Of a stretch of DNA of 64,000 bases, positions 1 to 64,000 are shown one piece after another. The position numbers were made by a program, and so were the translations under genes. Positions within the stretch are counted from its first letter, which is position 1. Each line of letters starts with the position of its first letter. Source of the DNA: Pseudofrankia sp. DC12 (lineage in GTDB: Bacteria; Actinomycetota; Actinomycetes; Frankiales; Frankiaceae); contig NZ_KQ031391.1 of NCBI RefSeq assembly GCF_000966285.1, forward strand, positions 2,639,208 through 2,703,207, read 5' to 3'. The notes under the pieces are model-generated. The model was not told the DNA's origin. It ran no database searches and saw nothing but the letters and a program-made list of their open reading frames with translations.

Positions 1-1820
1 CCGGCGCGGCGGTACCAGTGCGCGACGTCCTGGCCATCCTCGGCTTTCCCGCCGGATACCGTGGCTCGCCCCGCCTCGACCCGGCAGTGCTCGCCCCCCG
101 CGACGGGCTTCTGGCCACGCTCGCGCAGCGGTCGGCCCTGGATGGGTGCGCCGAGGTGGTCCTCGATGACGATCTGATCGAGTCCCTGCGGGGCGAGGAC
201 GACCGGCCGCCAATCCCACACACTGAGCTGCGGTTCACCCTCGCCGCCAGCACCCTACGTGACCTTGACCGCGGTTCGTTCACCCTGACAGTGGTGAGCG
301 GGGCCCGCCACGCGGGCGTGGCCGCCGGCCGGTTCCTGCACCTGCTCACCCCCGGCGAGCTGGACCGTTTCCGCGCCGTCTACGCCGCCCTGCCGACCGC
401 CCTGCCGGGCGCGCAGACCGTGCAACTGTCCGGCCCTCCACTGGACCCCCGGCTCACCACCGTCGCCCGTGCCCCGGAGCTTCTGCCAGTCCTGCCCGCC
501 GGCGACTTCCACCCCGGCTCGCCCTGGACGCTGACGGACTTGGCGATCACCGGAGACGGCCAGCGACTGTGGCTGGTGTCGTCCACAACCGGCCGGTCGG
601 TGGAGCCGCTGTTGTTCAACAGCGTGCGCCTGCCGGCGGGCCAGCAACCGATCCTCCGGTTCCTCACCGAGATCTGGACCGCGTGGACAGCGCCCTGCGC
701 CCGGTTCGACTGGGGCCAGGCCCGTCACCTGCCGTTCCTGCCACGGGTCCGGCGAGGCCGCTCCATCCTGCATCCGGCCCGCTGGAGCATCCTGGCGAGC
801 TCGTTACCCGCCCGCACCGCACCCTGGCCGGAATGGAAGACCGCCTGGCAGCGCCACCGCGAACGCCAGCGGCTGCCACGCGAGGTGCTGATGGGCGAGC
901 ACGACAGGCTGCTGCAGCTCGACCTCGACGAGAACGCCCACCTCGCGCTGCTGCGCCAGCACCTCGACCACCGGGCCAGCGCCGTCCTGATCGAGGCCAG
1001 TGGCTCATCGGAGTGGATCCACGGTCGACCCGCCGAGATCATGCTCACGCTCACTCACGCGCAGCCGGCGCCTCGCGCGGCCGCGCGCCCGGCCCGCCCC
1101 GCCAGCACCCTCGCCTACCGGCCCGGCCGCTCGCGCTGGCTGGACGCCCGGCTCGCCGGACGATCTGATCAGATCCTCGCCCGGCTCGCAGAGTTCCCCG
1201 ACCTACCCCCTGGCTGGTGGTTTCTGCGCTACCCACGACCCGAGGCCCATCTGCGGCTGCGGATACCGCTCCAGGACACCACCCGATTCGCCCAAGCCAC
1301 ATCCAACCTCGCGCTGTGGGCAGCGCAGTTGCAGGACGACGGTCTGCTGGCCGACTACACACTGGCGACCTACCGACCCGAGACCCGCCACGGCACCGGC
1401 GAGACCCTCGCCGCAGCCGAGGCGGTGTTCGCCGCCGACTCTCGCGCCGTGCTCCAGCGGTTATCCGGCGACCGGCAGGCCGCGACCGCGGCAGGGATGA
1501 TCGCCATCGCCGATGGGTTCACCAGCGACGGCGCCCGCTGGCTCGTCGACCACGCACCTCACCACAGTGGACCCCGCTTACAGTCCGCCCAGCTCGCGGG
1601 CGCCCGCCTGCCGTTTCGGGACAGCGACCTGGCCGCGGCCTTGGCCGCCTACCGGGCCCTCGCCCATAGGGACGGCCTGAATACCGATCAAATGCTGGCC
1701 GATCTGCTGCACCTTCACCACGCCCGCATGATCGGAGTCGACACCGCCTCCGAACGGCACTGCCTACGCCTCGCCCGTGCCGTGGCCCGTACCGACCTGA
1801 TGACGAGAACAACCTCGTGA
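1..1820 (+). CDS. Lantibiotic dehydratase LanB, C-terminal part (5' end outside window)
   Basis: This is a class I lanthipeptide dehydratase, which glutamylates Ser/Thr of a precursor peptide using Glu-tRNA and then eliminates glutamate to give Dha/Dhb. The reading frame is open to the window edge, and the GTG at 18 is internal: the preceding codons read GAAVP, followed by the typical LanB segment VRDVLAILGFPAGYRG. About residues 1-355 of the visible part belong to the glutamylation domain. From about residue 370 (GRSRWLDARLAG, then PPGWWFLRYPRPEAHLRLR) comes the SpaB_C elimination domain, so this is a full-length type LanB with its N-terminal third outside the window. The stop overlaps the next gene (LanC) by 4 nt (GTGA), implying translational coupling. 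Family assignment is secure; the product made is unknown because no precursor is visible. Confidence 0.9.
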   Translation, partial: GAAVPVRDVLAILGFPAGYRGSPRLDPAVLAPRDGLLATLAQRSALDGCAEVVLDDDLIESLRGEDDRPPIPHTELRFTLAASTLRDLDRGSFTLTVVSGARHAGVAAGRFLHLLTPGELDRFRAVYAALPTALPGAQTVQLSGPPLDPRLTTVARAPELLPVLPAGDFHPGSPWTLTDLAITGDGQRLWLVSSTTGRSVEPLLFNSVRLPAGQQPILRFLTEIWTAWTAPCARFDWGQARHLPFLPRVRRGRSILHPARWSILASSLPARTAPWPEWKTAWQRHRERQRLPREVLMGEHDRLLQLDLDENAHLALLRQHLDHRASAVLIEASGSSEWIHGRPAEIMLTLTHAQPAPRAAARPARPASTLAYRPGRSRWLDARLAGRSDQILARLAEFPDLPPGWWFLRYPRPEAHLRLRIPLQDTTRFAQATSNLALWAAQLQDDGLLADYTLATYRPETRHGTGETLAAAEAVFAADSRAVLQRLSGDRQAATAAGMIAIADGFTSDGARWLVDHAPHHSGPRLQSAQLAGARLPFRDSDLAAALAAYRALAHRDGLNTDQMLADLLHLHHARMIGVDTASERHCLRLARAVARTDLMTRTTS

Positions 1821-2893
1821 CGGCGGGGCAGTCGCTCACCGATGGAGCTGCCGGCATCGCGCTCCTCCACCTGGAAACCGGGGACTGGCCGGCGGCCTTC
1901 GCGACACTGCACCAGGCCGTCGCCGACAGCGTCAGCGTCGCCGATAGCGCGAGCCTCTACTACGGCGTGCCCGCCCTCGCGTTCGTCCTGGCCGCGCGTG
2001 ACCATCCGGGCCTCGCCCGAGCGAGGGCGACCGCCGCCGCGGGCACCGCCACAGTCACGCGCCGCCGGCTACAGGAGGCGCACCGCCGCATGGACGCCTG
2101 CGAGCGGCCCCGCTACGCCGAATACGACCTGATCCGCGGCCTGACCGGACTCGGCGTCGCACTACGCCGCATCGGCGATCTCGATCTGCTGCGCGACGTG
2201 CTGACCTACCTGGTGCGGCTCACCGAGCCGATCGACGGCCTCCCCGGCTGGTGGTGCCCGCACGGCCCCGACCGCGCCCAGGCCGGACCACCCGGCGGCC
2301 ACAGCAACCACGGGCTCGCCCACGGGATCACCGGACCGCTCGCGCTCCTGGCCCTCACTTCAATCGACGGCCTCGAGATCTCCGGACAGGCCGAAGCCAT
2401 CACACGGATCTGCCAGTGGCTGGACACCTGGGAACGGCAAGCAGGCGCAGGCACGTGGTGGCCTCAGCACCTCACGCTCGATGACCTCGACCGGGGCGAA
2501 CCCCATCAGCGCGGCCCGCTGCGGCCCTCCTGGTGTTACTCCACTCCTGGTATTGCCCGCGCGCAGCAACTCGCCGGCCGGGCCCTCGCCGACCTGAACC
2601 GCCTGCACAAAGCTGAGGCCGCCTTCGCCGCATGTATCACCGACCCGGCTCAACTCGGCCGCCTCATCGACCGCAGCCTGTGTCACGGCACCGGAGGACT
2701 CCTCACCGTCGCCCGCCGGATCAACGCCGAGGCACTCACCCCCATCGCGATCGAACCCCTGGCCGACCTCCATCAACGCACCAACCGAACGGCCACCGAA
2801 CAGGCCGGACTCCTCGACGGCCAGGCCGGCGCCGACCTGGCCACAGCCGGAACCACAACCACCAACTGGGACGCCTGCCTCCTGCTCTGCTAA
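1817..2893 (+). CDS. lanC: LanC-like lanthionine synthetase C (cyclase)
   Basis: LanC-family zinc enzymes add Cys thiols to dehydrated residues to form (methyl)lanthionine rings. The 358-residue protein has the alpha-toroid signature motifs in order: NHGLAHGITGPLALL (about residue 155-170), then PSWCYSTPGIARA with the first zinc Cys (about 235), then SLCHGTGGLL with the second Cys and the His ligand (about 290). It begins at a GTG overlapping the LanB stop, so it lies in the same operon. The length is slightly short for LanC (about 400) but all metal-site motifs are intact, so I expect an active enzyme. Confidence 0.92.
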   Translation: MTAGQSLTDGAAGIALLHLETGDWPAAFATLHQAVADSVSVADSASLYYGVPALAFVLAARDHPGLARARATAAAGTATVTRRRLQEAHRRMDACERPRYAEYDLIRGLTGLGVALRRIGDLDLLRDVLTYLVRLTEPIDGLPGWWCPHGPDRAQAGPPGGHSNHGLAHGITGPLALLALTSIDGLEISGQAEAITRICQWLDTWERQAGAGTWWPQHLTLDDLDRGEPHQRGPLRPSWCYSTPGIARAQQLAGRALADLNRLHKAEAAFAACITDPAQLGRLIDRSLCHGTGGLLTVARRINAEALTPIAIEPLADLHQRTNRTATEQAGLLDGQAGADLATAGTTTTNWDACLLLC

Positions 2894-2910
2894 CCGAAAC
2901 GGGCCCGACC

Positions 2911-3705
2911 ATGAATGAAACAGCCTGGAGACAGGTAAACATCACCTACCCGGGCCACGATCGCCGTCAACGTGAACGCCACGCCGTCGACCACCTCGCC
3001 CACGTGCTTCCCGCAGCCGAGGCCGACGGCCTCATCACCGCCTGGTTCTTCATCCGCAAAGGGCCTTGGCGTATCCGCTACCTGCTCACCCAGGACGCGG
3101 CCGGCGGCCACCGCGGACCGAACGGCGATCCCGTCCGTCCCCTGCTCGTCGACGGGGTCAGCTGGACCCCCGACATCTACGAACCAGAAACGCACGCCTT
3201 TGGCGGCACCGCAAGCATGCACTCAGCGCACGCCCTGTTCCACCACGACAGCCACTACCTTCTTCCCTACCTCATCGACAACCCCACCGACCGCCGCGAA
3301 CGTTCACTCCTGCTGTGTACCGCGCTCATGCGAACCGCAGGCCTTGATCTCAACGAACAGGGTGACGTATGGGCGCGGATCGCCGGCCTGCGCCCTCTAG
3401 CGACGCGCGGGCCTCTCGATCTTCAGAATTGGGTATCGTTCACCAGCAACGTCCGCCACCTCCTCCTCGGCCACGCCCGCGTAGGACTCATCGACCACAG
3501 CTGGATCAGCGCATTCGAGGAAGCGGGCAGGAAACTCCGAGCTCACCGCGAAAACGGCACACTCACCCGAGGACTACGTGCCGTCATCACACAATACGTG
3601 ATCTTCCACTGGAACCGCCTCGGGCTTAGCGCCGTCACTCAGGCCACGCTCGCCCGAGCCGCAAGGGAGGCCCTTTTCCGCAGCCGTGCCGCACCCGTCT
3701 CGTGA
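2911..3705 (+). CDS. Stand-alone SpaB_C / thiopeptide-type bacteriocin biosynthesis protein
   Basis: This 264-residue protein carries the thiopeptide-type biosynthesis (SpaB_C) signature: ITAWFFIRKGPWRIRYLL near residue 45, then YEPETHAFGGTASMHSAHALFHHDS near 90. In split LanB systems such a domain performs glutamate elimination; in thiopeptide systems homologues form the pyridine ring. I start it at ATG 2911, 17 nt after the lanC stop; the longer frame beginning at 2632 only overlaps lanC. Since the upstream LanB already has its own SpaB_C domain, this is a second, separate copy. That pairing is familiar to me from actinobacterial FxLD-type lanthipeptide loci, which would also encode a methyltransferase and an FxLD precursor; neither is visible here. 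Confidence 0.85.
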   Translation: MNETAWRQVNITYPGHDRRQRERHAVDHLAHVLPAAEADGLITAWFFIRKGPWRIRYLLTQDAAGGHRGPNGDPVRPLLVDGVSWTPDIYEPETHAFGGTASMHSAHALFHHDSHYLLPYLIDNPTDRRERSLLLCTALMRTAGLDLNEQGDVWARIAGLRPLATRGPLDLQNWVSFTSNVRHLLLGHARVGLIDHSWISAFEEAGRKLRAHRENGTLTRGLRAVITQYVIFHWNRLGLSAVTQATLARAAREALFRSRAAPVS

Positions 3706-3804
3706 AGAAATTCCCTATGCCGGTAACGGATCCCCGCGCTGCGACCATTTGTCCCTCACGGGAGCTTGCCGGACCCACGCACCCCGGACTGCGCGAAACT
3801 GGAT

Positions 3805-5132
3805 TCACCAGTCCCGGCTGTCCGCCACTGACCCGTCGATACTGAAACCAAAACGCAGCAATCGATCATCACCGCCCTTGGCGAGCAGCCAAGCCAGCCG
3901 GTAGGCGGCCTGCCCGTCGCCGGCGATGGCCCGGCCACGCAGGCCCTCAATGTCCCCTGTCTTGGCCAATTGCTCGGTCATCCGGTGGGCGGCATTCTCA
4001 TCACGAATGTTGGCGCGGGCGTGCGGAGTCTTGATCGCACCCTCGATGTTCCCGGTCTGGGCCAGCAGCCTGGCCAGCCGGTAGGCGGCATGCCGGTCGC
4101 CGACGTCGGCACGGGCACGCAGGCCCTCGACGTCTCCGGTCTCGGCCAGCAGCCTGGCCAACCGGTAGACCGCGTTCTCGTCGCCGCTGTCGGCACGGGC
4201 ACGCAGGCCCTCGACGTCTCCGGTCTCGGCCAGCAGCCTGGCTAAGCGGTAGGCCGCGTTGTCGTCGCCAGTGTCGGCGCGGGCGCGCAGGGTCCCGACC
4301 GCCGCCGCGACGTCCCCCGTCTCGGCCAGCAGCCTGGCCAACCGGTAGACCGCGTTCTCGTCGCCGTTGTTGGCACGAGCTCGCAGACCCTTGTCGTTCC
4401 CGGTCTGGGTCAGTAGCAGAGCCAGCCGGTGAGCGGAATGCCGGTCGCCTGCTTCGGCACGAGCACGCAGACCCGCGGCGTCCCCGGTCTCGGCTAACAG
4501 CAGGGCCAAACGATAGGCGGCATTCTCATCACCGCTGTCCGCGCGGGCACGCAGGGTCCCGACTTCACCCTCAACGTTCCCGGTCTGAGCCAACAGGTCC
4601 GCAAGCCGGTGGACGCTATTTCGGTCGCCTGCTTCGGCGCGAGCACGCAGACCCGCGATGTCCCCGGTCTCGGCTAACAGCAGGGCCAAACGATAGGCGG
4701 CATTCTCATCACCGCTGTCCGCGCGGGCACGCAGGGTCCCGACCGCACCCTCGACGTCCCCCGTCTCGGCCAGCAGCAGGGCCAGCCGGTGGGCGGCATG
4801 CCGGTCGCCCAACTCGGCGCGAGCACGCAGACCCGCGATGTCCCCGGTCTCGGCTAACAGCAGCGCCAAACGATAGGCAGAATTCTCATCACCGCTATCC
4901 GCGCGGGCACGCAGGGTCCCGACCGCACCCTCGACGTCCCCCGTCTCGGCCAACAACTCTGCGAGCCGGTAGGCCGCGTTCTCGTCGCCGATGTCGGCGC
5001 CGGGGCGCAGAGCCTCGATCGCACCCTCGACGTCCCCGGACTCGGCCAGCAGCGTCACCAGCCGGTAGGCGGCGGCTCGCTCGCCGGTGTCGGCCAGAGC
5101 ACGCAGGCCGTCAACGTCCCCGGCCCCGGCTA
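3805..5132 (-). pseudogene. 3' part of an IS-split TIR/P-loop/repeat protein (TPR/Sel1-like repeats)
   Basis: The sequence translates as about 14 tandem helical-hairpin repeats with the core pattern GD-x-x-GLRARA-D-x-GDENAAYRLA-x-LLAET, resembling Sel1/TPR arrays that act as ligand-sensing or protein-binding scaffolds. Units of two lengths alternate, depending on an extra EGAVGT-type segment. The frame continues from the 5' part at 6263-8008 once the IS630 element and one TA are removed: 582 plus 441 codons give one 1,023-residue protein ending at the stop at 3805. The frame running up to 5358 reads through transposon DNA and is not a genuine start. Several repeats are almost identical at DNA level, so recent unit duplication is likely. 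As it stands this piece has no start of its own. Confidence 0.82.
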
Positions 5133-6262
5133 GTGTCCTGAGTCTTTGGTCCTCGTGTAGATCGTATACTTGAGGTATGCCTGGGACGCGCGCTGTGCAG
5201 ATTGAGCTTTCCGTCGAGGAGCGGCGGGTGTTGGAGGGCTGGGTGCGGCGTCCGAAGACGTCGCAGGCGTTGGCGACGCGGTCACGGATCGTGCTGGCGT
5301 GCGCATCGGAGGCCACGAACGGGCAGGTGGCGGGGACGGTCGGGGTATCGATCGGCACGGTGGCGAAGTGGCGGGGCCGGTTTTTGAAGGATCGGTTGGA
5401 GGGTTTGGTTGACGAGCCGCGGCCGGGCCGGCCGCGGACGGTGTCGGACGACCAGGTTTATGAGGTGGTCACGAAGACGTTGGAGACGACGCCGCCGAAT
5501 GGTGACACGCATTGGTCGACGAGGTCGATGGCGAAGGCGACGGGGTTGTCGCAGTCGACGGTGTCGCGGATGTGGCGGGCGTTCGGTTTGAAGCCGCATT
5601 TGGTCGAGACGTGGAAGCTCTCGACCGATCCGCTGTTCGTGGAGAAGGTCCGTGATGTGGTCGGGGTGTATCTCGATCCGCCGGAGAAGGCGATTGTTCT
5701 CTGTGTCGACGAAAAAAGCCAAATTCAGGCTTTGGATCGCACCGCGCCTGTTCTTCCGATGATGCCCGGTACCCCGCAGCGGATGACTCATACCTACGTC
5801 CGCAACGGCACGACCAGCCTGTTCGCCGCCTTGGACCCGACGTCCGGGTCGGTGATCGCTCAGCATTACCGGCGCCACCGCCATCAGGAATTTCTCCGTT
5901 TCCTGAAGCTGATCGACGCCTCGGTTCCCACCGGCTACGACCTGCATCTGATTCTCGACAACTACGCCACCCACAAGACTCCGGAGGTGCAGAAGTGGCT
6001 GCTGCGGCATCCCCGGTTTCATCTCCACTTCACCCCGACCTCGTCGTCATGGATGAATCTCGTGGAGCGCTGGTTCGCCGAGTTGACGAACCGCAAACTG
6101 CGTCGCTCTGCTCACCGTTCCGTCGTCGAACTCGAAGCCGACATCCGAAAGTGGATCAACGCCTGGAACAAGGACCCGAAGCCGTTCGTCTGGGCCAAGA
6201 CCGCGGACGAGATCCTCGAGACCCTCGCCGCCTACTGCCAACGAATTAACGACTCAGGACAC
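5133..6262. mobile_element. IS630-family insertion sequence, 1,130 bp, TA target duplication
   Basis: The ends are imperfect terminal inverted repeats: GTGTCCTGAGTC at the left, its exact complement at the right, then divergence after 12 bp. The element is flanked by TA on both sides (5131-5132 and 6263-6264), as expected for IS630/Tc1-type insertion at TA. It contains one intact transposase gene on the plus strand. Removal of the element plus one TA precisely restores the minus-strand host reading frame (AYRLAELL joined to AGAGDVDG), which confirms the boundaries. The intact transposase and clean ends suggest a recent insertion. Confidence 0.95.
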
Positions 6263-6265
6263 TAG
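5177..6265 (+). CDS. IS630 family transposase (DDE)
   Basis: This is a full-length 362-residue transposase. An N-terminal HTH region (SIGTVAKWRGRFL, with PGRPRTVSDD following) precedes a winged-helix segment (LSQSTVSRMWRAFGLKP) and the DDE catalytic core. The candidate acidic residues lie in VLCVDEKSQ, HLILDNYATHK and WMNLVERWFAEL, the canonical IS630 motifs. It starts at ATG 5177, about 45 bp inside the left end. The stop TAG at 6263-6265 is formed by the duplicated target TA plus one host base, so the element does not encode its own stop codon. No frameshift or nonsense mutation is seen. Confidence 0.95.
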   Translation: MPGTRAVQIELSVEERRVLEGWVRRPKTSQALATRSRIVLACASEATNGQVAGTVGVSIGTVAKWRGRFLKDRLEGLVDEPRPGRPRTVSDDQVYEVVTKTLETTPPNGDTHWSTRSMAKATGLSQSTVSRMWRAFGLKPHLVETWKLSTDPLFVEKVRDVVGVYLDPPEKAIVLCVDEKSQIQALDRTAPVLPMMPGTPQRMTHTYVRNGTTSLFAALDPTSGSVIAQHYRRHRHQEFLRFLKLIDASVPTGYDLHLILDNYATHKTPEVQKWLLRHPRFHLHFTPTSSSWMNLVERWFAELTNRKLRRSAHRSVVELEADIRKWINAWNKDPKPFVWAKTADEILETLAAYCQRINDSGH

Positions 6266-8008
6266 CAGCTCGGCAAGCCGGTAGGCGGCGAACTCGTCGC
6301 CATTGTCGGCGCGTGTTCGAAGGAGGGGGACGGCGATGGTGTAGATGCGCCGGTCATATGTGGCAGTGGCGATGCGGTCAATGTCGTTCGGGTCGGTGAG
6401 ATGGTCGCGTAGCGCGGTCCAAAGGCTGGCGGGTGGGCGGTTTCCGTGGCGAGCACGCGTCGCGTATTGGAGGAGGTAGTCAGCGGTGATGTAGCCGGTA
6501 ATATTGCCCATGCCGCCGAGTCCGGCGGGGTCTAGAGCGGCGGCGGCGCCGTGCATGGTGTTGTTGTCAGTGGCGTAGGCGAGGGCGTCCTCGAACCAGT
6601 CGCCGGGGGCCCGGGCCTGCTGTCGGGCGTTGCAGTAGCCGGGTGCCGCCGCGCGCAATAGGGCTGCGGGCAGGGGTGCGCGGGCGCCAAGGCGGGCGGC
6701 GTCGAGCGCGGCGGTCAGCAGCGCCGACCGGTACGGCCCACGGGCCGGGCCGCCGCTGGCGATGGCCTGTTCCCAGCGAGCGACCAACTGCGGGGCGGCG
6801 GCCAGCGTCTGGGTCAGCCCGTAATCGGCCGTGGCAAGCGCGGCTCGCAGCTTCGGGTCGGTCTGGGCGGACCGTTCGGCTCGGTCATATTCGGCGTGAC
6901 TGAACGTGGAGTCGATCTGGACCGAGTCGGCCAACCACAGCAGGCTACGTTGCTCCCGGTGGCGGTCCTCGTCGCTGTCGCGGTCCGGCAGCGCAGTGTA
7001 GCGGGCGAAACGGTCGGGCCAGATCGTGGCGACCACCACCACTGGCCCCGGCCCGTCCAGCAGCCCACGCAGCACGCCGGCGGTCAGGCCATGGTCGCCA
7101 TCGAGATAGTTCTGGATCTCATCCAGCCAGACCACCAGCTGGCGCGGCCGAAGCCCGACCAGCGCGCCGACCGCCGCAGCGTCGGCCGGGTGAACCAGCC
7201 ACCAGTCCGACACGACGGCGCGCACCGCCTCATAGACCGTCCGAGTCTTCCCCACCGACGAGTCCCCGATCAGCAGGACAAACCCGCCCCGTTCAGCGGC
7301 TGCAGTGATCTTGGCGTGAACCCCGTCAACTGCCTCGTCGACATCGCGGGCTACATAGGCCGGCAGGTCCCCGTCCGCCACGCCTGACACCTGGATCGGC
7401 CGGTGCACTCCCAGCCAGTAGGGGTCGGCATCCGCGACCCGCCGCCACCCCGCCAACAGGCTGCCGGATGACCCTGGAAACCAAGGTCGGGCGGGGCTGG
7501 CCCCGCCTGGGAATGCCACGGGACGGTGAGGTTTGCCCCGACCACCCGCCACAGCTGCCAGCAGGCGCACCCCAGCTTCCTCCTGTTCCAGACCGAACAG
7601 ATCAGCCCCGACCAGCAGTCCGAGAAACCCTGGCAGGGAGCAGTCCTCGACCCGTACCGCCACCAGCTTGCGGGCGTTGCCGGACGGGTCGGCGGCCCAC
7701 GCCGCCTGCCACTGCGCCTCGCCATACGCCGAATCCAGATAGGACGCCGACACGACCGCGACCGTGCGGGCCGTCGTCGAGACTGCCCAATCCAACTCAC
7801 GGATTAGATGTGCACCGGCGCTGAAGTCCCATGCCTGTAGCACCACCCGGTAGCCGGCATCCTCCAGGTGCCAGGAGATCCACTCCGCCCACGGCCGGTC
7901 GACCTCGGCGTACGACACGAAGAAATCCGCACCGTCACCAACGCGCCCGCCGACCGGCGCGTCCGCCCCCGCTCCCACAGCAACAGACTCCCACAAACAA
8001 TCTGTCAC
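6263..8008 (-). pseudogene. 5' part of an IS-split TIR/P-loop NTPase/repeat protein
   Basis: This encodes an N-terminal TIR_2-type domain (about residues 28-120; DFFVSYAEVDRPWAEWISWHL, then SASYLDSAYGEAQWQAAW). A P-loop NTPase follows, with Walker A GDSSVGKT at 248-255 and a Walker B-like WLDEIQNYL at 294-302, and then the first helical repeat. The GTG start at 8008 has GAGGTGA upstream at suitable spacing. The frame is broken by the IS630 element; the remaining 584-residue product would lose nearly all repeats. Such TIR-STAND proteins are known or predicted conflict/antiphage proteins in which TIR consumes NAD after sensing. The position usually occupied by the TIR Glu (YGRAEW in relatives I recall) reads YGEAQW here. 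It lies 28 bp downstream of the EAD1/NB-ARC remnant, probably once the same operon. Confidence 0.85.
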
Positions 8009-8036
8009 CGACAGTCACCTCTCGGCCTCCCTAAAC

Positions 8037-9309
8037 TCAGCGACAGCTGCCGTCGTGGGCGGTCGGTGGGGCTGACAGCCGGTGGACGGCGATTTCGCTG
8101 AGGAGTTGGGTGCCGTCTAGGAAGCTGAATTCGACGGCGTGGTCAGGGCCATCAATGGGCCTGGTCTCGTCGGCGAGGTAGAGGTCGAACCAGTACGGCC
8201 GTTCGTCCTGTGGGTCGCCGAGTTGGTGACGGGATGACGTCCAGACGCCCGCGGCAGTCCGGACTTTCTCGACGACGTAGAGCTTGCCCTCCGCCGGGTT
8301 CGCGGCGGTCGGCTTAGTGTCGGCCGCGGTCGGTGCGCGCACGACGAGCCAGAGAACTTTGCCAGCGGGGACGCGCGCTGCGGTCCCAGACATGACGTAG
8401 CAGAAGTCGACGGCCGGGTGTGTCGGTCTCGTCGAGATAGCCGGCAGCCTGTTCGACCGCGAACGGCAGGTCACCGACGGCGGCGGCGAGCTGGCCGGCC
8501 ACAGCCCGGTCCAGGCCAGAGACCCGCTCCTGGAGCAGGGCCACGGAGGCGTCCCGGTCTAACAGCGGGACCGGCAGCGCGCGGCCCAGCCCGCGGACGG
8601 AACGCAGCCGTGAGGTCACCAGCACCCTGCCGCCTTCACCGGGCTGGAACGGTGCCACAGCGCCGACATCTTCGACGTTGTCGAAGATGACCAGCCAAGA
8701 GGCAACTCTTCGCAGCGCGATCCAGATCGACGCCGGGTCTGAGCCAGGAGGCAGGCCCAAGGCCTTGGCCAGGCCTGCCAGGTGCTGGCCAACGAGCTCG
8801 GCCCGCTCGGCGGGAACCCACCAGGCGACATCGAACTCTGCAGCATGACGGTGGGCGTATTCCAACGCGGCCGCCGACTTACCCACTCCGCCCATCCCAT
8901 CCAGCGCGACCAACGCCACCCTGGCATCGGCGGTCAGTTTCGCGTGAAGGTCGGCGAGGAGCCCGTCGCGCCCGACGAAGCGTGGCAGACGCCCAGGAAG
9001 GTTCCAGACCACAGGCCCAGACGGTGTCGCGCCGCCCACGGCAGCGGCCGTGGCGATGCCGTCAAACGCCGAGTTGTTCGGGTAACGTTCCCGGGCCGCC
9101 GTGAGAAGCTTCCGCCTGCCGTCGACCAGCGCACCGGCGCGAAGCTCCCGAGAGATCGCCGACCAGAACAGCCGGGGCGTCGGTGCACTCGACGGCAGGT
9201 CCGCGAGCGGAAAGCGCACGGCAGCCAGAAGATCCGTGGCGGCGTCACGGTCATGAAAGACCGCCGCGAACGCGGAGATCTCCCGCTCGGTCAGCCCTTC
9301 GCCGTTCAC
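8037..9309 (-). pseudogene. Collapsed EAD1-like/NB-ARC ATPase gene (internal deletion and frameshift)
   Basis: Starting at GTG 9309 (GGGGGTG just upstream), the translation gives an effector-associated-domain-1-like N-terminus (LTEREISAFAAVFHDRDAA, ending LLTAARERYPNNSAF). An NB-ARC ATPase follows, with Walker A GMGGVGKS, Walker B-like WLVIFDNVED and LVTSRLRS. After EQAAGYLDETDTP the frame becomes meaningless. At the same point (about 8410-8430) another frame carries an unrelated beta-rich C-terminal domain (VLWLVVRAP, KLYVVEKVRTAAGVW, YWFDLYLADE) ending at 8037. NB-ARC proteins of this kind normally have winged-helix and TPR regions between these parts, so I infer an internal deletion joining the two ends out of frame. 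Up to 357 residues could still be made as a truncated ATPase. Confidence 0.75.
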
Positions 9310-9770
9310 CGCACCCCCGCGCACGGCCGAATCCACGCAGACGGACGAGGCCGTCACACCGCCGCACATCTTCGCACCAACCGCCACCGCCTGGTGCGCA
9401 GACCGCCCAGGAATGACACCCGGCAGTTCGCGGCCAGCCCGGGCTGATGGGCGGTATCGCGAACAGGCTCCCGGCCGTCCGCGCCCGGCAAGATGATGAG
9501 ATCAGGGCCTGTCTGGACACGTCCGTCCCGTCCGCCCGCTTCGGGTTGGCTGGAGCGTCCCGAGCTGTCGCGCGAACCGCCGGGTGACCGGTCCTCGTCG
9601 GACGAGCGTGCCTCGCGACCTTCCGTAGTCCCGCCGGTACCGGAGGGCGGCGTTCGCCCAGCGGCGTCAAGGAACGCGCGGCTGGCATGCCATCGTTGCC
9701 TCTCGGACCAGGCGGTAGGGCCGACCGGTCCGGCCGCCTTTCGCCCATCTCCGTGCGCCCAGGAGTGTCG
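9310..9770. other. Intergenic region with no recognisable gene
   Basis: This stretch lies between divergently transcribed genes (the NB-ARC remnant leftwards, the DUF1254 gene rightwards). Several open frames cross it but none has a plausible start, motif or coherent composition. It should contain promoters for both directions; I could not identify a convincing -35/-10 pair. Confidence 0.5.
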
Positions 9771-11240
9771 ATGAATCCGCCCCCGAGGTCGCTGGACCGC
9801 CGCCGTTTCGGCGTGCTCGGGCTACTGGCCGGGGCTGGTGTCCTCGGTGCCACCGCGTCGGGATGCTCCGGCGACCCGGCCGCGGACGCCACCCCGAGTG
9901 GGCGAACCCCGCCTCCGTCGGCCGACCGGGCCGCTCTCGACGGGGCCGTCTACGGGTACGCCGGCGTGACGGTGGCCCGCACACGCGCCTCACTGGTCTG
10001 CCTGGTCGGCGTGAACACCCTCGTGCACCAGCCCGAGCTGGCCTCGCCGGCCTCCCGGCGCGTCGTCGCGCCCAACGTCGACACCCTGTACTCGACCGCG
10101 TGGCTCGACCTGCGGTCGGGGCCGTACGTGCTGACCGTGCCGCAGATCAGTGGCCGGTACTTCAGCTACCAGTTCCTCGACGTCTACAGCAACACGTTCA
10201 CCACCATCGGGACACGGGCGACGGGAGGCCGGCCCGGGCGCTGGGCCGTGGTGCCGCCTGGCTGGACCGGCGCACTCACCGACCTGGCCGACGGCGACGT
10301 CACGGTCATCCACGCGCCGAGCTGGGATATCTGGCTGGTGGGACGCACGCTGGCGCGCGGGCCCGGCGACCTCGCGGCGGCGAAGGTCGCGCAACGCGGC
10401 TTCCAGCTCGCGCCGGCCACGTCGACCGGCGCGACCACGAACCCGACCGGCGCCGGCCAGGCCGCCACACCGCCGCCGCTGCCGGCGCCCGACTGCGGCC
10501 ATCCGCTCGACCCACAGGACCCGACCGACGGCGGCGCCGGTTTCTTCGACGAACTCGCCGCGCTGTTGGCCAGCGACCCGCCGCCGGCCGCGGACCGACC
10601 GGTCCTCGCCGAGCTCGCCACCCTGGGCGTGACGCCCGGCTCGACCCCCAGCAAGGGGAAGAACCCCGCCACGGTGGCGGTGCTGGCCAAGGCGGCGCGG
10701 GAGGCCGAGGCGACCGTGACCCGCGCCGCCGACCGACTCGGCGAGCCGGCCGGCACCTGGACGGCGTCCTACGGATTCGGCACGTACGGCACGGACTACC
10801 TGACCCGCGCGGCCGTCGCGGCCACGTTGCTGGCCGCGAACGTCCCCGAGGAGGCGACCTACTACAGCGCCCGAGCCGACTCGACGGGCCAGCCGCTGTC
10901 CGGCGCCGCGACCTACCGGCTTCACTTCCCCGCCGGTGGGCTTCCGCCGGCGGGTCCGGGCGGGTTCTGGTCCGTCACGCTGTACGGCGAGGACAACTTC
11001 CTCGTCGACAATCCGGCGAAGGTATACGCGATCGGCGACCGCACCGAAGGTCTCACCCGTGGCGCCGACGGTTCACTCGACCTCGTCGTGTCCGCCACCC
11101 AGCCCGGCGAACCGGTCGCGAACTGGCTGCCCGCCCCGGCGAACGCCGCGTTCAGGCTCTACCTGCGCGTCTACCTCCCGACCACGGCCGCGACCGGCCA
11201 CCACTGGGCCCCACCACCAGTAGTCCGCGTGACCAGCTGA
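9771..11240 (+). CDS. DUF1254/DUF1214 domain protein, predicted Tat lipoprotein
   Basis: The 489-residue protein begins at ATG 9771 with AGGAG 10 nt upstream. The N-terminus has a twin-arginine signal (DRRRFGVLGLLAGAGVLG) ending in a lipobox-like ASGC, so the mature protein is probably a membrane-anchored exported lipoprotein. The N-terminal half matches DUF1254 (VAPNVDTLYSTAWLDLRSG, then YFSYQFLDVYSNTFTTIG). The C-terminal part matches DUF1214 (GFWSVTLYGEDNFLVDNP, then NAAFRLYLRVYLP). The biochemical function of this widespread family is not established. It looks intact despite lying among decaying genes. Confidence 0.88.
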   Translation: MNPPPRSLDRRRFGVLGLLAGAGVLGATASGCSGDPAADATPSGRTPPPSADRAALDGAVYGYAGVTVARTRASLVCLVGVNTLVHQPELASPASRRVVAPNVDTLYSTAWLDLRSGPYVLTVPQISGRYFSYQFLDVYSNTFTTIGTRATGGRPGRWAVVPPGWTGALTDLADGDVTVIHAPSWDIWLVGRTLARGPGDLAAAKVAQRGFQLAPATSTGATTNPTGAGQAATPPPLPAPDCGHPLDPQDPTDGGAGFFDELAALLASDPPPAADRPVLAELATLGVTPGSTPSKGKNPATVAVLAKAAREAEATVTRAADRLGEPAGTWTASYGFGTYGTDYLTRAAVAATLLAANVPEEATYYSARADSTGQPLSGAATYRLHFPAGGLPPAGPGGFWSVTLYGEDNFLVDNPAKVYAIGDRTEGLTRGADGSLDLVVSATQPGEPVANWLPAPANAAFRLYLRVYLPTTAATGHHWAPPPVVRVTS

Positions 11241-11254
11241 CACCCAGGTTGGCG

Positions 11255-11745
11255 CTGACGCTCCTGACCAACAGCGGCCTGCGGGGCGACGAGCTCGACG
11301 GCGGCCAGGGCGAGACCGTCCGAGTCCCCCAGGCCGACGGCACACTGATCAAACCGCCCGTCGAGGAGGGCTCGCCGCCGCTGCCCTCGCTGCTGTCCCT
11401 CGGTCCTGGAATGCGTCTGCCTGCGCCGGGCGATCGAGACCACTCTCGACGTGGTCCGGGCGGGTGGCACCGTCAGCCGGGTCGGCGCGCCGCAGTATGC
11501 CGAGGTGCCTATCGACTTCGGGTGTTCTTCCGCAACGTGACCCTGACGGGCGGGGTGGCGCCGGCCCGCGCTTACATCGACGAGCTCCTGCCGGACGTGA
11601 GACGGCACCCTCGGCCCGGGCCGCGTCTTCGACCGGACCGTCGGTCTCGACGAGACACCGGCCGGCTACAGGCGATGACCGACCGCGAGGCACTGAAGGT
11701 GCTCATCCAGAGATCGGCGCGATCCTCGTCGAGCTGTGGCATGTC
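11255..11745 (+). pseudogene. Zinc-dependent alcohol dehydrogenase remnant
   Basis: Pieces of a medium-chain Zn-alcohol dehydrogenase are spread over several frames. A mid-protein segment (GQGETVRVPQADGTLIK) is followed directly by a C-terminal cofactor-domain segment (RRAIETTLDVVRAGGTVSRVG). Then come FFRNVTLTGGVAPARAYIDE and GPGRVFDRTVGLDETPAGY, and finally AMTDREALKVL. Joining them requires an internal deletion near 11395 and at least three frameshifts (about 11520, 11600 and 11670). The N-terminal zinc-binding part is missing. It is clearly a relic that cannot encode an enzyme. Confidence 0.8.
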
Positions 11746-12502
11746 GCCGACGAGGAGTTCGACGCCAAGAACCGTCGAAGTTGAAGTGCAGCCAAGTACG
11801 GATCATGCGAACCAGCATGGCGAGCACGTCGTCCGGGAGACCGTCGATAGCATGGTAGGCGACGCCGCGGAACTCGCGAGTGTCGATATCGTCGGTTATC
11901 GGATCGTTCCCGGCGATGTCAGTCGCCACATCGCCACCTGGACATCGCCGCCTTCAGGTTCGGGCGTGACCTCACCTCTCCCGAGACTGGGTGCCCACGC
12001 CGCAGCAGGCGCGTCCCACTGCCTCGTCCTCGGCATTGGCAAAGCGGAGGCCGCACCTGTTCGCGCCGGGTTCGGCCGCCCAGACAACGAGCGATACAAG
12101 CCGGAGAAGCCACTGACGGTCATCCATAGCAGCTGGCTATCACCAGATCCGTTTGTTCGCCGTCACTTCCGACGAAATATGCATACCAGGCCGCCGCCCC
12201 TGGCCGGAGGACAGATGACCCTCTATGTCGGCTCGTCGCGGACTGGCGCCATGACCTTGCTCGGGCGAGGGGTCGATCTCTTGCTGCGTGACCTTGCGGC
12301 GAGTGCCGCGTTCTCATGTGGCCGGCCGACAGCTCGGCGGCGCAGGCGGTGGACTGCCTGACGGGTGCCTCCAACGCTGCGGCGGCCTAGCAGAAGCCCT
12401 TGTCGTCTGAACGACTGGCTGCGGCGGCATCGCGACGGAGCGTGTTCTAGGAGTCGCAGGGATGTAGCCTGGCCGGTTGGCTTCTCCGGCGGAGGTGGCG
12501 CG
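11746..12502. other. Gene-poor stretch with degraded coding fragments
   Basis: No intact gene is recognised. A minus-strand frame ending near 11666 and starting near 11929 reads TREFRGVAYHAIDGLPDDVLA, which looks protein-like but is short and unassigned. Elsewhere the frames have shadow-like Arg/Pro-rich composition. This probably continues the decay seen in the alcohol dehydrogenase remnant. Confidence 0.4.
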
Positions 12503-13840
12503 ATGTTAGTCAGGACGCTTGATGACCTGCGGAAGGCCGACGACGTCACGTTGCGTTTCACGCCGCTGGGATTCAGCACGAGCGGCGGCCTGCGCCCGGA
12601 GGACGCCGCGGCGTACCTTCAGGGCCTTGTCGCCGGATCCGAACTCGCACCGCGGGTCGCCGAGGGCACGCGGCGAAGCTTTGACGATCTTCGTGAGGTC
12701 TTCCCGCTCGGCCTGTTCAACTACACGGTCTTCACACTTGTCCGCGACCACGCACTCGTCTCGTTCGAGCAGGCGCTGCGGGATCGTTTCCTGGAGCACC
12801 ATGCCGGCACCATCACCTTCGTCGACGACCCCGCCGACCTCCGCGAGGACGTCGTTGTCGCCACCTTCGACGACGTGAAGGCGGCGGCCGACCGAAAGAG
12901 GCGCGACCGCCGCACCATGCCGGACGGGAGGAAGTCCAGCTGGCAGCTGGCCGTCACCGACGCGGTCAGCATTCCGTTCAACGGGATGCTGCACGGCCTG
13001 CGCGAGTGGGCCTGGCAACTCGGGCTCCTGCGCGGACAGCGCAACCGGACGATCGAGAACGCCCTCACCGAACTCCGCAACCTCGCCGCTCACCCAAACG
13101 GCCATCACCGGGACACGCCGGTGAGCGCTGCCGGGATGGTCGCCGACCTCGCCGAGATCATCAACCAGCTGTGGGGTGTCCCCACCCCCGGAGGGCGGCT
13201 TTACCCCGCTCCCGTGCAACGCGATGTGACCGTTCTGGCCTGGAATGGCGCCGGCAGGCAGGTGTACCGCGCCGACCTGCTGGCCGGCGAGCTTCACCCG
13301 AGCGACCGCGACCGTCGCTGCCTGATCTTGCGGTCGCCGTTCGCGCCTCAACGGCAGGGATCGTTCGCGGACCTGCACAGTTTCGACTCCCGCTACGAGA
13401 CGACTGCCCACCCTATTGACCTGCTGTGGGGACCTGGCCCGGTCGATGAAGCCGCAGCCTGGTATCGCCAGCATCGGCCCGAGCCAGACACCTACGACGC
13501 GGTAGAACGACTTTTCGCCGTCCGCCACGTCGACGGCCAGCTCTACCGGCCCATGCGACCAGCTGTCGCTGCCGCGCTTCCCGACCACGAACGGACCGGC
13601 CGCTGGTACTGCGTCAAGGCTGACGTCCCCGACGGGGCGTTCACCCACGTCTACAGCGTGATCGTCGGCACGGGCTGCCAAGTCCACGGACGATGCCCGG
13701 CCTGCCACGCCACGAGCCTTGCCTGCGGCGACCACCAGGAGGTCATGGCCGCGCTCATCGACCCGGCTACCCCCGCACAGCCGTTGCCACCCGACTTCGC
13801 CACCGAGTGGGCCGGCCCACGGGCTCGGCCCGTCCCTTGA
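12503..13840 (+). CDS. Unrecognised 445-residue protein with a HEPN-like RNxxxH motif and C-terminal Cys cluster
   Basis: ATG 12503 is preceded by GGAGG at 7-nt spacing, so the longer frame from 12365 is not used. I do not recognise the family. Around residue 180-197 the sequence reads RTIENALTELRNLAAHP, which fits the R-x4-H pattern (R192 to H197) of HEPN domains, many of which are ribonucleases in defence systems. Near the C-terminus there is a Cys-rich segment (GCQVHGRCPACHATSLACG) that could bind zinc. Codon use is like the surroundings and no frame damage is seen. It sits alone between two degraded loci in an accessory region rich in conflict genes, so a defence role is conceivable but unproven. 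Confidence 0.7.
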   Translation: MLVRTLDDLRKADDVTLRFTPLGFSTSGGLRPEDAAAYLQGLVAGSELAPRVAEGTRRSFDDLREVFPLGLFNYTVFTLVRDHALVSFEQALRDRFLEHHAGTITFVDDPADLREDVVVATFDDVKAAADRKRRDRRTMPDGRKSSWQLAVTDAVSIPFNGMLHGLREWAWQLGLLRGQRNRTIENALTELRNLAAHPNGHHRDTPVSAAGMVADLAEIINQLWGVPTPGGRLYPAPVQRDVTVLAWNGAGRQVYRADLLAGELHPSDRDRRCLILRSPFAPQRQGSFADLHSFDSRYETTAHPIDLLWGPGPVDEAAAWYRQHRPEPDTYDAVERLFAVRHVDGQLYRPMRPAVAAALPDHERTGRWYCVKADVPDGAFTHVYSVIVGTGCQVHGRCPACHATSLACGDHQEVMAALIDPATPAQPLPPDFATEWAGPRARPVP

Positions 13841-13985
13841 CCACCTCGCAAAGAAACTAAGCCACCCAGCTGTGACTGCTTATTATCCCGACTCTTGCGC
13901 CTCCGCAGCATAGACGTGTTGAGCATCGTCGCGAGCACGGCGTTCACCGGTGTGTATCGCACATCAGCCGACGCCGAAATCGACC

Positions 13986-14261
13986 TCATCGAGCGTGAAG
14001 GAATACTCGATCTGCCGCTCGCGCCCTAACTTTGTCGAGCATGTCCGCCAGCTGCCGCCGACGTTTCAGCACCGCCTCGCCTAGGAGGTATCGGCGCAGA
14101 TCGATGCCAATGTCGGCGACGGCCACGTCCTCGGCGAGTTCTGTTGGGCCGAGGCCGCAGTCAAATCGGAACGTGCGGACCTTCGCGCGGCGATACAGGT
14201 AAAGATCCTCTTTGATGTGGAGCCATGCCCGTGCCTCGGCCCAGCCGTCCTTCCATGCCAC
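13986..14261 (-). pseudogene. Short unassigned ORF, possibly the end of a gene with an in-frame stop
   Basis: The translation (GWAEARAWLHIKEDLYLYRR, then LGPTELAEDVAVADIGIDLR, then QLADMLDKVRARAADR) has the composition of a real protein. The same frame continues upstream across one TAG stop at 14280 into RLDALRLWKKGVIDD. This suggests a remnant with a nonsense codon, or a short gene from GTG 14261. No family is recognised. Confidence 0.35.
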
Positions 14262-14384
14262 GTCGAAGCTACGGATGAACTAGTCGTCGATGACACCCTT
14301 TTTCCACAGTCGAAGCGCGTCGAGTCGAGCTGGCTGTGCAAGACCGTTGGACGGGCCGAGCTTTCCATCCTGCGTTACATCCCA

Positions 14385-14745
14385 GGTCGCCCAGGACCGA
14401 CCCGATGTTCGACAGCTCGTACACCGACACCCCGACCAGCAGGCGGCGCAGTGGTCCGGTGCGCAGCTCCTGGACCCTCTCGGCGAGCGGGCGGACCGCG
14501 ACGCCTCGCCGTTACCCGCGGAGGCCGGGCGGCGCAGGGCGAGCGCCACGGCGGCGAGCCCCGGCAGCGCCATGATCAGGAAAGTGGGGCGGACACCGAC
14601 CACCGACAGCAGTCCGAACGCGAGTAGGGCGCCCACCGCCGCGCCGAGCGAGTCGACCGACCGCTCGATGCCCAAGCGGTAGCCCAGCAGCCGTTTGGGC
14701 GCGATCTCGGAGATCTGCGCCGGGCGCAGCGGCGTCCGCAACCCG
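14385..14745 (-). pseudogene. MFS transporter fragment
   Basis: One frame reads ISEIAPKRLLGYRLGIERSVD followed by two hydrophobic segments (LGAAVGALLAFGLLSVVG and TFLIMALPGLAAVALALR), typical of major facilitator transporters after the mid-protein loop. Downstream, in a different frame from about 14510, comes PLAERVQELRTGPLRRLLVG, then VSVYELSNIGSVLG, the expected next MFS helix. The frameshift plus absence of the first five and last helices marks it as a remnant. Confidence 0.7.
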
Positions 14746-15186
14746 CGCGGGACGGGCGACCCCGGCGGACACGCAGTCCGGTGTCAGCCCGCCGACGGCA
14801 TGTTTCCGCAGGTAGCGGCCCTGTCGGTAGCATCGGGGATGCTAATCGTTGGACCATGCATGATGGGGTAGCGGTTCGCATTGTGGTCACTCAGGTTCAC
14901 CCCTGATCATTGGCGAACCCGCAAGCTGGATTTATGTCCCTTCTGTAGCGGTTCAACTACACCTGTATGGCTGGGTCGGTGTGGGTCGCAGGCCCCAAAG
15001 CGCAGGTAGAACGTTGATCGCGGTTCGCCCCTGGAACGTTCGCGTCCCGCTGACCGGCGAGTGGTATTGATCTTCCCTCTTGTCTGGTCGGAGCGGCTGG
15101 AACGGGCGTCGGCGGCCAGCGTTCGCCGAGTCGGCTGAGTTCCCGCCGTACGCTGACGGGATCGGCGATTGGCGGAGTTGAGCTGC
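14746..15186. other. Intergenic, contains the left 30-bp repeat of the STAND module
   Basis: Apart from the repeat at 14866-14895 I see no gene. The DNA is less GC-rich than its neighbours around 14840-14960, which fits a recombination junction and a promoter for the downstream NTPase gene. Confidence 0.45.
14866..14895 (+). repeat. Left copy of a 30-bp tRNA-like direct repeat (candidate att site)
   Basis: This matches 24456-24485 in 29 of 30 positions (the single difference is C/A at position 25). Its centre, CATTGTGGTCA, resembles the anticodon loop of a tRNA-His (TTGTGGT). A degenerate T-arm-like CAGGTTC follows. The two copies enclose 9.6 kb of STAND/TIR genes. Integration into tRNA 3' parts typically leaves such duplications. 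No integrase is present between them, so the att interpretation is an inference. Confidence 0.55.
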
Positions 15187-18100
15187 TTGTCTACAGAAAG
15201 TTCCGTGTCGACTGCCAGCGTGCCGCGATTCTGGTGCCTTCGCGGCGGCGCGTACACGCTCGACGATCAAGGCTTCCTGCGCGATCCTGACGAGACCTGG
15301 CTCGGTACGCGCGTGGCGAACCCGGAGGCGCTGCGCACCGATGACGTGCGCGAGCAGCGGTGCGTGGCGTTGCTGGGAGAACCTGGCACGGGAAAGTCGA
15401 CCGCGGTCGCGGAAACAGCGCAACTGGTTACCGCTGGAGTGTCGCTCCTGTCCTTTGACCTCGGGGCATATGGCTCGGAGGACCGACTGGTGCGCGAGGT
15501 GTTCGACAACTCGTCGATCGCCGCGTGGTCGGCCGGGTCCGACGAGCTGTGTCTCGTGCTCGACTCCCTTGACGAGGCTCAAGCCCGAGTCCCCAATGTA
15601 GGTGCGATCGTCGCCGACTGTGTCCGTCGGCTCCCGTACGAGCGGCTGTTCCTGCGCATCGCCTGCCGAACTTCGGACTGGCCACCGGGACTGGAGGGCC
15701 GGTTGGAGCAGCTGTTCGGCGCGGTTACGGTGGTCGAGATCCTGCCGCTTCGCCGGGCAGATGTAGCGGCGATCGCGGCAGCCTGGTGCGATCCGTCGCC
15801 GTTCCTCCACGAGGTCGCGCAGGCCGGCGCCGGGCCGCTCGCCGCCCGGCCCCTGACTTTGCGATTTCTCGCCCGCGCTTTCGGCCAGTCGGGGGCGCTG
15901 CCTGGGCGGGGCGCCGCGTTGTACGAAGCGGGAATCCGCGCTCTCTGTGAGGAGCAGAACCCCGTCCGCCGCGACGCACGGCTCGGGGGTGTGATATCGC
16001 TCGATCAGCGCGTCGCGATCGCTCGACGTGTCGCCGCGGCGACGGTGTTCGGCGGTGCGTCTGCTATGTGGACCGGTCCGGAGGTTGAGGCGCCGGGCGA
16101 GGACATCGCTGTTGAGCGTCTTGCCGGGTCGGTCGAACCGACCGACGCGGGCAAGGTTGACGTCTCCGTGTCCGCGTTGTGGGAAGCCGCGCGGACGGGG
16201 CTGTTTGCTAGCAGCGGTGGACAACGCCTCGGCTGGGCACATGCGACGTTCGCTGACTTCCTCGCCGCGGATTGGGTAGTCGCCAACGATCTATCGGCGA
16301 CCCAGGCCGGGCCGCTTTTCCTCGGCCCGGACGGCCGCTGCTGGCCGCAGACCCGTCTTGCTGCGGCCTGGGCGGTGGCGATCGCACCGGAGCGATTCAC
16401 ATTCCTTACCGCGGCGGACCCGGCGGCGTTCCAGGGTGAGGTCGAACTTCCGGGCGACGCACTGCGCGCCGCGGTAATCGACGGGTTGTTCTCGGTCGCC
16501 AGCATGCTTACCGCAGCGCCGTGGGAGCGCTCATACCACGCGCTGCGACACGGCGACGTCGCCGAACAGATTCGCCCGCACCTGCGCGACCCCGACGCGG
16601 ACTGCCGCCGCTTGGCCCTTGACCTCGCCGACGAGTGCGCCGCAGTCGAGCTGAGCGGTGAGCTAGCTGCGATCGCCACAGACACCGCCGTTGAAACGTA
16701 CGACCGCGTCGCCGCCGGCCGGGCACTGGCGCGGCTTCCGGACCCCCACCGGACCGCGGCGCTGCGCCCGCTCGCGTCTGACGCCGCCGCGCGGGGCGAC
16801 GACCCGAAAGACGAGCTGAAAGGCGTCTCGCTGCTCGCCTCCTGGCCACATGCCATATCCAACGCGGAGGTGTTCTCCGTGCTGACTCCCCGCCAGCAGC
16901 GCAACTATCACGGCGCCTACGCCGTGTTTCTCGATCGGTTTCGCGCCAATATCACCGCGACTGACATCGACGCCGGCCTCACGTGGCTCCTCAGCGACCT
17001 CACCACGCCAAGCGACGACCACGATGTGGGTGCCCTTGCGAACCGCGTACTGACCCTGGCCGCAATGCGTCCGTCCGACGCCGCTGTCGTCGACGCGTTC
17101 ACCCGCGTCGTCCTCGCCCGCGTTGATCAATACGAGGGCCTGCTGTTCGAGGATCTTCGCCCTGACGAACGCGGCGACCCGCTGGCAGACCCTGTGCTGC
17201 GACGGGCCGTCGCGACCGCGGTGCTCGCTACCGACCAGACGAACAGGGTGCTCTATAGACTTGCTGGTCCCAGCTCGCACTCGCTCGCCGTCGTACGTGC
17301 CGAGGACCTCGCGTGGCTCGCCGAGATGTACGTGGAAGCCGACAGCGAGACGCGGGAAGCGCTGCGCTCGCTGTTCGGCTGGACGTTCGACGCCAGCGCC
17401 CCCGAACACCGAAACCTGGTGCTCGACATGCCAGTCGGACACCCCCTGCATGTCGATCTCGTCCATGCCTGGGTGAACCCGGTCGCGCTCGACTCGCCCG
17501 AGGCCGACAACATGCGTCGATCCTGGAGGAAGCCTCACGAGCCGAAGCCTGCGAGCGGCGATGCCGACAACGTCAACGAGCAGATCGAAGAGCTGCTGAC
17601 ACGGTTCGACGAGGGCGAGGCGGTCGGCTTCTGGCACAGCACACGGCTGCTGGCCGTCGCGCCGGGTTCCAAGTGGCCTGGGGTCGAGTTCGACCTGGAC
17701 GTCGTCGGCATGCCGCGGTGGCCGACTCTGAGCGAGGAGTTGCGTGAACGCCTCGTCGAAGCCGCCGATCGGTATCTGCGCTCCCACCTGTGCGAGCCTG
17801 AGCAGTGGCTCCATAACCCCGAGACCACCTACTTTCCGGCGGAGGCCGGGTACCGGGCGATGCTGATGCTGCTCCGGATCGCGCCCGAACGCCTTGCCCA
17901 GCTGCCCCCGGCTGCGTGGATCGAATGGGCCCCGGTCCTCGCCAGCGTGTCCACGGCGGCCGTGAACGGCCCGACTTGGGAAGACAAGCTGCGGATGTTC
18001 GAGCTCGCCGGACCTGCGGCGCATGACGCGGCCCGCGCCGCGCTGCTGACCTGGGTGGACGCCGCCGTGTCGAAAAGCAGGCGGCCGTCCGCCTCCAACG

Positions 18101-19335
18101 AAGCCAGCTACCTGTGGGACGGCAATGTCGCGTCCACCTATCTGTCACTGGCTCGGTCCGCGGAGGCAGAACCGCGCGAAGAACTCGTCACCACGCTCGC
18201 CACGCACGACTTCAGCCTGCTGCGACCGTTGCTGCTGGAATGGTTGGAGAATCCGTCCGACCCCGACCGGTATCGGCTGGCGGCGGGGCAGCTCATCGAC
18301 CACGACCTCGAACAGAGTTGGCCGGCGGTGAAGGCCGCGCTCGACGCTGCCCCAACGCTCGCGGAGCAGGTGCTCGGGCACGCGTTGACGGTTCGTGGCT
18401 TCAACCGGATCGATCACGTGTCGCCCTCGGTCCTGGCCGATATCTACCTGTGGCTGCGCGCGAGGTTCCCACCGGAGTCCGACCCGCAGTTCGACGACGC
18501 CCACCTGGTCGGGCCTCGCGAGCAGATCGGGCAGTGGCGCGATCGACTCTTGGGCCAATTGCGAGACGAAGGGTCGCCGGAAGCCGCCGAGGCTATCCGC
18601 GTGATCGTCGCGGCGCTGCCAACCGAAGGGTGGCTCACGAGGACGCTGTCGATCGCAGAAGCGGCGCTGCGGCGCAACCAGTGGACACCCACGCCGCTGC
18701 CCCAGCTTCTCCAACTGGCCGACGACCGCCGCACAGTCCTGGTGAACGACGCCGCCGCCCTCGCCGCGGCGGTCGCCGCCGCGATGGACGACATCCAGAC
18801 ACGGCTGACCGGTGCGACGCCCGAGTCGCACTACCTGTGGGACACCCACTCGGGCCGGCCGAAGTCCGAGGACGAGATCTCGGACTACCTCGCCAACGAG
18901 CTCAACCGCGTCCTGACCGAGAGCGGCGCGATCGTCAATCGCGAGGTGCAAATCCGGCGCAGCCGGCCCAGCGGCATCGGCGAGCGCACGGATCTCCTCG
19001 TTGACGCCGCTCCTGGGGGCGGGGCCAACACAGGCCGCATATCGCTGCCCATCGAGGTCAAAGGGGCCTGGAACAGCGAGCTGCGCACTGCCATACGCGA
19101 TCAGCTCGTCGAGCGGTACATGTGCGACACCGCCTCCGACGACGGCATGTACGTAGTCGCCTGGCCCGATCTGGAGGGCTGGACAGACCTAGCCGATTCC
19201 CGGCGGTCGGCGCTGGCGTCGCTCAACCGCGATGCGGTCGAGGCCGAACTCGCCGCGCAGGTATCCGCACTGGCGCAGGACGGGACGCGAGTGCGCGTGG
19301 TGCATCTCGGTATTGACTACCACCGACAGAGGTGA
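15187..19335 (+). CDS. Large STAND/NACHT-like NTPase with C-terminal PD-(D/E)XK-type nuclease
   Basis: This is a protein of about 1,382 residues. I prefer TTG 15187 (GGAG 9 nt upstream); TTG 15169 would add 6 residues. Near the N-terminus are Walker A GEPGTGKS (about residue 64-71) and Walker B LCLVLDSLDEA (about 121-131), followed by RIACRTSDW. This is the order seen in NACHT/STAND P-loop ATPases. A winged-helix region (FADFLAADWV) precedes about 800 residues of helical repeats. The last 120 residues show a nuclease pattern: EISDYLANELNRVL, then GERTDLLVDA, then LPIEVKGAW, matching D-(x)n-E-x-K catalytic spacing, then QLVERYM. STAND proteins usually oligomerise on sensing a trigger and activate an effector; here the effector would be C-terminal, whereas Avs-type proteins carry it at the N-terminus. 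No frame damage. Specific target unknown. Confidence 0.82.
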   Translation: MSTESSVSTASVPRFWCLRGGAYTLDDQGFLRDPDETWLGTRVANPEALRTDDVREQRCVALLGEPGTGKSTAVAETAQLVTAGVSLLSFDLGAYGSEDRLVREVFDNSSIAAWSAGSDELCLVLDSLDEAQARVPNVGAIVADCVRRLPYERLFLRIACRTSDWPPGLEGRLEQLFGAVTVVEILPLRRADVAAIAAAWCDPSPFLHEVAQAGAGPLAARPLTLRFLARAFGQSGALPGRGAALYEAGIRALCEEQNPVRRDARLGGVISLDQRVAIARRVAAATVFGGASAMWTGPEVEAPGEDIAVERLAGSVEPTDAGKVDVSVSALWEAARTGLFASSGGQRLGWAHATFADFLAADWVVANDLSATQAGPLFLGPDGRCWPQTRLAAAWAVAIAPERFTFLTAADPAAFQGEVELPGDALRAAVIDGLFSVASMLTAAPWERSYHALRHGDVAEQIRPHLRDPDADCRRLALDLADECAAVELSGELAAIATDTAVETYDRVAAGRALARLPDPHRTAALRPLASDAAARGDDPKDELKGVSLLASWPHAISNAEVFSVLTPRQQRNYHGAYAVFLDRFRANITATDIDAGLTWLLSDLTTPSDDHDVGALANRVLTLAAMRPSDAAVVDAFTRVVLARVDQYEGLLFEDLRPDERGDPLADPVLRRAVATAVLATDQTNRVLYRLAGPSSHSLAVVRAEDLAWLAEMYVEADSETREALRSLFGWTFDASAPEHRNLVLDMPVGHPLHVDLVHAWVNPVALDSPEADNMRRSWRKPHEPKPASGDADNVNEQIEELLTRFDEGEAVGFWHSTRLLAVAPGSKWPGVEFDLDVVGMPRWPTLSEELRERLVEAADRYLRSHLCEPEQWLHNPETTYFPAEAGYRAMLMLLRIAPERLAQLPPAAWIEWAPVLASVSTAAVNGPTWEDKLRMFELAGPAAHDAARAALLTWVDAAVSKSRRPSASNEASYLWDGNVASTYLSLARSAEAEPREELVTTLATHDFSLLRPLLLEWLENPSDPDRYRLAAGQLIDHDLEQSWPAVKAALDAAPTLAEQVLGHALTVRGFNRIDHVSPSVLADIYLWLRARFPPESDPQFDDAHLVGPREQIGQWRDRLLGQLRDEGSPEAAEAIRVIVAALPTEGWLTRTLSIAEAALRRNQWTPTPLPQLLQLADDRRTVLVNDAAALAAAVAAAMDDIQTRLTGATPESHYLWDTHSGRPKSEDEISDYLANELNRVLTESGAIVNREVQIRRSRPSGIGERTDLLVDAAPGGGANTGRISLPIEVKGAWNSELRTAIRDQLVERYMCDTASDDGMYVVAWPDLEGWTDLADSRRSALASLNRDAVEAELAAQVSALAQDGTRVRVVHLGIDYHRQR

Positions 19336-19690
19336 GGCGGTGTCGGCGTTGCGGTGGTCCGCTCGATCTCGGAGTCGATATCGATCAGTGCGTCGGTCAT
19401 CGGGCCGATGCGGAACTCTGCGACCTTGAGCAACAGCGTGGCGTGCAGGCGGCGACCCTCGCGGCGGCGGTCTTTCCGTGCGCTGGACTCTGGTCGGTTC
19501 TCGGGCGCGTCCGGGGCGCCGACCAGCCTGCCATGCGACGGGTTTGAAGCGAGGTCGTCATCCCGAGAGTCTCCGATGAGTAATTGCCTCGCCGCTCTCC
19601 AGCAAGACAGCGACCGGACAAGCACCGGTCCCACTGCCATGTAGCGGGAGCAGAGCATATGGTGCGCGCTGCACCCGCGCATACAGGGGG
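19336..19690. other. Intergenic, no supported gene
   Basis: Several short frames overlap here on both strands but have shadow-like composition. The stretch separates the nuclease-STAND gene from the lipoprotein-like ORF and probably carries the latter's promoter; GGGGG lies just before ATG 19691. Confidence 0.4.
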
Positions 19691-20041
19691 ATGATGCGCC
19701 GCAAAGCGTTACTTGCCGTCGTCGTGATTGCCATGCTCAGTGCGGCGGCCTGTGAGCCGCCCGGCGCAAGCACAGCCACGCCCGGCCCTCCGGTGACTGA
19801 GTCGTCGCCGCCTTCGACCGGTGGGCCATCGCCCTCGGGCCCCGCGGCATCGGCTACCGCAGGCGGTACCACGTCGCCGAGCGACCCCGCCGGCGTTCCG
19901 GCTGCAACCGCGTCGACGATGCCCACTGACGAGGAGTACCTGGCCGCGGCCTTCAATCCGATCATCGGGCAGCCGTGCACGCAGGGCGACGAGGTCACGC
20001 TCAACGCACCGGGCGAAGCGGTCCGGATCTGGGCTCGCTGA
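19691..20041 (+). CDS. Small secreted lipoprotein-like ORF, probably 3'-truncated
   Basis: A 116-residue translation begins with a lipoprotein signal (RRKALLAVVVIAMLSAAAC, lipobox SAAAC). A Pro/Ser/Thr-rich linker follows and then a short folded-looking tail (TDEEYLAAAFNPIIGQPCTQ). It stops at the exact point where a copy of the STAND nuclease tail begins in another frame. The original C-terminal domain has therefore probably been lost by recombination. ATG 19691 or 19694 could serve as start. Confidence 0.55.
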   Translation: MMRRKALLAVVVIAMLSAAACEPPGASTATPGPPVTESSPPSTGGPSPSGPAASATAGGTTSPSDPAGVPAATASTMPTDEEYLAAAFNPIIGQPCTQGDEVTLNAPGEAVRIWAR

Positions 20042-20264
20042 CACCAAGGACGGCTTGTACCTAGTCGCCTGGCCCGACCTGGACGGCTGGGCAGACGTAA
20101 CTGACTTACGGTGGTCGACGCTGGCGGCACTCGACCGCCAGGCCATCGAGGCCGAGCTCGCCGCGCAGGTCTCCGCCCTGGCGCAGGCCGGGACCCACGT
20201 GCGCGTCGTGCATCTCGGCATTGACTTCCCGCCGACCGGGCTGAGGCGAGGTCGTGGTCCCTGA
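20041..20264 (+). pseudogene. Duplicated C-terminal tail of the STAND-associated nuclease
   Basis: The translation DTKDGLYLVAWPDLDGW and following residues (AIEAELAAQVSALAQAG, then VRVVHLGIDF) closely parallels the last 70 residues of the large NTPase ending at 19335 (DDGMYVVAWPDLEGW, then AVEAELAAQVSALAQDG, then VRVVHLGIDY). It has no start codon or NTPase portion. It is a relic of a second, related copy of the gene, now joined to the lipoprotein ORF. Confidence 0.8.
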
Positions 20265-20332
20265 TGCGCGCTTTGGAGCCGGCAGCCCATCCGTATGAGC
20301 ATCCGTCACCTGGGCGGCCCGCGCGGGGCGGG

Positions 20333-23300
20333 TCAAGAGTGCAGTCGTAGGAGTGTGGTGCCGAGGGCTTGGTCGGTGGCGCAGCAGAGTTCGTCCTGGT
20401 GCCACCCGAGGTTGGTGATCGGTGCGGTAAGCCGCACGGAGGTCGCCACGGTCGAGGCGTGCAAGTCCCAGAGCAGGACGGTTCCATCGTGGCTGCCGGC
20501 GGCGAGGAACTGGCCATCTGGTGTGAACCCGAGGGCGGTGACCTTGCCGAGGTGGCCGGTGATGGTGGTGTGTTCGGTCCCGTCGGCGAGGTTCCACAGT
20601 CGAATTTCGCCGACGTCGTCGCCGGTGGCGATTAGCCGGCTGTCTGGTGAGGCGGCGATCGTTCGGACCCAGGTGTGGTGGCCGTCGAGACGGGCGTGCT
20701 CGGAGTCGGTGGCGATGTTCCACAGCACGGCGGTTCGCCCGGTGCTGGCAGCCAGGAGGCTGCCGTCGGCCGAGAACGTGGGGAGACCGACCTCGCTGTT
20801 CCAGCCGGTGAAGGTGACGTGCTGGTCGCCGGTCGCGGTGTTCCAGATCCGGACGGCAGGACCGGTCTCGGTACTCACGATCAGGCGGCCGTCCGGGGAG
20901 AACGCGAGGCGCTTGAGGTAGTTGGCTGCGCCGTCCGGGGAGCGTGGGGCTGGGTCGAACCTGGTGTGGACGGTGCCGCTCGACGTGTCAGAGAGGCGGA
21001 TGGATCTCCCGACGACGGTCGCGAGCAGCCGGCCGTCCGGGGAGAAAGCCGCTGTGCTTCCGAAGTCGAGGCCGCCGACGTGGACGGCGTCCTGGGCGCC
21101 TGTGGCGGCCCTGTAGATCCATCCTGTCTGCTCATCTGTGCAGGCCGCGAGTAGCCAGCCGTGGGAAGCGTGACCGAGGCCCAGCGTCCACAATCTGCGG
21201 CCGGGGGCGTTCTCTGCGTGCGGGTTCCACAGACGGGTGGTGTGGTCGCCGCTGCCGGTGGCGACGGCCTGGCCGTCCGGAGCGAAAGCGACCGCGTTGA
21301 CCGGCGCGGTGTGGCCGGTGAGCGTCGCTCGCTGGACGCGGCTGGTGGCGTCCCAGATCCGCAGCGCGCGGTCATCGCCGGCGGTGGCGAGCAGCCGGCC
21401 GTCGGGCGAGAACGCGAGGGCGTTCACCGCATCTAGCCATTCGGTAGACACGGGGAACGTCACTGGAGTTTCAGCGTCTGAGGTGGTGTCCCAGAGGTAG
21501 ATGGTCTCGTCCTTCCCACCGACGGCGAGGATTTGACCGTCTGGGGAAAATGCAATGACCTGTACGCCTCCGCGGGAGATGCCGTAGAGGGCAACGTGCT
21601 CGGCGCCGGTGTCACTGCTCCATAGTCTTAGGGAACCGTCCCGACCTGCGGTCGCGAGCTGCTCGCCGTTCGGGGAGAAAGCCACGGTGCGTACGTCGTC
21701 GGGATAGGGATGGATGCTCACTCGGGCGATGGCGGTCGCGACGTTCCAGAGTGTTGCCAAGTGGCCGCCTCCGGCGGCCAAAAGCTGGCCGTCGGGGGAG
21801 AACGCGAGGGAGGTAATCCGCCCGAAGTGGCGGCCGGTGAGGACAACGGGTTCGGTGTCGGCGTTCAGATCCCACAGGAGCACGTCGATGCTGCCAGTCG
21901 CGAGCAGCCGCCCGTCGGGCGAGAACGCGACGCTTCCGACGCCGTCGCGGTAGCCGCTCACCACGGCGACTTCGGTGCCTAAGTCCACGTCCCAAAGACG
22001 CACGGTCCGGTCGTCGCCACCGGTCGCGAGCAGGGCGCCATCCGGGGAGAACGCGACCGTGTTCACGGCGCCGGTGTGGCCGGCGAGGACACGCAGCAGC
22101 GCGGTGTCCGTCGTGAGTGTCGACCAGACGACCTCGAAGAACGTGCCGGTGAGCATCCGAGTATAGGCGGCGGCGCTCGCCGCGAGTTCGGGAACCGAGG
22201 CGATGTGGGCTGCCAGCGTCGGGGCGAGCCCGTTGGCGGGTAGCGGCGGGTAAAGCAGGTGGGTCATCCCAGCCAGGGAGCGGGCGAGGGCCCGGGCCTG
22301 GCCGGTGGCGACGATGGCGAGGTCGATCTCGGCCGTGAGCGTGGAACCGGTGCGGACAAGCGACGCGGCGACCCACCGCAGGTCGGTGGCGACCGCGGCT
22401 GCGTCCTCGGTCAGCCCCGCGCCGACGAGGTGGTCGATGAGCCGGCCGGCCAGATAGTCGCCGGCGAGGTTGTCGGGCAGGTGCGACCAGTCGGTCCGAT
22501 CGTCGGTGTCGGCGGTCAGGCGACGGGCTGCGGCGACGAACGCGGCGTGACCCTCCTGGAGGCCGGTCGGGCCGAGGTCGTGGCGGAGAAGCGTGCGCAC
22601 GACGTCGTGCAGGTCGACCATCGGGCCGGCGTAGGTCCACTGGCGACGTGCCAGCCGGCGGTGGTCGAGCTCGTCCACCAGCTTCTTGGACCGACCGGGG
22701 CTGAGCCCGCCGGTCTCAGCCCAGAGCAGAGCGATGACGTCGAGGGGGATGGCCGTGTCTTCGGGGAACATCGCGAGTTCGCCGAATCGGAGCCGTTCCG
22801 CCGCGGTCAGGCCGTTCAGGCTGACCTCGAGGGTGGCGTGGAGGCTGCTGTCGCGGCTCGTCTCGTCCCGGATGTCGAGGACGGCGGGCCCCTCGGCGGC
22901 CAGCTGGTCGGCGAGCGCTTCGGCGGCCTGGGCGGGTGTGGCGCCAGCGTTGAGATCGGCGCGAAGCGTACCGTTGGCGAGGCTCAGGGGGAGCGGCCAG
23001 CGGCCCAATGCGTCCAGCAGCCGGCGGGCCAGAGGGCCGGGCAGGTCGCCGACCTGCCCGCAGAGCAGCTCCCGGGCCTCGTCATCGGTCATCTCTTCGA
23101 CCGACACCACCCGGGTGCCGGTAGGCAGGGCGCGGACCACCCGGGTGGTGACGAGCAGCCGGCAGGCTCGCCCGACAGCGCGGAACGGGGCAAGCTGGGA
23201 GGCGGACCAGGCGTCGTCGACGACGAGCAGCACAGGCGGCCCCCCGGCCAGCAGTTTGGCGACCCGGCTCGCCGCCTGGACAGGGTCGGTCAGACCGGTG

Positions 23301-24184
23301 GGAGCGCCGGTCAGCGTGACAGCAAGGTCGTCGAGCAGCGCGGTCAGGGAAGGACCATGGCGGTCCTGGCCTACAGCGACCCACAGCAGCCCGCCCGGGA
23401 ACCCGGCCCGAACCTCGTCACGGTCACAGACCACGGCAGTCAGGGCGGTCTTCCCGAAGCCGGGCGGCCCCTCAACGCCGATCAGCGGCGTCGCCGGTTC
23501 CAGCAGCGCCGCGAGTAGCGCGGCCTCCAACTGGGGCCGTGGCACGATCGGCGCGGACGACGGAGGCGGCAGTTGCCAAGGCCGGCCCGGGAACTCCTCC
23601 GCAGACGTGGACCCTCGAACCGGGTAGGGCGGCGCGACAGGCGGCTTGGCGCGGCCCCCCGACAGGGCCAGACCAGCCGCCGACAGCAGACGCACACGGG
23701 CCGCCGGCCCGGCGACATCGGCCAGGTCTACCGCGACGACCTGGCCGAGCACACCAGCCGGACGATGACCGTCGACACGGACCGTCAGCAACCGGCGTTC
23801 TTCGCCGGCTGGGTCGGCGAAGAACGCCGCCGCCCAGTCGACCCCACCGAGCGTCCACAGCTCATATGCGGCCGTCACAAACGCGATGGTGCGCCGCGCG
23901 TCTTGGACTGCCCGGTTGATCAGAAGAGGCAAATTCGTGCCCGGAGTCGCATCCCACGCCGGCAGCAGCACCGTGTAACCGGCTGTCTCCAGCTCCCACG
24001 CCGCCCACGCGCCCCAATCTTGGTCCTCTGGCGCACAGGACACGTAGAAGTCCCAACCGTCGCCCCGGCCTCCGTCGACCACTCCGCAATTATTCCATCT
24101 ACCGAAACGGGATCGAATCACCTCGACCCGGTAGGAATCTGGCGGTATCACCCTCTCGTCTTGCAGCGACCCGGATCCGCGCAT
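20333..24184 (-). CDS. TIR / NB-ARC / WD40-repeat protein
   Basis: The translation has up to 1,283 residues. A TIR_2-like domain occupies about 43-137 (WDFYVSCAPEDQDWGAWAAW, then FVTAAYELWTLGGVDWAAAF). The NB-ARC ATPase has Walker A GPPGFGKT at 239-246, Walker B VLLVVDDAW near 318-326, LLVTTR, and PLPLSL in the GLPL position. A helical region follows, and then from about residue 690 roughly a dozen WD40 blades (repeated VAFSPDG-x-LLATGG-x-D-x-T-x-RLWD). The architecture is that of animal Apaf-1-like or plant NLR-like STAND sensors: WD40 propellers sense, NB-ARC oligomerises, TIR acts as effector on NAD. The residue aligned with the usual TIR catalytic Glu appears to be Asp (GVDW). The start is uncertain; GTG 24082 just before the TIR domain is an alternative. 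It converges on the nuclease-STAND gene. Confidence 0.88.
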   Translation of the reverse strand: MRGSGSLQDERVIPPDSYRVEVIRSRFGRWNNCGVVDGGRGDGWDFYVSCAPEDQDWGAWAAWELETAGYTVLLPAWDATPGTNLPLLINRAVQDARRTIAFVTAAYELWTLGGVDWAAAFFADPAGEERRLLTVRVDGHRPAGVLGQVVAVDLADVAGPAARVRLLSAAGLALSGGRAKPPVAPPYPVRGSTSAEEFPGRPWQLPPPSSAPIVPRPQLEAALLAALLEPATPLIGVEGPPGFGKTALTAVVCDRDEVRAGFPGGLLWVAVGQDRHGPSLTALLDDLAVTLTGAPTGLTDPVQAASRVAKLLAGGPPVLLVVDDAWSASQLAPFRAVGRACRLLVTTRVVRALPTGTRVVSVEEMTDDEARELLCGQVGDLPGPLARRLLDALGRWPLPLSLANGTLRADLNAGATPAQAAEALADQLAAEGPAVLDIRDETSRDSSLHATLEVSLNGLTAAERLRFGELAMFPEDTAIPLDVIALLWAETGGLSPGRSKKLVDELDHRRLARRQWTYAGPMVDLHDVVRTLLRHDLGPTGLQEGHAAFVAAARRLTADTDDRTDWSHLPDNLAGDYLAGRLIDHLVGAGLTEDAAAVATDLRWVAASLVRTGSTLTAEIDLAIVATGQARALARSLAGMTHLLYPPLPANGLAPTLAAHIASVPELAASAAAYTRMLTGTFFEVVWSTLTTDTALLRVLAGHTGAVNTVAFSPDGALLATGGDDRTVRLWDVDLGTEVAVVSGYRDGVGSVAFSPDGRLLATGSIDVLLWDLNADTEPVVLTGRHFGRITSLAFSPDGQLLAAGGGHLATLWNVATAIARVSIHPYPDDVRTVAFSPNGEQLATAGRDGSLRLWSSDTGAEHVALYGISRGGVQVIAFSPDGQILAVGGKDETIYLWDTTSDAETPVTFPVSTEWLDAVNALAFSPDGRLLATAGDDRALRIWDATSRVQRATLTGHTAPVNAVAFAPDGQAVATGSGDHTTRLWNPHAENAPGRRLWTLGLGHASHGWLLAACTDEQTGWIYRAATGAQDAVHVGGLDFGSTAAFSPDGRLLATVVGRSIRLSDTSSGTVHTRFDPAPRSPDGAANYLKRLAFSPDGRLIVSTETGPAVRIWNTATGDQHVTFTGWNSEVGLPTFSADGSLLAASTGRTAVLWNIATDSEHARLDGHHTWVRTIAASPDSRLIATGDDVGEIRLWNLADGTEHTTITGHLGKVTALGFTPDGQFLAAGSHDGTVLLWDLHASTVATSVRLTAPITNLGWHQDELCCATDQALGTTLLRLHS

Positions 24185-24440
24185 CGGCCGTCAGCCAGCC
24201 CGTGGCGCGTCCGCGCAGGCGGTAGTCTCGCCGGTCGAGCCGAGCCCCGGGAGTTCGTCGCGGTGATCGTCTGATGGGTGGTAGGGCGTGATCGCTGCTA
24301 CCCGCCGCGGAATCGCACTGCCGCCCCGCGTCTCGCGGCCATGCTGGACCGCCTCACAGGGTGCGAATCAGCGGCCAGCCGGCTGGCGGCGTGTCTGCGC
24401 AGGTCGCGATCCCGCGCACGCACCGGCGACACTGATCACC

Positions 24441-24517
24441 GGGCCCGGCAGAATCGGGTAGCGGTTCGCATTGTGGTCAATCAGGCCCACCAGGTTCGAG
24501 TCCCCCGAGGCCCACCA
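24441..24517 (+). tRNA. Degenerate tRNA-like sequence (possible tRNA-His relic) carrying the right repeat
   Basis: A 77-nt stretch starts GGGCC and ends GGCCC-ACCA, containing GGTAG (D-arm-like), TTGTGGT (tRNA-His-type anticodon loop) and AGGTTCGAGTCCC (T-loop-like). The outer five acceptor pairs form, but the inner acceptor, anticodon and T stems do not pair well. I therefore do not think it is a functional tRNA. It more likely records insertion at, or rearrangement of, a tRNA gene. Confidence 0.3.
24456..24485 (+). repeat. Right copy of the 30-bp tRNA-like direct repeat
   Basis: This matches 14866-14895 with one mismatch, in the same orientation. It continues into a T-arm/CCA-like 3' end, whereas the left copy diverges after CAGGTTC. 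It marks the right boundary of the module carrying the STAND-nuclease and TIR/NB-ARC/WD40 genes. Confidence 0.55.
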
Positions 24518-24889
24518 CTGAGAGTGAATAGCCTCTGACCTGGGCAAATGAGTTGCGCCTACCCGCCGAGACGAGCGACTGCTACCTAAACGTGCAGATA
24601 GTTGCATGATCATTCGGTTCGTACGGAAGGATGGTCTTCATCCCGCCACCCGATCCAGTTGCTCTGCGTGACATCCTGCCACCATCGAGCGGCACCGGTG
24701 GGCGGGCCGATCAAAACGGCTTCGTCGCTCCGGCCCAGATCGGGAGGGACCAGAAGCGATTGGGACCCGCAACGGCCCCGGCGGGCTGCTCGCCTCCAGC
24801 GGCGACGACGGTGCCGTTGCGGGACGTCAGCAAGCCAGCCTGGGGCTCCGCCTGGTTGGCGCCCGTCTGGGTTGCTGGGCTGGGGCCGG

Positions 24890-25320
24890 ACGGCCTTTTG
24901 CCCGATGCGCCACCGGCTCGACGCCGACCTCGGCGAGCACCCGCAGCGCGTCGAGCTTGGACGTCGGCTCGACGATCCGCGCCAGCACGAGCTGACGGAA
25001 CACCTCGTCCCCGCCAGCCGCAGCGTCGAAGCCGAGCGTGTCGTAGGCACGGCAGAGCGCATCCCACAGATGCCCCATCCGCGACGCCACGATCGGAAGC
25101 GGCGCGGGCCGCCGTCCCCACGGTGTCCAGGCCGAGGTCAAGCTCGTTCTGCCCGGCCGCGAGCCGCTGGCGCGCGGCCCGCTTTCAGCGCTTCCACCTC
25201 CGCCTCGTCGTGCGCCGAACCGACATGGTCCATCGTCTGGGAGCCGCGACGGTTCGAGTACACGATCTGCACCGCAGTCGCCCCGGACGCTGTCTTCACG
25301 GTCCGCACATAGGCCACGAA
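24890..25320 (-). pseudogene. IS1634-like transposase remnant
   Basis: An N-terminal transposase segment (FVAYVRTVKTASGATAVQIV, then HVGSAHDEAEVEALKA) lies in one frame. A downstream segment (LPIVASRMGHLWDALCRAYD, then VFRQLVLARIVEPTSKLDAL, then RVLAEVGVEP) lies in another, with a third frame needed between them. This is the start of an IS1634-family DDE transposase; the catalytic core is missing. No terminal repeats could be located. Confidence 0.75.
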
Positions 25321-26985
25321 TCCCGAGCCTACGGCCGGCTTCAAGTCAGGACTGGGCATCGCCCCCGGCCACGGTGCGGGTAGCGACCGGACGGACAGAG
25401 ATTTCAGGGCCAGCAACCAAGATCAAACGGTTCGGGATGCTGACATACGGGATCCACGCTTACTCTTCGTAGTTCCATGTTGGCGGTCGACCCGGTATCG
25501 ATCATGTGACCTACCGCGTGGTCGTCCCAGCCAGCCACAGGCGGAAACAGGCAGCCTGAGCGCCCAAGCATCCAGACGAGGCCCGCGCGCTCATCCGAGG
25601 TCCGAACCCTGCTGCCTAAGCCGCGCACCCATGCGGCCCACGACGGTGATGACCTCACGACAGCCGGTGCTATCTGCCCACTCCCGAAGCGTCCGCACGG
25701 CCTGCGCGTGGACGTGTGGACGGTGCTGGTGACGTGAGTCCGGTCTCGCGGGCCACTTCCTACTGCCAGTAGCGGATGCGGACTGGGCGCTCGGGCTCGC
25801 GCGGCGGCTTGCTGTTACTTCCCGTGACGGGCTGCCGGGTAGCACCGGCGGTGGTCCGGCGTGGCAGCGTGGCGTCGAGGTCGCTGGGTGGTTGGTGACG
25901 GTTCGTCGTGTCCCCGTACTGCGGGTCCATAACGGAAATTCCCGGTGTCGGCTGGAGGTGCGCTGGCCAGGCTCAGGGCGTATAGAAGCCCGACGCTTGC
26001 TCGACTCCCTGGATAACGATTTCCGAGAGTTCGTCTCCCGGTGGCGCGCCGGCCAGATGGACGGTCTCACGCCGACCAGCGCTTGCTGAACGCCACCGTG
26101 GTGGACTCAACCGACAGTGACACCGTCTCGACCCGTGGGACGACAAAGTCCGACCAGTCGGCTGATCGCAAAATACGCCGAGACTCGATCTTCAAAGGCT
26201 ACCCGAGTGCGCCCGGTGCTCGCCAAGCACCGCGATCTCGGCAGCCTGCAGGACCTCGCAAGGGCCGCCGTACGCCGACAGCGGAGACATGAGATCACCA
26301 TGATCGTGGTGCACTTTCCCCCCATGATTTCCCCATGCGAACACCCGCGCAGACAAGGCTAAGACTCCTTTGTGTTCTTAGCCGGTAAGCGACTAGGCGA
26401 CGCAACAGAACCCACAGTTGAAATTTTCGATCATCGGTAAATGACGTCTCGTGGACGACCAAAGAGTCCCGATGGACCTGTGCACGACGCTAATATGACA
26501 GGCCATCCCGAGTTTCCGGAAAATGCGTGAGGCACCCCCGCCACATACGGGGGCGTCAGCCGACAGTATCCTTTATCGGAACGTCCAGAGGCTCCGACAT
26601 AAAAGAAAGTCCAGTATTCTAGGTATTGGCGTGTAAAAATGGCGCGACGGCCAGACTGCTAATCAAACGGCATTGAGCCAGAAGCCGTCGGAAGTCGCTT
26701 CAAGATCAAGAAGTACGGGGCCACGTCTCGTCGGAAGGGTGGGGCCAGAGGAATCCGGAGACGCCAGGCGACATAGGTCCCCGTCGCTGCCTATCTGAAT
26801 GGCGCCACCAGATCACAACCCAAACCCTCCGCTGCCTGACACAGCCCCCAAAGGTTTGTGAATCAGCGGCACTGGGAGATCAGACCTCCTCGACGGGCCA
26901 GCCCACCGGTAAGATCAACCGGCACGGCGCGCGGCCCAGGCGAGAACCGAGCAAGAGTCTGCATATACGTAGACTCTTCGAGACA
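25321..26985. other. 1.7 kb without an intact gene; IS debris grading into AT-richer DNA
   Basis: A minus-strand frame near 25620-25720 (QAVRTLREWADSTGCREVIT) and a plus-strand frame at 25892-26089 (VPVLRVHNGNSRCRLEVRW, then FREFVSRWRAG) look protein-like but are short and unassigned. From about 26360 base composition falls noticeably. Two hairpins occur: GGCTAAGA/TCTTAGCC at 26357-26383 and CCCCCG/CGGGGG at 26535-26553. Either could terminate the leftward RHS/immunity transcript, though neither has a T-run. Confidence 0.4.
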
Positions 26986-27471
26986 TTAGTTCAGGCTATC
27001 CGACACGACTAACACCTTAATGGCAGCGTCAATTTCGTCGGAGTAGTAACCCGTCCTCAAGAATAGCTCTCGGTCCCCAAGCGATGAGATCACAAATTTT
27101 AGCAGAGACTGCCAGATCTCAGCAATAGATTCCGGCAACTGCCCCACAGCCTCCAATTGAGCCCCAGATCTGCCGGGACCCAATTCTAGAACAGGGGTCA
27201 CAGGAAGGCCGTCCGTCTGGCCTTCCACTACCTGGATCCGAACCATCGAAGACTGATCAGCGATGCTTCGTATTGACCGCACGAGATCGCTGAGAAATTC
27301 GAGCATTCGAGGTGTCATGCCTTCGCGGTTCAGCCGCTCTACCTGATAGTTTCGCAGCTGGATCGTGACCTGAAAGATCACCTCGAACTGTCGGGGACTC
27401 AGAAGGATATGGCGCTGCGGTGGCACTTGACCCGCATTCTCATTAATTGAGTTCGTCCCTGAAATACTCAT
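26986..27471 (-). CDS. Candidate immunity protein for the RHS toxin
   Basis: A 161-residue acidic, soluble protein (LSPRQFEVIFQVTIQLRNYQ, then EFLSDLVRSIRSIADQ, then LELGPGRSG) with no recognised family. ATG 27471 lies 29 nt inside the end of the RHS gene in another frame, with GAGGGA about 6 nt upstream. The pair is therefore translationally coupled, as expected for a polymorphic toxin and its cognate immunity gene. Base composition is lower in GC than the flanking core genes, as is common for such cassettes. The immunity role rests on position only. Confidence 0.65.
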   Translation of the reverse strand: MSISGTNSINENAGQVPPQRHILLSPRQFEVIFQVTIQLRNYQVERLNREGMTPRMLEFLSDLVRSIRSIADQSSMVRIQVVEGQTDGLPVTPVLELGPGRSGAQLEAVGQLPESIAEIWQSLLKFVISSLGDRELFLRTGYYSDEIDAAIKVLVVSDSLN

Positions 27472-30400
27472 ACCCGTCCCTCGGCGTGAATACCGTTCCC
27501 CCTTCACCGTCTTCAATTACTACTGCCCCCTTGCTCGGATCCCAGTACCCGACACGCCCATTCCGGAGGAACCGAGTCTCCAGGTTCGGCACGTTGCCAT
27601 TAATCACACCATCAACATAGAAGCCAAGCACCCTACTATCAACACCACTCACATAATGCGTTCCATCACCAGCAAGGGCCCGATCGTTCGCGTGATCGGC
27701 AATTTTGACAGCAATAGGATCAATGGGGCAGTTGGGTCCGCTGTTGTGGACGAGGATACTCGTGTTCGCGGCGAGGACGTAGAAGGTGTGCGTGTGGTCA
27801 ACGGTGAGGTCCCACATGTTGTGGGCGGCGGGGAGGATGACGGTCGCGACGACGGTGGCGACGGTCGCGCTGTCAGTGCGGAGGTGGTCTCCGACTTGGA
27901 GGTCTGCGGCCTCTCTCCAGACACGGGTGGTTTCGTCGAAGAAGGGGTGATGTTCGGTGGTGTGGATGACCCCTCTGCCATGGGCAGTCTGGATCGTGAG
28001 GTCGAGCAGGTCGGTGTCGTAGTTGACCCAGACCTTGGTGACGGCCTGGGGAGCGGTTTTTCCGGTGATGGGGTCGGTGGCTCGGACCCGGTCACCGACC
28101 TTGATCTGACCGATGGGTCTCGAGGTGCCATCAGCCAGAAGGACTAGCGTACCGCTGGTGAAGCTCTTTCCGCAGGCCTTCAGCGCATCGGCAACCGCCG
28201 CGTCGACGAGGGAAGCACTCTTAAAGTCCCCTCCAAGCGCCAGGAGGTTCCTGAGTGCTGCGACGTCACCACTTTCACCGCCTCCGATGGACATCAGGGC
28301 AGCCTGTCCCGGGCCGCTGTTGAGCAGGCAATTGATGTCTTTCCAGCGGCAGTCGACAGCCGACGGGTAGGTTGTCTTGGATCCCGCGCAGAGCGCGATG
28401 GTGAGGCAGCCTTGATCCTTGCCTGCGGCGCCCAGGCACATCGCAAGGCTGGTGCAGACCGGCATGCCGATGGCCGACGCGAGGTTGTAGTTCGTGGGAC
28501 TGCTTGGTGCCGCTGGCTTCGTGTTCCCGGAGGGGCCGCCAACACTGGCCTTTCTCACGGTCTGCTGCTGCACTCCGGCTTTCTGGAACGCGACCGCGGC
28601 AGTGACGCCGGCCCAGAACTTGTCCGCGCCCATGACGGCGATCTGCCGCTGCGCCTCCGGGCTCAGGCTTGAGGACGGTGCGGGAGCCGGAGTGGGCCGG
28701 CTGACCTTGGTAACGGGCGCGGGTGCCTTCACGCCGGCCTTTTGGAACGCCAGGGCTGCGCTGACGCCGGCCCAGAACTTGTCCGCACCCATGGAGGCGA
28801 TCTGTCGCTGAGCTTCCGGGCTCAGGGCCGGCGGCGGCGGCGGGGCCGGCTTCGGTGTCGCCGCGGCCTTCTGGAACGCGAGGGCGGCGGCGACACCGGC
28901 CCAGAACTTGTCCGCGCCCATCGCCGCGATCTGCCGCTGAGCCTCCGGGCTGAGTCCCGCGGTCGAAGCTGTCCCGGTGCCAGGAGTCCCGTCGAGCATG
29001 AAGCCGGTGGGGTCGTTGTAGGCCAGTGGGTTGGCGCCCGCGTAGGTGTACCGGTTCGACGCGGCGGTGCCGGTGATGGGCAGATTTGCCGTGTCGCGGC
29101 TGGCGAACGTGCCGGTGCCGGGGGTGTACCAGCGTGCTTGGGCGTCGACGCGCTTGGTGCTCGGGTCGGTCCAGCTGCCCTGGAAGCCGACATGGACCGC
29201 TGTGCTGCCGGTGGTGACGGGATCGCCGAACGGGTCGTAGGAACGCGAGTCCGCCAAGGCGCCGGCGGTGGTGAACGCGGCAACCAGGTCACCATGGGTA
29301 TCGGTGACAGTCGCCCAGTTCCCGGTCGTGGAGCCGACCGCGACCAGGTCACCGTCGGGGTCGCGGGAGAACGACGACGAGTAGTCGGTGGCGGGTTCCT
29401 TTTCCAGGCCGGCGTAGGTGAAGGTGCCGCTGTTGCGGGTGGCGAGGCGGTCGAGGCCGTCGTAGGTGTAGTTCTGCAGGGTGCCGCCTTCGTTGTCGGC
29501 GAGCAGCCGGCCGAAGGCGTCGAACACGGTCGTCGTGACCGTCGAGCCCTGGGTTTTGGTGTTGAGGGTGCCTCGCGCGGTGTAGGTGTAGGTCGCGGTG
29601 CCGTCGGAGGTGAGTCGGTTGCGGGCGTCGTAGGTGGAGGTGACGCCGTTCTTCGAGGTCCGGTTGCCGGCGGCGTCCCAGCCGTAGGCGGTGGTGACCG
29701 ACGACTGGTTGGTCCACGAGGTCAGCTGGTTGGCCCAGTCGTAGGCGTAGCTCTGGGTGCCGGCGCCGGCGACGCCGGTGCCGCTGATCGTGGTCGACAG
29801 CCGGTTGTCGTTGTTGTCGTAGGTGTAGCTCTGGCCACGCAGAACAGCGGAGCCGGGGCCGGTGAGGGTGTCTGAGGTGGTGCGGCCCAGATTGTCGTAG
29901 CCGAAGGTGCGGGTCGCCCCGGTGTAGGCGACGGAGGTGATCTGGCCGGCGTCGTCGTAGCCGAGAGTCCGGGTCCCACCGGTCACCGTGCCGGTCACCG
30001 TCGCCAGCTCGCTGCGGGCGCTGTAGGTGAAGGTGCTGGTCCCGGCCGGGTCGGTGCGCCCCGACATGCGGCCGGTCGAGTCGTAGGTGAAGCTGCTGGC
30101 GCCGTCCGGGCCGGAGGCGCCGGTGACCAGGCCGCGGTCGTTGTAGGTGAACGTCTGGGTGCCGCTCGGGGCGTCGGCGCCGGTGAGCTGGCCGACGAGG
30201 TCGTAGGACAGGGTTCGTGAGGCCGACGCGACACCCGCTCCGGAGCCGGTCTCGGCGGTCAGCCGGCCGAGCACGTCGTAGGTGGAGGTGCGGGTGACCC
30301 CGCCGGGTGCCAGGACGGTGACCGGGTCGGCGGCGGCGTCGTAGCTCGTTGTCCACGTCCGGTCGGCCAGGTTCGGATACGCCGTCGTGGACGGCTCGAT

Positions 30401-33400
30401 GACCTTCTCGACCAGGCCCAGAGAGTTGTACGTCGTGACCGTCGGGTTGCCGCGGCCGTCGGTGACCCGGGTGACGTTGCCCCCCAGGTCATAGCCGATC
30501 GAGGTCGAGTTGCTGCTGCTCGACGACACGGGAACGGTGACAGTGCGCCGCTGGCTCAGCGCGTCGAAGGTGGCGGTGGTCGTGTGGCTGTTCGCGTCCG
30601 TCTGGGAGACGACGTTGCCCGCATCGTCATAGCCCGTCGACGTACTACGCAGAAGGGTGTTGCTGGGCGAGTACTCGCCGACGGTGACCGGCCGGCCGGC
30701 GCGATCGTAGGTCGTCGTGGTCTTGCGGCCGAGCGGGTCGGTCGTCGAGACGCGCCGGCCGGCGAGGTCGTAGGTGTAGGTCGTGGTCTTACCGAGCTCG
30801 TCATGCGTCGCGGTGACGTCGCCGGCGCCGTTGTAGTCCGACCTGCTCCACGCGCCCGCCGCGTAGTTGTCGGGCAGCAGCGTCCCGGTCACGTCGCCGG
30901 CGTCGTCGTAGGACGTGTAGGTGTTGAAGACCTGGGTCAGCCACTGCTCGGTGCGAGTCGTGGCCCAGACACGGTTGAGGTCGTCATAGGCGTGGAACGT
31001 CCAGGCGCCATCCTGGTTGACCTCGCTGGTGAGGTTGCCAGCGTCGTCGTACACCATCCGCCGTACCCCGCCGGTCGAATGGCCGGCCAGCGTCGGGTCG
31101 GTGATCGCGACGGTCCGGTTCAGCTTGTCGTAGACGGTGGTCGTGGTCTGGCCACGGGTATCGGTGTGACTGATCGGCTTGCCGGCGTCGTCGTAGAGCC
31201 ACGATTCGGTCGGGTTGATCGCCGAGCCGCCGGCAGGTGGGGTGTACGACGGGTAGGTCTTCTGCGTGACCCGGCCCAGGTGGTCGTACGTCGTGGTCGT
31301 CACCTGGTTGCGGGCGTCGCGGACCTGTGTCACCTCGCCGAAGGTGTTGTGGCCGACCTCTTCCGACGGGCGGTCGGTGGTAGCTGTTCCGCCGTTCTCC
31401 TCGACCTGGACCGGCGGGAGAATCCGTTGCGCCGGGTTGCCGGCCGCGTCGTTGACCAGGTCTGTCACGTAGGCGGAGTTCGGTGCCCCGCCCGAGACGT
31501 AGCCGCGCGGATCGACGGTGCTGGTGACCTGGCCGCGCTGGTCGTAGCTGACCGCGTTGGTGTAGCGCGCCACCCCGTCACCGAACACGGTGGTCGACGT
31601 CGGCCGCGAGGCGTCGTCGAAGGTGTACTCGGTCCGTTCGGTCGCCGACGTGCCCGCCGCGGAAGCCTGGGTGGCGGTGACGTTGTCACCCGCGTCGTAG
31701 GTGACGTCGGTGCGGCGCGCCACACCCTGTGGGTCGAGGACGGTGGCGGTGGTGCGACCAGCGGCGTCGTACTCGGTGGAGGTCGTGCGCAGCCCACCGC
31801 CGGTGGTGGTGGTGATCTCGTTACCGGCGGCGTCGTAGGCGTGCTCGGCCAGGACGATGTCGTAGGCGGCGGAGGCGTTCAGAACGCCGTAGGCCGGGGC
31901 CGGGGGCCGGAAGCCCTGGAGGACCTCGCGGAACGGCAGGTCGTCCAGCCAGTACAGGTGCTGGACGGTACGGCCCTCGGCGTCGGTGACCGTGGCGAGC
32001 CGACCGGCCGGGTCGTACGCGCGGGACTCGAGAACCACGTCGCGGGGGGTGGTGCCGGCGATCGGGTCGTCGACGAAGTCCTGCAGTGTCGTCGTCGCGA
32101 GCTGGTTGTGGGCGGTGTACGTGTAGGAGGTGATCGTGCCGTTCGGGTCGGTCTTCGTCGCGACGTTGCCGTTCGGGTCGTACGTCGTCGCATAGGTGGA
32201 CCAGGGGAAGCTGCCCGCGCCGGCGGTGTGGTAGGTCTCCCGGTCGTCGTCGTCATAGGCGTAGGTGGTGGTGCGGGCGGTGTCGCCGCCGGTGGCGTCG
32301 GAGACCGTGACTTGGGTCTTGTTGCCGTTGTCGTCGTAGGTGTTCGTCGTGACTCTGGTGTGCACCACTGAGGTGACCAGGTTCGTCACTCCGGGTTCGG
32401 TGACCTGGGCGATCTGCCCCAGCTTCGTGTAGGCGTAGGTCGTGGTGAGGCCGGCGGGGAAGGTGTTGGAGGTCTCCTTCGAGGTGAGCCGGCGGCCTAG
32501 CTCGTCGTAGGTGTAGTCATGCACCAGCCCGGCGGTGTTCTGGTCGCGGCAAAGGTCACCCTTGGCGTCATAGCCAGCGGTGTCGGTCTTGCCGCGTTCG
32601 TCGGTGTGGGAGATCTGCAGGCCGCGCGGGATCGTCCCGGCGCCGGCCACCGCGGCCTCGGTGCCGGCGGAGAACGCCCACGTCTCGGTCCGGCCCGACG
32701 GGTAGCCGGGGGTGGCCGGGTCGGTCCGCGCGACGAGCTGACCGAAGCTGTTGTAGCTGTAGAAAGTCGCGTAGGTGTTGTCGGACGCGGATGCCGATCG
32801 GCCGTCGCGGTCGATGGTGATGAGGTCGTTGCGCGGGTCGCCTGGCGCGCCGAGGTAGTAGCTGTAGTACTCGGTGTTCACGAGCAGGACGCCGGCGTAG
32901 TACGCGCGGGCTTGGGAGCGGGACAGTACGTTCCCGCGGGTGTCGGTCTGGGTCTGGACGATGTTGCCGTTCTCGTCGATGACCTGGTAGAGGAAGCCGC
33001 GGTCGTTGTAGACGAACTGGCGGTTGCCGATGCTGTCGCGCTGGGAGATCAGCTGGCCGTCGTGATACTCGTAGTCGACGGCGTTAGCCCGCGGGTCGGT
33101 CACCCGGACGACCGTGTTCGGGCTGGTCGCGGTGACGGCATAGGTCGTGCGGTTGCTCAGCCCGTCCTCGCGCCAGGCCACCGTGCCGTCGGTGTTGTAG
33201 CCGATGATCGCGTCGACGTTCCCCGCGGGCAACGTGACCTTGCCGAGTTTTCCGTTGTAGGCGTAGTCGTACGTCGTCGGGTGGGTTGTGTGCGGGGCAG
33301 TGGCGGAGGTCAGCTGGTCGCCTGTATAGGCGTACGCCCAGGTCAGCGGGCCGGAGTAGGCCGCGACGCTCTGGGTGGCCACGCTGGTGACATGGGCGCC

Positions 33401-36400
33401 GGTCCAGGTCAGGGACAGCGACCGCAGCGTGGTCAGGTTCGCGACCGTGCTCAGGTGGACGTTGCTGTCGTAGGTCAGCTCAAGCTGGCGGCCGGCGACG
33501 TCGGTGACCTTCGCCAGCTTGCCGTCGGAGCGGAACGTGTACGCGGTCCCGGACTTCTCGGTCAGCGTCGTCGCCGCGGTGAGGGTGACGTCGTCGAGAC
33601 GCCCGGAGCCGGTCGCCTCAGCGAACGGGCCGGCCCGACTGCCGTAGAACAGCGCGAGATCGTTCGCCGACAGGATCTGAAGGCCGTTGCGCTGCAGGTA
33701 GATGTTCGGCCCGTTCGTGATCACCGTCATGGTGTCCGACGCCGTGCAGCACGTCCCCGCGCTCGACGTCGCGACGATCGTCTCGGTACCCCCGACTCGC
33801 TTGATCAGCTGCCAGGTTCCCGCCGACGGCTGGGCCACGACCCGCCAGTAGTCATTCCCACCCGCATACCGGAACGCCAGTCCCAGGCCGGTCTGGGCCA
33901 CCGGCATCTTGAACGAGAACGTGCCGTCGGCGGCGGCGGACACGGTCGCGGCATTGCGGTTCCCGGACGCGGCGGCGAGATACGCCGCGTTGCTGGAGAT
34001 GCCCCAGGTGCCGTTGCCCAGCCCCGGAAGTGTCTGCGTCTGCCACTGCTCCCCGGTGTCGGTGGTCCCCAGCGACGTCGAGGAGTTGGCCCGGGTGAAG
34101 CTGTCACGGTGCTGGTCGTCCAGGATCGTGATCGAGCCGAGCCGGCCGGCTCCTGTCTGGTAGGCGTACAGCCCGGCCTTCGTCGCGGTCGATAGGGTGC
34201 TGTCGGTCACCGAGCCGACTGCCTGGTCGTTGCGGTAGACCGTCAGTGTCGAGCCGGACATCCGCACCGCATAGCTGTCCGACGCCGCGCAGCAGGCCCC
34301 GGCGAACGTCGCGACGTTCGTCCACGCCGAGGACACCCGCTTGGTCAGAACGAGGGAGTTCGTCGACGGCATGACCTGCAGGACCCACAGGTTCGAGGCA
34401 TCTTGGACGCGGAAGGCGATGCCCATCGAGTCCTGCGCCACCGGCGCGGTGAACCGCACCGTCCCGTCCGACGGCGACGGCATCACCGCGAACGAGTTGG
34501 TCCCCGAGACCGCGTAGGCGGCGTTGCCGTTGATCCCCCAGGTACCCGACAGCACCTGCCAGGTCTCGCCGGTATCCGCCTGACCCAGCGAGCTCGTCGA
34601 GTTCGGCGCGGTGAACGACGCCACGGCCGGGCTCGGCGCCTGCATCAGCGAGTAGTAGCCATCCTGTGGCTGGAACGTGCCCGACCAGTTCCGGCCGAAT
34701 CTGCTGTCGCGCCCGTCGGGATACCGGACGACCAGGTTTCCCTCACCGGAGTCGTCGACCCGGACGTTCTGGTCCCACTGTGACGACCAGCCCGTCCCAA
34801 ACATCCCCACCGAGGAGTTGGCACTGTTGTAGGTCCGGGTCAGATCCAGGTTCGGCCCCGCCCCCGCCACCGAGACATCGGTCGTCGACGAGGCATAGCT
34901 CCTGATCAGCGGCGACACCGAACCGACCGACGGCACGTAGGGGTCACCACCGAGATGCGCGGTGGTCGTCGGCGCCGGGACCTGGGCGTAGATCGTCATC
35001 GGCGCCGTCCATGCGCTGTAGGTCCCGCCCAAGGCGACCCGGCCCCGCCAGTAGTACGGGTATCCCCAGGCCAGCGCGTTCACCGGCACCTGCCACGACG
35101 AACTCGAGATCACGCCGCCCGACGACGCGCAGAACCCGCTGTTCGCATCCGTGCCGGAGCAGATCTCGAACTCGTAGCTCAAGCCGGACTGGTTGCCGCT
35201 CAGCGACAGCACCGGGCGCAGCGTCCCGACCCGCTCGGCGTCCAACGGCGTCGACCCCGTCACCGCCACCCCACCCGCGGGTGGGGCGACCAGCGCGACC
35301 GGCAGCATCGCGATGCCGTGGGTGGAGAAGAACGCCCCGCCCGTGCCGGTGTCCTGCATGTCGAACTTGACGATGTAGCTACCCGCCGGCGGCGGGCTAA
35401 CGGTCGCCTGGACATCGACGGTCTGGCCTCGGGCGACCGCGACCGGCAGGTTCGTCTGGTAGCCCTGCGCGACGATCTGTGTGGTCCCGGTTGCGTCGTA
35501 CACGTGGTAGGACAGCTTGTAGTTCCCGTTCGCCGGCCACGTCGACTGGCCCAGGTTCGTCACCCGAACCTTGAGCTTCCCGGGCTGGGTCGCGGTCAAC
35601 GCCTGGTCCCAGACCGGTGATCCCGTCGGCCACGTGTACGACGCGCCGTACGGCGACCAGGTGATCGACAGCTTCGGCCGGTAATCGGTACCCGACCCCG
35701 CCGCCCCACAGGCACAGTCCTGCGAGGCGAACTCCTTGTACTGCGCGACGTCGATCGACGACGCCCGGATCGACAGGCCGTTGTTCGCCGTCGACCCGTC
35801 GTTCCACCCCTGCACCAGCGCCGTCAGCCGCGAGTCACTGAACGCCTCCCAACCGGCGTCACAGCCCGAGGTGCCGGTCTGGTGAGAGAACGTCGACTGC
35901 GCGACCTCACCACCGATCGACGCACCCGGCCAGACCATCGTCGTGCCGTTCCACGCCCCGGTCACCCCGTACAGCGACACCGGATGCGCCGTACACGCGT
36001 CATGCGACGCCGTGTTGTACAGCGACACCTGCGCCGAAAGGATGTTCGCGTTCGCCAGAGCACTGTTGTTCGGGAAATGCACGTAGGCCCGGTTCTCATC
36101 CCCGGACACCGCCAGGCCCGCCCGCAGCGCGCCGTCGGTCGCGTGCGACGTGCTCGGCGTCGCCGCCGACACATACGTGTCATCCGTCGTCGCCGCGATC
36201 TGCGTCACCGTCGGGTCCACCCGCACCGGGAACACCCGCCCCGACGCCGAAAGCCAACCGGCATCCAGGTCGACGTGCAGCACCGGGGTGCCCGCGTCGT
36301 CGGTGAGGCTGTAGGTGACCCCTTCGGACACCGCCCCGGCGGCGTCTTGCATCCAGCCACGGGGGATCAGCGCGACCGCCTTGCCACTCTGGTCGGCGAG

Positions 36401-37375
36401 GACCACCTGGCCGGTCTTGTCCAGGCTCGCGGTCAGCCCTTCCAGGGTCAGCGGGAACGCCCAGCTCGTCGGCGCCCCGGCCGACCGCAGGATCAGGGAC
36501 TCCTTCAGGCCGGTGGCCGCCGCGGACAGTTCCACATCCGCGCCAGCCCGCGCCCCGGTGAACGTAACCGCGTTGTCGTCGGCCTTCCCCGTCGCCGTGG
36601 TCGCGCCGTCCAACGCGAAGGCAACCGACTGGCCCTGGCCGACCTCGACCTGCGCGAGCTGCGGGTCATCCGCCCTTGCCGCGATGTCCACCGGCGCCGG
36701 CGCGGACGCCGTCTCATGCCGGCCGTCGGCCGCGTCGACCAGCTGGGTGTCCACATCGACCCACTGACCTGAGGCATCGCGCAGCCGGGTCGGCTGCGCG
36801 GTCAGCTCCGTCGTATACGTGCCATCAGGGTTGTGGAACACCGTCGCGTTCGACGAACGAGCGGAGGTGACCTCGGTCCGGCCCGCCTGCGCGGCCACAT
36901 CGGTGTCGGTCAGCGCCGGCGCGAGCTCATCGGCTGACGGCTGGTCCGCGTCCGCCGGCACCTCCGGCAGGACCACCTCCCCGGCCGGCGCGTCCGCCGC
37001 CGCCGGGTACACCACCCGATGCGGCACCGGCTGCGGGGTGTCCGGCACCGCGTCGGCGACCGCGCCCGCTTTCGCCACCACATCGGCGACCTTCGGAGCG
37101 CCGTCCCGCGACGTCGCCGACGCCGGGACCAGACTGTCCCGGCCCGCCGCCGTCCCGTTCGTCGACTCCGGCAGCTTCACGTCCTTGAACGGATTCTGCT
37201 CCGAGAGCGGCACCAGCTTCGGCGAGGTCACGCGGTCGTAGACGACCAGCGACAGTCCGGTCAGGACGAGCACCGGCACGAGCAGGAGCGCGACGCGCTG
37301 CGCGCGCGCACGGCGGCGCCACATCTTCTGGCCGAAGGTCACAGAACGTCGCACAGGCGAGCGCCAGCCGGGCAT
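27443..37375 (-). CDS. Giant RHS/YD-repeat polymorphic toxin with HINT pretoxin domain
   Basis: A protein of 3,310 residues from ATG 37375 (GGAG 7 nt upstream; the longer frame to 37810 adds implausible sequence). Order: cytoplasmic basic stretch and one TM helix (VALLLVPVLVLTGLSLVVY); a DNRLRE-like domain (DDTYVSAATPSTSH, YVHFPNN); CARDB-like Ig domains; a DUF6531-like entry (LDLTRTYNSANSSVGMFGTG); two LamG-like jelly-roll segments; dozens of YD repeats (YDAAGR, YTYDELGR); and the RHS core end (YTYAGANPLAYNDPTGF). Then come three copies of an LSPEAQRQIAAMGADKFWAG linker, a HINT autoprotease domain (CGKSFTSGTLVLLADG to TSILVHNSG) and a final toxin of about 95 residues (ADHANDRALAGDGTHYV, ending GGTVFTPRDGYEYF). 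The YD shell would encapsulate the toxin and HINT would release it. I cannot assign the toxin to a family. Confidence 0.93.
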   Translation of the reverse strand: MPGWRSPVRRSVTFGQKMWRRRARAQRVALLLVPVLVLTGLSLVVYDRVTSPKLVPLSEQNPFKDVKLPESTNGTAAGRDSLVPASATSRDGAPKVADVVAKAGAVADAVPDTPQPVPHRVVYPAAADAPAGEVVLPEVPADADQPSADELAPALTDTDVAAQAGRTEVTSARSSNATVFHNPDGTYTTELTAQPTRLRDASGQWVDVDTQLVDAADGRHETASAPAPVDIAARADDPQLAQVEVGQGQSVAFALDGATTATGKADDNAVTFTGARAGADVELSAAATGLKESLILRSAGAPTSWAFPLTLEGLTASLDKTGQVVLADQSGKAVALIPRGWMQDAAGAVSEGVTYSLTDDAGTPVLHVDLDAGWLSASGRVFPVRVDPTVTQIAATTDDTYVSAATPSTSHATDGALRAGLAVSGDENRAYVHFPNNSALANANILSAQVSLYNTASHDACTAHPVSLYGVTGAWNGTTMVWPGASIGGEVAQSTFSHQTGTSGCDAGWEAFSDSRLTALVQGWNDGSTANNGLSIRASSIDVAQYKEFASQDCACGAAGSGTDYRPKLSITWSPYGASYTWPTGSPVWDQALTATQPGKLKVRVTNLGQSTWPANGNYKLSYHVYDATGTTQIVAQGYQTNLPVAVARGQTVDVQATVSPPPAGSYIVKFDMQDTGTGGAFFSTHGIAMLPVALVAPPAGGVAVTGSTPLDAERVGTLRPVLSLSGNQSGLSYEFEICSGTDANSGFCASSGGVISSSSWQVPVNALAWGYPYYWRGRVALGGTYSAWTAPMTIYAQVPAPTTTAHLGGDPYVPSVGSVSPLIRSYASSTTDVSVAGAGPNLDLTRTYNSANSSVGMFGTGWSSQWDQNVRVDDSGEGNLVVRYPDGRDSRFGRNWSGTFQPQDGYYSLMQAPSPAVASFTAPNSTSSLGQADTGETWQVLSGTWGINGNAAYAVSGTNSFAVMPSPSDGTVRFTAPVAQDSMGIAFRVQDASNLWVLQVMPSTNSLVLTKRVSSAWTNVATFAGACCAASDSYAVRMSGSTLTVYRNDQAVGSVTDSTLSTATKAGLYAYQTGAGRLGSITILDDQHRDSFTRANSSTSLGTTDTGEQWQTQTLPGLGNGTWGISSNAAYLAAASGNRNAATVSAAADGTFSFKMPVAQTGLGLAFRYAGGNDYWRVVAQPSAGTWQLIKRVGGTETIVATSSAGTCCTASDTMTVITNGPNIYLQRNGLQILSANDLALFYGSRAGPFAEATGSGRLDDVTLTAATTLTEKSGTAYTFRSDGKLAKVTDVAGRQLELTYDSNVHLSTVANLTTLRSLSLTWTGAHVTSVATQSVAAYSGPLTWAYAYTGDQLTSATAPHTTHPTTYDYAYNGKLGKVTLPAGNVDAIIGYNTDGTVAWREDGLSNRTTYAVTATSPNTVVRVTDPRANAVDYEYHDGQLISQRDSIGNRQFVYNDRGFLYQVIDENGNIVQTQTDTRGNVLSRSQARAYYAGVLLVNTEYYSYYLGAPGDPRNDLITIDRDGRSASASDNTYATFYSYNSFGQLVARTDPATPGYPSGRTETWAFSAGTEAAVAGAGTIPRGLQISHTDERGKTDTAGYDAKGDLCRDQNTAGLVHDYTYDELGRRLTSKETSNTFPAGLTTTYAYTKLGQIAQVTEPGVTNLVTSVVHTRVTTNTYDDNGNKTQVTVSDATGGDTARTTTYAYDDDDRETYHTAGAGSFPWSTYATTYDPNGNVATKTDPNGTITSYTYTAHNQLATTTLQDFVDDPIAGTTPRDVVLESRAYDPAGRLATVTDAEGRTVQHLYWLDDLPFREVLQGFRPPAPAYGVLNASAAYDIVLAEHAYDAAGNEITTTTGGGLRTTSTEYDAAGRTTATVLDPQGVARRTDVTYDAGDNVTATQASAAGTSATERTEYTFDDASRPTSTTVFGDGVARYTNAVSYDQRGQVTSTVDPRGYVSGGAPNSAYVTDLVNDAAGNPAQRILPPVQVEENGGTATTDRPSEEVGHNTFGEVTQVRDARNQVTTTTYDHLGRVTQKTYPSYTPPAGGSAINPTESWLYDDAGKPISHTDTRGQTTTTVYDKLNRTVAITDPTLAGHSTGGVRRMVYDDAGNLTSEVNQDGAWTFHAYDDLNRVWATTRTEQWLTQVFNTYTSYDDAGDVTGTLLPDNYAAGAWSRSDYNGAGDVTATHDELGKTTTYTYDLAGRRVSTTDPLGRKTTTTYDRAGRPVTVGEYSPSNTLLRSTSTGYDDAGNVVSQTDANSHTTTATFDALSQRRTVTVPVSSSSSNSTSIGYDLGGNVTRVTDGRGNPTVTTYNSLGLVEKVIEPSTTAYPNLADRTWTTSYDAAADPVTVLAPGGVTRTSTYDVLGRLTAETGSGAGVASASRTLSYDLVGQLTGADAPSGTQTFTYNDRGLVTGASGPDGASSFTYDSTGRMSGRTDPAGTSTFTYSARSELATVTGTVTGGTRTLGYDDAGQITSVAYTGATRTFGYDNLGRTTSDTLTGPGSAVLRGQSYTYDNNDNRLSTTISGTGVAGAGTQSYAYDWANQLTSWTNQSSVTTAYGWDAAGNRTSKNGVTSTYDARNRLTSDGTATYTYTARGTLNTKTQGSTVTTTVFDAFGRLLADNEGGTLQNYTYDGLDRLATRNSGTFTYAGLEKEPATDYSSSFSRDPDGDLVAVGSTTGNWATVTDTHGDLVAAFTTAGALADSRSYDPFGDPVTTGSTAVHVGFQGSWTDPSTKRVDAQARWYTPGTGTFASRDTANLPITGTAASNRYTYAGANPLAYNDPTGFMLDGTPGTGTASTAGLSPEAQRQIAAMGADKFWAGVAAALAFQKAAATPKPAPPPPPALSPEAQRQIASMGADKFWAGVSAALAFQKAGVKAPAPVTKVSRPTPAPAPSSSLSPEAQRQIAVMGADKFWAGVTAAVAFQKAGVQQQTVRKASVGGPSGNTKPAAPSSPTNYNLASAIGMPVCTSLAMCLGAAGKDQGCLTIALCAGSKTTYPSAVDCRWKDINCLLNSGPGQAALMSIGGGESGDVAALRNLLALGGDFKSASLVDAAVADALKACGKSFTSGTLVLLADGTSRPIGQIKVGDRVRATDPITGKTAPQAVTKVWVNYDTDLLDLTIQTAHGRGVIHTTEHHPFFDETTRVWREAADLQVGDHLRTDSATVATVVATVILPAAHNMWDLTVDHTHTFYVLAANTSILVHNSGPNCPIDPIAVKIADHANDRALAGDGTHYVSGVDSRVLGFYVDGVINGNVPNLETRFLRNGRVGYWDPSKGAVVIEDGEGGTVFTPRDGYEYFRDELN
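28555..28970 (-). repeat. Three-copy linker repeat in the RHS protein
   Basis: Three copies of about 100 bp encode nearly the same block (SPEAQRQI, then GADKFWAG, then AFQKAG), separated by Pro/Ala-rich spacers, between the RHS core and the HINT domain. Such linkers may space or anchor the toxin in the shell, or provide homologous sites for exchange of toxin cassettes. Confidence 0.85.
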
Positions 37376-38290
37376 CACGCAGCTCCGAACACGTAAGAGA
37401 ACACACCGGACCAGCACCGCCAGGCACAGAAAAACAGCCCAGGGCGCCAAGGAAAAAGAAAGAAGCCCGCAGGGCAAGCCGCGCCCGCGAAAGGCAGCGG
37501 CGGCCATGCGACGAAAACCGGACACAGGGCGATTCCCAAGGGTGAGGGAACCGGCTCCTGACGCTTCATTGCGCCCGGCGAAACCACGGGCCCAGACCAG
37601 ATACCGGTCACGGGCCCACAGTGGTGAAGTTCTACTGCGGAGCAGACTATGGCGGCCCAACGACCCCACGTCAAGCGTCGCATCCAACGCCCAGGAACGG
37701 CGCTCAGCCAGCGGATCGATGCAGCAGGCCAGGACAGGCTGCATGCGGAACGAACACCACGCCGAGGACCACGGTTCGCGATAACGTCGAGTGACTATCC
37801 ACAGGCGCACGCGTTACCGAGATGCGTGCGCGGTACCCGGAACACCGCCAGTGGCGTACCCAGACAGCCCTGTGACCTGCTACTCTCTGGCTGTTTCAAG
37901 ATTTTCTGTGAGTTTCCTTTGCGGAGGCATCGACGGACTGGCACGATGGCGTCCCCCACCCCAGAACCACCCTCCGGCCGAGCCGAAAAACTCAGGCGCA
38001 ACGTTCTCCACATGCCCCGAGACGATCTTCGCGCACTCGACGCGCGCCCCTGCTCACGATTTTCACAAGCCCTCGCACGGTGTCGGCGCAGCCATGTCCT
38101 AAAAACAAACTTCAACCTCGGAGAAGGCTTCGAGCAGACGTCACCACAGCAGTTCTTCAGACCGGCTAGTCGCCGGGCTCTGCCGCCAAGGCGAGCCCGC
38201 TATCCGTTGTGCGTGTAAATCCGGCTGACGGCTGCACGCGCGTCGGGGCCACACCCTCCCTGAGGGTCGCGGAGAAGGAACGGGCCGAAC
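37376..38290. other. 0.9-kb divergent intergenic region, AT-richer than its flanks
   Basis: It lies between the leftward RHS gene and the rightward transglycosylase gene. ORFs cross it on both strands but have no coherent family features. It should hold both promoters. The lower GC (about 37640-38150) suggests regulatory or transferred DNA. Confidence 0.5.
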
Positions 38291-39970
38291 GTGAGACGGA
38301 AAACATCCGTGCCCGAATCATCGGCGTCCGAGCGGGCATCGCCGACGGCTTCGAGGGCACAGGCGGCTCCGCCTGCCCCATCTCCCGGCGACGCCGCCGT
38401 CTCGCCCCAGGCACAACCGGCCGCGGACCCTCTGGCGAACACGCCCGCGCCCACTGAGCAGGTCGTTCGGCAGGTCCGACGGCCACAGGGACGCCATCGC
38501 AGGATCCAGGCACACACGGAAGCCGTCCACCGGCTGCGGACCATCGGCCTGCCGACCGTCGGACTACCCGCCGTGCTCGCGTTGCTGATCGTCTGCCAGT
38601 CACCGCAGCACAGCGATGACACCTCCGCCGGCAGCCAGCCCGTCCCACCGGCCACGGGCACGAGCTACCCAATGCCGTCGCTCGACCCGGACAGCCTGCC
38701 CGCCGGCTACACCACCCCAAGCCCCGGCGACGCCGGCGACGCACAGGTACCGACCGGCGCACTTGCGACCGCCGCCGCCGCGCCCGGCGCACCAGCCGGC
38801 CTGGTCACCCTCACCAGCTCCGACCGCCGGATCCCCGCGCCGGTCCTCGCCGCCTACCAGCAGGCCGCCACCGCCCTCGCCGGCGAGCTACCGGGCTGTC
38901 ACCTGCGCTGGCAGCTGCTCGCCGGGATCGGCAAGGTCGAGTCCGGCAACGCCACCGGCCGCCAGATCAGCCTCAACGGCACGGTCTCCCCCACCATCCT
39001 GGGCCCCCGCCTCACCGGCGCCAGCGGCTTCGCACGGATCCTCGACACCGACCACGGCGCCCTCGACGGCGACACGACCTACGACCGCGCCGTCGGGCCG
39101 CTGCAGTTCCTGCCCTCCACCTGGACCGGCGCGGGACGCGACGGCAACACCGACGGCCACCGGGACCCCAACAACATCCACGACGCCGCCCTCGCCGCGG
39201 GCGGCTACCTGTGCGCCCACCACCGCGACCTCACCAACCCGACCCAACTCACCGCCGCGATCCGCGCCTACAACCCCTCCGACGCCTACGTCCGCGCCGT
39301 CCTCGCCTGGACCACCGGTTACACCACCACCACGCCGACGCCGATCACCCCACCAACCGCCACCACCGGTCCGACTGAGGGCGATGCACAGACCAGCGAG
39401 GCTGGCCCCTACCCCGTAATCGCCCTCACCCCGATCGGGACCGCCCCCGCGACCTCATCCGCCTCCCCAGCCCCAGCCGCCTGCAACCCCTTCACGATCA
39501 GGACCGGCAGCCTCACCGCCACCCTCACCACGACCACCCTCAACCTCACCGGCCGCTACACCACCCCCACCGGAGCAGACCCCGACGGAACGATCACCCT
39601 CCACACCCTCGCCCGCGACCCCGCAGGTGAGGCCCTCGCCGACACCGATCGGCCCCTGCCCCTCAAGCCCGGCGACCAACCCGTCCTGCTGACCCAGCTC
39701 CCCCTCGGCCAGCTCACCGACCCCGGCCACACCGCCACGATCACCCTGACCCTCACCACCACCCCACCCGGCTGCCCCACCCAAACCGTCACCACACTCA
39801 CCATCACCAACATCACCCGACCGGCCACCACCCCCACCACGACGAGCCCAGCCACCACCAGCAATCCGACCCCGACCCCGACCACCAGCCCCATCCCGAC
39901 AGCCAGTCCTACTCCCAGCGCGAGCCCGCACCCGACCGCCAGCCCCACCGTGTCACCCACGGCACCGTGA
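38291..39970 (+). CDS. Membrane-anchored lytic transglycosylase-like protein
   Basis: A 559-residue protein from GTG 38291. A long basic/Pro-rich cytoplasmic N-terminus precedes one TM segment (LPTVGLPAVLALLIVCQS, about 88-105). A transglycosylase domain follows at about 185-350: LLAGIGKVESGNATG contains the expected catalytic Glu, then AVGPLQFLPSTWTG, NNIHDAALAAGGYLC and AIRAYNPSDAYVRAV, typical of MltB-like lytic transglycosylases of actinobacteria. After a Pro/Thr linker comes a beta-rich C-terminal domain (CNPFTIRTGSLTATL, then LTGRYTTPTGADPDGTI) and a Ser/Thr/Pro-rich tail. It would cleave peptidoglycan outside the membrane. Divergent to the RHS gene; a role in wall passage of the toxin is conceivable but not shown. 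Confidence 0.85.
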   Translation: MRRKTSVPESSASERASPTASRAQAAPPAPSPGDAAVSPQAQPAADPLANTPAPTEQVVRQVRRPQGRHRRIQAHTEAVHRLRTIGLPTVGLPAVLALLIVCQSPQHSDDTSAGSQPVPPATGTSYPMPSLDPDSLPAGYTTPSPGDAGDAQVPTGALATAAAAPGAPAGLVTLTSSDRRIPAPVLAAYQQAATALAGELPGCHLRWQLLAGIGKVESGNATGRQISLNGTVSPTILGPRLTGASGFARILDTDHGALDGDTTYDRAVGPLQFLPSTWTGAGRDGNTDGHRDPNNIHDAALAAGGYLCAHHRDLTNPTQLTAAIRAYNPSDAYVRAVLAWTTGYTTTTPTPITPPTATTGPTEGDAQTSEAGPYPVIALTPIGTAPATSSASPAPAACNPFTIRTGSLTATLTTTTLNLTGRYTTPTGADPDGTITLHTLARDPAGEALADTDRPLPLKPGDQPVLLTQLPLGQLTDPGHTATITLTLTTTPPGCPTQTVTTLTITNITRPATTPTTTSPATTSNPTPTPTTSPIPTASPTPSASPHPTASPTVSPTAP

Positions 39971-40166
39971 CCGCGCCACCTCACACGCCGGATCACGCCG
40001 CGCCTGGCTCCATCAGCGCGTCCGCGACCAAACCCAGGCCTACGACTCGCCGGGCTCCCTCGCATCGTGGTCCGAATCGTCCAGGTTTCGGCGCTACCCT
40101 GACCGCTCGACGACGCCGCCGGCACCCGCAACCCGGTAGCGCCCCGACCCGGGAAGGAGCCACCCG

Positions 40167-41291
40167 GTGAGCCGGCACCGACGCCCCCACCCTCGACGCA
40201 CCACCGCCACCACCGCCCGCCCGGGGGGCACCTCGGCCACCCGGCCGCTGCCCACCGTCCCGCCAGCGACCAAGCCCGAACGCCGCCACACCACGCCCAC
40301 CGCCACGGCGGAGACAAAACCGACTGGCCCACGCGCGGGCGCCCACCGCCGGACCCGACCCACCAGCCAGCGAAACCTCGGCCCCGTCCAATTACTCGCG
40401 CTGCCGCTGATCGGCCTCCTGCTACTGCTCGGCGACGACCTGCACCAACCCGGCGACGATGCCACCAGCAGCCTCACCGCGCCCCAGGCCAACCAGCCGG
40501 CCACGCCTGCCAGCTACCCGACACCGTCCACCGGGCCCGACACCGACGCCACCGTCGCCGCCACTCCCATCGCTCTCGGCACACCAAGCCCGAGCGAACA
40601 GATCGCGACCAGCGCCTACCGGGCGGCGACACCGCCCGCACCGTCAGCCACCAGCACACCCGACCCGACACCGACTACACCCTCAGCACCCGTCACCCGG
40701 GCCAGCCCCGCGCCCCTGATCACCATCCCCCTCATCGCCCTCACCACCAACGTGCCGGCATCCACCGCCACCGCGCCCGCCTCAGCCACACCCGAGACCG
40801 CTCCCACCGTCACCATCACCGCCAGCGTCATCAACGACCCCATAACCCAGACCCCCACCCCAAGCTCGACCGCCAGCCTCACGATGACACCGATCCCGAT
40901 CATCAGCCTCACCCCCTACACCACCTGCAACACGATCATCCTCGACCCGGCCAGCCTCACCGCCACCATCGACCACACCGGCGGCCACACCACCCTGACC
41001 GTCAGCGGCACCTACGCAGCTCCCTCCACCAGCACACCCGACCAGACCACCATCCACACCGACGTCCGCGCCCCCGCCGAAACGGACGACACCCCACTCG
41101 AACAGTCCGACACCACCGTCCCCTCCGAACCAGTCACAACCCCGACCGCCCTCACCACCGTCGACCTCGAGCAACTCCCAAACCCCACCCCAGACACCCT
41201 CACTCTGACCCTCACCGTCACCCCTACCAGCTGCGCACCGACAACCCTCGCCACCATCATGATCATAAATGCTGGTGGGTCGTCACGGTGA
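40167..41291 (+). CDS. Membrane-anchored Pro/Thr-rich protein sharing the transglycosylase's C-terminal domain
   Basis: GTG 40167 follows AAGGAG at proper spacing, 196 bp after the transglycosylase gene on the same strand. The 374-residue product has a basic Pro-rich N-terminus, one TM helix (LLALPLIGLLLLLG), a long low-complexity Thr/Pro/Ala region and a C-terminal domain (TCNTIILDPASLTATIDHTG, then LTVSGTYAAPSTSTPDQ, then TSCAPTTLATIMI). That domain parallels the C-terminal domain of the preceding transglycosylase but there is no catalytic domain. It is probably a paralogous cell-surface partner; function unknown. Confidence 0.75.
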   Translation: MSRHRRPHPRRTTATTARPGGTSATRPLPTVPPATKPERRHTTPTATAETKPTGPRAGAHRRTRPTSQRNLGPVQLLALPLIGLLLLLGDDLHQPGDDATSSLTAPQANQPATPASYPTPSTGPDTDATVAATPIALGTPSPSEQIATSAYRAATPPAPSATSTPDPTPTTPSAPVTRASPAPLITIPLIALTTNVPASTATAPASATPETAPTVTITASVINDPITQTPTPSSTASLTMTPIPIISLTPYTTCNTIILDPASLTATIDHTGGHTTLTVSGTYAAPSTSTPDQTTIHTDVRAPAETDDTPLEQSDTTVPSEPVTTPTALTTVDLEQLPNPTPDTLTLTLTVTPTSCAPTTLATIMIINAGGSSR

Positions 41292-41498
41292 CCACCGCGT
41301 CATCGGGGGGAGCGCTGAACGTCCTATTTCCAGGCGCTTCTTGGCACGCCGCAACTGGGCCAGTCCCCGGGACCGGGACCGACGCGACGCCACCGTCGAT
41401 CTTCCCGACCCATGGCGCGCTGCGCCGTGGAATTTGGGCGGCCTCACTCGCTCCTGACCGTTCCCCATTCTGGCCCTGCCCGGCAGCGGGTCGGCTGA

Positions 41499-43160
41499 TC
41501 ACAGCCCGAAGTCGGGCTCGACGTCCGGGGGGCTGCCGGTATCGACGGGCGCGGAGCCCTGCCCAAGCGCGGCATAGGCGTCGTAGGGCAGGTAGTTCGT
41601 AGCCAGCGCCGCGAGGGTGACAAGCGGTTCCCTGCCTGTCAGGCGCACACCGCCGGAGGCCTCCAGCAGCGACCGAAGGTCCTCGCCGGTACGGCGCAGG
41701 GCAGCGGTCATCTCCAGGGAGCGGCAACGCAGCAGGCCATGATCGCGGTCGCGGATCTCCACCCAGCGCGGTTGGGCCAGGCGGGCCGCGGCCAGGTCAC
41801 CGGGATGCGGACGGACCGGCGTGGCCCGCGTCGCCAGCGGCGTCGGGGTGGCGGCGAGGTAAGCCGCCTTGTGGGGCTGCGGCTGGAGGCCAGGCAGGAG
41901 CCGATAGCGGGCAAGCAGTTCTCGCGACGCGGTCGCCGCGGCCGCATACCTCGCCAGGAGGGCCGCGGCGTGGTGTGACGTCAGCGGTCCGTAACTTCCT
42001 TTTTCGGTGCGGCTGGTCAGCAGGCCACGGTCCAACAGCCTGGCCGCGGTCGCCGCTCCGCAGGCGGCCAACTCCGGCACGACCAGCAGCACACGGCGGA
42101 CCTCGGTCATCGCACCCGCCGGCAGCGGGGCTTCTGGCCGATCGTCAGCCCCGACCAGCCCGATGAACTGGCGGCGCACGTCCAGCGCCAGCCTGATCAC
42201 TGGGGCGCCGTCGCGTCCCAGCGACTGGACGTCCCGCAACTCGGTCAGCACCGACCGCCAGGACACCCGGGCCGCGACAGCCTGCGCCCGCGCCACCATC
42301 AGCAGGTCACGCTGGGACGCCGGCAGCCGGGCGAGCGTCCGCCACGCGATCCACCCCGCCTGTTGGCACACGACCATCGCCAGGTCCCCGAACGCGACCA
42401 GAAGACCATGACCAGGCTCGTAGCCAGGCTGGCTCAGAGCGTGCGCAGCCTCACGGAGCCGGTCAAGCCGCCGCTCGAACGACGAAGCGGCCACGTCGCT
42501 GAAGAGTGGACCGACCTCGTCCAGCACCCCGGGCCGCGCCGGTTCGCCGCGCTGGGCGGCCACCTCGTCGGCCGCGCCGGCCAACCCCGCGACCAGACGC
42601 AGCAGCCGCAACACGGCCGGCTGGACTATCCCGAGATCGTCCACCGCGTACCAGCCGCCCGCCAACTGGGTGGAGCGCAGCATCAGGTCCCGCGCACCGG
42701 CGGCCGCGAGCCCCGTGACCGCGGCCAGACGACCCGCCGCCGCAGCGAGGGCGCCGGGGTCCGCCAGCAGCCAGGCGTCTGGCCCACGAGGCTCACCGTC
42801 CGGTCCGCGCTGCGCCGCCAACAGATCATGCGCAACCGCGAGACGTTCGACCGCGCCATCCCACAGACTCACCCCGGCCAGCCCGGTAACCGGGCGGCCA
42901 AGACCGCGCAACCTCCGGCGGACGCCATCGACCAGCCCGGCCAGCACCTGTGCGGGATGCTGGGATTCCATCCCCCTGGCCAAGAAGGCGGCGTGACGGT
43001 GCGCCACCTCGACCAGCGCCACCAGCCCGGCCGCATCCCCCTCCAACTGGACCAGCGACCTCCGCTCCGGCGCCGCCCCAGCCGCGAACGCCGCCGCCCG
43101 CTCGGCCTCCCCCAGCAGCCAGCCATAGGTCAACCGGCCCTCCCCAGGCCCGTCAGCCAT
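41499..43160 (-). CDS. Conserved-looking protein of unknown function (553 residues)
   Basis: ATG 43160 overlaps the stop of the upstream gene by 8 nt; the longer frame to 43397 is Arg/Trp-rich out-of-frame sequence and is rejected. The product is Ala/Leu/Arg-rich and mostly helical, without TM segments or a motif I recognise (HRHAAFLARGMESQHPAQVL, then QAGWIAWRTLARLPASQRDL, then AAALLARYAAAATASRELLA). Translational coupling implies it works with the upstream gene product. Intact and codon-adapted. Confidence 0.72.
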   Translation of the reverse strand: MADGPGEGRLTYGWLLGEAERAAAFAAGAAPERRSLVQLEGDAAGLVALVEVAHRHAAFLARGMESQHPAQVLAGLVDGVRRRLRGLGRPVTGLAGVSLWDGAVERLAVAHDLLAAQRGPDGEPRGPDAWLLADPGALAAAAGRLAAVTGLAAAGARDLMLRSTQLAGGWYAVDDLGIVQPAVLRLLRLVAGLAGAADEVAAQRGEPARPGVLDEVGPLFSDVAASSFERRLDRLREAAHALSQPGYEPGHGLLVAFGDLAMVVCQQAGWIAWRTLARLPASQRDLLMVARAQAVAARVSWRSVLTELRDVQSLGRDGAPVIRLALDVRRQFIGLVGADDRPEAPLPAGAMTEVRRVLLVVPELAACGAATAARLLDRGLLTSRTEKGSYGPLTSHHAAALLARYAAAATASRELLARYRLLPGLQPQPHKAAYLAATPTPLATRATPVRPHPGDLAAARLAQPRWVEIRDRDHGLLRCRSLEMTAALRRTGEDLRSLLEASGGVRLTGREPLVTLAALATNYLPYDAYAALGQGSAPVDTGSPPDVEPDFGL

Positions 43161-43518
43161 CACCCAACGCCGCCAGCGCCTCACGCGTGAACAATGCCGC
43201 GCGCGCCACCAACCCCGGCTCCACCGCCACCACCAGACCCGCCACCAGCCGGACCGCCGCAGTCGCCAACACACCCCGAACATCGCCGGCCGCCACCCGT
43301 TCGCCGCCGATCGGATACGACGGCGGGACCTCCAGCCCACAGTCCTCCAGGCACAACACCGCCAGATGCACATCCGCCAACGCCGACGACGACCCATAGG
43401 CGTCGAACACCGGCCAGTGCAACAGGCCGGACGCCGCGTGCTCCAACAACATCAACGCCGCGTCCAACACCGGCCCGTCCCACACCACAAGCTTTTCCGC
43501 CCGCCCATGCCAGCCCAT
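43153..43518 (-). CDS. Small helical protein of unknown function, coupled to the downstream gene
   Basis: A 121-residue protein (EKLVVWDGPVLDAALMLLEH, then YPIGGERVAAGDVRGVLATA, then EPGLVARAALFTREALAALG). It ends within the first codons of the 553-residue unknown gene (8-nt overlap), giving a two-gene operon. No family recognised. It lies opposite the transglycosylase locus. Confidence 0.68.
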   Translation of the reverse strand: MGWHGRAEKLVVWDGPVLDAALMLLEHAASGLLHWPVFDAYGSSSALADVHLAVLCLEDCGLEVPPSYPIGGERVAAGDVRGVLATAAVRLVAGLVVAVEPGLVARAALFTREALAALGDG

Positions 43519-44311
43519 TCAGCGCCTCCCTACAGCGGCCAGATCAACCAGCCGAGTGCACCACCAGCCAAAGCCGTCAGCCCACAAGGCGCGACAGCCT
43601 GTGGACAGGTTCGGACCTGTGGACACCACAAACGTCACAGCGCCGATCACCCGAGCCGCCGCGAGGTCGACCTTTCCCCGGACGGCTCACATGAGGTAGC
43701 TGACGGACGCCGTTTCATCGGCCAGTGACCCACCGTGGCACGTTGGCGTGCCTCCTGGTCCTACGTGCGCCCCACCCACCAACGCCCTGAGGGGATACGT
43801 CGCAATTCGGTCGGCATGCCGGACGGCGACAGCGCCCCGTCTCTGCGCTCCTGGAAGCGAACAGCGCAGCCGCTGCAGATGCCGGCGAATGTCAGTCGTA
43901 CGGCAGCCCGCGGCCAGCCCGTCATGTACCGCATCGACGAAACCGGCAAAGGTCGTCCCGGCCACTTTCCAGACCAGAACAACAAGGACAGTGCGCGCAG
44001 CCACGAGTGTCCCGCGGCCGGGCCGGTTGCGAGCTATCACCACCGACCTCTGCCGGCGCGTCGTCACGCCAGGCCGCATCAACGATCGGGGGCAGCGCCG
44101 CAGAAGCCTCGCCGAGCAGACCCCGCCTGTCGCGCTACGGCCGGAGAGTCCGGCGGACGCCGACCGCAGGGCCCCGGAGCCGGCCTGGAGGCCCGCACAC
44201 CCCCGGGGAGCCCGGTCCCAGCCGGGGCATGACGCGGAACACTGCCGCTCCGTGGCGTCTGATGCCGTGAGCTGCCGGCAAGTCCCACGGACAAACGACG
44301 GACAAACGATC
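43519..44311. other. 0.8-kb region without a convincing gene
   Basis: Long frames exist on both strands but have no start signal or protein-like composition. Two copies of CCTGTGGACA at 43610-43635, spaced about 18 bp, resemble but do not match the actinobacterial DnaA box; two near-matches are too few for an origin. Confidence 0.4.
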
Positions 44312-44317
44312 AAAAGT

Positions 44318-44340
44318 CTTGATCAAAAAATATGATCAAG
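44318..44340 (-). terminator. Hairpin downstream of tRNA-Ala
   Basis: A perfect 8-bp stem (CTTGATCA/TGATCAAG) with a 7-nt AT-only loop lies 24 nt past the 3' end of the tRNA on the minus strand. It is followed by ACTTTTG, in an unusually AT-rich patch. It is a plausible intrinsic terminator for the tRNA transcript. Confidence 0.55.
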
Positions 44341-44363
44341 GCTGCGGCTGTGGGCATCAGGGG

Positions 44364-44437
44364 TGGAGGTGAGGGGACTCGAACCCCTGGCCTCCTCCGT
44401 GCGAGGGAGGCGCTCTACCAGGCTGAGCTACACCCCC
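44364..44437 (-). tRNA. tRNA-Ala (anticodon CGC)
   Basis: Read on the minus strand, the 74 nt fold as a complete cloverleaf. The acceptor GGGGGTG/CACCTCC has one G-T pair, the D-arm contains AGCTCAGCCTGGTAGAGC, and the anticodon stem CCTCC/GGAGG closes loop CTCGCAC with anticodon CGC. The T-arm is AGGGG-TTCGAGT-CCCCT and the discriminator is A. The 3' CCA is not encoded. It reads GCG, a frequent Ala codon in this GC-rich genome. Confidence 0.96.
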
Positions 44438-44515
44438 TGGAAGCAGTTCGCAGCCTACAGGACGGGCGAGCAGGTGTGGGGGCCGGGCGGGCTGGGGTTT
44501 TCCCGGACACACCGG

Positions 44516-45133
44516 TCATGTGTGGGTCTGCTCGGCGCCCGCGGCGACAGCCGGCCTCAGCGGCGCGACGCGCGCGGACGGCACCCCCGTGCTCACGCGG
44601 GCTGGAGCGTCAGACCCGGATGCCGGCACCGGGCGGAGCCCGCCGAGGGTCGGCGCCGACGGGCGCCAACGGTCGAGCTCAGGCTCGGCGGCGGCGAGCA
44701 GTGCCGTGAAGATCTCGGCCGCGGCGCCGGCCCGCAGCAGGCCGGCCTCGTGCCCACGCCAGCCGTGCTCCCGGGAACCGTCAAAGACGAGCTGGTGATC
44801 GGGGAGGTCCTGGGAGCCGGTGAAGACGATCCTGGTCCCGGTGGGCAGGGTCGCGCCGGGACCGGCACCGGGCTCGGCCACGTGGCGCAGCGGGCGGTGT
44901 TCCCAGAGCTCGAGGGCCTCCTCCGGGACGACCTCCCGGTCGCGCAGCGGCACCTGCCAGGCCGAGCGGCCGGGCCGGTAGAGGCCGAGGCGGACCTGGA
45001 CGCCGCGGCAGCGCAGGTGCAGGCCCCAGCCGTCGGGGCGCACCGCCCGCAGTTCCACCGGCACGGCGGTGCTGGCCGGGCAGAGCAGGTATCCGTCGTT
45101 CCGCAGCCGGCCGAGCCAGGCTTCGAACGTCAC
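44516..45133 (-). CDS. Hypothetical protein of about 205 residues
   Basis: GTG 45133 has AAGG 8 nt upstream; sequence upstream of it in this frame looks non-coding. The N-terminal part is protein-like (TFEAWLGRLRNDGYLLCPAS, then GLYRPGRSAWQVPLRDREVV, then TGTRIVFTGSQDLPDHQLVF, then HEAGLLRAGAAAEIFTALLA). The last 40 residues are less convincing. No family recognised. It lies between tRNA-Ala and glpR on the same strand as both. Confidence 0.65.
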   Translation of the reverse strand: MTFEAWLGRLRNDGYLLCPASTAVPVELRAVRPDGWGLHLRCRGVQVRLGLYRPGRSAWQVPLRDREVVPEEALELWEHRPLRHVAEPGAGPGATLPTGTRIVFTGSQDLPDHQLVFDGSREHGWRGHEAGLLRAGAAAEIFTALLAAAEPELDRWRPSAPTLGGLRPVPASGSDAPARVSTGVPSARVAPLRPAVAAGAEQTHT

Positions 45134-45887
45134 GGCGACTGCCTTTCGATGGTGGGTGGGCGACCGCGGATGTGCTCGTCCCGGGACCCCTCTTCGGGGC
45201 GGCCAGCGTCCTGGGCTCGCGGCGCCGGGCCGCGTCACCGGCCACCGGGCAACGCCGCGACGAGCCCCCGAGCAGGGGCTGGCGGCGGACAAACCGGGCT
45301 TTCCGCTCGACGTGGCGACGGCCCCGAGCGCCTGGGCGGACCGGCTCAGTTTCTGCACGGGCCGGCGCGTCCGTCGGGAGCGGCTCCAACCCGGTCGGCC
45401 GGCCCGTCAGACGGGTGGGCGCTCGGAGCGGGGGCGGTCGACGGCAGCTGCTTCGAAACCCCTCGCGCCCCGCCGGGGTCGGCCCCGAGGGGCCGGCGGC
45501 GCTAGGACGGCGCCGCGATGACGATCAGAACGCGGACGTCAGCGGACGCGAGGGCGTCGACAACGACAACACCGCGGACAGGGCGCGCTGGCCACGGCGC
45601 CAAGTGGCGCGAGGCTGGGCCGCACACGGTGGGTCACGGCTCCATTATGCACAGCCGCCGACGGCGCCTCTCGACGGGACGCGTGCGCCGTGCCTGCCGG
45701 GAACCACCCGATACGCGGCAGACCACGCCAGGGCCCGAAGCCGATCGGGGCCGTGACGCCGGATAGGTCCGGATCGCCTCGGCGCCGAGCACCGCCTCGG
45801 TCACGTGGTGCAGCCGAATGCGACGCTCCTCACAGGCGCCAGGACGCCGGTTCCGCGCCGGCGTCAGCCCTGCGGCCGGGAGGCGCT
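45134..45887. other. 0.75-kb intergenic region, nothing recognised
   Basis: Open frames here are GC-driven shadows (runs of Arg/Gly/Pro) without ribosome sites or motifs. No strong hairpin with a T-tract was seen behind glpR. Confidence 0.4.
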
Positions 45888-47243
45888 TCAGTCCCCGACG
45901 GCGGGGCGCAGGACGCGAACCGCCGCGCCCTCGGCGTCGGTCGCCGTGCCGTCCGCCGGCAGCCCGGAAGCGACCTGCGGGGTCGCCGCCGGCAGCCCGG
46001 AAGCGACCTGCGGGGTCGCCGCCGGCGGGGCCGCGGTGGCCTGTGGTGGCGCGGTGAGGCCGCCGTGGGTACCGGGCGGGTTGACCTGGACCCGGCCGGG
46101 CCGCGACGTCGGCGGGCGCGCCGTGGGCCGCCCCGCCGGCCGGCTGGCAGTGACCCGGACGTTGTTCGTGTACCCGTCGTCCGCCGCCCCCGGCGCCGGC
46201 ACGACCGGCACCGCCGACGCGGCTGCCGCGATCTCGACGGTCTCGGCCCGCGCGGTGGCCAGTTCCTCCGAGCTGAGGGGGGCGTCGCGGTCCTCGGACA
46301 GGCGGACGGGCGTGTACTCGGGAGACGAGCCGGCCCGGCCTCCAGTCGACACGTGCGGCCGGCCCGCGGGCCCGGCCGCGGCGGTGCCGGCCAGGCTGCC
46401 CGGCCCTGCCTCGCGGGAGGCGGTCTGCGGCGTCGCCCGGACCGGGCTGCTCGTGACACGGGTGCCGGGCGCCCCGGCCGCGCCCGGCCAGATCGACCGG
46501 CGGGCCGCGCGGTCCGCGGCGATCCGCCGGTCGCGGGCGGCCCGGGACGCGGCCAGCCGCCGCTCGGTCCGCGCGGAGCGCCGCAGGTGAGCGACGTAGG
46601 CAGCGAGTCCGACATCGACGAGGGCCTGCACGACGATCCACATCCCCGCCAGGCCGATGGCCAGGCCGACGGTGACCGGCACGGCGGCGACCAGCACGTA
46701 CAGCCGCTGCCGGCGCAGCCGCAGGAGGGCATGCCGTTCCGGGTCCACCGGCCGGGCCGGTGGCACCGGGCGCGCCGGGCCGACGGCGACCGTGTGCGCG
46801 GTCTGGTCCAGCTCACGTCCGTCCCCGGCCGCGGCCCGAGAACGCGCCGCCGGGCGCGCGTGAACGGTGCCGCGGGTGGGCGCGGCGATGCCGGCGTGCG
46901 CCGGCGCGCGAACCGCGGGGACGCCGGGCTCGCTCGCCGGGCTGGGCGCCGTGGGCCGCCGTCCGTCGGACGAGGTCGCGGCGGGCCGGGTCTGGAGCTC
47001 CACCGTGGATTCGAGGTCGTCGGCGCCGCCGGTCGTGACGTCGTCCTCGGCCGGGCCGCCCCCGAGATCGCCCTCCGCGGGCGGTTCCGCCTGGGCGCGG
47101 CCGCGGCGAGAAAGGACTCGCATCGCGGTGGAGAACCGGTCGGCGGACCGCTGCTCAAGCCCGCCGTCATGACGCCGAAGCCACATCGGGATGAGAACGA
47201 ATCCCCAAACGCCAACGATGGCCAGCCAGATAAGAGCGCTCAC
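45888..47243 (-). CDS. glpR: GlpR/SepX-like membrane protein (gephyrin-like protein receptor)
   Basis: A 451-residue protein from GTG 47243. The N-terminal TM helix and following sequence (ALIWLAIVGVWGFVLIPMWL, then RRHDG and ADRFSTAMRVLSRR) are the hallmark of the actinobacterial GlpR/SepX family. A Pro/Ala-rich linker, a two-helix membrane hairpin (about 188-225, RLYVLVAAVPVTVGLAIGLA) and a long disordered tail follow. In corynebacteria GlpR anchors the MoeA-like Glp, which binds FtsZ; Streptomyces SepX stabilises FtsZ rings. The Glp-like gene lies about 2.4 kb upstream in the same orientation, supporting the assignment. The tail contains a perfect 33-bp tandem duplication (45953-46018). 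Confidence 0.82.
   Translation of the reverse strand: MSALIWLAIVGVWGFVLIPMWLRRHDGGLEQRSADRFSTAMRVLSRRGRAQAEPPAEGDLGGGPAEDDVTTGGADDLESTVELQTRPAATSSDGRRPTAPSPASEPGVPAVRAPAHAGIAAPTRGTVHARPAARSRAAAGDGRELDQTAHTVAVGPARPVPPARPVDPERHALLRLRRQRLYVLVAAVPVTVGLAIGLAGMWIVVQALVDVGLAAYVAHLRRSARTERRLAASRAARDRRIAADRAARRSIWPGAAGAPGTRVTSSPVRATPQTASREAGPGSLAGTAAAGPAGRPHVSTGGRAGSSPEYTPVRLSEDRDAPLSSEELATARAETVEIAAAASAVPVVPAPGAADDGYTNNVRVTASRPAGRPTARPPTSRPGRVQVNPPGTHGGLTAPPQATAAPPAATPQVASGLPAATPQVASGLPADGTATDAEGAAVRVLRPAVGD
45953..46018. repeat. 33-bp perfect tandem duplication inside glpR
   Basis: Two identical in-frame 33-bp units encode a duplicated ATPQVASGLPA block in the disordered C-terminal tail. It is a recent slippage or unequal-crossover event that keeps the frame. 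Confidence 0.9.
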
Positions 47244-47844
47244 GGGGAGATCACCGGGTTCCCGCCCCCGTTACCGGCCGTATCGGAGCCAGGCACGTCA
47301 CGGACAACGCCGGTCGGCGGCACGCGGCGCGCGGCCGGAGCTCCGGCCGCCACCCACGAACCGTGCCGGCGTCGACAACGCGACGCCGAACGCGCACGGA
47401 GCGCGGGAGTGCCGGCCATGTGCCGCCGCCTTCCTCGTCTCTGTCAGACGTCTGCGCGAGACCTGTCTCCGGCGGGACTGCCGGGCCTCAGCCGAGCCCA
47501 CCGACCTGCCAGCTTGTCCTGCCAGCTTGTCCTGCCAGCTTGTCCTGCCAGCTTGTCCTGCCAGCTTGTCCTGCCAGCCTGGATGTGGTGGGTTTTCGAT
47601 TTCGTGCTTGACGCTAGTGAGGGAAAACCGTCCGGTCACCGACCACAAGACCGCGTGTCGCGCAACAGCGGCTCCTGTCAAGCACTCCGCGGTGTCTGGA
47701 CGCTCAACCCGGCCGCCCGGCCTGGCGATTCGGCCGGGCCGACCCCGAACGCACCGACCGGCGCCAGCCACGACGTTCAGCGGGCCTCTGCCGGCCCGAT
47801 ATGGCCCCTCACCGCGGTGGCGGCGCCGTTCCGAGTGCCGAGCG
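47244..47844. other. 0.6-kb spacer between glpR and the acetyltransferase gene, with a minisatellite
   Basis: No supported gene. It includes five tandem 13-bp units at 47507-47571, described separately. It interrupts what is otherwise a tightly packed leftward gene series. Confidence 0.5.
47507..47571. repeat. Minisatellite, five perfect copies of TGCCAGCTTGTCC
   Basis: Exactly five tandem copies of the 13-mer, with a sixth decayed start (TGCCAGCCTGG). The unit length is not a multiple of three and the array is intergenic, so copy number is free to vary. It could serve as a strain typing marker or affect transcription of glpR downstream. Confidence 0.95.
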
Positions 47845-48483
47845 CTACTGCTGTCTTTCCACGGATCGAGTCGCGTGCCAGCGGTGCAGTAGGCCCTCGG
47901 GGATGTCCTCGGTGGTGAGCGCGTAGCCAACGTGGTCGCGGTACTGGCCGTCGATGGCGAGGTAACGGCGATGCATGCCTTCCTCGCGGAACCCGAGCTT
48001 CTCCAGCACGCGGCGGCTGGCGCTGTTCTCGGGCCGCACGTTCGCCTCCAGGCGATGCAGGCCCACCGGCCCGAAACAGTGGTCGACGACGAGCGCGAGC
48101 GCGGTCGGGGTGATGCCCCGGCCCGCGTGTCCCTGGTCGACCCAGTAGCCGACATGGCCGCTGTTGAAGGCGCCGCGCACGATGGTCGACACCGTGATCT
48201 GCCCGACCAGCGCGCCACCGTAGGTCGTCGCGAACGGCAGCGCCGTGCCGGTACGCGCAGCCCGGCGCAGCCCGCGCAGCATCTGGCTGTACACGCCGAG
48301 GGTCTGGCGCTGCGCCCAGCCGATCCGGATCCCGGTCATCCCCGGCGGAGTCGCCTCCCAGGGCGCGAGCCAGTCCCCGTTGCGCCGTCGCACCTCCACC
48401 CACACCGGTCCGTCGCGCACCCGCAGCGGGCGGACCGCGACCGGCCCGTCGGCCAGCCGCGCGGGCCAGCCGGGCGGGCTCAC
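47845..48483 (-). CDS. GNAT family N-acetyltransferase, RimJ-like
   Basis: A 212-residue GNAT protein. The core contains VGYWVDQGHAGRGITPTALA (the acetyl-CoA pyrophosphate loop) and HRLEANVRPENSASRRVLEK followed by LGF, the RimJ/RimL-type signature. Such enzymes acetylate N-termini of ribosomal or other proteins. GTG 48483 overlaps the mog stop by 4 nt, so it is translationally coupled to the molybdenum-cofactor/Glp genes, an arrangement common in actinobacteria. Its physiological substrate is unknown. Confidence 0.88.
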   Translation of the reverse strand: MSPPGWPARLADGPVAVRPLRVRDGPVWVEVRRRNGDWLAPWEATPPGMTGIRIGWAQRQTLGVYSQMLRGLRRAARTGTALPFATTYGGALVGQITVSTIVRGAFNSGHVGYWVDQGHAGRGITPTALALVVDHCFGPVGLHRLEANVRPENSASRRVLEKLGFREEGMHRRYLAIDGQYRDHVGYALTTEDIPEGLLHRWHATRSVERQQ

Positions 48484-49118
48484 GGGCCTGGGTCTTTCCC
48501 GTTGTCGGCCGGGCGCAGGCCCGCGACGCCCGCGGCGACACCGCTCTCGGAAGGCGCCGGTTCCTGGCCGTGGCCGGTTCGGGGCCGGCCACCAGCAGGT
48601 GAGGCGCCGGCCGCGGGCGGATGGTCGCCGCCGCGCAGTTGGTCCAGGGCATGGCCGACGACCGCGCCGAGCACGCCGAGGCCGTCGCGCACCCCGCCTG
48701 TCGAGCCGGGCAGGTTGACCACCAGCGCCCGGCCGGCGACGCCGGCACGGCCGCGGGAGAGCATCGCCGTGGGCACCTTGTCCCGGCCCGCGGCACGCAG
48801 CGCCTCGGCGAGGCCGGGCACGTCCCGCTCGACGACCTCGGCGGTCGCCTCCGGCGTGACGTCTCGGGGGGCGAGACCGGTGCCTCCAGTGGTGACGACG
48901 AGATCCGCGCCGGCGGACAGCGCCGCCCGCAGCGCGGCGACGATCCGGTCCCGCTCGTCGGGCACCACGACCGGGCCGTCAACGACGAAACCGAGCTCGG
49001 CGAGCCCGGCCACGAGCAGCGGCCCCGAGCGGTCCGCGTACGTGCCGGCGGACGCCCGGTCGGAGACGGTCACGACGCTGGCCCGCGCACCCGTCGGCAC
49101 CTGTGCCGGCCCGGTCAC
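48480..49118 (-). CDS. mog: Molybdopterin adenylyltransferase-like protein (MogA/MoaB)
   Basis: A 212-residue MoCF-fold protein: TVSDRASAGTYADRSGPLLV at the N-terminus, then the molybdopterin-binding motif TTGGTGLAPRDVTPEAT, then NLPGSTGGVRD. MogA adenylylates molybdopterin before molybdenum insertion. The last 50 residues are a low-complexity extension beyond the usual length of about 160. It overlaps moaC by 4 nt and the acetyltransferase gene by 4 nt, in one operon. Confidence 0.9.
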   Translation of the reverse strand: MTGPAQVPTGARASVVTVSDRASAGTYADRSGPLLVAGLAELGFVVDGPVVVPDERDRIVAALRAALSAGADLVVTTGGTGLAPRDVTPEATAEVVERDVPGLAEALRAAGRDKVPTAMLSRGRAGVAGRALVVNLPGSTGGVRDGLGVLGAVVGHALDQLRGGDHPPAAGASPAGGRPRTGHGQEPAPSESGVAAGVAGLRPADNGKDPGP

Positions 49119-49672
49119 CCAGTCTCCTCCCGTGAGTCGCCCGGCCGCCCGCTGGCCGGCGCGGCGCCATTCTCCCCGCCTGCCGGGGCTGCCTCACCGC
49201 GGCGCCAGTCTCCGCTACGGCCGCCGGACTTGGCCAGCAGCCGGACCCGGGTGAGCTCGGCCGCCGGATCCACCGCCTTCACCATGTCGTGCAGCGTCAG
49301 GCCGGCGACCGCGACCGCGGTCAGCGCCTCCATCTCGACGCCGGTGCGCCCAGTGGTCCGCACCGTCGCGACGATGTCCACCGCGTCGTCGGCCACGGTC
49401 AGCTCGACGGTCACCCCGGAGATCGGCAGCGGGTGGCACAGCGGCACCAGGTCGGACGTCCGCTTGGCGCCCATGATCCCGGCGATCCGCGCGGTGCCCA
49501 GCGCGTCGCCCTTGGGCATCCCCTCGCCGCGCAGCAGGTCGACCACCGTCGGGCTGACCAGCAGCCGGCCGCCGGCGGTGGCCACCCGCTGGGTGACGTC
49601 CTTGGCCGACACGTCGACCATCCGGGCGGCGCCGGTCTCGTCGACATGGGTCAGCCGCGCCGGGGCCTCCAT
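49115..49672 (-). CDS. moaC: Cyclic pyranopterin monophosphate synthase MoaC
   Basis: MoaC converts the MoaA product to cyclic pyranopterin monophosphate in molybdenum-cofactor synthesis. The 185-residue protein contains AARMVDVSAKDVTQRVA, LVPLCHPLPISGVTVEL, RTGVEMEALTAVAVA and the catalytic DMVKAVD region, all strongly conserved in the family. A 25-residue disordered tail follows. It starts at ATG 49672, directly after the glp stop. Confidence 0.95.
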   Translation of the reverse strand: MEAPARLTHVDETGAARMVDVSAKDVTQRVATAGGRLLVSPTVVDLLRGEGMPKGDALGTARIAGIMGAKRTSDLVPLCHPLPISGVTVELTVADDAVDIVATVRTTGRTGVEMEALTAVAVAGLTLHDMVKAVDPAAELTRVRLLAKSGGRSGDWRRGEAAPAGGENGAAPASGRPGDSREETG

Positions 49673-50974
49673 CTAGACGTTCGCCTCCAGCGCGGGCACG
49701 GCGGACGCGACGGTCGCGGGGGCGGCATCGACCGCCAGGCCGGCGAGGATGCCGTCGGCCGGTTCGGCCGTGAGCAGGATGGCGGTCAGCTGGTCACCCG
49801 GCTCGACGACCGTCACGGCCTCGGGGACGACGAGCAGCGCGTTCGCGCTGGCCGCGGCCGACAGGTGGTGGGAGCCCTGCCCACCGGCCGAGTGGGCGAC
49901 GAGCCCGCCGTCGGTGTCGCGGTCCACCCGCACCCGCAGGAACGAGCGCTTCGCCGGCGGCGAGGTGAGCCGTTCGGCCACGGTGACGACCTGCGACGGC
50001 CGGCCCGGCCCGGTGAAGCCACGCATCTTCCGCAGCGCCGGCCGGACGAACAGCTCGAACGACACCAGCGCGCTCACCGGGTTGCCCGGCAGGGTGAAGA
50101 CCGCGACGCCGTCGATGACGCCGAAGCCCTGCGGCTGGCCGGGCTGCATCGCGACCCGCTCGAACCGGACCTCGCCGGTCGCCGTCAGGACCTCCTTGAC
50201 CACGTCGTGCGCGCCGACGCTCACGCCGCCGGTCGTGACCACCGCGTCCACCTCGGGCAGGACCGCCCGCAGCGCGGCCTCGAACTGGGCCGGGTCGTCG
50301 GGCACTCCGGTCAGCCGCCGTACCTCGCAGCCGGCCTCGCGAGCGGCCGCGGAGACCGCGTGGCTGTTCGAGTCGACGATCTGGCCAGGCCCGACGACCT
50401 TGCCGACCTCGACCAGCTCGCTGCCGGTCGACAGCACGGCGACGCGGGGCCGCGGGCGCACCGGCGGCCGGGCCACGTTGATCGCGGCAAGCAGACCTAT
50501 CTGCGCGGACCCGAGTACGACGCCCGCCGGGAGCACCAGGCTGCCGGGAGTGACGTCCTCGCCGGCCCGGCGGATGTGCAGGCCGCGGCGGGCCGGCTGG
50601 TGGACCGCGACCGTCTCCGTGCCGCCGTCGGTCCATTCCACCTGGATGATGGCGTCCGCGCCGGGCGGGACGGGGGCACCGGTCATGATCCGCGCAGCGG
50701 TACCCGGCGCGACCGGGGCCGGGCCGGCCGCGCCGGCCGCGATCTCACCGGTTACCGGAAGCCGGACGGGCGTCTGCGCGCTGGCCTGCTCGACATCCGC
50801 GGCGCGCACCGCGTAACCATCCATCGCCGAGTTGTCGAAACCGGGAAGCGCGATTGTCGCGCGAACATCGGTGGCCAGGGCGCAACCATGCGCGGCCGCC
50901 AGTGGAAGGCGCCGTGCGGGCAGCACCGCGACCGATTCCAGAATGTCCGAAATATGCTCGTCGACCGTTTTCAT
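49673..50974 (-). CDS. glp: MoeA-like molybdotransferase, gephyrin-like protein Glp
   Basis: A 433-residue protein from ATG 50974 (the frame extends to 51106 but lacks homology there). Motifs: KTVDEHISDILESVAVLPAR, NSAMDGYAVRAADV, ATRIMTGAPVPPGAD-type (here AARIMTGAPVPPGAD), GSELVEVG, VVTTGGVSVGAHDVVKEVL, and LPGNPVSALVSFELFVRP. MoeA inserts molybdate into adenylylated molybdopterin. In actinobacteria a paralogue next to galU and glpR, Glp, also binds FtsZ. The neighbourhood here (galU, moaC, mog, rimJ-like, glpR) matches the Glp locus, so I favour Glp, though the catalytic motifs remain intact. Confidence 0.9.
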   Translation of the reverse strand: MKTVDEHISDILESVAVLPARRLPLAAAHGCALATDVRATIALPGFDNSAMDGYAVRAADVEQASAQTPVRLPVTGEIAAGAAGPAPVAPGTAARIMTGAPVPPGADAIIQVEWTDGGTETVAVHQPARRGLHIRRAGEDVTPGSLVLPAGVVLGSAQIGLLAAINVARPPVRPRPRVAVLSTGSELVEVGKVVGPGQIVDSNSHAVSAAAREAGCEVRRLTGVPDDPAQFEAALRAVLPEVDAVVTTGGVSVGAHDVVKEVLTATGEVRFERVAMQPGQPQGFGVIDGVAVFTLPGNPVSALVSFELFVRPALRKMRGFTGPGRPSQVVTVAERLTSPPAKRSFLRVRVDRDTDGGLVAHSAGGQGSHHLSAAASANALLVVPEAVTVVEPGDQLTAILLTAEPADGILAGLAVDAAPATVASAVPALEANV

Positions 50975-51277
50975 CGGCGCTTGCCCCGCTCCCTGAAGAA
51001 CCACGGAACCTCGTGGCTGGCCTGGGCGACCGGCCGCTCTCGCCGCGTCCGCCACGAACCACGACCGCGGCAGACCGCCCGGTGCGCTGGCGGTCCGAAC
51101 GGTCACGCGTCACAGACTGTCGCTTGTCCCAGACATCGGAGCGTTCCGGCCGGCACCGCCACCGTCAAGGGATACCGACAGCCCGTTGTGTGTCAGAAGA
51201 GCAGGTCAAGGCTTCGGCAGGCACCCACTCTGCGGCGTCACCAGCGGGGTGCTGGTCGATCGTTGGTCCGGTGCTGA
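50975..51277. other. Intergenic spacer between galU and glp
   Basis: 303 bp with no supported gene. It precedes glp, so a promoter is expected; none was identified by eye. Confidence 0.4.
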
Positions 51278-52198
51278 TCAGTTGTCCGCTTTCGGGCCGC
51301 CGTTGGTGACGTATTCCTCGAGCCACGGGTAGATCTCCGGGCCCAGGTCAGCCCGCTCACAGGCCAGCCGGATGACGGCCTTCAGGTAGTCGACCCGGTC
51401 GCCGGTGTCGTAGCGACGGCCAGTGAACACGACGCCGTGTACGGGCTCGCCGTCCTCGTCAGCCGCCCGTGCCATCTCGCACAGCGCGTCGGTCAGCTGA
51501 ATCTCGCCGCCGCGGCCCGGCTGCGTCCGGCGCAGCACCTCGAAGACGCGGGGAGCGAGCACGTAGCGGCCGATGACGGCCAGATTGCTCGGTGCCTCGT
51601 CGGCCGGCGGCTTCTCCACCAGGTCGCGGATGCGCACGGTCTCGTAGCGTTCGCCGGCACCGACCGGGTCCGGGTCGACGGTGGCGACGCCGTAGAGCGA
51701 GACGACCTCTTCCGGCACTTCCATCAGCGCGATCACGCTGCCGCCGAACCGCTCGCGCACAGCGAGCATCTCCTCCAGGAGCGGGTCGCGCTCGTCGATC
51801 AGGTCGTCGCCGAGCAGCACCGCGAACGGCTCGTCACCCACATGCTGGGCGCCGCACAGCACGGCGTGCCCGAGACCACGCGGCGCGCCCTGCCGGACCG
51901 AGTGCACCTCGGCAAGCTCCGCGGACCCGCGGACCCGCGCCAGCCGGGCCCCGTCGCCCTTGCGCTCCAGCGCCAGCTCCAGCTCGGCGTCCCGGTCGAA
52001 GTGGTCCTCCACGGCCTTCTTGGACCGGCTCGTGACGAGCAGGACGTCGCGCAGCCCGGCGCGGGCTGCCTCCTCGACCACGTATTCGATGGCCGGGCGA
52101 TCGACGACGGGCAGCATCTCCTTCGGCACGGCCTTCGTCGCCGGAAGGAACCGGGTCCCGAGGCCCGCAGCCGGAATAACCGCCTTCGTCACTGGCAT
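51278..52198 (-). CDS. galU: UTP--glucose-1-phosphate uridylyltransferase
   Basis: A 306-residue GalU from ATG 52198, with AAGG at 8-nt spacing; the N-terminal extension to 52240 is not homologous. The nucleotidyl-transferase signature AGLGTRFLPATKAVPKEM is at the N-terminus, followed by DRPAIEYVVEEA, HAVLCGAQHVGDEPFAVLLG-DD, and EIQLTDALCEMA near the C-terminus. It makes UDP-glucose for trehalose, glycogen and cell-envelope polysaccharides. Divergent from the 5-formyl-THF cyclo-ligase gene, as in many actinobacteria. Confidence 0.95.
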   Translation of the reverse strand: MPVTKAVIPAAGLGTRFLPATKAVPKEMLPVVDRPAIEYVVEEAARAGLRDVLLVTSRSKKAVEDHFDRDAELELALERKGDGARLARVRGSAELAEVHSVRQGAPRGLGHAVLCGAQHVGDEPFAVLLGDDLIDERDPLLEEMLAVRERFGGSVIALMEVPEEVVSLYGVATVDPDPVGAGERYETVRIRDLVEKPPADEAPSNLAVIGRYVLAPRVFEVLRRTQPGRGGEIQLTDALCEMARAADEDGEPVHGVVFTGRRYDTGDRVDYLKAVIRLACERADLGPEIYPWLEEYVTNGGPKADN

Positions 52199-52457
52199 AG
52201 CCGAAACCTTAGTCGGCCCAACCGTCGGCGGCACAGCCAAGGGCGCACAGATCGGTCAACACCACACCCGGCTCAGCGTGGTCGTCCGGCAACGCACCTG
52301 GCGCCGAGCGCGGCGACCCGTCTGATCGCCCGGAGAGACCGTTCGTCCACGGCCGACATACCGTTGTTGACAGCTGGTCATCCCGTGGGCGTGGTCGCCG
52401 GTGACCCTCGCGGGCGGAGTTCTCCCACCGGCAATCGACTTCGGGCAGTCTTGACGG

Positions 52458-53186
52458 GTGCGGGAGCAGGGCGCGGACGAGCCCCCGGTCGAGGATGAGG
52501 CGATTGCCCAGGCGAAGGCCGAGCTGCGCCGCAGGCTGGCCGCCTGCCGCAAGGGCACCGGGCCACGCCCCGGGCCGGGTGCGGGCGTCGGCCTGACCGG
52601 CTCCTGGCCGTCGGCTGGGGCCGGGCGGGGCCCGTCGATCCTTCCCGTGCCCCAGACGGGCCCCCGGACGGGACCTCAGACGGGTTCGTCAGAGGCCGAG
52701 GACGGCGCCCAGATCGCCCGCCGGGTGCTGTCGCTCCCGGAGGTCGTGGCGGCCGGCCAGGTCGCCGCGTTCGTGAGCCTGCCCGGCGAGCCCAGCACGC
52801 TGCCCCTGCTGGGGGCGCTGCGCGCCCGCGGAATCCGGGTGCTGCTGCCGGTGGTGCGCGGCGACCTGGACCTCGATTTCCGGGAGTACACCGGCACCCT
52901 CGTGCCGGGCGCGCTGCGCACCCGGGAGCCACCGCCCGCGGGCGCGACGGTCGACCTGGCCGCCGCGGACGTCGTCCTGGTCCCCGCGGTGGCCGTGGAC
53001 CCGCGGGGACACCGGCTGGGCCGTGGCGCCGGCTCCTACGACCGCGCGTTGCGCCGGGTCCGCGCCACCGCGACGTTGGTCGCCGTCGTCGACGAGCACG
53101 CGATCGTCGAGGCGGTGCCCGTCGCCGCGCACGACCGGTCCGTCGCCGCGATCGTGACGCCGACCAGGCTGCTGCGCTGCCGGTAG
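52458..53186 (+). CDS. 5-formyltetrahydrofolate cyclo-ligase
   Basis: A 242-residue member of the MTHFS family, which converts 5-formyl-THF to 5,10-methenyl-THF with ATP. Conserved parts: VAAFVSLPGEPSTLPLLGAL, then VLVPAVAVDPRGHRLGRGAG-SYDRAL (the family signature), then HDRSVAAIVTP. Between the first helix (IAQAKAELRRRLAACRK) and the catalytic domain is a Gly/Pro-rich insertion of about 45 residues not usual for the family. GTG 52458 start. Divergent from galU. Confidence 0.9.
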   Translation: MREQGADEPPVEDEAIAQAKAELRRRLAACRKGTGPRPGPGAGVGLTGSWPSAGAGRGPSILPVPQTGPRTGPQTGSSEAEDGAQIARRVLSLPEVVAAGQVAAFVSLPGEPSTLPLLGALRARGIRVLLPVVRGDLDLDFREYTGTLVPGALRTREPPPAGATVDLAAADVVLVPAVAVDPRGHRLGRGAGSYDRALRRVRATATLVAVVDEHAIVEAVPVAAHDRSVAAIVTPTRLLRCR

Positions 53187-53606
53187 GGCGAACACCCCCC
53201 AGGCAGGGCCGCCCGCCGTCGGGACGCGGCTCCGTCGGGCCTCCCAGGCAGGCGGGCGCCGGAGTGAGGGTGGCATGGGCGGTGCATCCCGGGCGGTGCA
53301 TCCTGGGAGGAGAACGCGGCTCGGCCGCCGGTCCGGCAGCCCCGGACCTCCCTGGTCACGGCTCGGTGTGACGGTTCGGATACAGGTTCGTCGGCCTGAG
53401 CCGGAACGCGACGAGGGGCCGAGCGGTTAGAGTTGGCAGTCGCTAGCTACGAGTGCCAGATCGACAAGGCCCGGACCTGGCCAAAGGACCAAGGCCCGGA
53501 CCTGGCCAAAGGACCAAGGCCCGGACCTGGCCAAAGGACCAAGGCCCGGACCTGGGCCGACAGACCAGGGCCCGTACCTGGCCGGATGGACACAGCGAGG
53601 GAGACC
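53187..53606. other. Spacer before fmdB containing a 25-bp tandem repeat
   Basis: No gene is supported. Most of the right half is the tandem array at 53466-53582. The fmdB promoter would lie before or within it. Confidence 0.5.
53466..53582. repeat. 25-bp tandem repeat upstream of fmdB (3 perfect and 2 degenerate copies)
   Basis: The unit begins AAGGCCCGGACCTGGCC and ends AAAGGACC. Three perfect copies (53466-53540) are followed by two altered ones. The array ends about 25 bp before the fmdB start, so it lies in the 5' untranslated region or promoter and might affect expression. There are no unique spacers, so it is not a CRISPR. Confidence 0.9.
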
Positions 53607-53957
53607 GTGCCGACTTACCAGTACCGCTGCACCGCCTGTGGCAACGACCTCGAGGCCGTGCAGAGCTTCAGCGATGCCGCGCTGACCGAGTGCCCCGCCT
53701 GCGGAGGTCGGTTGCGCAAGGTGTTCAGCTCGGTTGGCCTCGTGTTCAAGGGCAGCGGGTTTTACAAGACCGACAGCCGTTCCGGCTCGTCGGCCACCGC
53801 GCCGGCGCAGCGAAAGGACGGCACGGCCGACACCGGCGGCAAGGACGCGCCGAAGACTGACGCCCCCAGCGCGCCGTCGACCGCCAGCCCGGCGCCGGCC
53901 GCGGCCCCTGCCGCCAGCAGCTCGACCAGCGCGACGTCCTCCGCCAGCGCGGCCTGA
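53607..53957 (+). CDS. FmdB family zinc-ribbon protein
   Basis: A 116-residue protein starting at GTG 53607 (PTYQYRCTACGNDLEAVQSF). A CxxC and a second CPAC pair form the zinc ribbon typical of the FmdB family, followed by VFKGSGFYKTDSR and a low-complexity Ala/Ser/Pro tail. The family is linked to regulation of formamidase/acetamidase in a few cases, but its general role is unknown. ATG 53586 in the same frame is an alternative start. Confidence 0.9.
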   Translation: MPTYQYRCTACGNDLEAVQSFSDAALTECPACGGRLRKVFSSVGLVFKGSGFYKTDSRSGSSATAPAQRKDGTADTGGKDAPKTDAPSAPSTASPAPAAAPAASSSTSATSSASAA

Positions 53958-54357
53958 CCGACCGCTGTACCAGCAGTTCGCTGGCCAGGGGCGGAGCATG
54001 AACGCCGCCGCGCCCCTGTCCGCGACCGCGCCGCGGCGGGCTCTGGCCTCGGCCGTCGGCCCACCGCGGCGGGCCGGTAGCGGGCTAATTCGCCCAGGCG
54101 CGACAGCCAGCCCGCTTTGCACTGATTCGAGGCAGAGTTCCGCCGCGGAGCCGCTAAAGCGGTAGTCAGGCTTCCGTTAACCGGCCAACCAAAAGGTGTC
54201 GGACGCCAAGCAAAGAAGGTGTCCGACACGGCAGCGGAAGGTCGATGCCCCGGCTTCCCGGGTGCGGCCGATGGTCGCTTGGAGCGCGCCGGGCCGGGCT
54301 TTGTCGCCGCGACGATGCGAAGCCCCGGAGGGAGCGGCCGAGCGCAGGAAGTGCGCG
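53958..54357. other. Gap of 400 bp with a 9-bp-stem hairpin
   Basis: No gene recognised. A hairpin GTGTCGGAC/GTCCGACAC at 54196-54229 lies downstream of the leftward HTH gene and could terminate it. Because the arms also form a near-direct repeat (AAGGTGTC), it may alternatively be a recombination site remnant. Confidence 0.45.
54196..54229 (-). terminator. Hairpin downstream of the HTH gene
   Basis: A perfect 9-bp stem with a 16-nt A-rich loop, about 130 bp past the stop of the HTH gene. There is no T-run on the minus strand. Terminator function is tentative. Confidence 0.35.
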
Positions 54358-54588
54358 CTACGGCTTACGTCGCCGGTAGTGCTCGACGATCCAGACATCG
54401 ACCTCGCGCTTGCGCCATACCCGGGTTCCCTTCGCACCGCTGCCCGCGGGGGCGTTGATGACCTGCACCGGCTCCGGAAACCGCGGATCCCTACGGGTCC
54501 AGTAGTCAACCGCCTGGCGCGTGATCTTCAGTTGGAACGCGATGTCCCCGATGCCGACCAACTGCTCACCGTCGTCCACGGCGGACAT
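54358..54588 (-). CDS. Small AlpA/excisionase-like helix-turn-helix protein
   Basis: A 76-residue protein from ATG 54588. The sequence VGIGDIAFQLKITRQAVDYW then TRRDPRFPEPVQVI then VWRKREVDVWI matches small MerR-type/AlpA DNA-binding proteins often annotated as excisionases or phage regulators. No integrase is adjacent, so it may be a solitary regulator or the leftover of an integrated element. Upstream residues in the longer frame (to 54672) are not protein-like. Confidence 0.7.
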   Translation of the reverse strand: MSAVDDGEQLVGIGDIAFQLKITRQAVDYWTRRDPRFPEPVQVINAPAGSGAKGTRVWRKREVDVWIVEHYRRRKP

Positions 54589-54713
54589 CGTAGCCACTTT
54601 GCTCTGGCGCCAGATAGGCGCTAGGTGATGTTTTGCGGTATAGCAATTCAACCGGACGTAATCCAGCGCCAACCGCCGCCACGGACCGCCCGGACGATGA
54701 GCAGGATCGGACT

Positions 54714-54983
54714 ATGACGAGCGACAACCAGGCGGGTAACGACTCCCCCGTCGTTGATGCCGCGGCCGGCCCGGGCCGTGACGAGGCCGCGGACCCGCGC
54801 ACCGGAATCCAGCCGCCGGCTCCCGGGGCGGCCGCCGGAATCCGGCCACCGTCCCGGCGGCTCGGCCTCGACTGGGACGACGAGCCGGTGCACGGAATCG
54901 ACCCCGAGGACTCCCGCTCCGGCCAGGCCGACAACCTCGCCCGGCTGCTCGACGACGTCCCCCCGCACCACGTCGACCACTGA
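54714..54983 (+). CDS. Small acidic Pro-rich hypothetical protein
   Basis: An 89-residue protein from ATG 54714 with AGGATCGG upstream. A disordered N-terminus is followed by a more defined acidic tail (RLGLDWDDEPVHGIDPEDSR, then DNLARLLDDVPPHHVDH). No family recognised. The coherent C-terminus suggests a real small gene. Confidence 0.5.
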   Translation: MTSDNQAGNDSPVVDAAAGPGRDEAADPRTGIQPPAPGAAAGIRPPSRRLGLDWDDEPVHGIDPEDSRSGQADNLARLLDDVPPHHVDH

Positions 54984-55083
54984 CCCGGCGCGCTGGCTGC
55001 CGGCCACGCCCGGGCGGACGGCAGGAGCCGCCGGCGGACCGGCCCCAGCCGCCCGTGAACGAGCCCGGGCCGGCCCCGTGGCG

Positions 55084-55878
55084 TCAGCCAAGCGTGGCGG
55101 CGACCTCGGCGAGCAGTTCGGCGAACCGGGCCGGAGCCTCCAGGTGGGCGGCGTGGCCACAGCCCGCCAGGACCCTGACCTCGAGCCCGAGGTCCCGGTG
55201 CAGCGCCGCCGCCGCGCGGTGCCGAACCTCCGGTGAGTGCTCGCCAACCGTGACGACGACCGGGCCGGGAGTGGGCCTGGGGACGGCGGGCTCGAAGCGC
55301 AGGAACATCGACAGGTCCCGCGCGACGGCGTCGGGATCGGCCGGCGCGTCCGTGGGCCGCCAGCTGGGACCGTAGAGCGCGCTCCCGAAGGCGGCGACGC
55401 CGCCGCTCGCGTACGCCGCGGCCATCGGGGCGAGCAGCCCTGGCAGCAGCGAGCCGACGGCCGGCTCGTGCAGGACGGCGGCGGCGAGTGGCACACCGGT
55501 GGCGAGCGCGGCGAGGCCCAGCGTCGCGCCGCCGCTCACCCCGCCGAAGACGACCGCCCGCGGCCCGTCAGCCGCCGACGTGACCGTCGCGCCGGCGGCC
55601 AACCGAACTGGCGGTGGCGCACCCGCGGGAAGCGCCGCCGGGGCCGCCGGGACCCCCGCGGCGGCCAGGGCGACGGCGTCCCGCAGCGCGGCCAGCTCGC
55701 GGTCCAGATCGCCGCTGGACGGCCGGTCGGGCGCAAACGAGGGCCTGTCCCCCAGCGCGCCGCGCACACCGGCCCAGATCGCGCCCGTGGTCGCCGCTCC
55801 GTGGAGGAGCAGGAACGACGGGGTGGGCGCCGCTCTGGCCGTGATCGTCCCCACAGTCACACCTCTCGTCCTGACCAT
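55084..55878 (-). CDS. Alpha/beta hydrolase
   Basis: A 264-residue hydrolase of unknown substrate. LLLHGAATTGAIW is the oxyanion-hole region, GVSGGATLGLAAL is the nucleophile elbow (GxSxG), and AGCGHAAHLEAPARFAELL carries the catalytic His; the acid residue is probably in VVTVGEHSPE. The lid region is short and Ala-rich. ATG 55878 is used here, but GTG 55854 has the better ribosome site (GAGAGG). It is divergent from the GntR gene. Confidence 0.85.
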   Translation of the reverse strand: MVRTRGVTVGTITARAAPTPSFLLLHGAATTGAIWAGVRGALGDRPSFAPDRPSSGDLDRELAALRDAVALAAAGVPAAPAALPAGAPPPVRLAAGATVTSAADGPRAVVFGGVSGGATLGLAALATGVPLAAAVLHEPAVGSLLPGLLAPMAAAYASGGVAAFGSALYGPSWRPTDAPADPDAVARDLSMFLRFEPAVPRPTPGPVVVTVGEHSPEVRHRAAAALHRDLGLEVRVLAGCGHAAHLEAPARFAELLAEVAATLG

Positions 55879-56079
55879 CCGTCATGCGGCCCGCCTGCCC
55901 GCCACCGAGGACGCCGCGCGCCGGGCGTCCCACGGGCGCGGTCTGGCCGGGCGCCGGGCCCTCGACATCATCGGGCCGCCGGCCCGGGCTGCTTCCCGGG
56001 CAGGCTGGGTCGACCCAGGAACGTAACAATCGGCTGGTTGATCCGAAACACGGGAATCTTTACCGTCACCTGCATGTAC

Positions 56080-56101
56080 ACGAGCCTGTATACAGGCTCG
56101 T
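56080..56101. promoter_or_regulatory. Perfect 22-bp palindrome, predicted GntR/FCD operator
   Basis: An uninterrupted perfect palindrome with half-site ACGAGCCTGTA and centre TGTATACA. GntR-family operators have the form (N)yGT(N)xAC(N)y, which this fits exactly. It lies about 190 bp before the FCD regulator gene and about 200 bp from the hydrolase gene, in their shared divergent region. Autoregulation, and control of the transporter downstream, is the simplest reading. Confidence 0.75.
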
Positions 56102-56288
56102 ATTCGGGGGGATGGGTGTTGCGCAGTGTCCGAAGTTCCCCGTCCGCCGCCCCGGCGGCGGGCCGGTGCTCGCCGAGCGGCAGGCCGTCAGCAGGCCGGC
56201 TCGACTCGGCGTGCGACGTACGGTCGGCTCGGTGCGCCGCAGGCCTCGATCGGGCACGCGGCGACGACAGGGCCGTCGTCGATGGCGG

Positions 56289-57110
56289 ATGCTCGGCGTC
56301 ATGACCCCGACGCAGCCGCCGACGGCCCGACCGTCAAGTGCGCAACCGACCGCGGGGCGGCCGTCGAGTGCGCAGGCACCCGCCGAGCGGTTCTCGGCCC
56401 GGCCACCCTCGGCCCGCGGCGCCACGACCGGCAACCTGCGGGAACACGCCTACGTCGGGCTGCGGCAGCGGCTGATGGCGGGCGAGTTCTCGTTCCGCGA
56501 CCGGCTGACCGAGGAGCGGCTCGCCGCGCTGCTCGGGGTCTCCCGAACACCGGTGCGGGAGGCGCTCACCCGGCTGGCCGGTGACGGCCTGGTCGAGAAG
56601 CGGCCGGACGGCGGTTACTACCCGGCCGAGCCGGATCTCGACGGACTGCGCGACCTCTATGAGATTCGGGTCGTCCTCGAGCTGCACAGCCTGGAACGGG
56701 CGCTGGAATCCGGCGTCCCGCACGACGCCGCCCTGCTGGAACAGCTCCGCGAGAACTGGGAGGCGCTGCGCGTCGCGCCGCCCGACCCTGACCCTTCCTT
56801 TGTCGCGCTCGACGAAGGATTCCACCTCACTCTCTGCAGGGCGTCTGGCAACGTCGAGCTGGCCAACATGCTCGACGCCATCAACGCCAGGATCCGGCCC
56901 GTTCGGATGCACGACTTCCTGACCGAAGACCGCATCCACATGACCATTGAGCAGCATCTCGACATCGTCGAGACGGTGCTCGGCGGCGACCTGCCCGAGG
57001 CGGTGCGCAAGCTGCGCAACCACGTCGGCGAGTCGATGGAGGTCGTGGAGAAGCGGGCCGCTCGCGCAATCACCCAGATGGCGCTCCGCCGAGGCCGCTC
57101 GCCGCGCTGA
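56289..57110 (+). CDS. GntR family transcriptional regulator, FCD (FadR-type) subfamily
   Basis: A protein of about 273 residues. After a disordered N-terminus with a repeated PSSAQ motif come the GntR winged helix (HAYVGLRQRLMAGEF, then RLTEERLAALLGVSRTPVRE, then RLAGDGLVEKRPDGGYYP) and an FCD ligand domain. The FCD domain includes LYEIRVVLELHSLERALESG, LDEGFHLTLCRASGN and TIEQHLDIVETVLGGD, containing the metal/ligand-binding Asp/His pattern. ATG 56289 or 56301 are reasonable starts; ATG 56112, just after the operator, would add about 59 residues. It probably senses the compound imported by the ABC system encoded next on the same strand. Confidence 0.9.
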   Translation: MLGVMTPTQPPTARPSSAQPTAGRPSSAQAPAERFSARPPSARGATTGNLREHAYVGLRQRLMAGEFSFRDRLTEERLAALLGVSRTPVREALTRLAGDGLVEKRPDGGYYPAEPDLDGLRDLYEIRVVLELHSLERALESGVPHDAALLEQLRENWEALRVAPPDPDPSFVALDEGFHLTLCRASGNVELANMLDAINARIRPVRMHDFLTEDRIHMTIEQHLDIVETVLGGDLPEAVRKLRNHVGESMEVVEKRAARAITQMALRRGRSPR

Positions 57111-57409
57111 AGCCGTGACACCGCCACCCCGCTCGTCGCCGCTGTCGGCTGCCCGGACGCAGGAATCCCGGTAGCCGGCCGACCGGCCGCGCGCGGCGGC
57201 CGCACGGCAATCCGGTCCGGCCTCGCCCGACGCGCTTCTGGGCCACGCACAGGCGCCAGAAGAAGGGCCGCGATGTCAGCCACGTTCGGGCGTTGGCCCG
57301 AAACAACCAACCGGCGGCGTGCCACCGGGAAACCGTCCCACCCGCCTGCCGGAGACCAGCCGCGCAGCCGTGCCGACGGCCGGACCGCCGCCCTCACCGG
57401 GAGCCGGCC
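57111..57409. other. Spacer between the regulator and transporter genes
   Basis: 300 bp with no gene. A second copy of the palindromic operator was looked for and not found here, so the transporter may be co-transcribed with the regulator or use a diverged site. Confidence 0.45.
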
Positions 57410-59056
57410 GTGTCCGCGGTAACCGCGACGGCGCCTGACGGCCAGACAGCCACGGCCGAGCCGCTGCTGCGCGTCACCGGCTTCACCAAGCGGTTCGGCG
57501 AGGTGCTCGCCAACTCCGACGTGAGCTTCGACGTGCGGCCCGGCGAGGTGCACGCCCTCATCGGCGAGAACGGCGCCGGCAAGTCGACGCTGCTCAAGCT
57601 CATCTACGGCATGTACAGGCCGGACTCAGGGGAGCTGCGGGTCGCCGGCGAGCAGGTCGCCGTGGGCTCGCCGACACAGGCCCGCGCGCTCGGCATCGGC
57701 ATGGTCTTCCAGGACCTGCGGCTGGTGCCGGCGTTCACGGTCACCGAGAACTACGCGCTGGCGCTGGCGACGTCCGGGGTCACGATCCGCCAGGCCGAGC
57801 TGCGCAGGCGGATCGCCGAGGCGAGCGAGTCCTACGGGCTGGCGGTCGACCCGACCGCCCTCGTGCGGCACCTGTCCATCGGCGAGCGGCAACGCACCGA
57901 GATCCTCAAGGTGCTGATGTCGGGGGCCCGGATCGTCATCCTCGACGAGCCGACCAGCGTGCTGGCGCCGACCGAGGTCGAGGCGTTGTTCGCGATGGTG
58001 AACGGGCTGCGCGCACAGGGCCTGGGCATCGTGATCGTCACGCACAAGCTCGCTGAGGTCCGCGCGATCGCCGACCGGGTGACCGTGCTGCGCGGCGGGC
58101 GGGTCGTGCTCGCCGGCGTCGACCCGAAGCCGATGAGCGACGGCGAGCTGGTCGAGGCGATGGTCGGCCAGACGGTCGCCGCGCTGCCGGCCGAGCGCCC
58201 GACCGTCACCTCGGAGGCACCCCCCGCGCTGGAGCTGACCGGGGTCAGCGCGCTCGGCGACCGAGGCGTCACCGCGCTGCAGGACGTCACCCTCACCGTC
58301 AACCCGGGCGAGATCGTCGGAGTGGCCGGGGTGGCCGGCAGCGGGCAGCGCGAGCTGTGCGAGGTCGCCGTCGGCGCCCGGCCGGTCACGGCCGGAACCG
58401 TCCGGGTCAACGGCCGCGAGCTCGGCCGCGGCGGGCCGACCGCGGGGATCGCGGCCGGTGCCGTCGACGTGCCGGAGGACCCGGTCAACGACGCGGTCGT
58501 TCCCACCCTCACGGTGCTGGAGCACATGGCGCTCACCAACCTGCGGGCGTTCCTGCGCCGCATCGGCCTGGACTGGCGCCGGGTCGGGCGGCACACGACC
58601 GACATCAACGAGAAGGTCCAGCTGCGGATGGCCCCGGCGCACCGCCGGGTCGCCGACCTGTCCGGCGGCAACATCCAGCGGGTGATGCTCTCGCGGGCAC
58701 TGGGTCGTGAGGCTCCGCTGGTCGTCGCCGCCTACCCGAGCCGGGGCCTGGACATCGCGACGACCCGGCGCACCCAGGAGCTGCTGCTGGCCAGACGGGC
58801 CGAGGGGGCCGGCCTGCTGGTGGTCTCCGAGGACCTCGACGAGCTGATGGCGGTCGCGGACCGGATAGCCGTGTTCTGCGCCGGCCGGCTGACCGGCATC
58901 GTGCCTGCCGCGACCACCAGCCGCCAGGAGCTCGGCACGCTGATGACCGCGACCGGGCCGGCGACCGGCCAGCCCGCCGAGACCACCGACAGCACGCACG
59001 CCGCCGCCCTGAGCGGCACTCAGACGGACGCTCAGACGGGGGGCGAGCAGTCTTGA
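57410..59056 (+). CDS. ABC transporter ATP-binding protein (BMP/nucleoside type, two NBDs)
   Basis: A 548-residue protein from GTG 57410 (GGGAG upstream). There are two ABC domains in tandem. The first has Walker [10 protein letters not shown], signature [12 protein letters not shown] and Walker [12 protein letters not shown], with THK switch His. The second has a degenerate Walker A-like [10 protein letters not shown] and signature [13 protein letters not shown], with Walker [13 protein letters not shown]. Asymmetric sites of this kind are typical of the RbsA/MglA and BMP-associated nucleoside ATPases. It energises the two permeases that follow. The TTG start of the next gene overlaps its stop. 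Confidence 0.92.
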
Positions 59057-60225
59057 CCGACACCACGATTCCGGCGCAGTTCAGCCCGGACGAAGCAGCG
59101 ATGACCGCGACAGCCACACCCGTGACACCGGCCGGTGTCCCGCTGGGTGCCGCCGCGCCGGCACCCGAGAGCCGGCTCGCCGGCGTCGGGCGCGCGACGG
59201 CCCGCTGGGCGCTCGCGCTCGCCGGCGCCATCGCCATCTTCACTGTGCTCCTGCTGGCCAAGGGCGCGAACCCGGCCAGCGTGTACTCGAACGTCTGGAC
59301 GTCGACCTTCACCAACTCGCAGTCGATCGAGCAGATCTTCATCAAGGCGGCGCCGCTGCTGCTCGGGGCGCTGGCCGTCGTCGTGCCGGCGCGGGCCGGG
59401 CTGGTCAACGTCGGCGGCGAGGGCCAGATCGTGATCGGCGCGGTCGCCGCCGGCGGGATCGGCATCTCCCTCGGGGACAAGCTCAGTGGCGGCCTGGCGA
59501 TGCTCCTGATGGCCGTCGCCGCGATGCTGGCGGGCGCCGCCTGGGCCGGCCTCGCGGCCGTGCTGCGCCTCACGGTGGGGATCAACGAGGCTGTCAGCAC
59601 GCTGCTGCTGAACTACATCGCGCTCGACGTGCTGCTCTATCTGATCTACTCGCCGTGGAAGGACCCGCACGGCACCGGGCAGCCGACCACCGCGGAGCTG
59701 GCCGACACCGCGAAGCTGCCCTACCTCGGCACCACCTCGGTGCACATCGGGATCGTCTTCGCGCTGATCGCTACCGTCGTCGTCTGGGCGCTGCTGCGCT
59801 TCACCACCTGGGGCTTCCGGCTGCGGGTAATCGGCGGCAACCCGGAGGCGGCCCGCCGCGCCGGGCTCCCGGTGGCGATGCTGCTGCTCTCGGCGATGCT
59901 CGTCGGCGGGGCGCTGGCCGGCCTCGGCGGGATGGTCCACTACGCCGGCGTCGAGTACAAGCTGCGCACCGGCATCACCACCAACTTCGGCTACATCGCG
60001 TTCCTCGCGAGCTGGCTCGCGCGGCACAACCCGGTGAGCGTCGTCGTGGCCGCCCTGGCGCTCGCGGCGATCACGGTCGCCGGTGACAGCCTCCAGCTCG
60101 ACTCGGGGCTGCCGGCCGCGACGGTCAACATCCTCATGGGCCTGGTGCTCATCGCCGTTCTCGGCTGGACGGCGCGTGCGGCCCGCCCCTGGCCAAAGAA
60201 GATCAAGAACGGGACGGCGCGATGA
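59053..60225 (+). CDS. ABC transporter permease (BMP/nucleoside type, subunit 1)
   Basis: A 390-residue multi-spanning membrane protein: about 50 disordered residues, then a first TM helix ([18 protein letters not shown]). Next come the conserved [20 protein letters not shown] and the cytoplasmic EAA-like loop [20 protein letters not shown], characteristic of BPD_transp_2 permeases such as NupP/YufP. It overlaps the ATPase gene by 4 nt and the next permease by 4 nt (ATGA), so the three subunits are translationally coupled. TTG 59053 or ATG 59101 may be used. Confidence 0.92.
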
Positions 60226-61139
60226 GCAACCTGGCGGTGGACGTCCTGTCCGGCGCGGTCGGCGGCGGGACCGCGATCATGTACGCCGGGCTCGGCGAGA
60301 CGATCTCGGAGCGGGCCGGCGTCATCAATCTCGGCACCGAGGGCAGCATGCTCGGTGGCGCCCTGGCCGCCTACGCGGCGACAGCGACGTCGGGAAGCGC
60401 GTGGGTCGGCGTCCTCGCCGGCATCGGCGCCGGCGCGGCGCTGTCCGCGGTGCACGCGATCCTGGTCATCGCGCGCAAGGCCAACCAGTTCGCCTCGGGC
60501 CTGACGGTGATGTTCTTCGCGCTCGGCCTGACCTCCCTGTTCGGCGCCGCCTACGTGGGCCGGCAGATCCACGCGCTCAATCCGTGGAAGGTGCCGGGCC
60601 TGGCGTCGATCCCGTGGCTCGGGCCGATCCTGTTCGACCACGACCCGCTGACGTACCTGTCGTACTTCGTGGCGCCGGCCGTGTGGTGGGTGCTCTACCG
60701 CAGCCGGGTCGGCCTGCTGGTCCGCACGGCGGGCGAGCACTCCGAGGTGCTGCTGGTGCACGGCTACTCGACCAGCGCGGTCCGGTACGTCTCGGTGATC
60801 GTCGGCGGCGGGCTGTGCGGGCTCGGCGGGGCGCAGCTGTCGATCGCCTACTCGAACGCCTGGTTCGAGAACATGACCGTCGGCCGGGGGTTCATCGCGG
60901 TGGCGCTGGTCATCTTCGCCACCTGGAACCCGCTGCGGGTGATGGCCGGCTCGTACCTGTTCGGCGCGGCGCTGGCGCTCTCGCCAGCGCTGCAGGCCCG
61001 CGGCTACGGGATCAACCAGTTCGCGCTGGACGCGATCCCGTTCGTCGTCACGATCCTCGTCCTGGCCATCCTCGGTAAGCGCACGCTGCTGGCCGCTCCG
61101 GACGAGCTGCGCCGCGTCTTCGAGACCAGGACGACCTAG
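60222..61139 (+). CDS. ABC transporter permease (BMP/nucleoside type, subunit 2)
   Basis: A 305-residue permease. GLGETISERAGVINLGTEGS near the N-terminus is the diagnostic motif of YufQ/NupQ-like subunits. RSRVGLLVRTAGEHSEVLLV is the coupling loop, and several TM helices cover the rest. It pairs with the preceding permease to form the translocation channel. About 200 bp separate it from the binding-protein gene. Confidence 0.92.
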   Translation: MSNLAVDVLSGAVGGGTAIMYAGLGETISERAGVINLGTEGSMLGGALAAYAATATSGSAWVGVLAGIGAGAALSAVHAILVIARKANQFASGLTVMFFALGLTSLFGAAYVGRQIHALNPWKVPGLASIPWLGPILFDHDPLTYLSYFVAPAVWWVLYRSRVGLLVRTAGEHSEVLLVHGYSTSAVRYVSVIVGGGLCGLGGAQLSIAYSNAWFENMTVGRGFIAVALVIFATWNPLRVMAGSYLFGAALALSPALQARGYGINQFALDAIPFVVTILVLAILGKRTLLAAPDELRRVFETRTT

Positions 61140-61338
61140 ACCCCGCTCTCCATCTCCCCCACCGATCAGCCACGGGCTGACCCGGTTCTCGCCGCCTGCC
61201 CCGGAGCCGCCCGGGGCAGGCACCTCCACCGCCCGTCTGTGCCTGCCTGACCCTGGCACCCACCTTTGCTTTCCAGCAAACAGCCGAGGCTCTCGGCTCC
61301 CCAATTCCCTGCCTGCCATGGGAAAGGAACCCGTTCGC

Positions 61339-62643
61339 ATGAGATTCCGACCGCGTCTCAAGTTCGCTCCGCCGCCGCACTCGTCGCACCCCCACGCGGC
61401 GCAGCCGCGCCGCGCGGGGACCCCCACGCGGCGTCGTCCTCGTTCCTCGGACGAGACCTCCGCTCGCCTGCGCCTGCGCTCAGGACGCGCGACCGTCGCG
61501 TGCACCGCGCTGGCCGCCGCGCTCACACTCGCGGCCGCCGGCTGCAGCAGCGCGGCGTCCCACGACTCCACCACCAGCGGGGCGTCCGGCTCGTCTGCGC
61601 CCGGCAAGGGCAGCAAGGCCGTCGGCTTCATCTTCGTCGGCCCGAAGGACGACTACGGCTACAACCAGGCCGCCTACGAGGGCAGCCAGGAGGTCAAGAA
61701 GGCGTTCCCGGACCTCCAGGTGATCACCGCCGAGAACGTCCCCGAGGACGACAACGCGGCTCGGGTCATGGACTCCATGATCCAGAAGGGGGCGAAGATC
61801 ATCTTTGCCACCAGCTACGGGCACCTGGACGCGGCCCTGAAGGTCGCGGCCGAGCACCCGGACGTCGTCGTCGTCCAGCAGGGCAACGTGATCGCCAACG
61901 GCAAGGTCACGGCGAACGTCGGCACGTACTTCGGCACCGTGTACGAGCCCGTCTTCCTGGCCGGTATCGCCGCCGGCAAGGCCACCAAGACGAACAAGCT
62001 CGGCTACGTCTACGCGTTCCCGATCCCGCAGACCATCGCGAACATCGACGCCTTCGAGCTGGGCGCCAGGTCGGTCAACCCGAACGCGAAGACCTACACC
62101 GTCAACACCTCGAACTGGTGTGACCCGGCCAAGCAGGCGCAGGCCGCGCAGAGCCTGCTCTCGCAGGGCGTCGACGTCATCACCCAGCACCAGGACTGCA
62201 CCGCGACCGTCATCAAGGCCACCGAGGCCGCGGGCGCCTACACCGTCGGCTACCACGCGGACGCCTCGTCGCTCGCGCCGAAGGGCTGGCTCACCGGTTC
62301 GCAGTGGGCCTGGGGACCGCTCTACACCGACATCGTGAAGACGGCGGAGGCCGGCACGTTCACCGGTAGCAAGTACAACGCGAACTACCGGGTCGGCTAC
62401 AAGAACGGCGCGAACCCGTTCGTCCAGTCGCCGTTCGGCCCGTCCGTCACCCAGGAGACCAAGGACGCCATCGCGGCGGCCAAGACCAGCATCTCGGCGG
62501 CGGACGGCTCGCCCTTCAAGGGCCCGATCACCGACCAGGACGGAAAAGTCCGCATTCCCGCCGGAACGGTGCCCGACTACGCGACCCTGGACACCATCGA
62601 CTACTTCGTCGACGGCGTCGTCGGCCAGCTGCCCAAGTCCTGA
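61339..62643 (+). CDS. BMP family substrate-binding lipoprotein
   Basis: A 434-residue protein from ATG 61339, with AAAGGAA about 10 nt upstream; ATG 61318 is in frame but lacks a site. An unusually long basic N-terminus precedes a lipoprotein signal (ACTALAAALTLAAAGC). The mature part is a BMP/PnrA-like periplasmic-binding fold: VGFIFVGPKDDYGYNQAAYE, then ENVPEDDNAARVMDSMIQKG, then IIFATSYGHLDAALKVA, then VDVITQHQDCTATVIKA. Family members bind nucleosides, purines or related small molecules. It is the extracytoplasmic receptor of this ABC importer. Confidence 0.9.
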   Translation: MRFRPRLKFAPPPHSSHPHAAQPRRAGTPTRRRPRSSDETSARLRLRSGRATVACTALAAALTLAAAGCSSAASHDSTTSGASGSSAPGKGSKAVGFIFVGPKDDYGYNQAAYEGSQEVKKAFPDLQVITAENVPEDDNAARVMDSMIQKGAKIIFATSYGHLDAALKVAAEHPDVVVVQQGNVIANGKVTANVGTYFGTVYEPVFLAGIAAGKATKTNKLGYVYAFPIPQTIANIDAFELGARSVNPNAKTYTVNTSNWCDPAKQAQAAQSLLSQGVDVITQHQDCTATVIKATEAAGAYTVGYHADASSLAPKGWLTGSQWAWGPLYTDIVKTAEAGTFTGSKYNANYRVGYKNGANPFVQSPFGPSVTQETKDAIAAAKTSISAADGSPFKGPITDQDGKVRIPAGTVPDYATLDTIDYFVDGVVGQLPKS

Positions 62644-62704
62644 TCCCGCCACCGGGTCCAGCCCTACCGCTGTCCTGATCCGCTACCCGCGCTGACCCGC
62701 CGCT

Positions 62705-62750
62705 GGCCCGCGCCGTCGCCGTCCCACGCTGGGACCAGACGGCGCGGGCC
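62705..62750 (+). terminator. Hairpin between the binding-protein and hydrolase genes
   Basis: A perfect 13-bp outer stem (GGCCCGCGCCGTC and its complement) encloses a second 5-bp stem (GTCCC/GGGAC). There is no T-run, but such GC-rich hairpins are typical actinobacterial terminators. It lies 62 bp past the lipoprotein stop. Confidence 0.65.
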
Positions 62751-62904
62751 TACCGGCCGTCCGGACACCGGCCTGGGCCAGCCAACGCCGCCGCCCAGCC
62801 GATGCCCCGGCTACTCGAACCTTCCGACAATCCGATATCTGACCATCCGGCGCCTCAGCTCAACTGATCACAGCCTTCGGCGCCGGGCCCGGGAAAGGAC
62901 CACG

Positions 62905-63630
62905 ATGACCGACACCGAGACCAACGGGCCAGCCGTGTTCGGCACGGTGGACGCGGAGCCCTATGCCTGGCCGTACAACGGCACGTTCAGCGCAGCGCAC
63001 ACCGCGGTCATCAACATCGACTGGCAGGTCGACTTCTGTGGCAAGGGCGGCTACGTCGACGCGATGGGCTACGACCTGGAGCTCACCCGGGCCGGGCTCG
63101 CCCCGACCGCCCGGCTGCTCGAGGTGCTGCGCCCGCTCGGCTTCTTCATCATCCACACCCGTGAGGGCCACCGGCCGGACCTGTCCGACTGCCCGCCGAA
63201 CAAGCTGTGGCGCTCGAAGAACATCGGCGCCGGCATCGGCGACGAGGGCCCGCAGGGCCGGATCCTGACCCGCGGCGAGCCCGGGTGGGAGATTGTCGAC
63301 GAGGTCGCGCCGCTGCCGGGCGAGGTCGTCATCGACAAGCCGGGCAAGGGCTCGTTCTACGCGACGGACCTCAACCTCGTGCTGAACCGGGCCGGGATCA
63401 CGCACATCATCCTCACCGGCATCACTACCGACGTCTGCGTGCACACCACGATGCGTGACGCCAACGACCGCGGCTACGAGTGCCTGCTGCTGTCCGACTG
63501 CACCGGCGCGACCGACTATGGCAACTACGAGGCCGCCCTGAAGATGGTCAAGATGCAGGGCGGCGTGTTCGGCGCCGTCGCTACCTCGGACGCCCTGCTC
63601 ACGTCCGTCGGCACGCCGGTCGACGCCTGA
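62905..63630 (+). CDS. biuH: Isochorismatase-fold cysteine hydrolase, biuret amidohydrolase-like
   Basis: A 241-residue enzyme from ATG 62905 (GGGAAAGGA upstream). The triad of this superfamily is visible: Asp39 in [16 protein letters not shown], Lys145 in [11 protein letters not shown] and Cys178 in [20 protein letters not shown]. Additional stretches ([51 protein letters not shown]) closely resemble the rhizobial biuret hydrolase as I remember it, with each triad residue shifted by three. Biuret hydrolase converts biuret to allophanate and ammonia. Related ureidoacrylate or carbamoyl-amino-acid hydrolases remain possible. It follows the BMP importer on the same strand, so the imported compound may be its substrate or precursor. 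Confidence 0.82.
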
Positions 63631-63683
63631 CCGCCGCCATGGCGACGGGCACGGCCCACCGCCTGGCAAGATCGCGACTTCAG

Positions 63684-63730
63684 CCCTCCGGTGGTCGTAT
63701 CCGCGGCCGTTTTACGACCACCGGAGGGCG
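63684..63730 (+). terminator. Strong hairpin downstream of biuH
   Basis: A perfect 17-bp inverted repeat (GCCCTCCGGTGGTCGTA and its complement) with a 13-nt loop, 54 bp after the biuH stop. It is the strongest hairpin I noticed in the window. There is no T-tract, but it probably terminates the transcript. Confidence 0.75.
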
Positions 63731-63840
63731 CAAGCAGCGATCACCGGACGCCCGATCAGCGGCGGCCGGGCTAGCGGCCCCGTTCTGCGGTTCCTGCGTA
63801 CTCTCGGGGGGTACGCACGGCCATCGGGACGGGGTGTGGC

Positions 63841-64000
63841 ATGTCGACGAGCCCGAACTCGGGCGGCGAACAGGCCGCGAACGTCGCTCCAGAGCCGGGC
63901 CCCGCGCAGAGCCCTGGCGCCGAGCAGAACCCAACCGCCGGCATGGGCCCAGCCGGGACGGACCCAGCCGCCGCGGAGCCAGTGCCGCCGCACGGCTACA
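63841..64000 (+). CDS. 5' end of a protein with a Pro/Ala/Gly-rich N-terminus (cut by window end)
   Basis: ATG 63841 opens a frame that stays open to the window edge (STSPNSGGEQAANVAPEPGP and onward, 53 residues), with GGGG upstream. The composition is that of the disordered N-terminal tail of an actinobacterial membrane or secreted protein. Too little is visible to assign a family. Confidence 0.45.
   Translation, partial: MSTSPNSGGEQAANVAPEPGPAQSPGAEQNPTAGMGPAGTDPAAAEPVPPHGY

What the first reader, a model, noticed from the sequence alone, without database searches (positions are those of the whole stretch)
3805..8008. Exact IS630 insertion splits a 1,023-residue TIR/P-loop/repeat gene
Removing 5133-6262 plus one TA joins AYRLAELL to AGAGDVDG in frame with 582 and 441 codons, giving a single uninterrupted gene. 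The insertion must be recent because both halves are otherwise undamaged, and the event is in principle reversible by precise excision.
Basis: seen in the sequence. Interest (0 to 1): 0.6.

Follow-up and report, generated by a model that had tools for sequence, protein, structure and literature searches.

The report
Jumping gene splits bacterial immune-like gene
A small mobile DNA element has landed cleanly inside a large immune-receptor-like gene of a Frankia-type bacterium, cutting one repeat of its sensor in two; this is an ordinary kind of event, in an interesting and little-described receptor family.

Summary
A complete IS630-family element (5133-6262; perfect 12-bp terminal repeats, TA duplication, intact DD35E transposase) interrupts a minus-strand gene. 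Without joining the halves, a 28-position repeat model made from other genes' units matches the upstream half up to position 14 and the downstream half from position 15: one sensor repeat is cut. In 12 of 18 distinct homologous regions one open frame matches both halves, so this is one gene. 'Recent' is plausible (no stop or frameshift in 3,069 coding bases) but undated; exact restoration by transposase excision is not expected. The gene is NLR-like: TIR, a P-loop core below every Pfam and NCBIfam cut-off tried, about 15 short TPR-like repeats. The core occurs in 19 of 35 genomes of the host's family but 9 of 396 drawn from the phylum, behind TIR, HNH, EAD1 or HTH. Repeats vary most at columns matching recalled TPR ligand positions; in 6 of 11 genes they resemble each other more than those of any other gene. 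The element sits in CTAG, and the target supplies its transposase stop codon. The insertion is ordinary; the receptor family is the better lead.

The parts
6263..8008 (-). N half of the interrupted gene: 582 codons; TIR + P-loop NTPase core + first half of the split repeat unit
7562..7924 (-). TIR domain (residues 29-149); residue 103, in the column holding Glu in most relatives, is Gln
   Evidence: Pfam TIR_2 1.5e-30; alignments
7244..7267 (-). Walker A (P-loop) GDSSVGKT, residues 248-255
   Evidence: G, S, G, K, T the same in 16 of 16 core sequences
7118..7135 (-). Walker B VVWLDE, residues 292-297
   Evidence: W, L and E 16 of 16, D 15 of 16
6263..6304 (-). first half (model positions 1-14) of the split 28-residue repeat unit
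   Evidence: HMM match to positions 2-14 ending at residue 582
6263..6264 (.). target duplication TA (right); with G6265 it also forms the transposase stop codon TAG
5133..6262 (+). IS630-family insertion sequence, 1130 bp; the only full copy found in this genome
5133..5144 (+). left terminal inverted repeat GTGTCCTGAGTC
6251..6262 (-). right terminal inverted repeat, perfect over 12 bp
5177..6265 (+). transposase, 362 aa, D178-D261-E297 (DD35E)
   Evidence: NCBIfam NF033545 2.3e-83, above its cut-off
5131..5132 (.). target duplication TA (left); the target site was CTAG
5089..5130 (-). second half (model positions 15-28) of the split repeat unit
3853..5088 (-). remaining repeats, 28 or 32 residues each, the last partial; predicted alpha-solenoid (mean pLDDT 83.5)
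3805..5130 (-). C half of the interrupted gene: 441 codons plus stop; its last residues resemble the C-terminal end of several homologues

Best explanation
An autonomous IS630-family element inserted at a CTAG site inside a sensor repeat near the start of the repeat array of an NLR-like receptor gene and ended it as a full-length gene. Shown: exact element ends, TA duplication, in-frame halves, one split repeat unit, uninterrupted relatives. Inferred: the intact protein is a switch in which the C-terminal TPR-like solenoid senses an invader or partner, the P-loop core changes state or oligomerises with nucleotide, and the N-terminal TIR passes on the signal. Since the expected catalytic Glu of this TIR is Gln, it more likely acts by TIR-TIR contact than by cutting NAD (inference). 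The 584-residue frame that remains keeps TIR and NTPase core but has lost the sensor.
For: Element anatomy. Abutting HMM positions 14 and 15 at the two edges. Single frames of 826-1383 codons, stop to stop, matching both halves in 12 of 18 distinct regions. CTA before and TAG after in 6 of 6 elements of at least 1127 bp and in one 84-bp derivative; CTAG is rare here (27 in the window against about 80 expected) and the gene holds one other CTAG. NLR-like layout: TIR_2, P-loop motifs, repeats, solenoid model with TPR superhelices among its fold matches, weak AAA+ and STAND fold matches for the N half, Avs5 among them, different N-terminal modules on related cores. Other NLR-like genes nearby.
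Against: No empty site of the same species was available. The N-half model is poor (mean pLDDT 61.4), so the fold of the core rests on motifs and weak matches. The core has T-x-W-P (T 15, W 16, P 15 of 16) where a STAND protein would be expected to have TxR (recalled). Immune function is inferred from architecture only; PADLOC gave only weak matches over the TIR (best E 0.0027).
Confidence: 0.85

Rival explanations
1. The insertion is kept as a reversible on/off switch for a costly receptor: the element leaves at some frequency and restores the gene.
For: Precise TA duplication, intact transposase and undamaged halves.
Against: Cleavage two bases inside the 5' ends in ISY100 (PMC2170065) predicts a footprint; one full copy of the element in the genome; no second allele seen.
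Confidence: 0.04
2. The insertion is older and not fully inactivating: the truncated TIR-NTPase product (584 aa) or the C-terminal repeats are still made and selected as separate proteins.
For: Both halves remain open; the C-half frame runs on into the element to a GTG at 5358; the N half holds the TIR and the P-loop core.
Against: The N-half frame ends two residues after the junction, in the middle of a repeat; none of the 18 homologous regions has its gene end at this point except L060, where the contig ends. Expression was not testable.
Confidence: 0.1
3. Assembly artefact: the element was misplaced in the gene by the assembler.
For: IS elements are common assembly trouble spots (general knowledge).
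Against: The genome is a single 6.88-Mb contig with one full copy of this element, so there is no second copy to cause a misjoin; a TA duplication inside a CTAG target shared with other elements is not expected from a misjoin.
Confidence: 0.01

Closest known systems
IS630 / Tc1-mariner family insertion sequences (for example ISY100, PMC2170065)
   Same: DDE transposase, TA duplication, short terminal inverted repeats, single gene
   Different: Here 6 of 6 near-full-length elements sit in CTAG and the transposase frame runs to the last base of the element, so the target's TAG is its stop codon; whether this is described elsewhere I could not establish
Bacterial STAND / NLR-like receptors (conflict systems, PMC7159879, passages; Avs5 among the fold matches)
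   Same: N-terminal effector or adaptor such as TIR, P-loop NTPase, C-terminal superstructure-forming repeats
   Different: The core reaches no Pfam cut-off (window gene and 9 homologues) and no NCBIfam cut-off (window gene); T-x-W-P in place of the recalled TxR sensor; repeats of only 28 or 32 residues
Fungal NLRs with high internal repeat conservation (PMC4986451, passages)
   Same: In 6 of 11 genes repeats resemble each other more than those of any other gene; variation concentrates at columns matching TPR ligand positions; N-terminal domains vary on a shared core
   Different: Bacterial; mean within-gene identity in the window gene is 0.70-0.73 against an 85% criterion there; repeat-number polymorphism within a species not tested

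Membership tests
IS630 family | Transposase matches the IS630 equivalog model above its cut-off | tested here: met
   NF033545, 280.1 bits against cut-off 100
IS630 family | DDE triad with about 33-36 residues between second D and E (range recalled) | tested here: met
   D178, D261, E297; 35 residues between
IS630 family | TA target duplication | tested here: met
   TA at 5131-5132 and 6263-6264
IS630 family | Terminal inverted repeats | tested here: met
   12 bp perfect; 19 nt at 95% counting flanking bases
STAND/NLR-like NTPases | Walker A and Walker B | tested here: met
   G, S, G, K, T in 16 of 16; W, L, E 16 and D 15 of 16
STAND/NLR-like NTPases | Canonical sensor-1 TxR motif (recalled) | tested here: not met
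   T-x-W-P at the place judged equivalent; that equivalence rests on the order of motifs only
STAND/NLR-like NTPases | N-terminal effector/adaptor and C-terminal superstructure-forming repeats | tested here: met
   TIR_2 and TPR matches; solenoid model
STAND/NLR-like NTPases | AAA+-type core fold with winged helix | tested here: inconclusive
   15 Foldseek matches at E 1.6e-4 to 1e-3, TM-scores at most 0.21 of the query; model mean pLDDT 61.4
STAND/NLR-like NTPases | Ligand-triggered, nucleotide-dependent oligomerisation | not testable with these tools
   needs biochemistry
NAD-cleaving TIR enzymes | Catalytic Glu (SxWCxxE-type site, recalled) | tested here: not met
   Gln at residue 103 and in the F. 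nepalensis homologue; Glu in 25 of 35 distinct TIR stretches
TPR repeats | Helix-turn-helix repeats matched by TPR models, 34 residues per unit | tested here: inconclusive
   TPR_19 2.4e-12, above its cut-off, and helical hairpins, but units are 28 or 32 residues

The most novel reading that the evidence does not exclude
The interrupted gene belongs to an unnamed, Frankia-enriched clade of NLR-like receptors in which one NTPase core is combined with interchangeable N-terminal modules (TIR, HNH nuclease, EAD1, HTH) and with a short-TPR sensor whose repeats are, in about half of the genes, homogenised within the gene and diversified on the ligand face, as in fungal NLRs. In the window gene and its best homologue the TIR has lost the catalytic Glu and would serve as an adaptor.
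Probability: 0.35. Interest if true: 0.55.

Novelty: new member of a known kind. Interest (0 to 1): 0.3.

Why it matters
The insertion is a natural interruption of a large receptor gene, but such events are common. More useful is the receptor family: it has members in about half of the genomes held for one actinobacterial family, and offers a bacterial setting in which to ask whether sensor repeats diversify as in fungal NLRs, and whether a TIR without its catalytic Glu still signals.

Tried and rejected
Looking for a near-identical donor element: none in 58 genomes (best full-length 81%; shorter pieces up to 97% over 93 bp in G019) and none among the 15 listed of 572 matching plasmid records (the two listed full-length matches are 74%; 4 of 572 records at 80-90% by best place). 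Looking for a shared gene neighbourhood: 7 neighbouring proteins against 14 homologous loci, limited to the flanks held, gave only NB-ARC or EAD1 domain matches in L054 and L062 and none in the F. nepalensis locus. Positive selection: overall pN/pS among repeats was below 1 in all 10 genes tested (0.39-0.95), so no gene-wide claim is made; pN exceeded pS at some columns (4, 7, 8, 9, 12, 16 and 25) among pairs above 80% nucleotide identity, seen after the fact. Homogenisation: mean within-gene identity exceeds every between-gene value in 6 of 11 genes (window, L052, L053, L058, L065, L072), and not in L054, L056, L057, L062 and L064; two further genes with fewer than four usable units were left out. 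TPR ligand positions: recalled, and aligned by a GD anchor chosen by eye; p = 0.0024 and the highest mean of 17 registers (3.06), but registers shifted by 4 are next (2.73 and 2.64). Literature: five searches on the family, its repeats or Frankia and two touching the target-supplied stop codon. No listing title pointed to this core or that stop codon, but I opened only three papers, and by passages only (PMC7159879; PMC2170065; PMC4986451), so I claim no absence from print.
Full report
What is there. The window lies at 2639208-2703207 of a single 6.88-Mb contig. Named homologues of the gene come from Frankia nepalensis CN7, a Pseudofrankia and two metagenome-assembled actinobacteria, and the F. 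nepalensis contig is the same length as contig C144 of G003, a genome of the window's own genus, so the host is a Frankia-type actinobacterium. On the minus strand, 8008 to 6263 reads 582 codons and 5130 to 3805 reads 441 codons and a stop. Between them lies an element of 1130 bp with perfect 12-bp ends and TA on both sides. Its 362-residue product is an IS630 transposase by the curated model (280 bits, cut-off 100) with D178, D261 and E297.

Is it one gene? The strongest evidence needs no joining. I collected repeat units from homologues, starting from the window's own repeats, then left the window out and built a model of 28 positions from the 91 remaining units. It matches the end of the N half up to position 14, on its last residue, and the start of the C half from position 15, on its first residue (11.2 and 11.8 bits). 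The element thus cuts one repeat unit in its middle, with no residue lost or gained once one TA is discounted. I examined 20 fetched loci, 18 distinct (L070 is the gene of L052, L071 that of L055). In 12 of the 18 a single open frame, 826 to 1383 codons from stop to stop, matches both halves: in seven the N-half match includes the TIR (L052, L053, L055, L057, L058, L059, L063), in five it covers the core only (L054, L056, L062, L064, L072). In L065 and L066 a frame crosses the site, but the gene is split into several frames further upstream. L060 stops at the contig end; L061, L069 and L073 match only the N half at the threshold used (E 1e-10). The loci were taken from the best hits, not at random.

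How recent? Both halves lack stops and frameshifts. If both had been free to decay by substitution alone, half of 1,500 simulated lines would show a stop by 27 changes (0.9% of sites) and 95% by 120 (3.9%). This ignores indels and assumes no selection. No allele of the same species was available. The genome has one full copy of the element plus a 38-bp fragment of one end. The best full-length relative in 58 genomes is 81% identical, and the two listed full-length plasmid matches are 74%. The donor was not seen. Recent is plausible, not shown.

The element. Among ten elements whose two ends were recognised in the fetched loci (at most two mismatches per 12-base end), seven have CTA before and TAG after: all six of at least 1127 bp (the window's, three from relatives, two from Streptomyces plasmids) and an 84-bp miniature copy in G027. 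Three shorter ones (365-990 bp: L028, L029, L041) differ on at least one side. The preferred target is therefore CTAG, which is rare here: 27 in the window, two of them at the junctions of this insertion, against about 80 expected. In 6 of 6 near-full-length elements the transposase frame runs to the last base of the element and the next codon, outside, is TAG; in one of the six (L133) that frame is open for 207 codons only. The Streptomyces annotation of L132 likewise ends three bases beyond the element. The target site thus supplies the stop codon.

Excision. For ISY100 the transposase cuts exactly at the 3' ends and two bases inside the 5' ends (PMC2170065, passages).

The interrupted gene. 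The N half holds TIR_2 (1.5e-30) and only sub-threshold AAA matches; no NCBIfam model, no PHROG, and only weak PADLOC matches over the TIR. The motifs are clear: GDSSVGKT and VVWLDE, nearly invariant across 16 core sequences, followed by T-x-W-P. At E 1e-10 the core profile finds 19 of 35 genomes of the host family, own genome included, some by weak or partial matches, and 9 of 396 genomes drawn across the phylum, own included. N-terminal modules on related cores vary: TIR in the window gene and L052 by Pfam and in L053, L055, L057, L058, L059 and L063 by alignment and profile; EAD1 in L062, HNH in L069, HTH in L054 (at the cut-off) and L064; none recognised in L056, L061, L072 and L073. Pfam was run on 9 homologues. 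Because the first search used the TIR-bearing half, the sample leans to TIR.

Fold. The N-half model is poor (mean pLDDT 61.4, five sequences). Its PDB matches are AAA+ machines (NSF, RFC), SAMD9 and the STAND protein Avs5, with low TM-scores (at most 0.21 of the query). The C half, predicted alone, is a regular helical solenoid (mean pLDDT 83.5); its first match is a designed repeat protein, followed by TPR superhelices, with a Sel1 protein at rank 6, all with low TM-scores.

The sensor. The C half has 13 units of 28 or 32 residues and a last partial one. Units in the window gene are 73% identical to each other on average, against 40-58% to those of ten other genes. Mean within-gene identity exceeds every between-gene value in 6 of 11 genes (window, L052, L053, L058, L065, L072) and not in the other five; over all, 0.57 within against 0.49 between. 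Variation is greatest at columns 4, 5, 8 and 12 (entropy 3.3-3.7 bits), followed by 20 and 17. Columns equivalent to the recalled TPR ligand positions have mean entropy 3.06 against 1.36 elsewhere (p = 0.0024), the highest of 17 registers, though registers shifted by four are next. Overall pN/pS is below 1 in all ten genes tested, so the case for diversifying selection is limited to single columns.

The TIR. In 35 distinct TIR stretches of the fetched loci the column in question is Glu in 25, Gln in 5, Asp in 2, Val in 1 and a gap in 2. The five Gln rows are the window gene twice (once as a cut copy), the F. nepalensis homologue, L017 and L089. The sample is not random. If that Glu is needed to cut NAD, as recalled for other TIRs, this TIR is probably not an NADase, independent of the insertion.

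Surroundings. Three further NLR-like genes lie within about 16 kb beyond position 8008: a short EAD1-NB-ARC frame (8314-9387), a frame with sub-threshold NACHT and AAA matches (15169-19335) and a WD40-rich frame (20333-24184) that also carries a TIR (L079). The core itself was found only once in this genome.

Verdict. The event is a textbook IS630 insertion with a neat internal proof. The receptor family, its varied N-terminal modules and its short-TPR sensor are the part worth following.

Noticed in passing
5177-6265 and L132, L133, L023, L024, L025: The transposase has no stop codon of its own: in 6 of 6 near-full-length elements the frame runs to the element's last base and the CTAG target supplies TAG.
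   Followed up: partly
L068:406-489: An 84-bp miniature copy made of both ends of this element type, also in a CTAG site, in relative G027.
   Followed up: partly
8314-9387, 15169-19335, 20333-24184: A cluster of NLR-like genes: EAD1-NB-ARC (short; matches positions 1-206 of 830 of FxSxx_TPR, below its cut-off), sub-threshold NACHT, and TIR with WD40 repeats.
   Followed up: partly
18-3705: Lanthipeptide-type genes: lantibiotic dehydratase N and C domains, LanC-like cyclase and a second dehydratase C domain.
   Followed up: no
1-64000: CTAG is about three-fold under-represented (27 against about 80 expected).
   Followed up: no
L065 and L066: Two homologues of the receptor, in G014 and G022, are split into several frames, so broken copies may be common in this family, or the drafts contain errors.
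   Followed up: no
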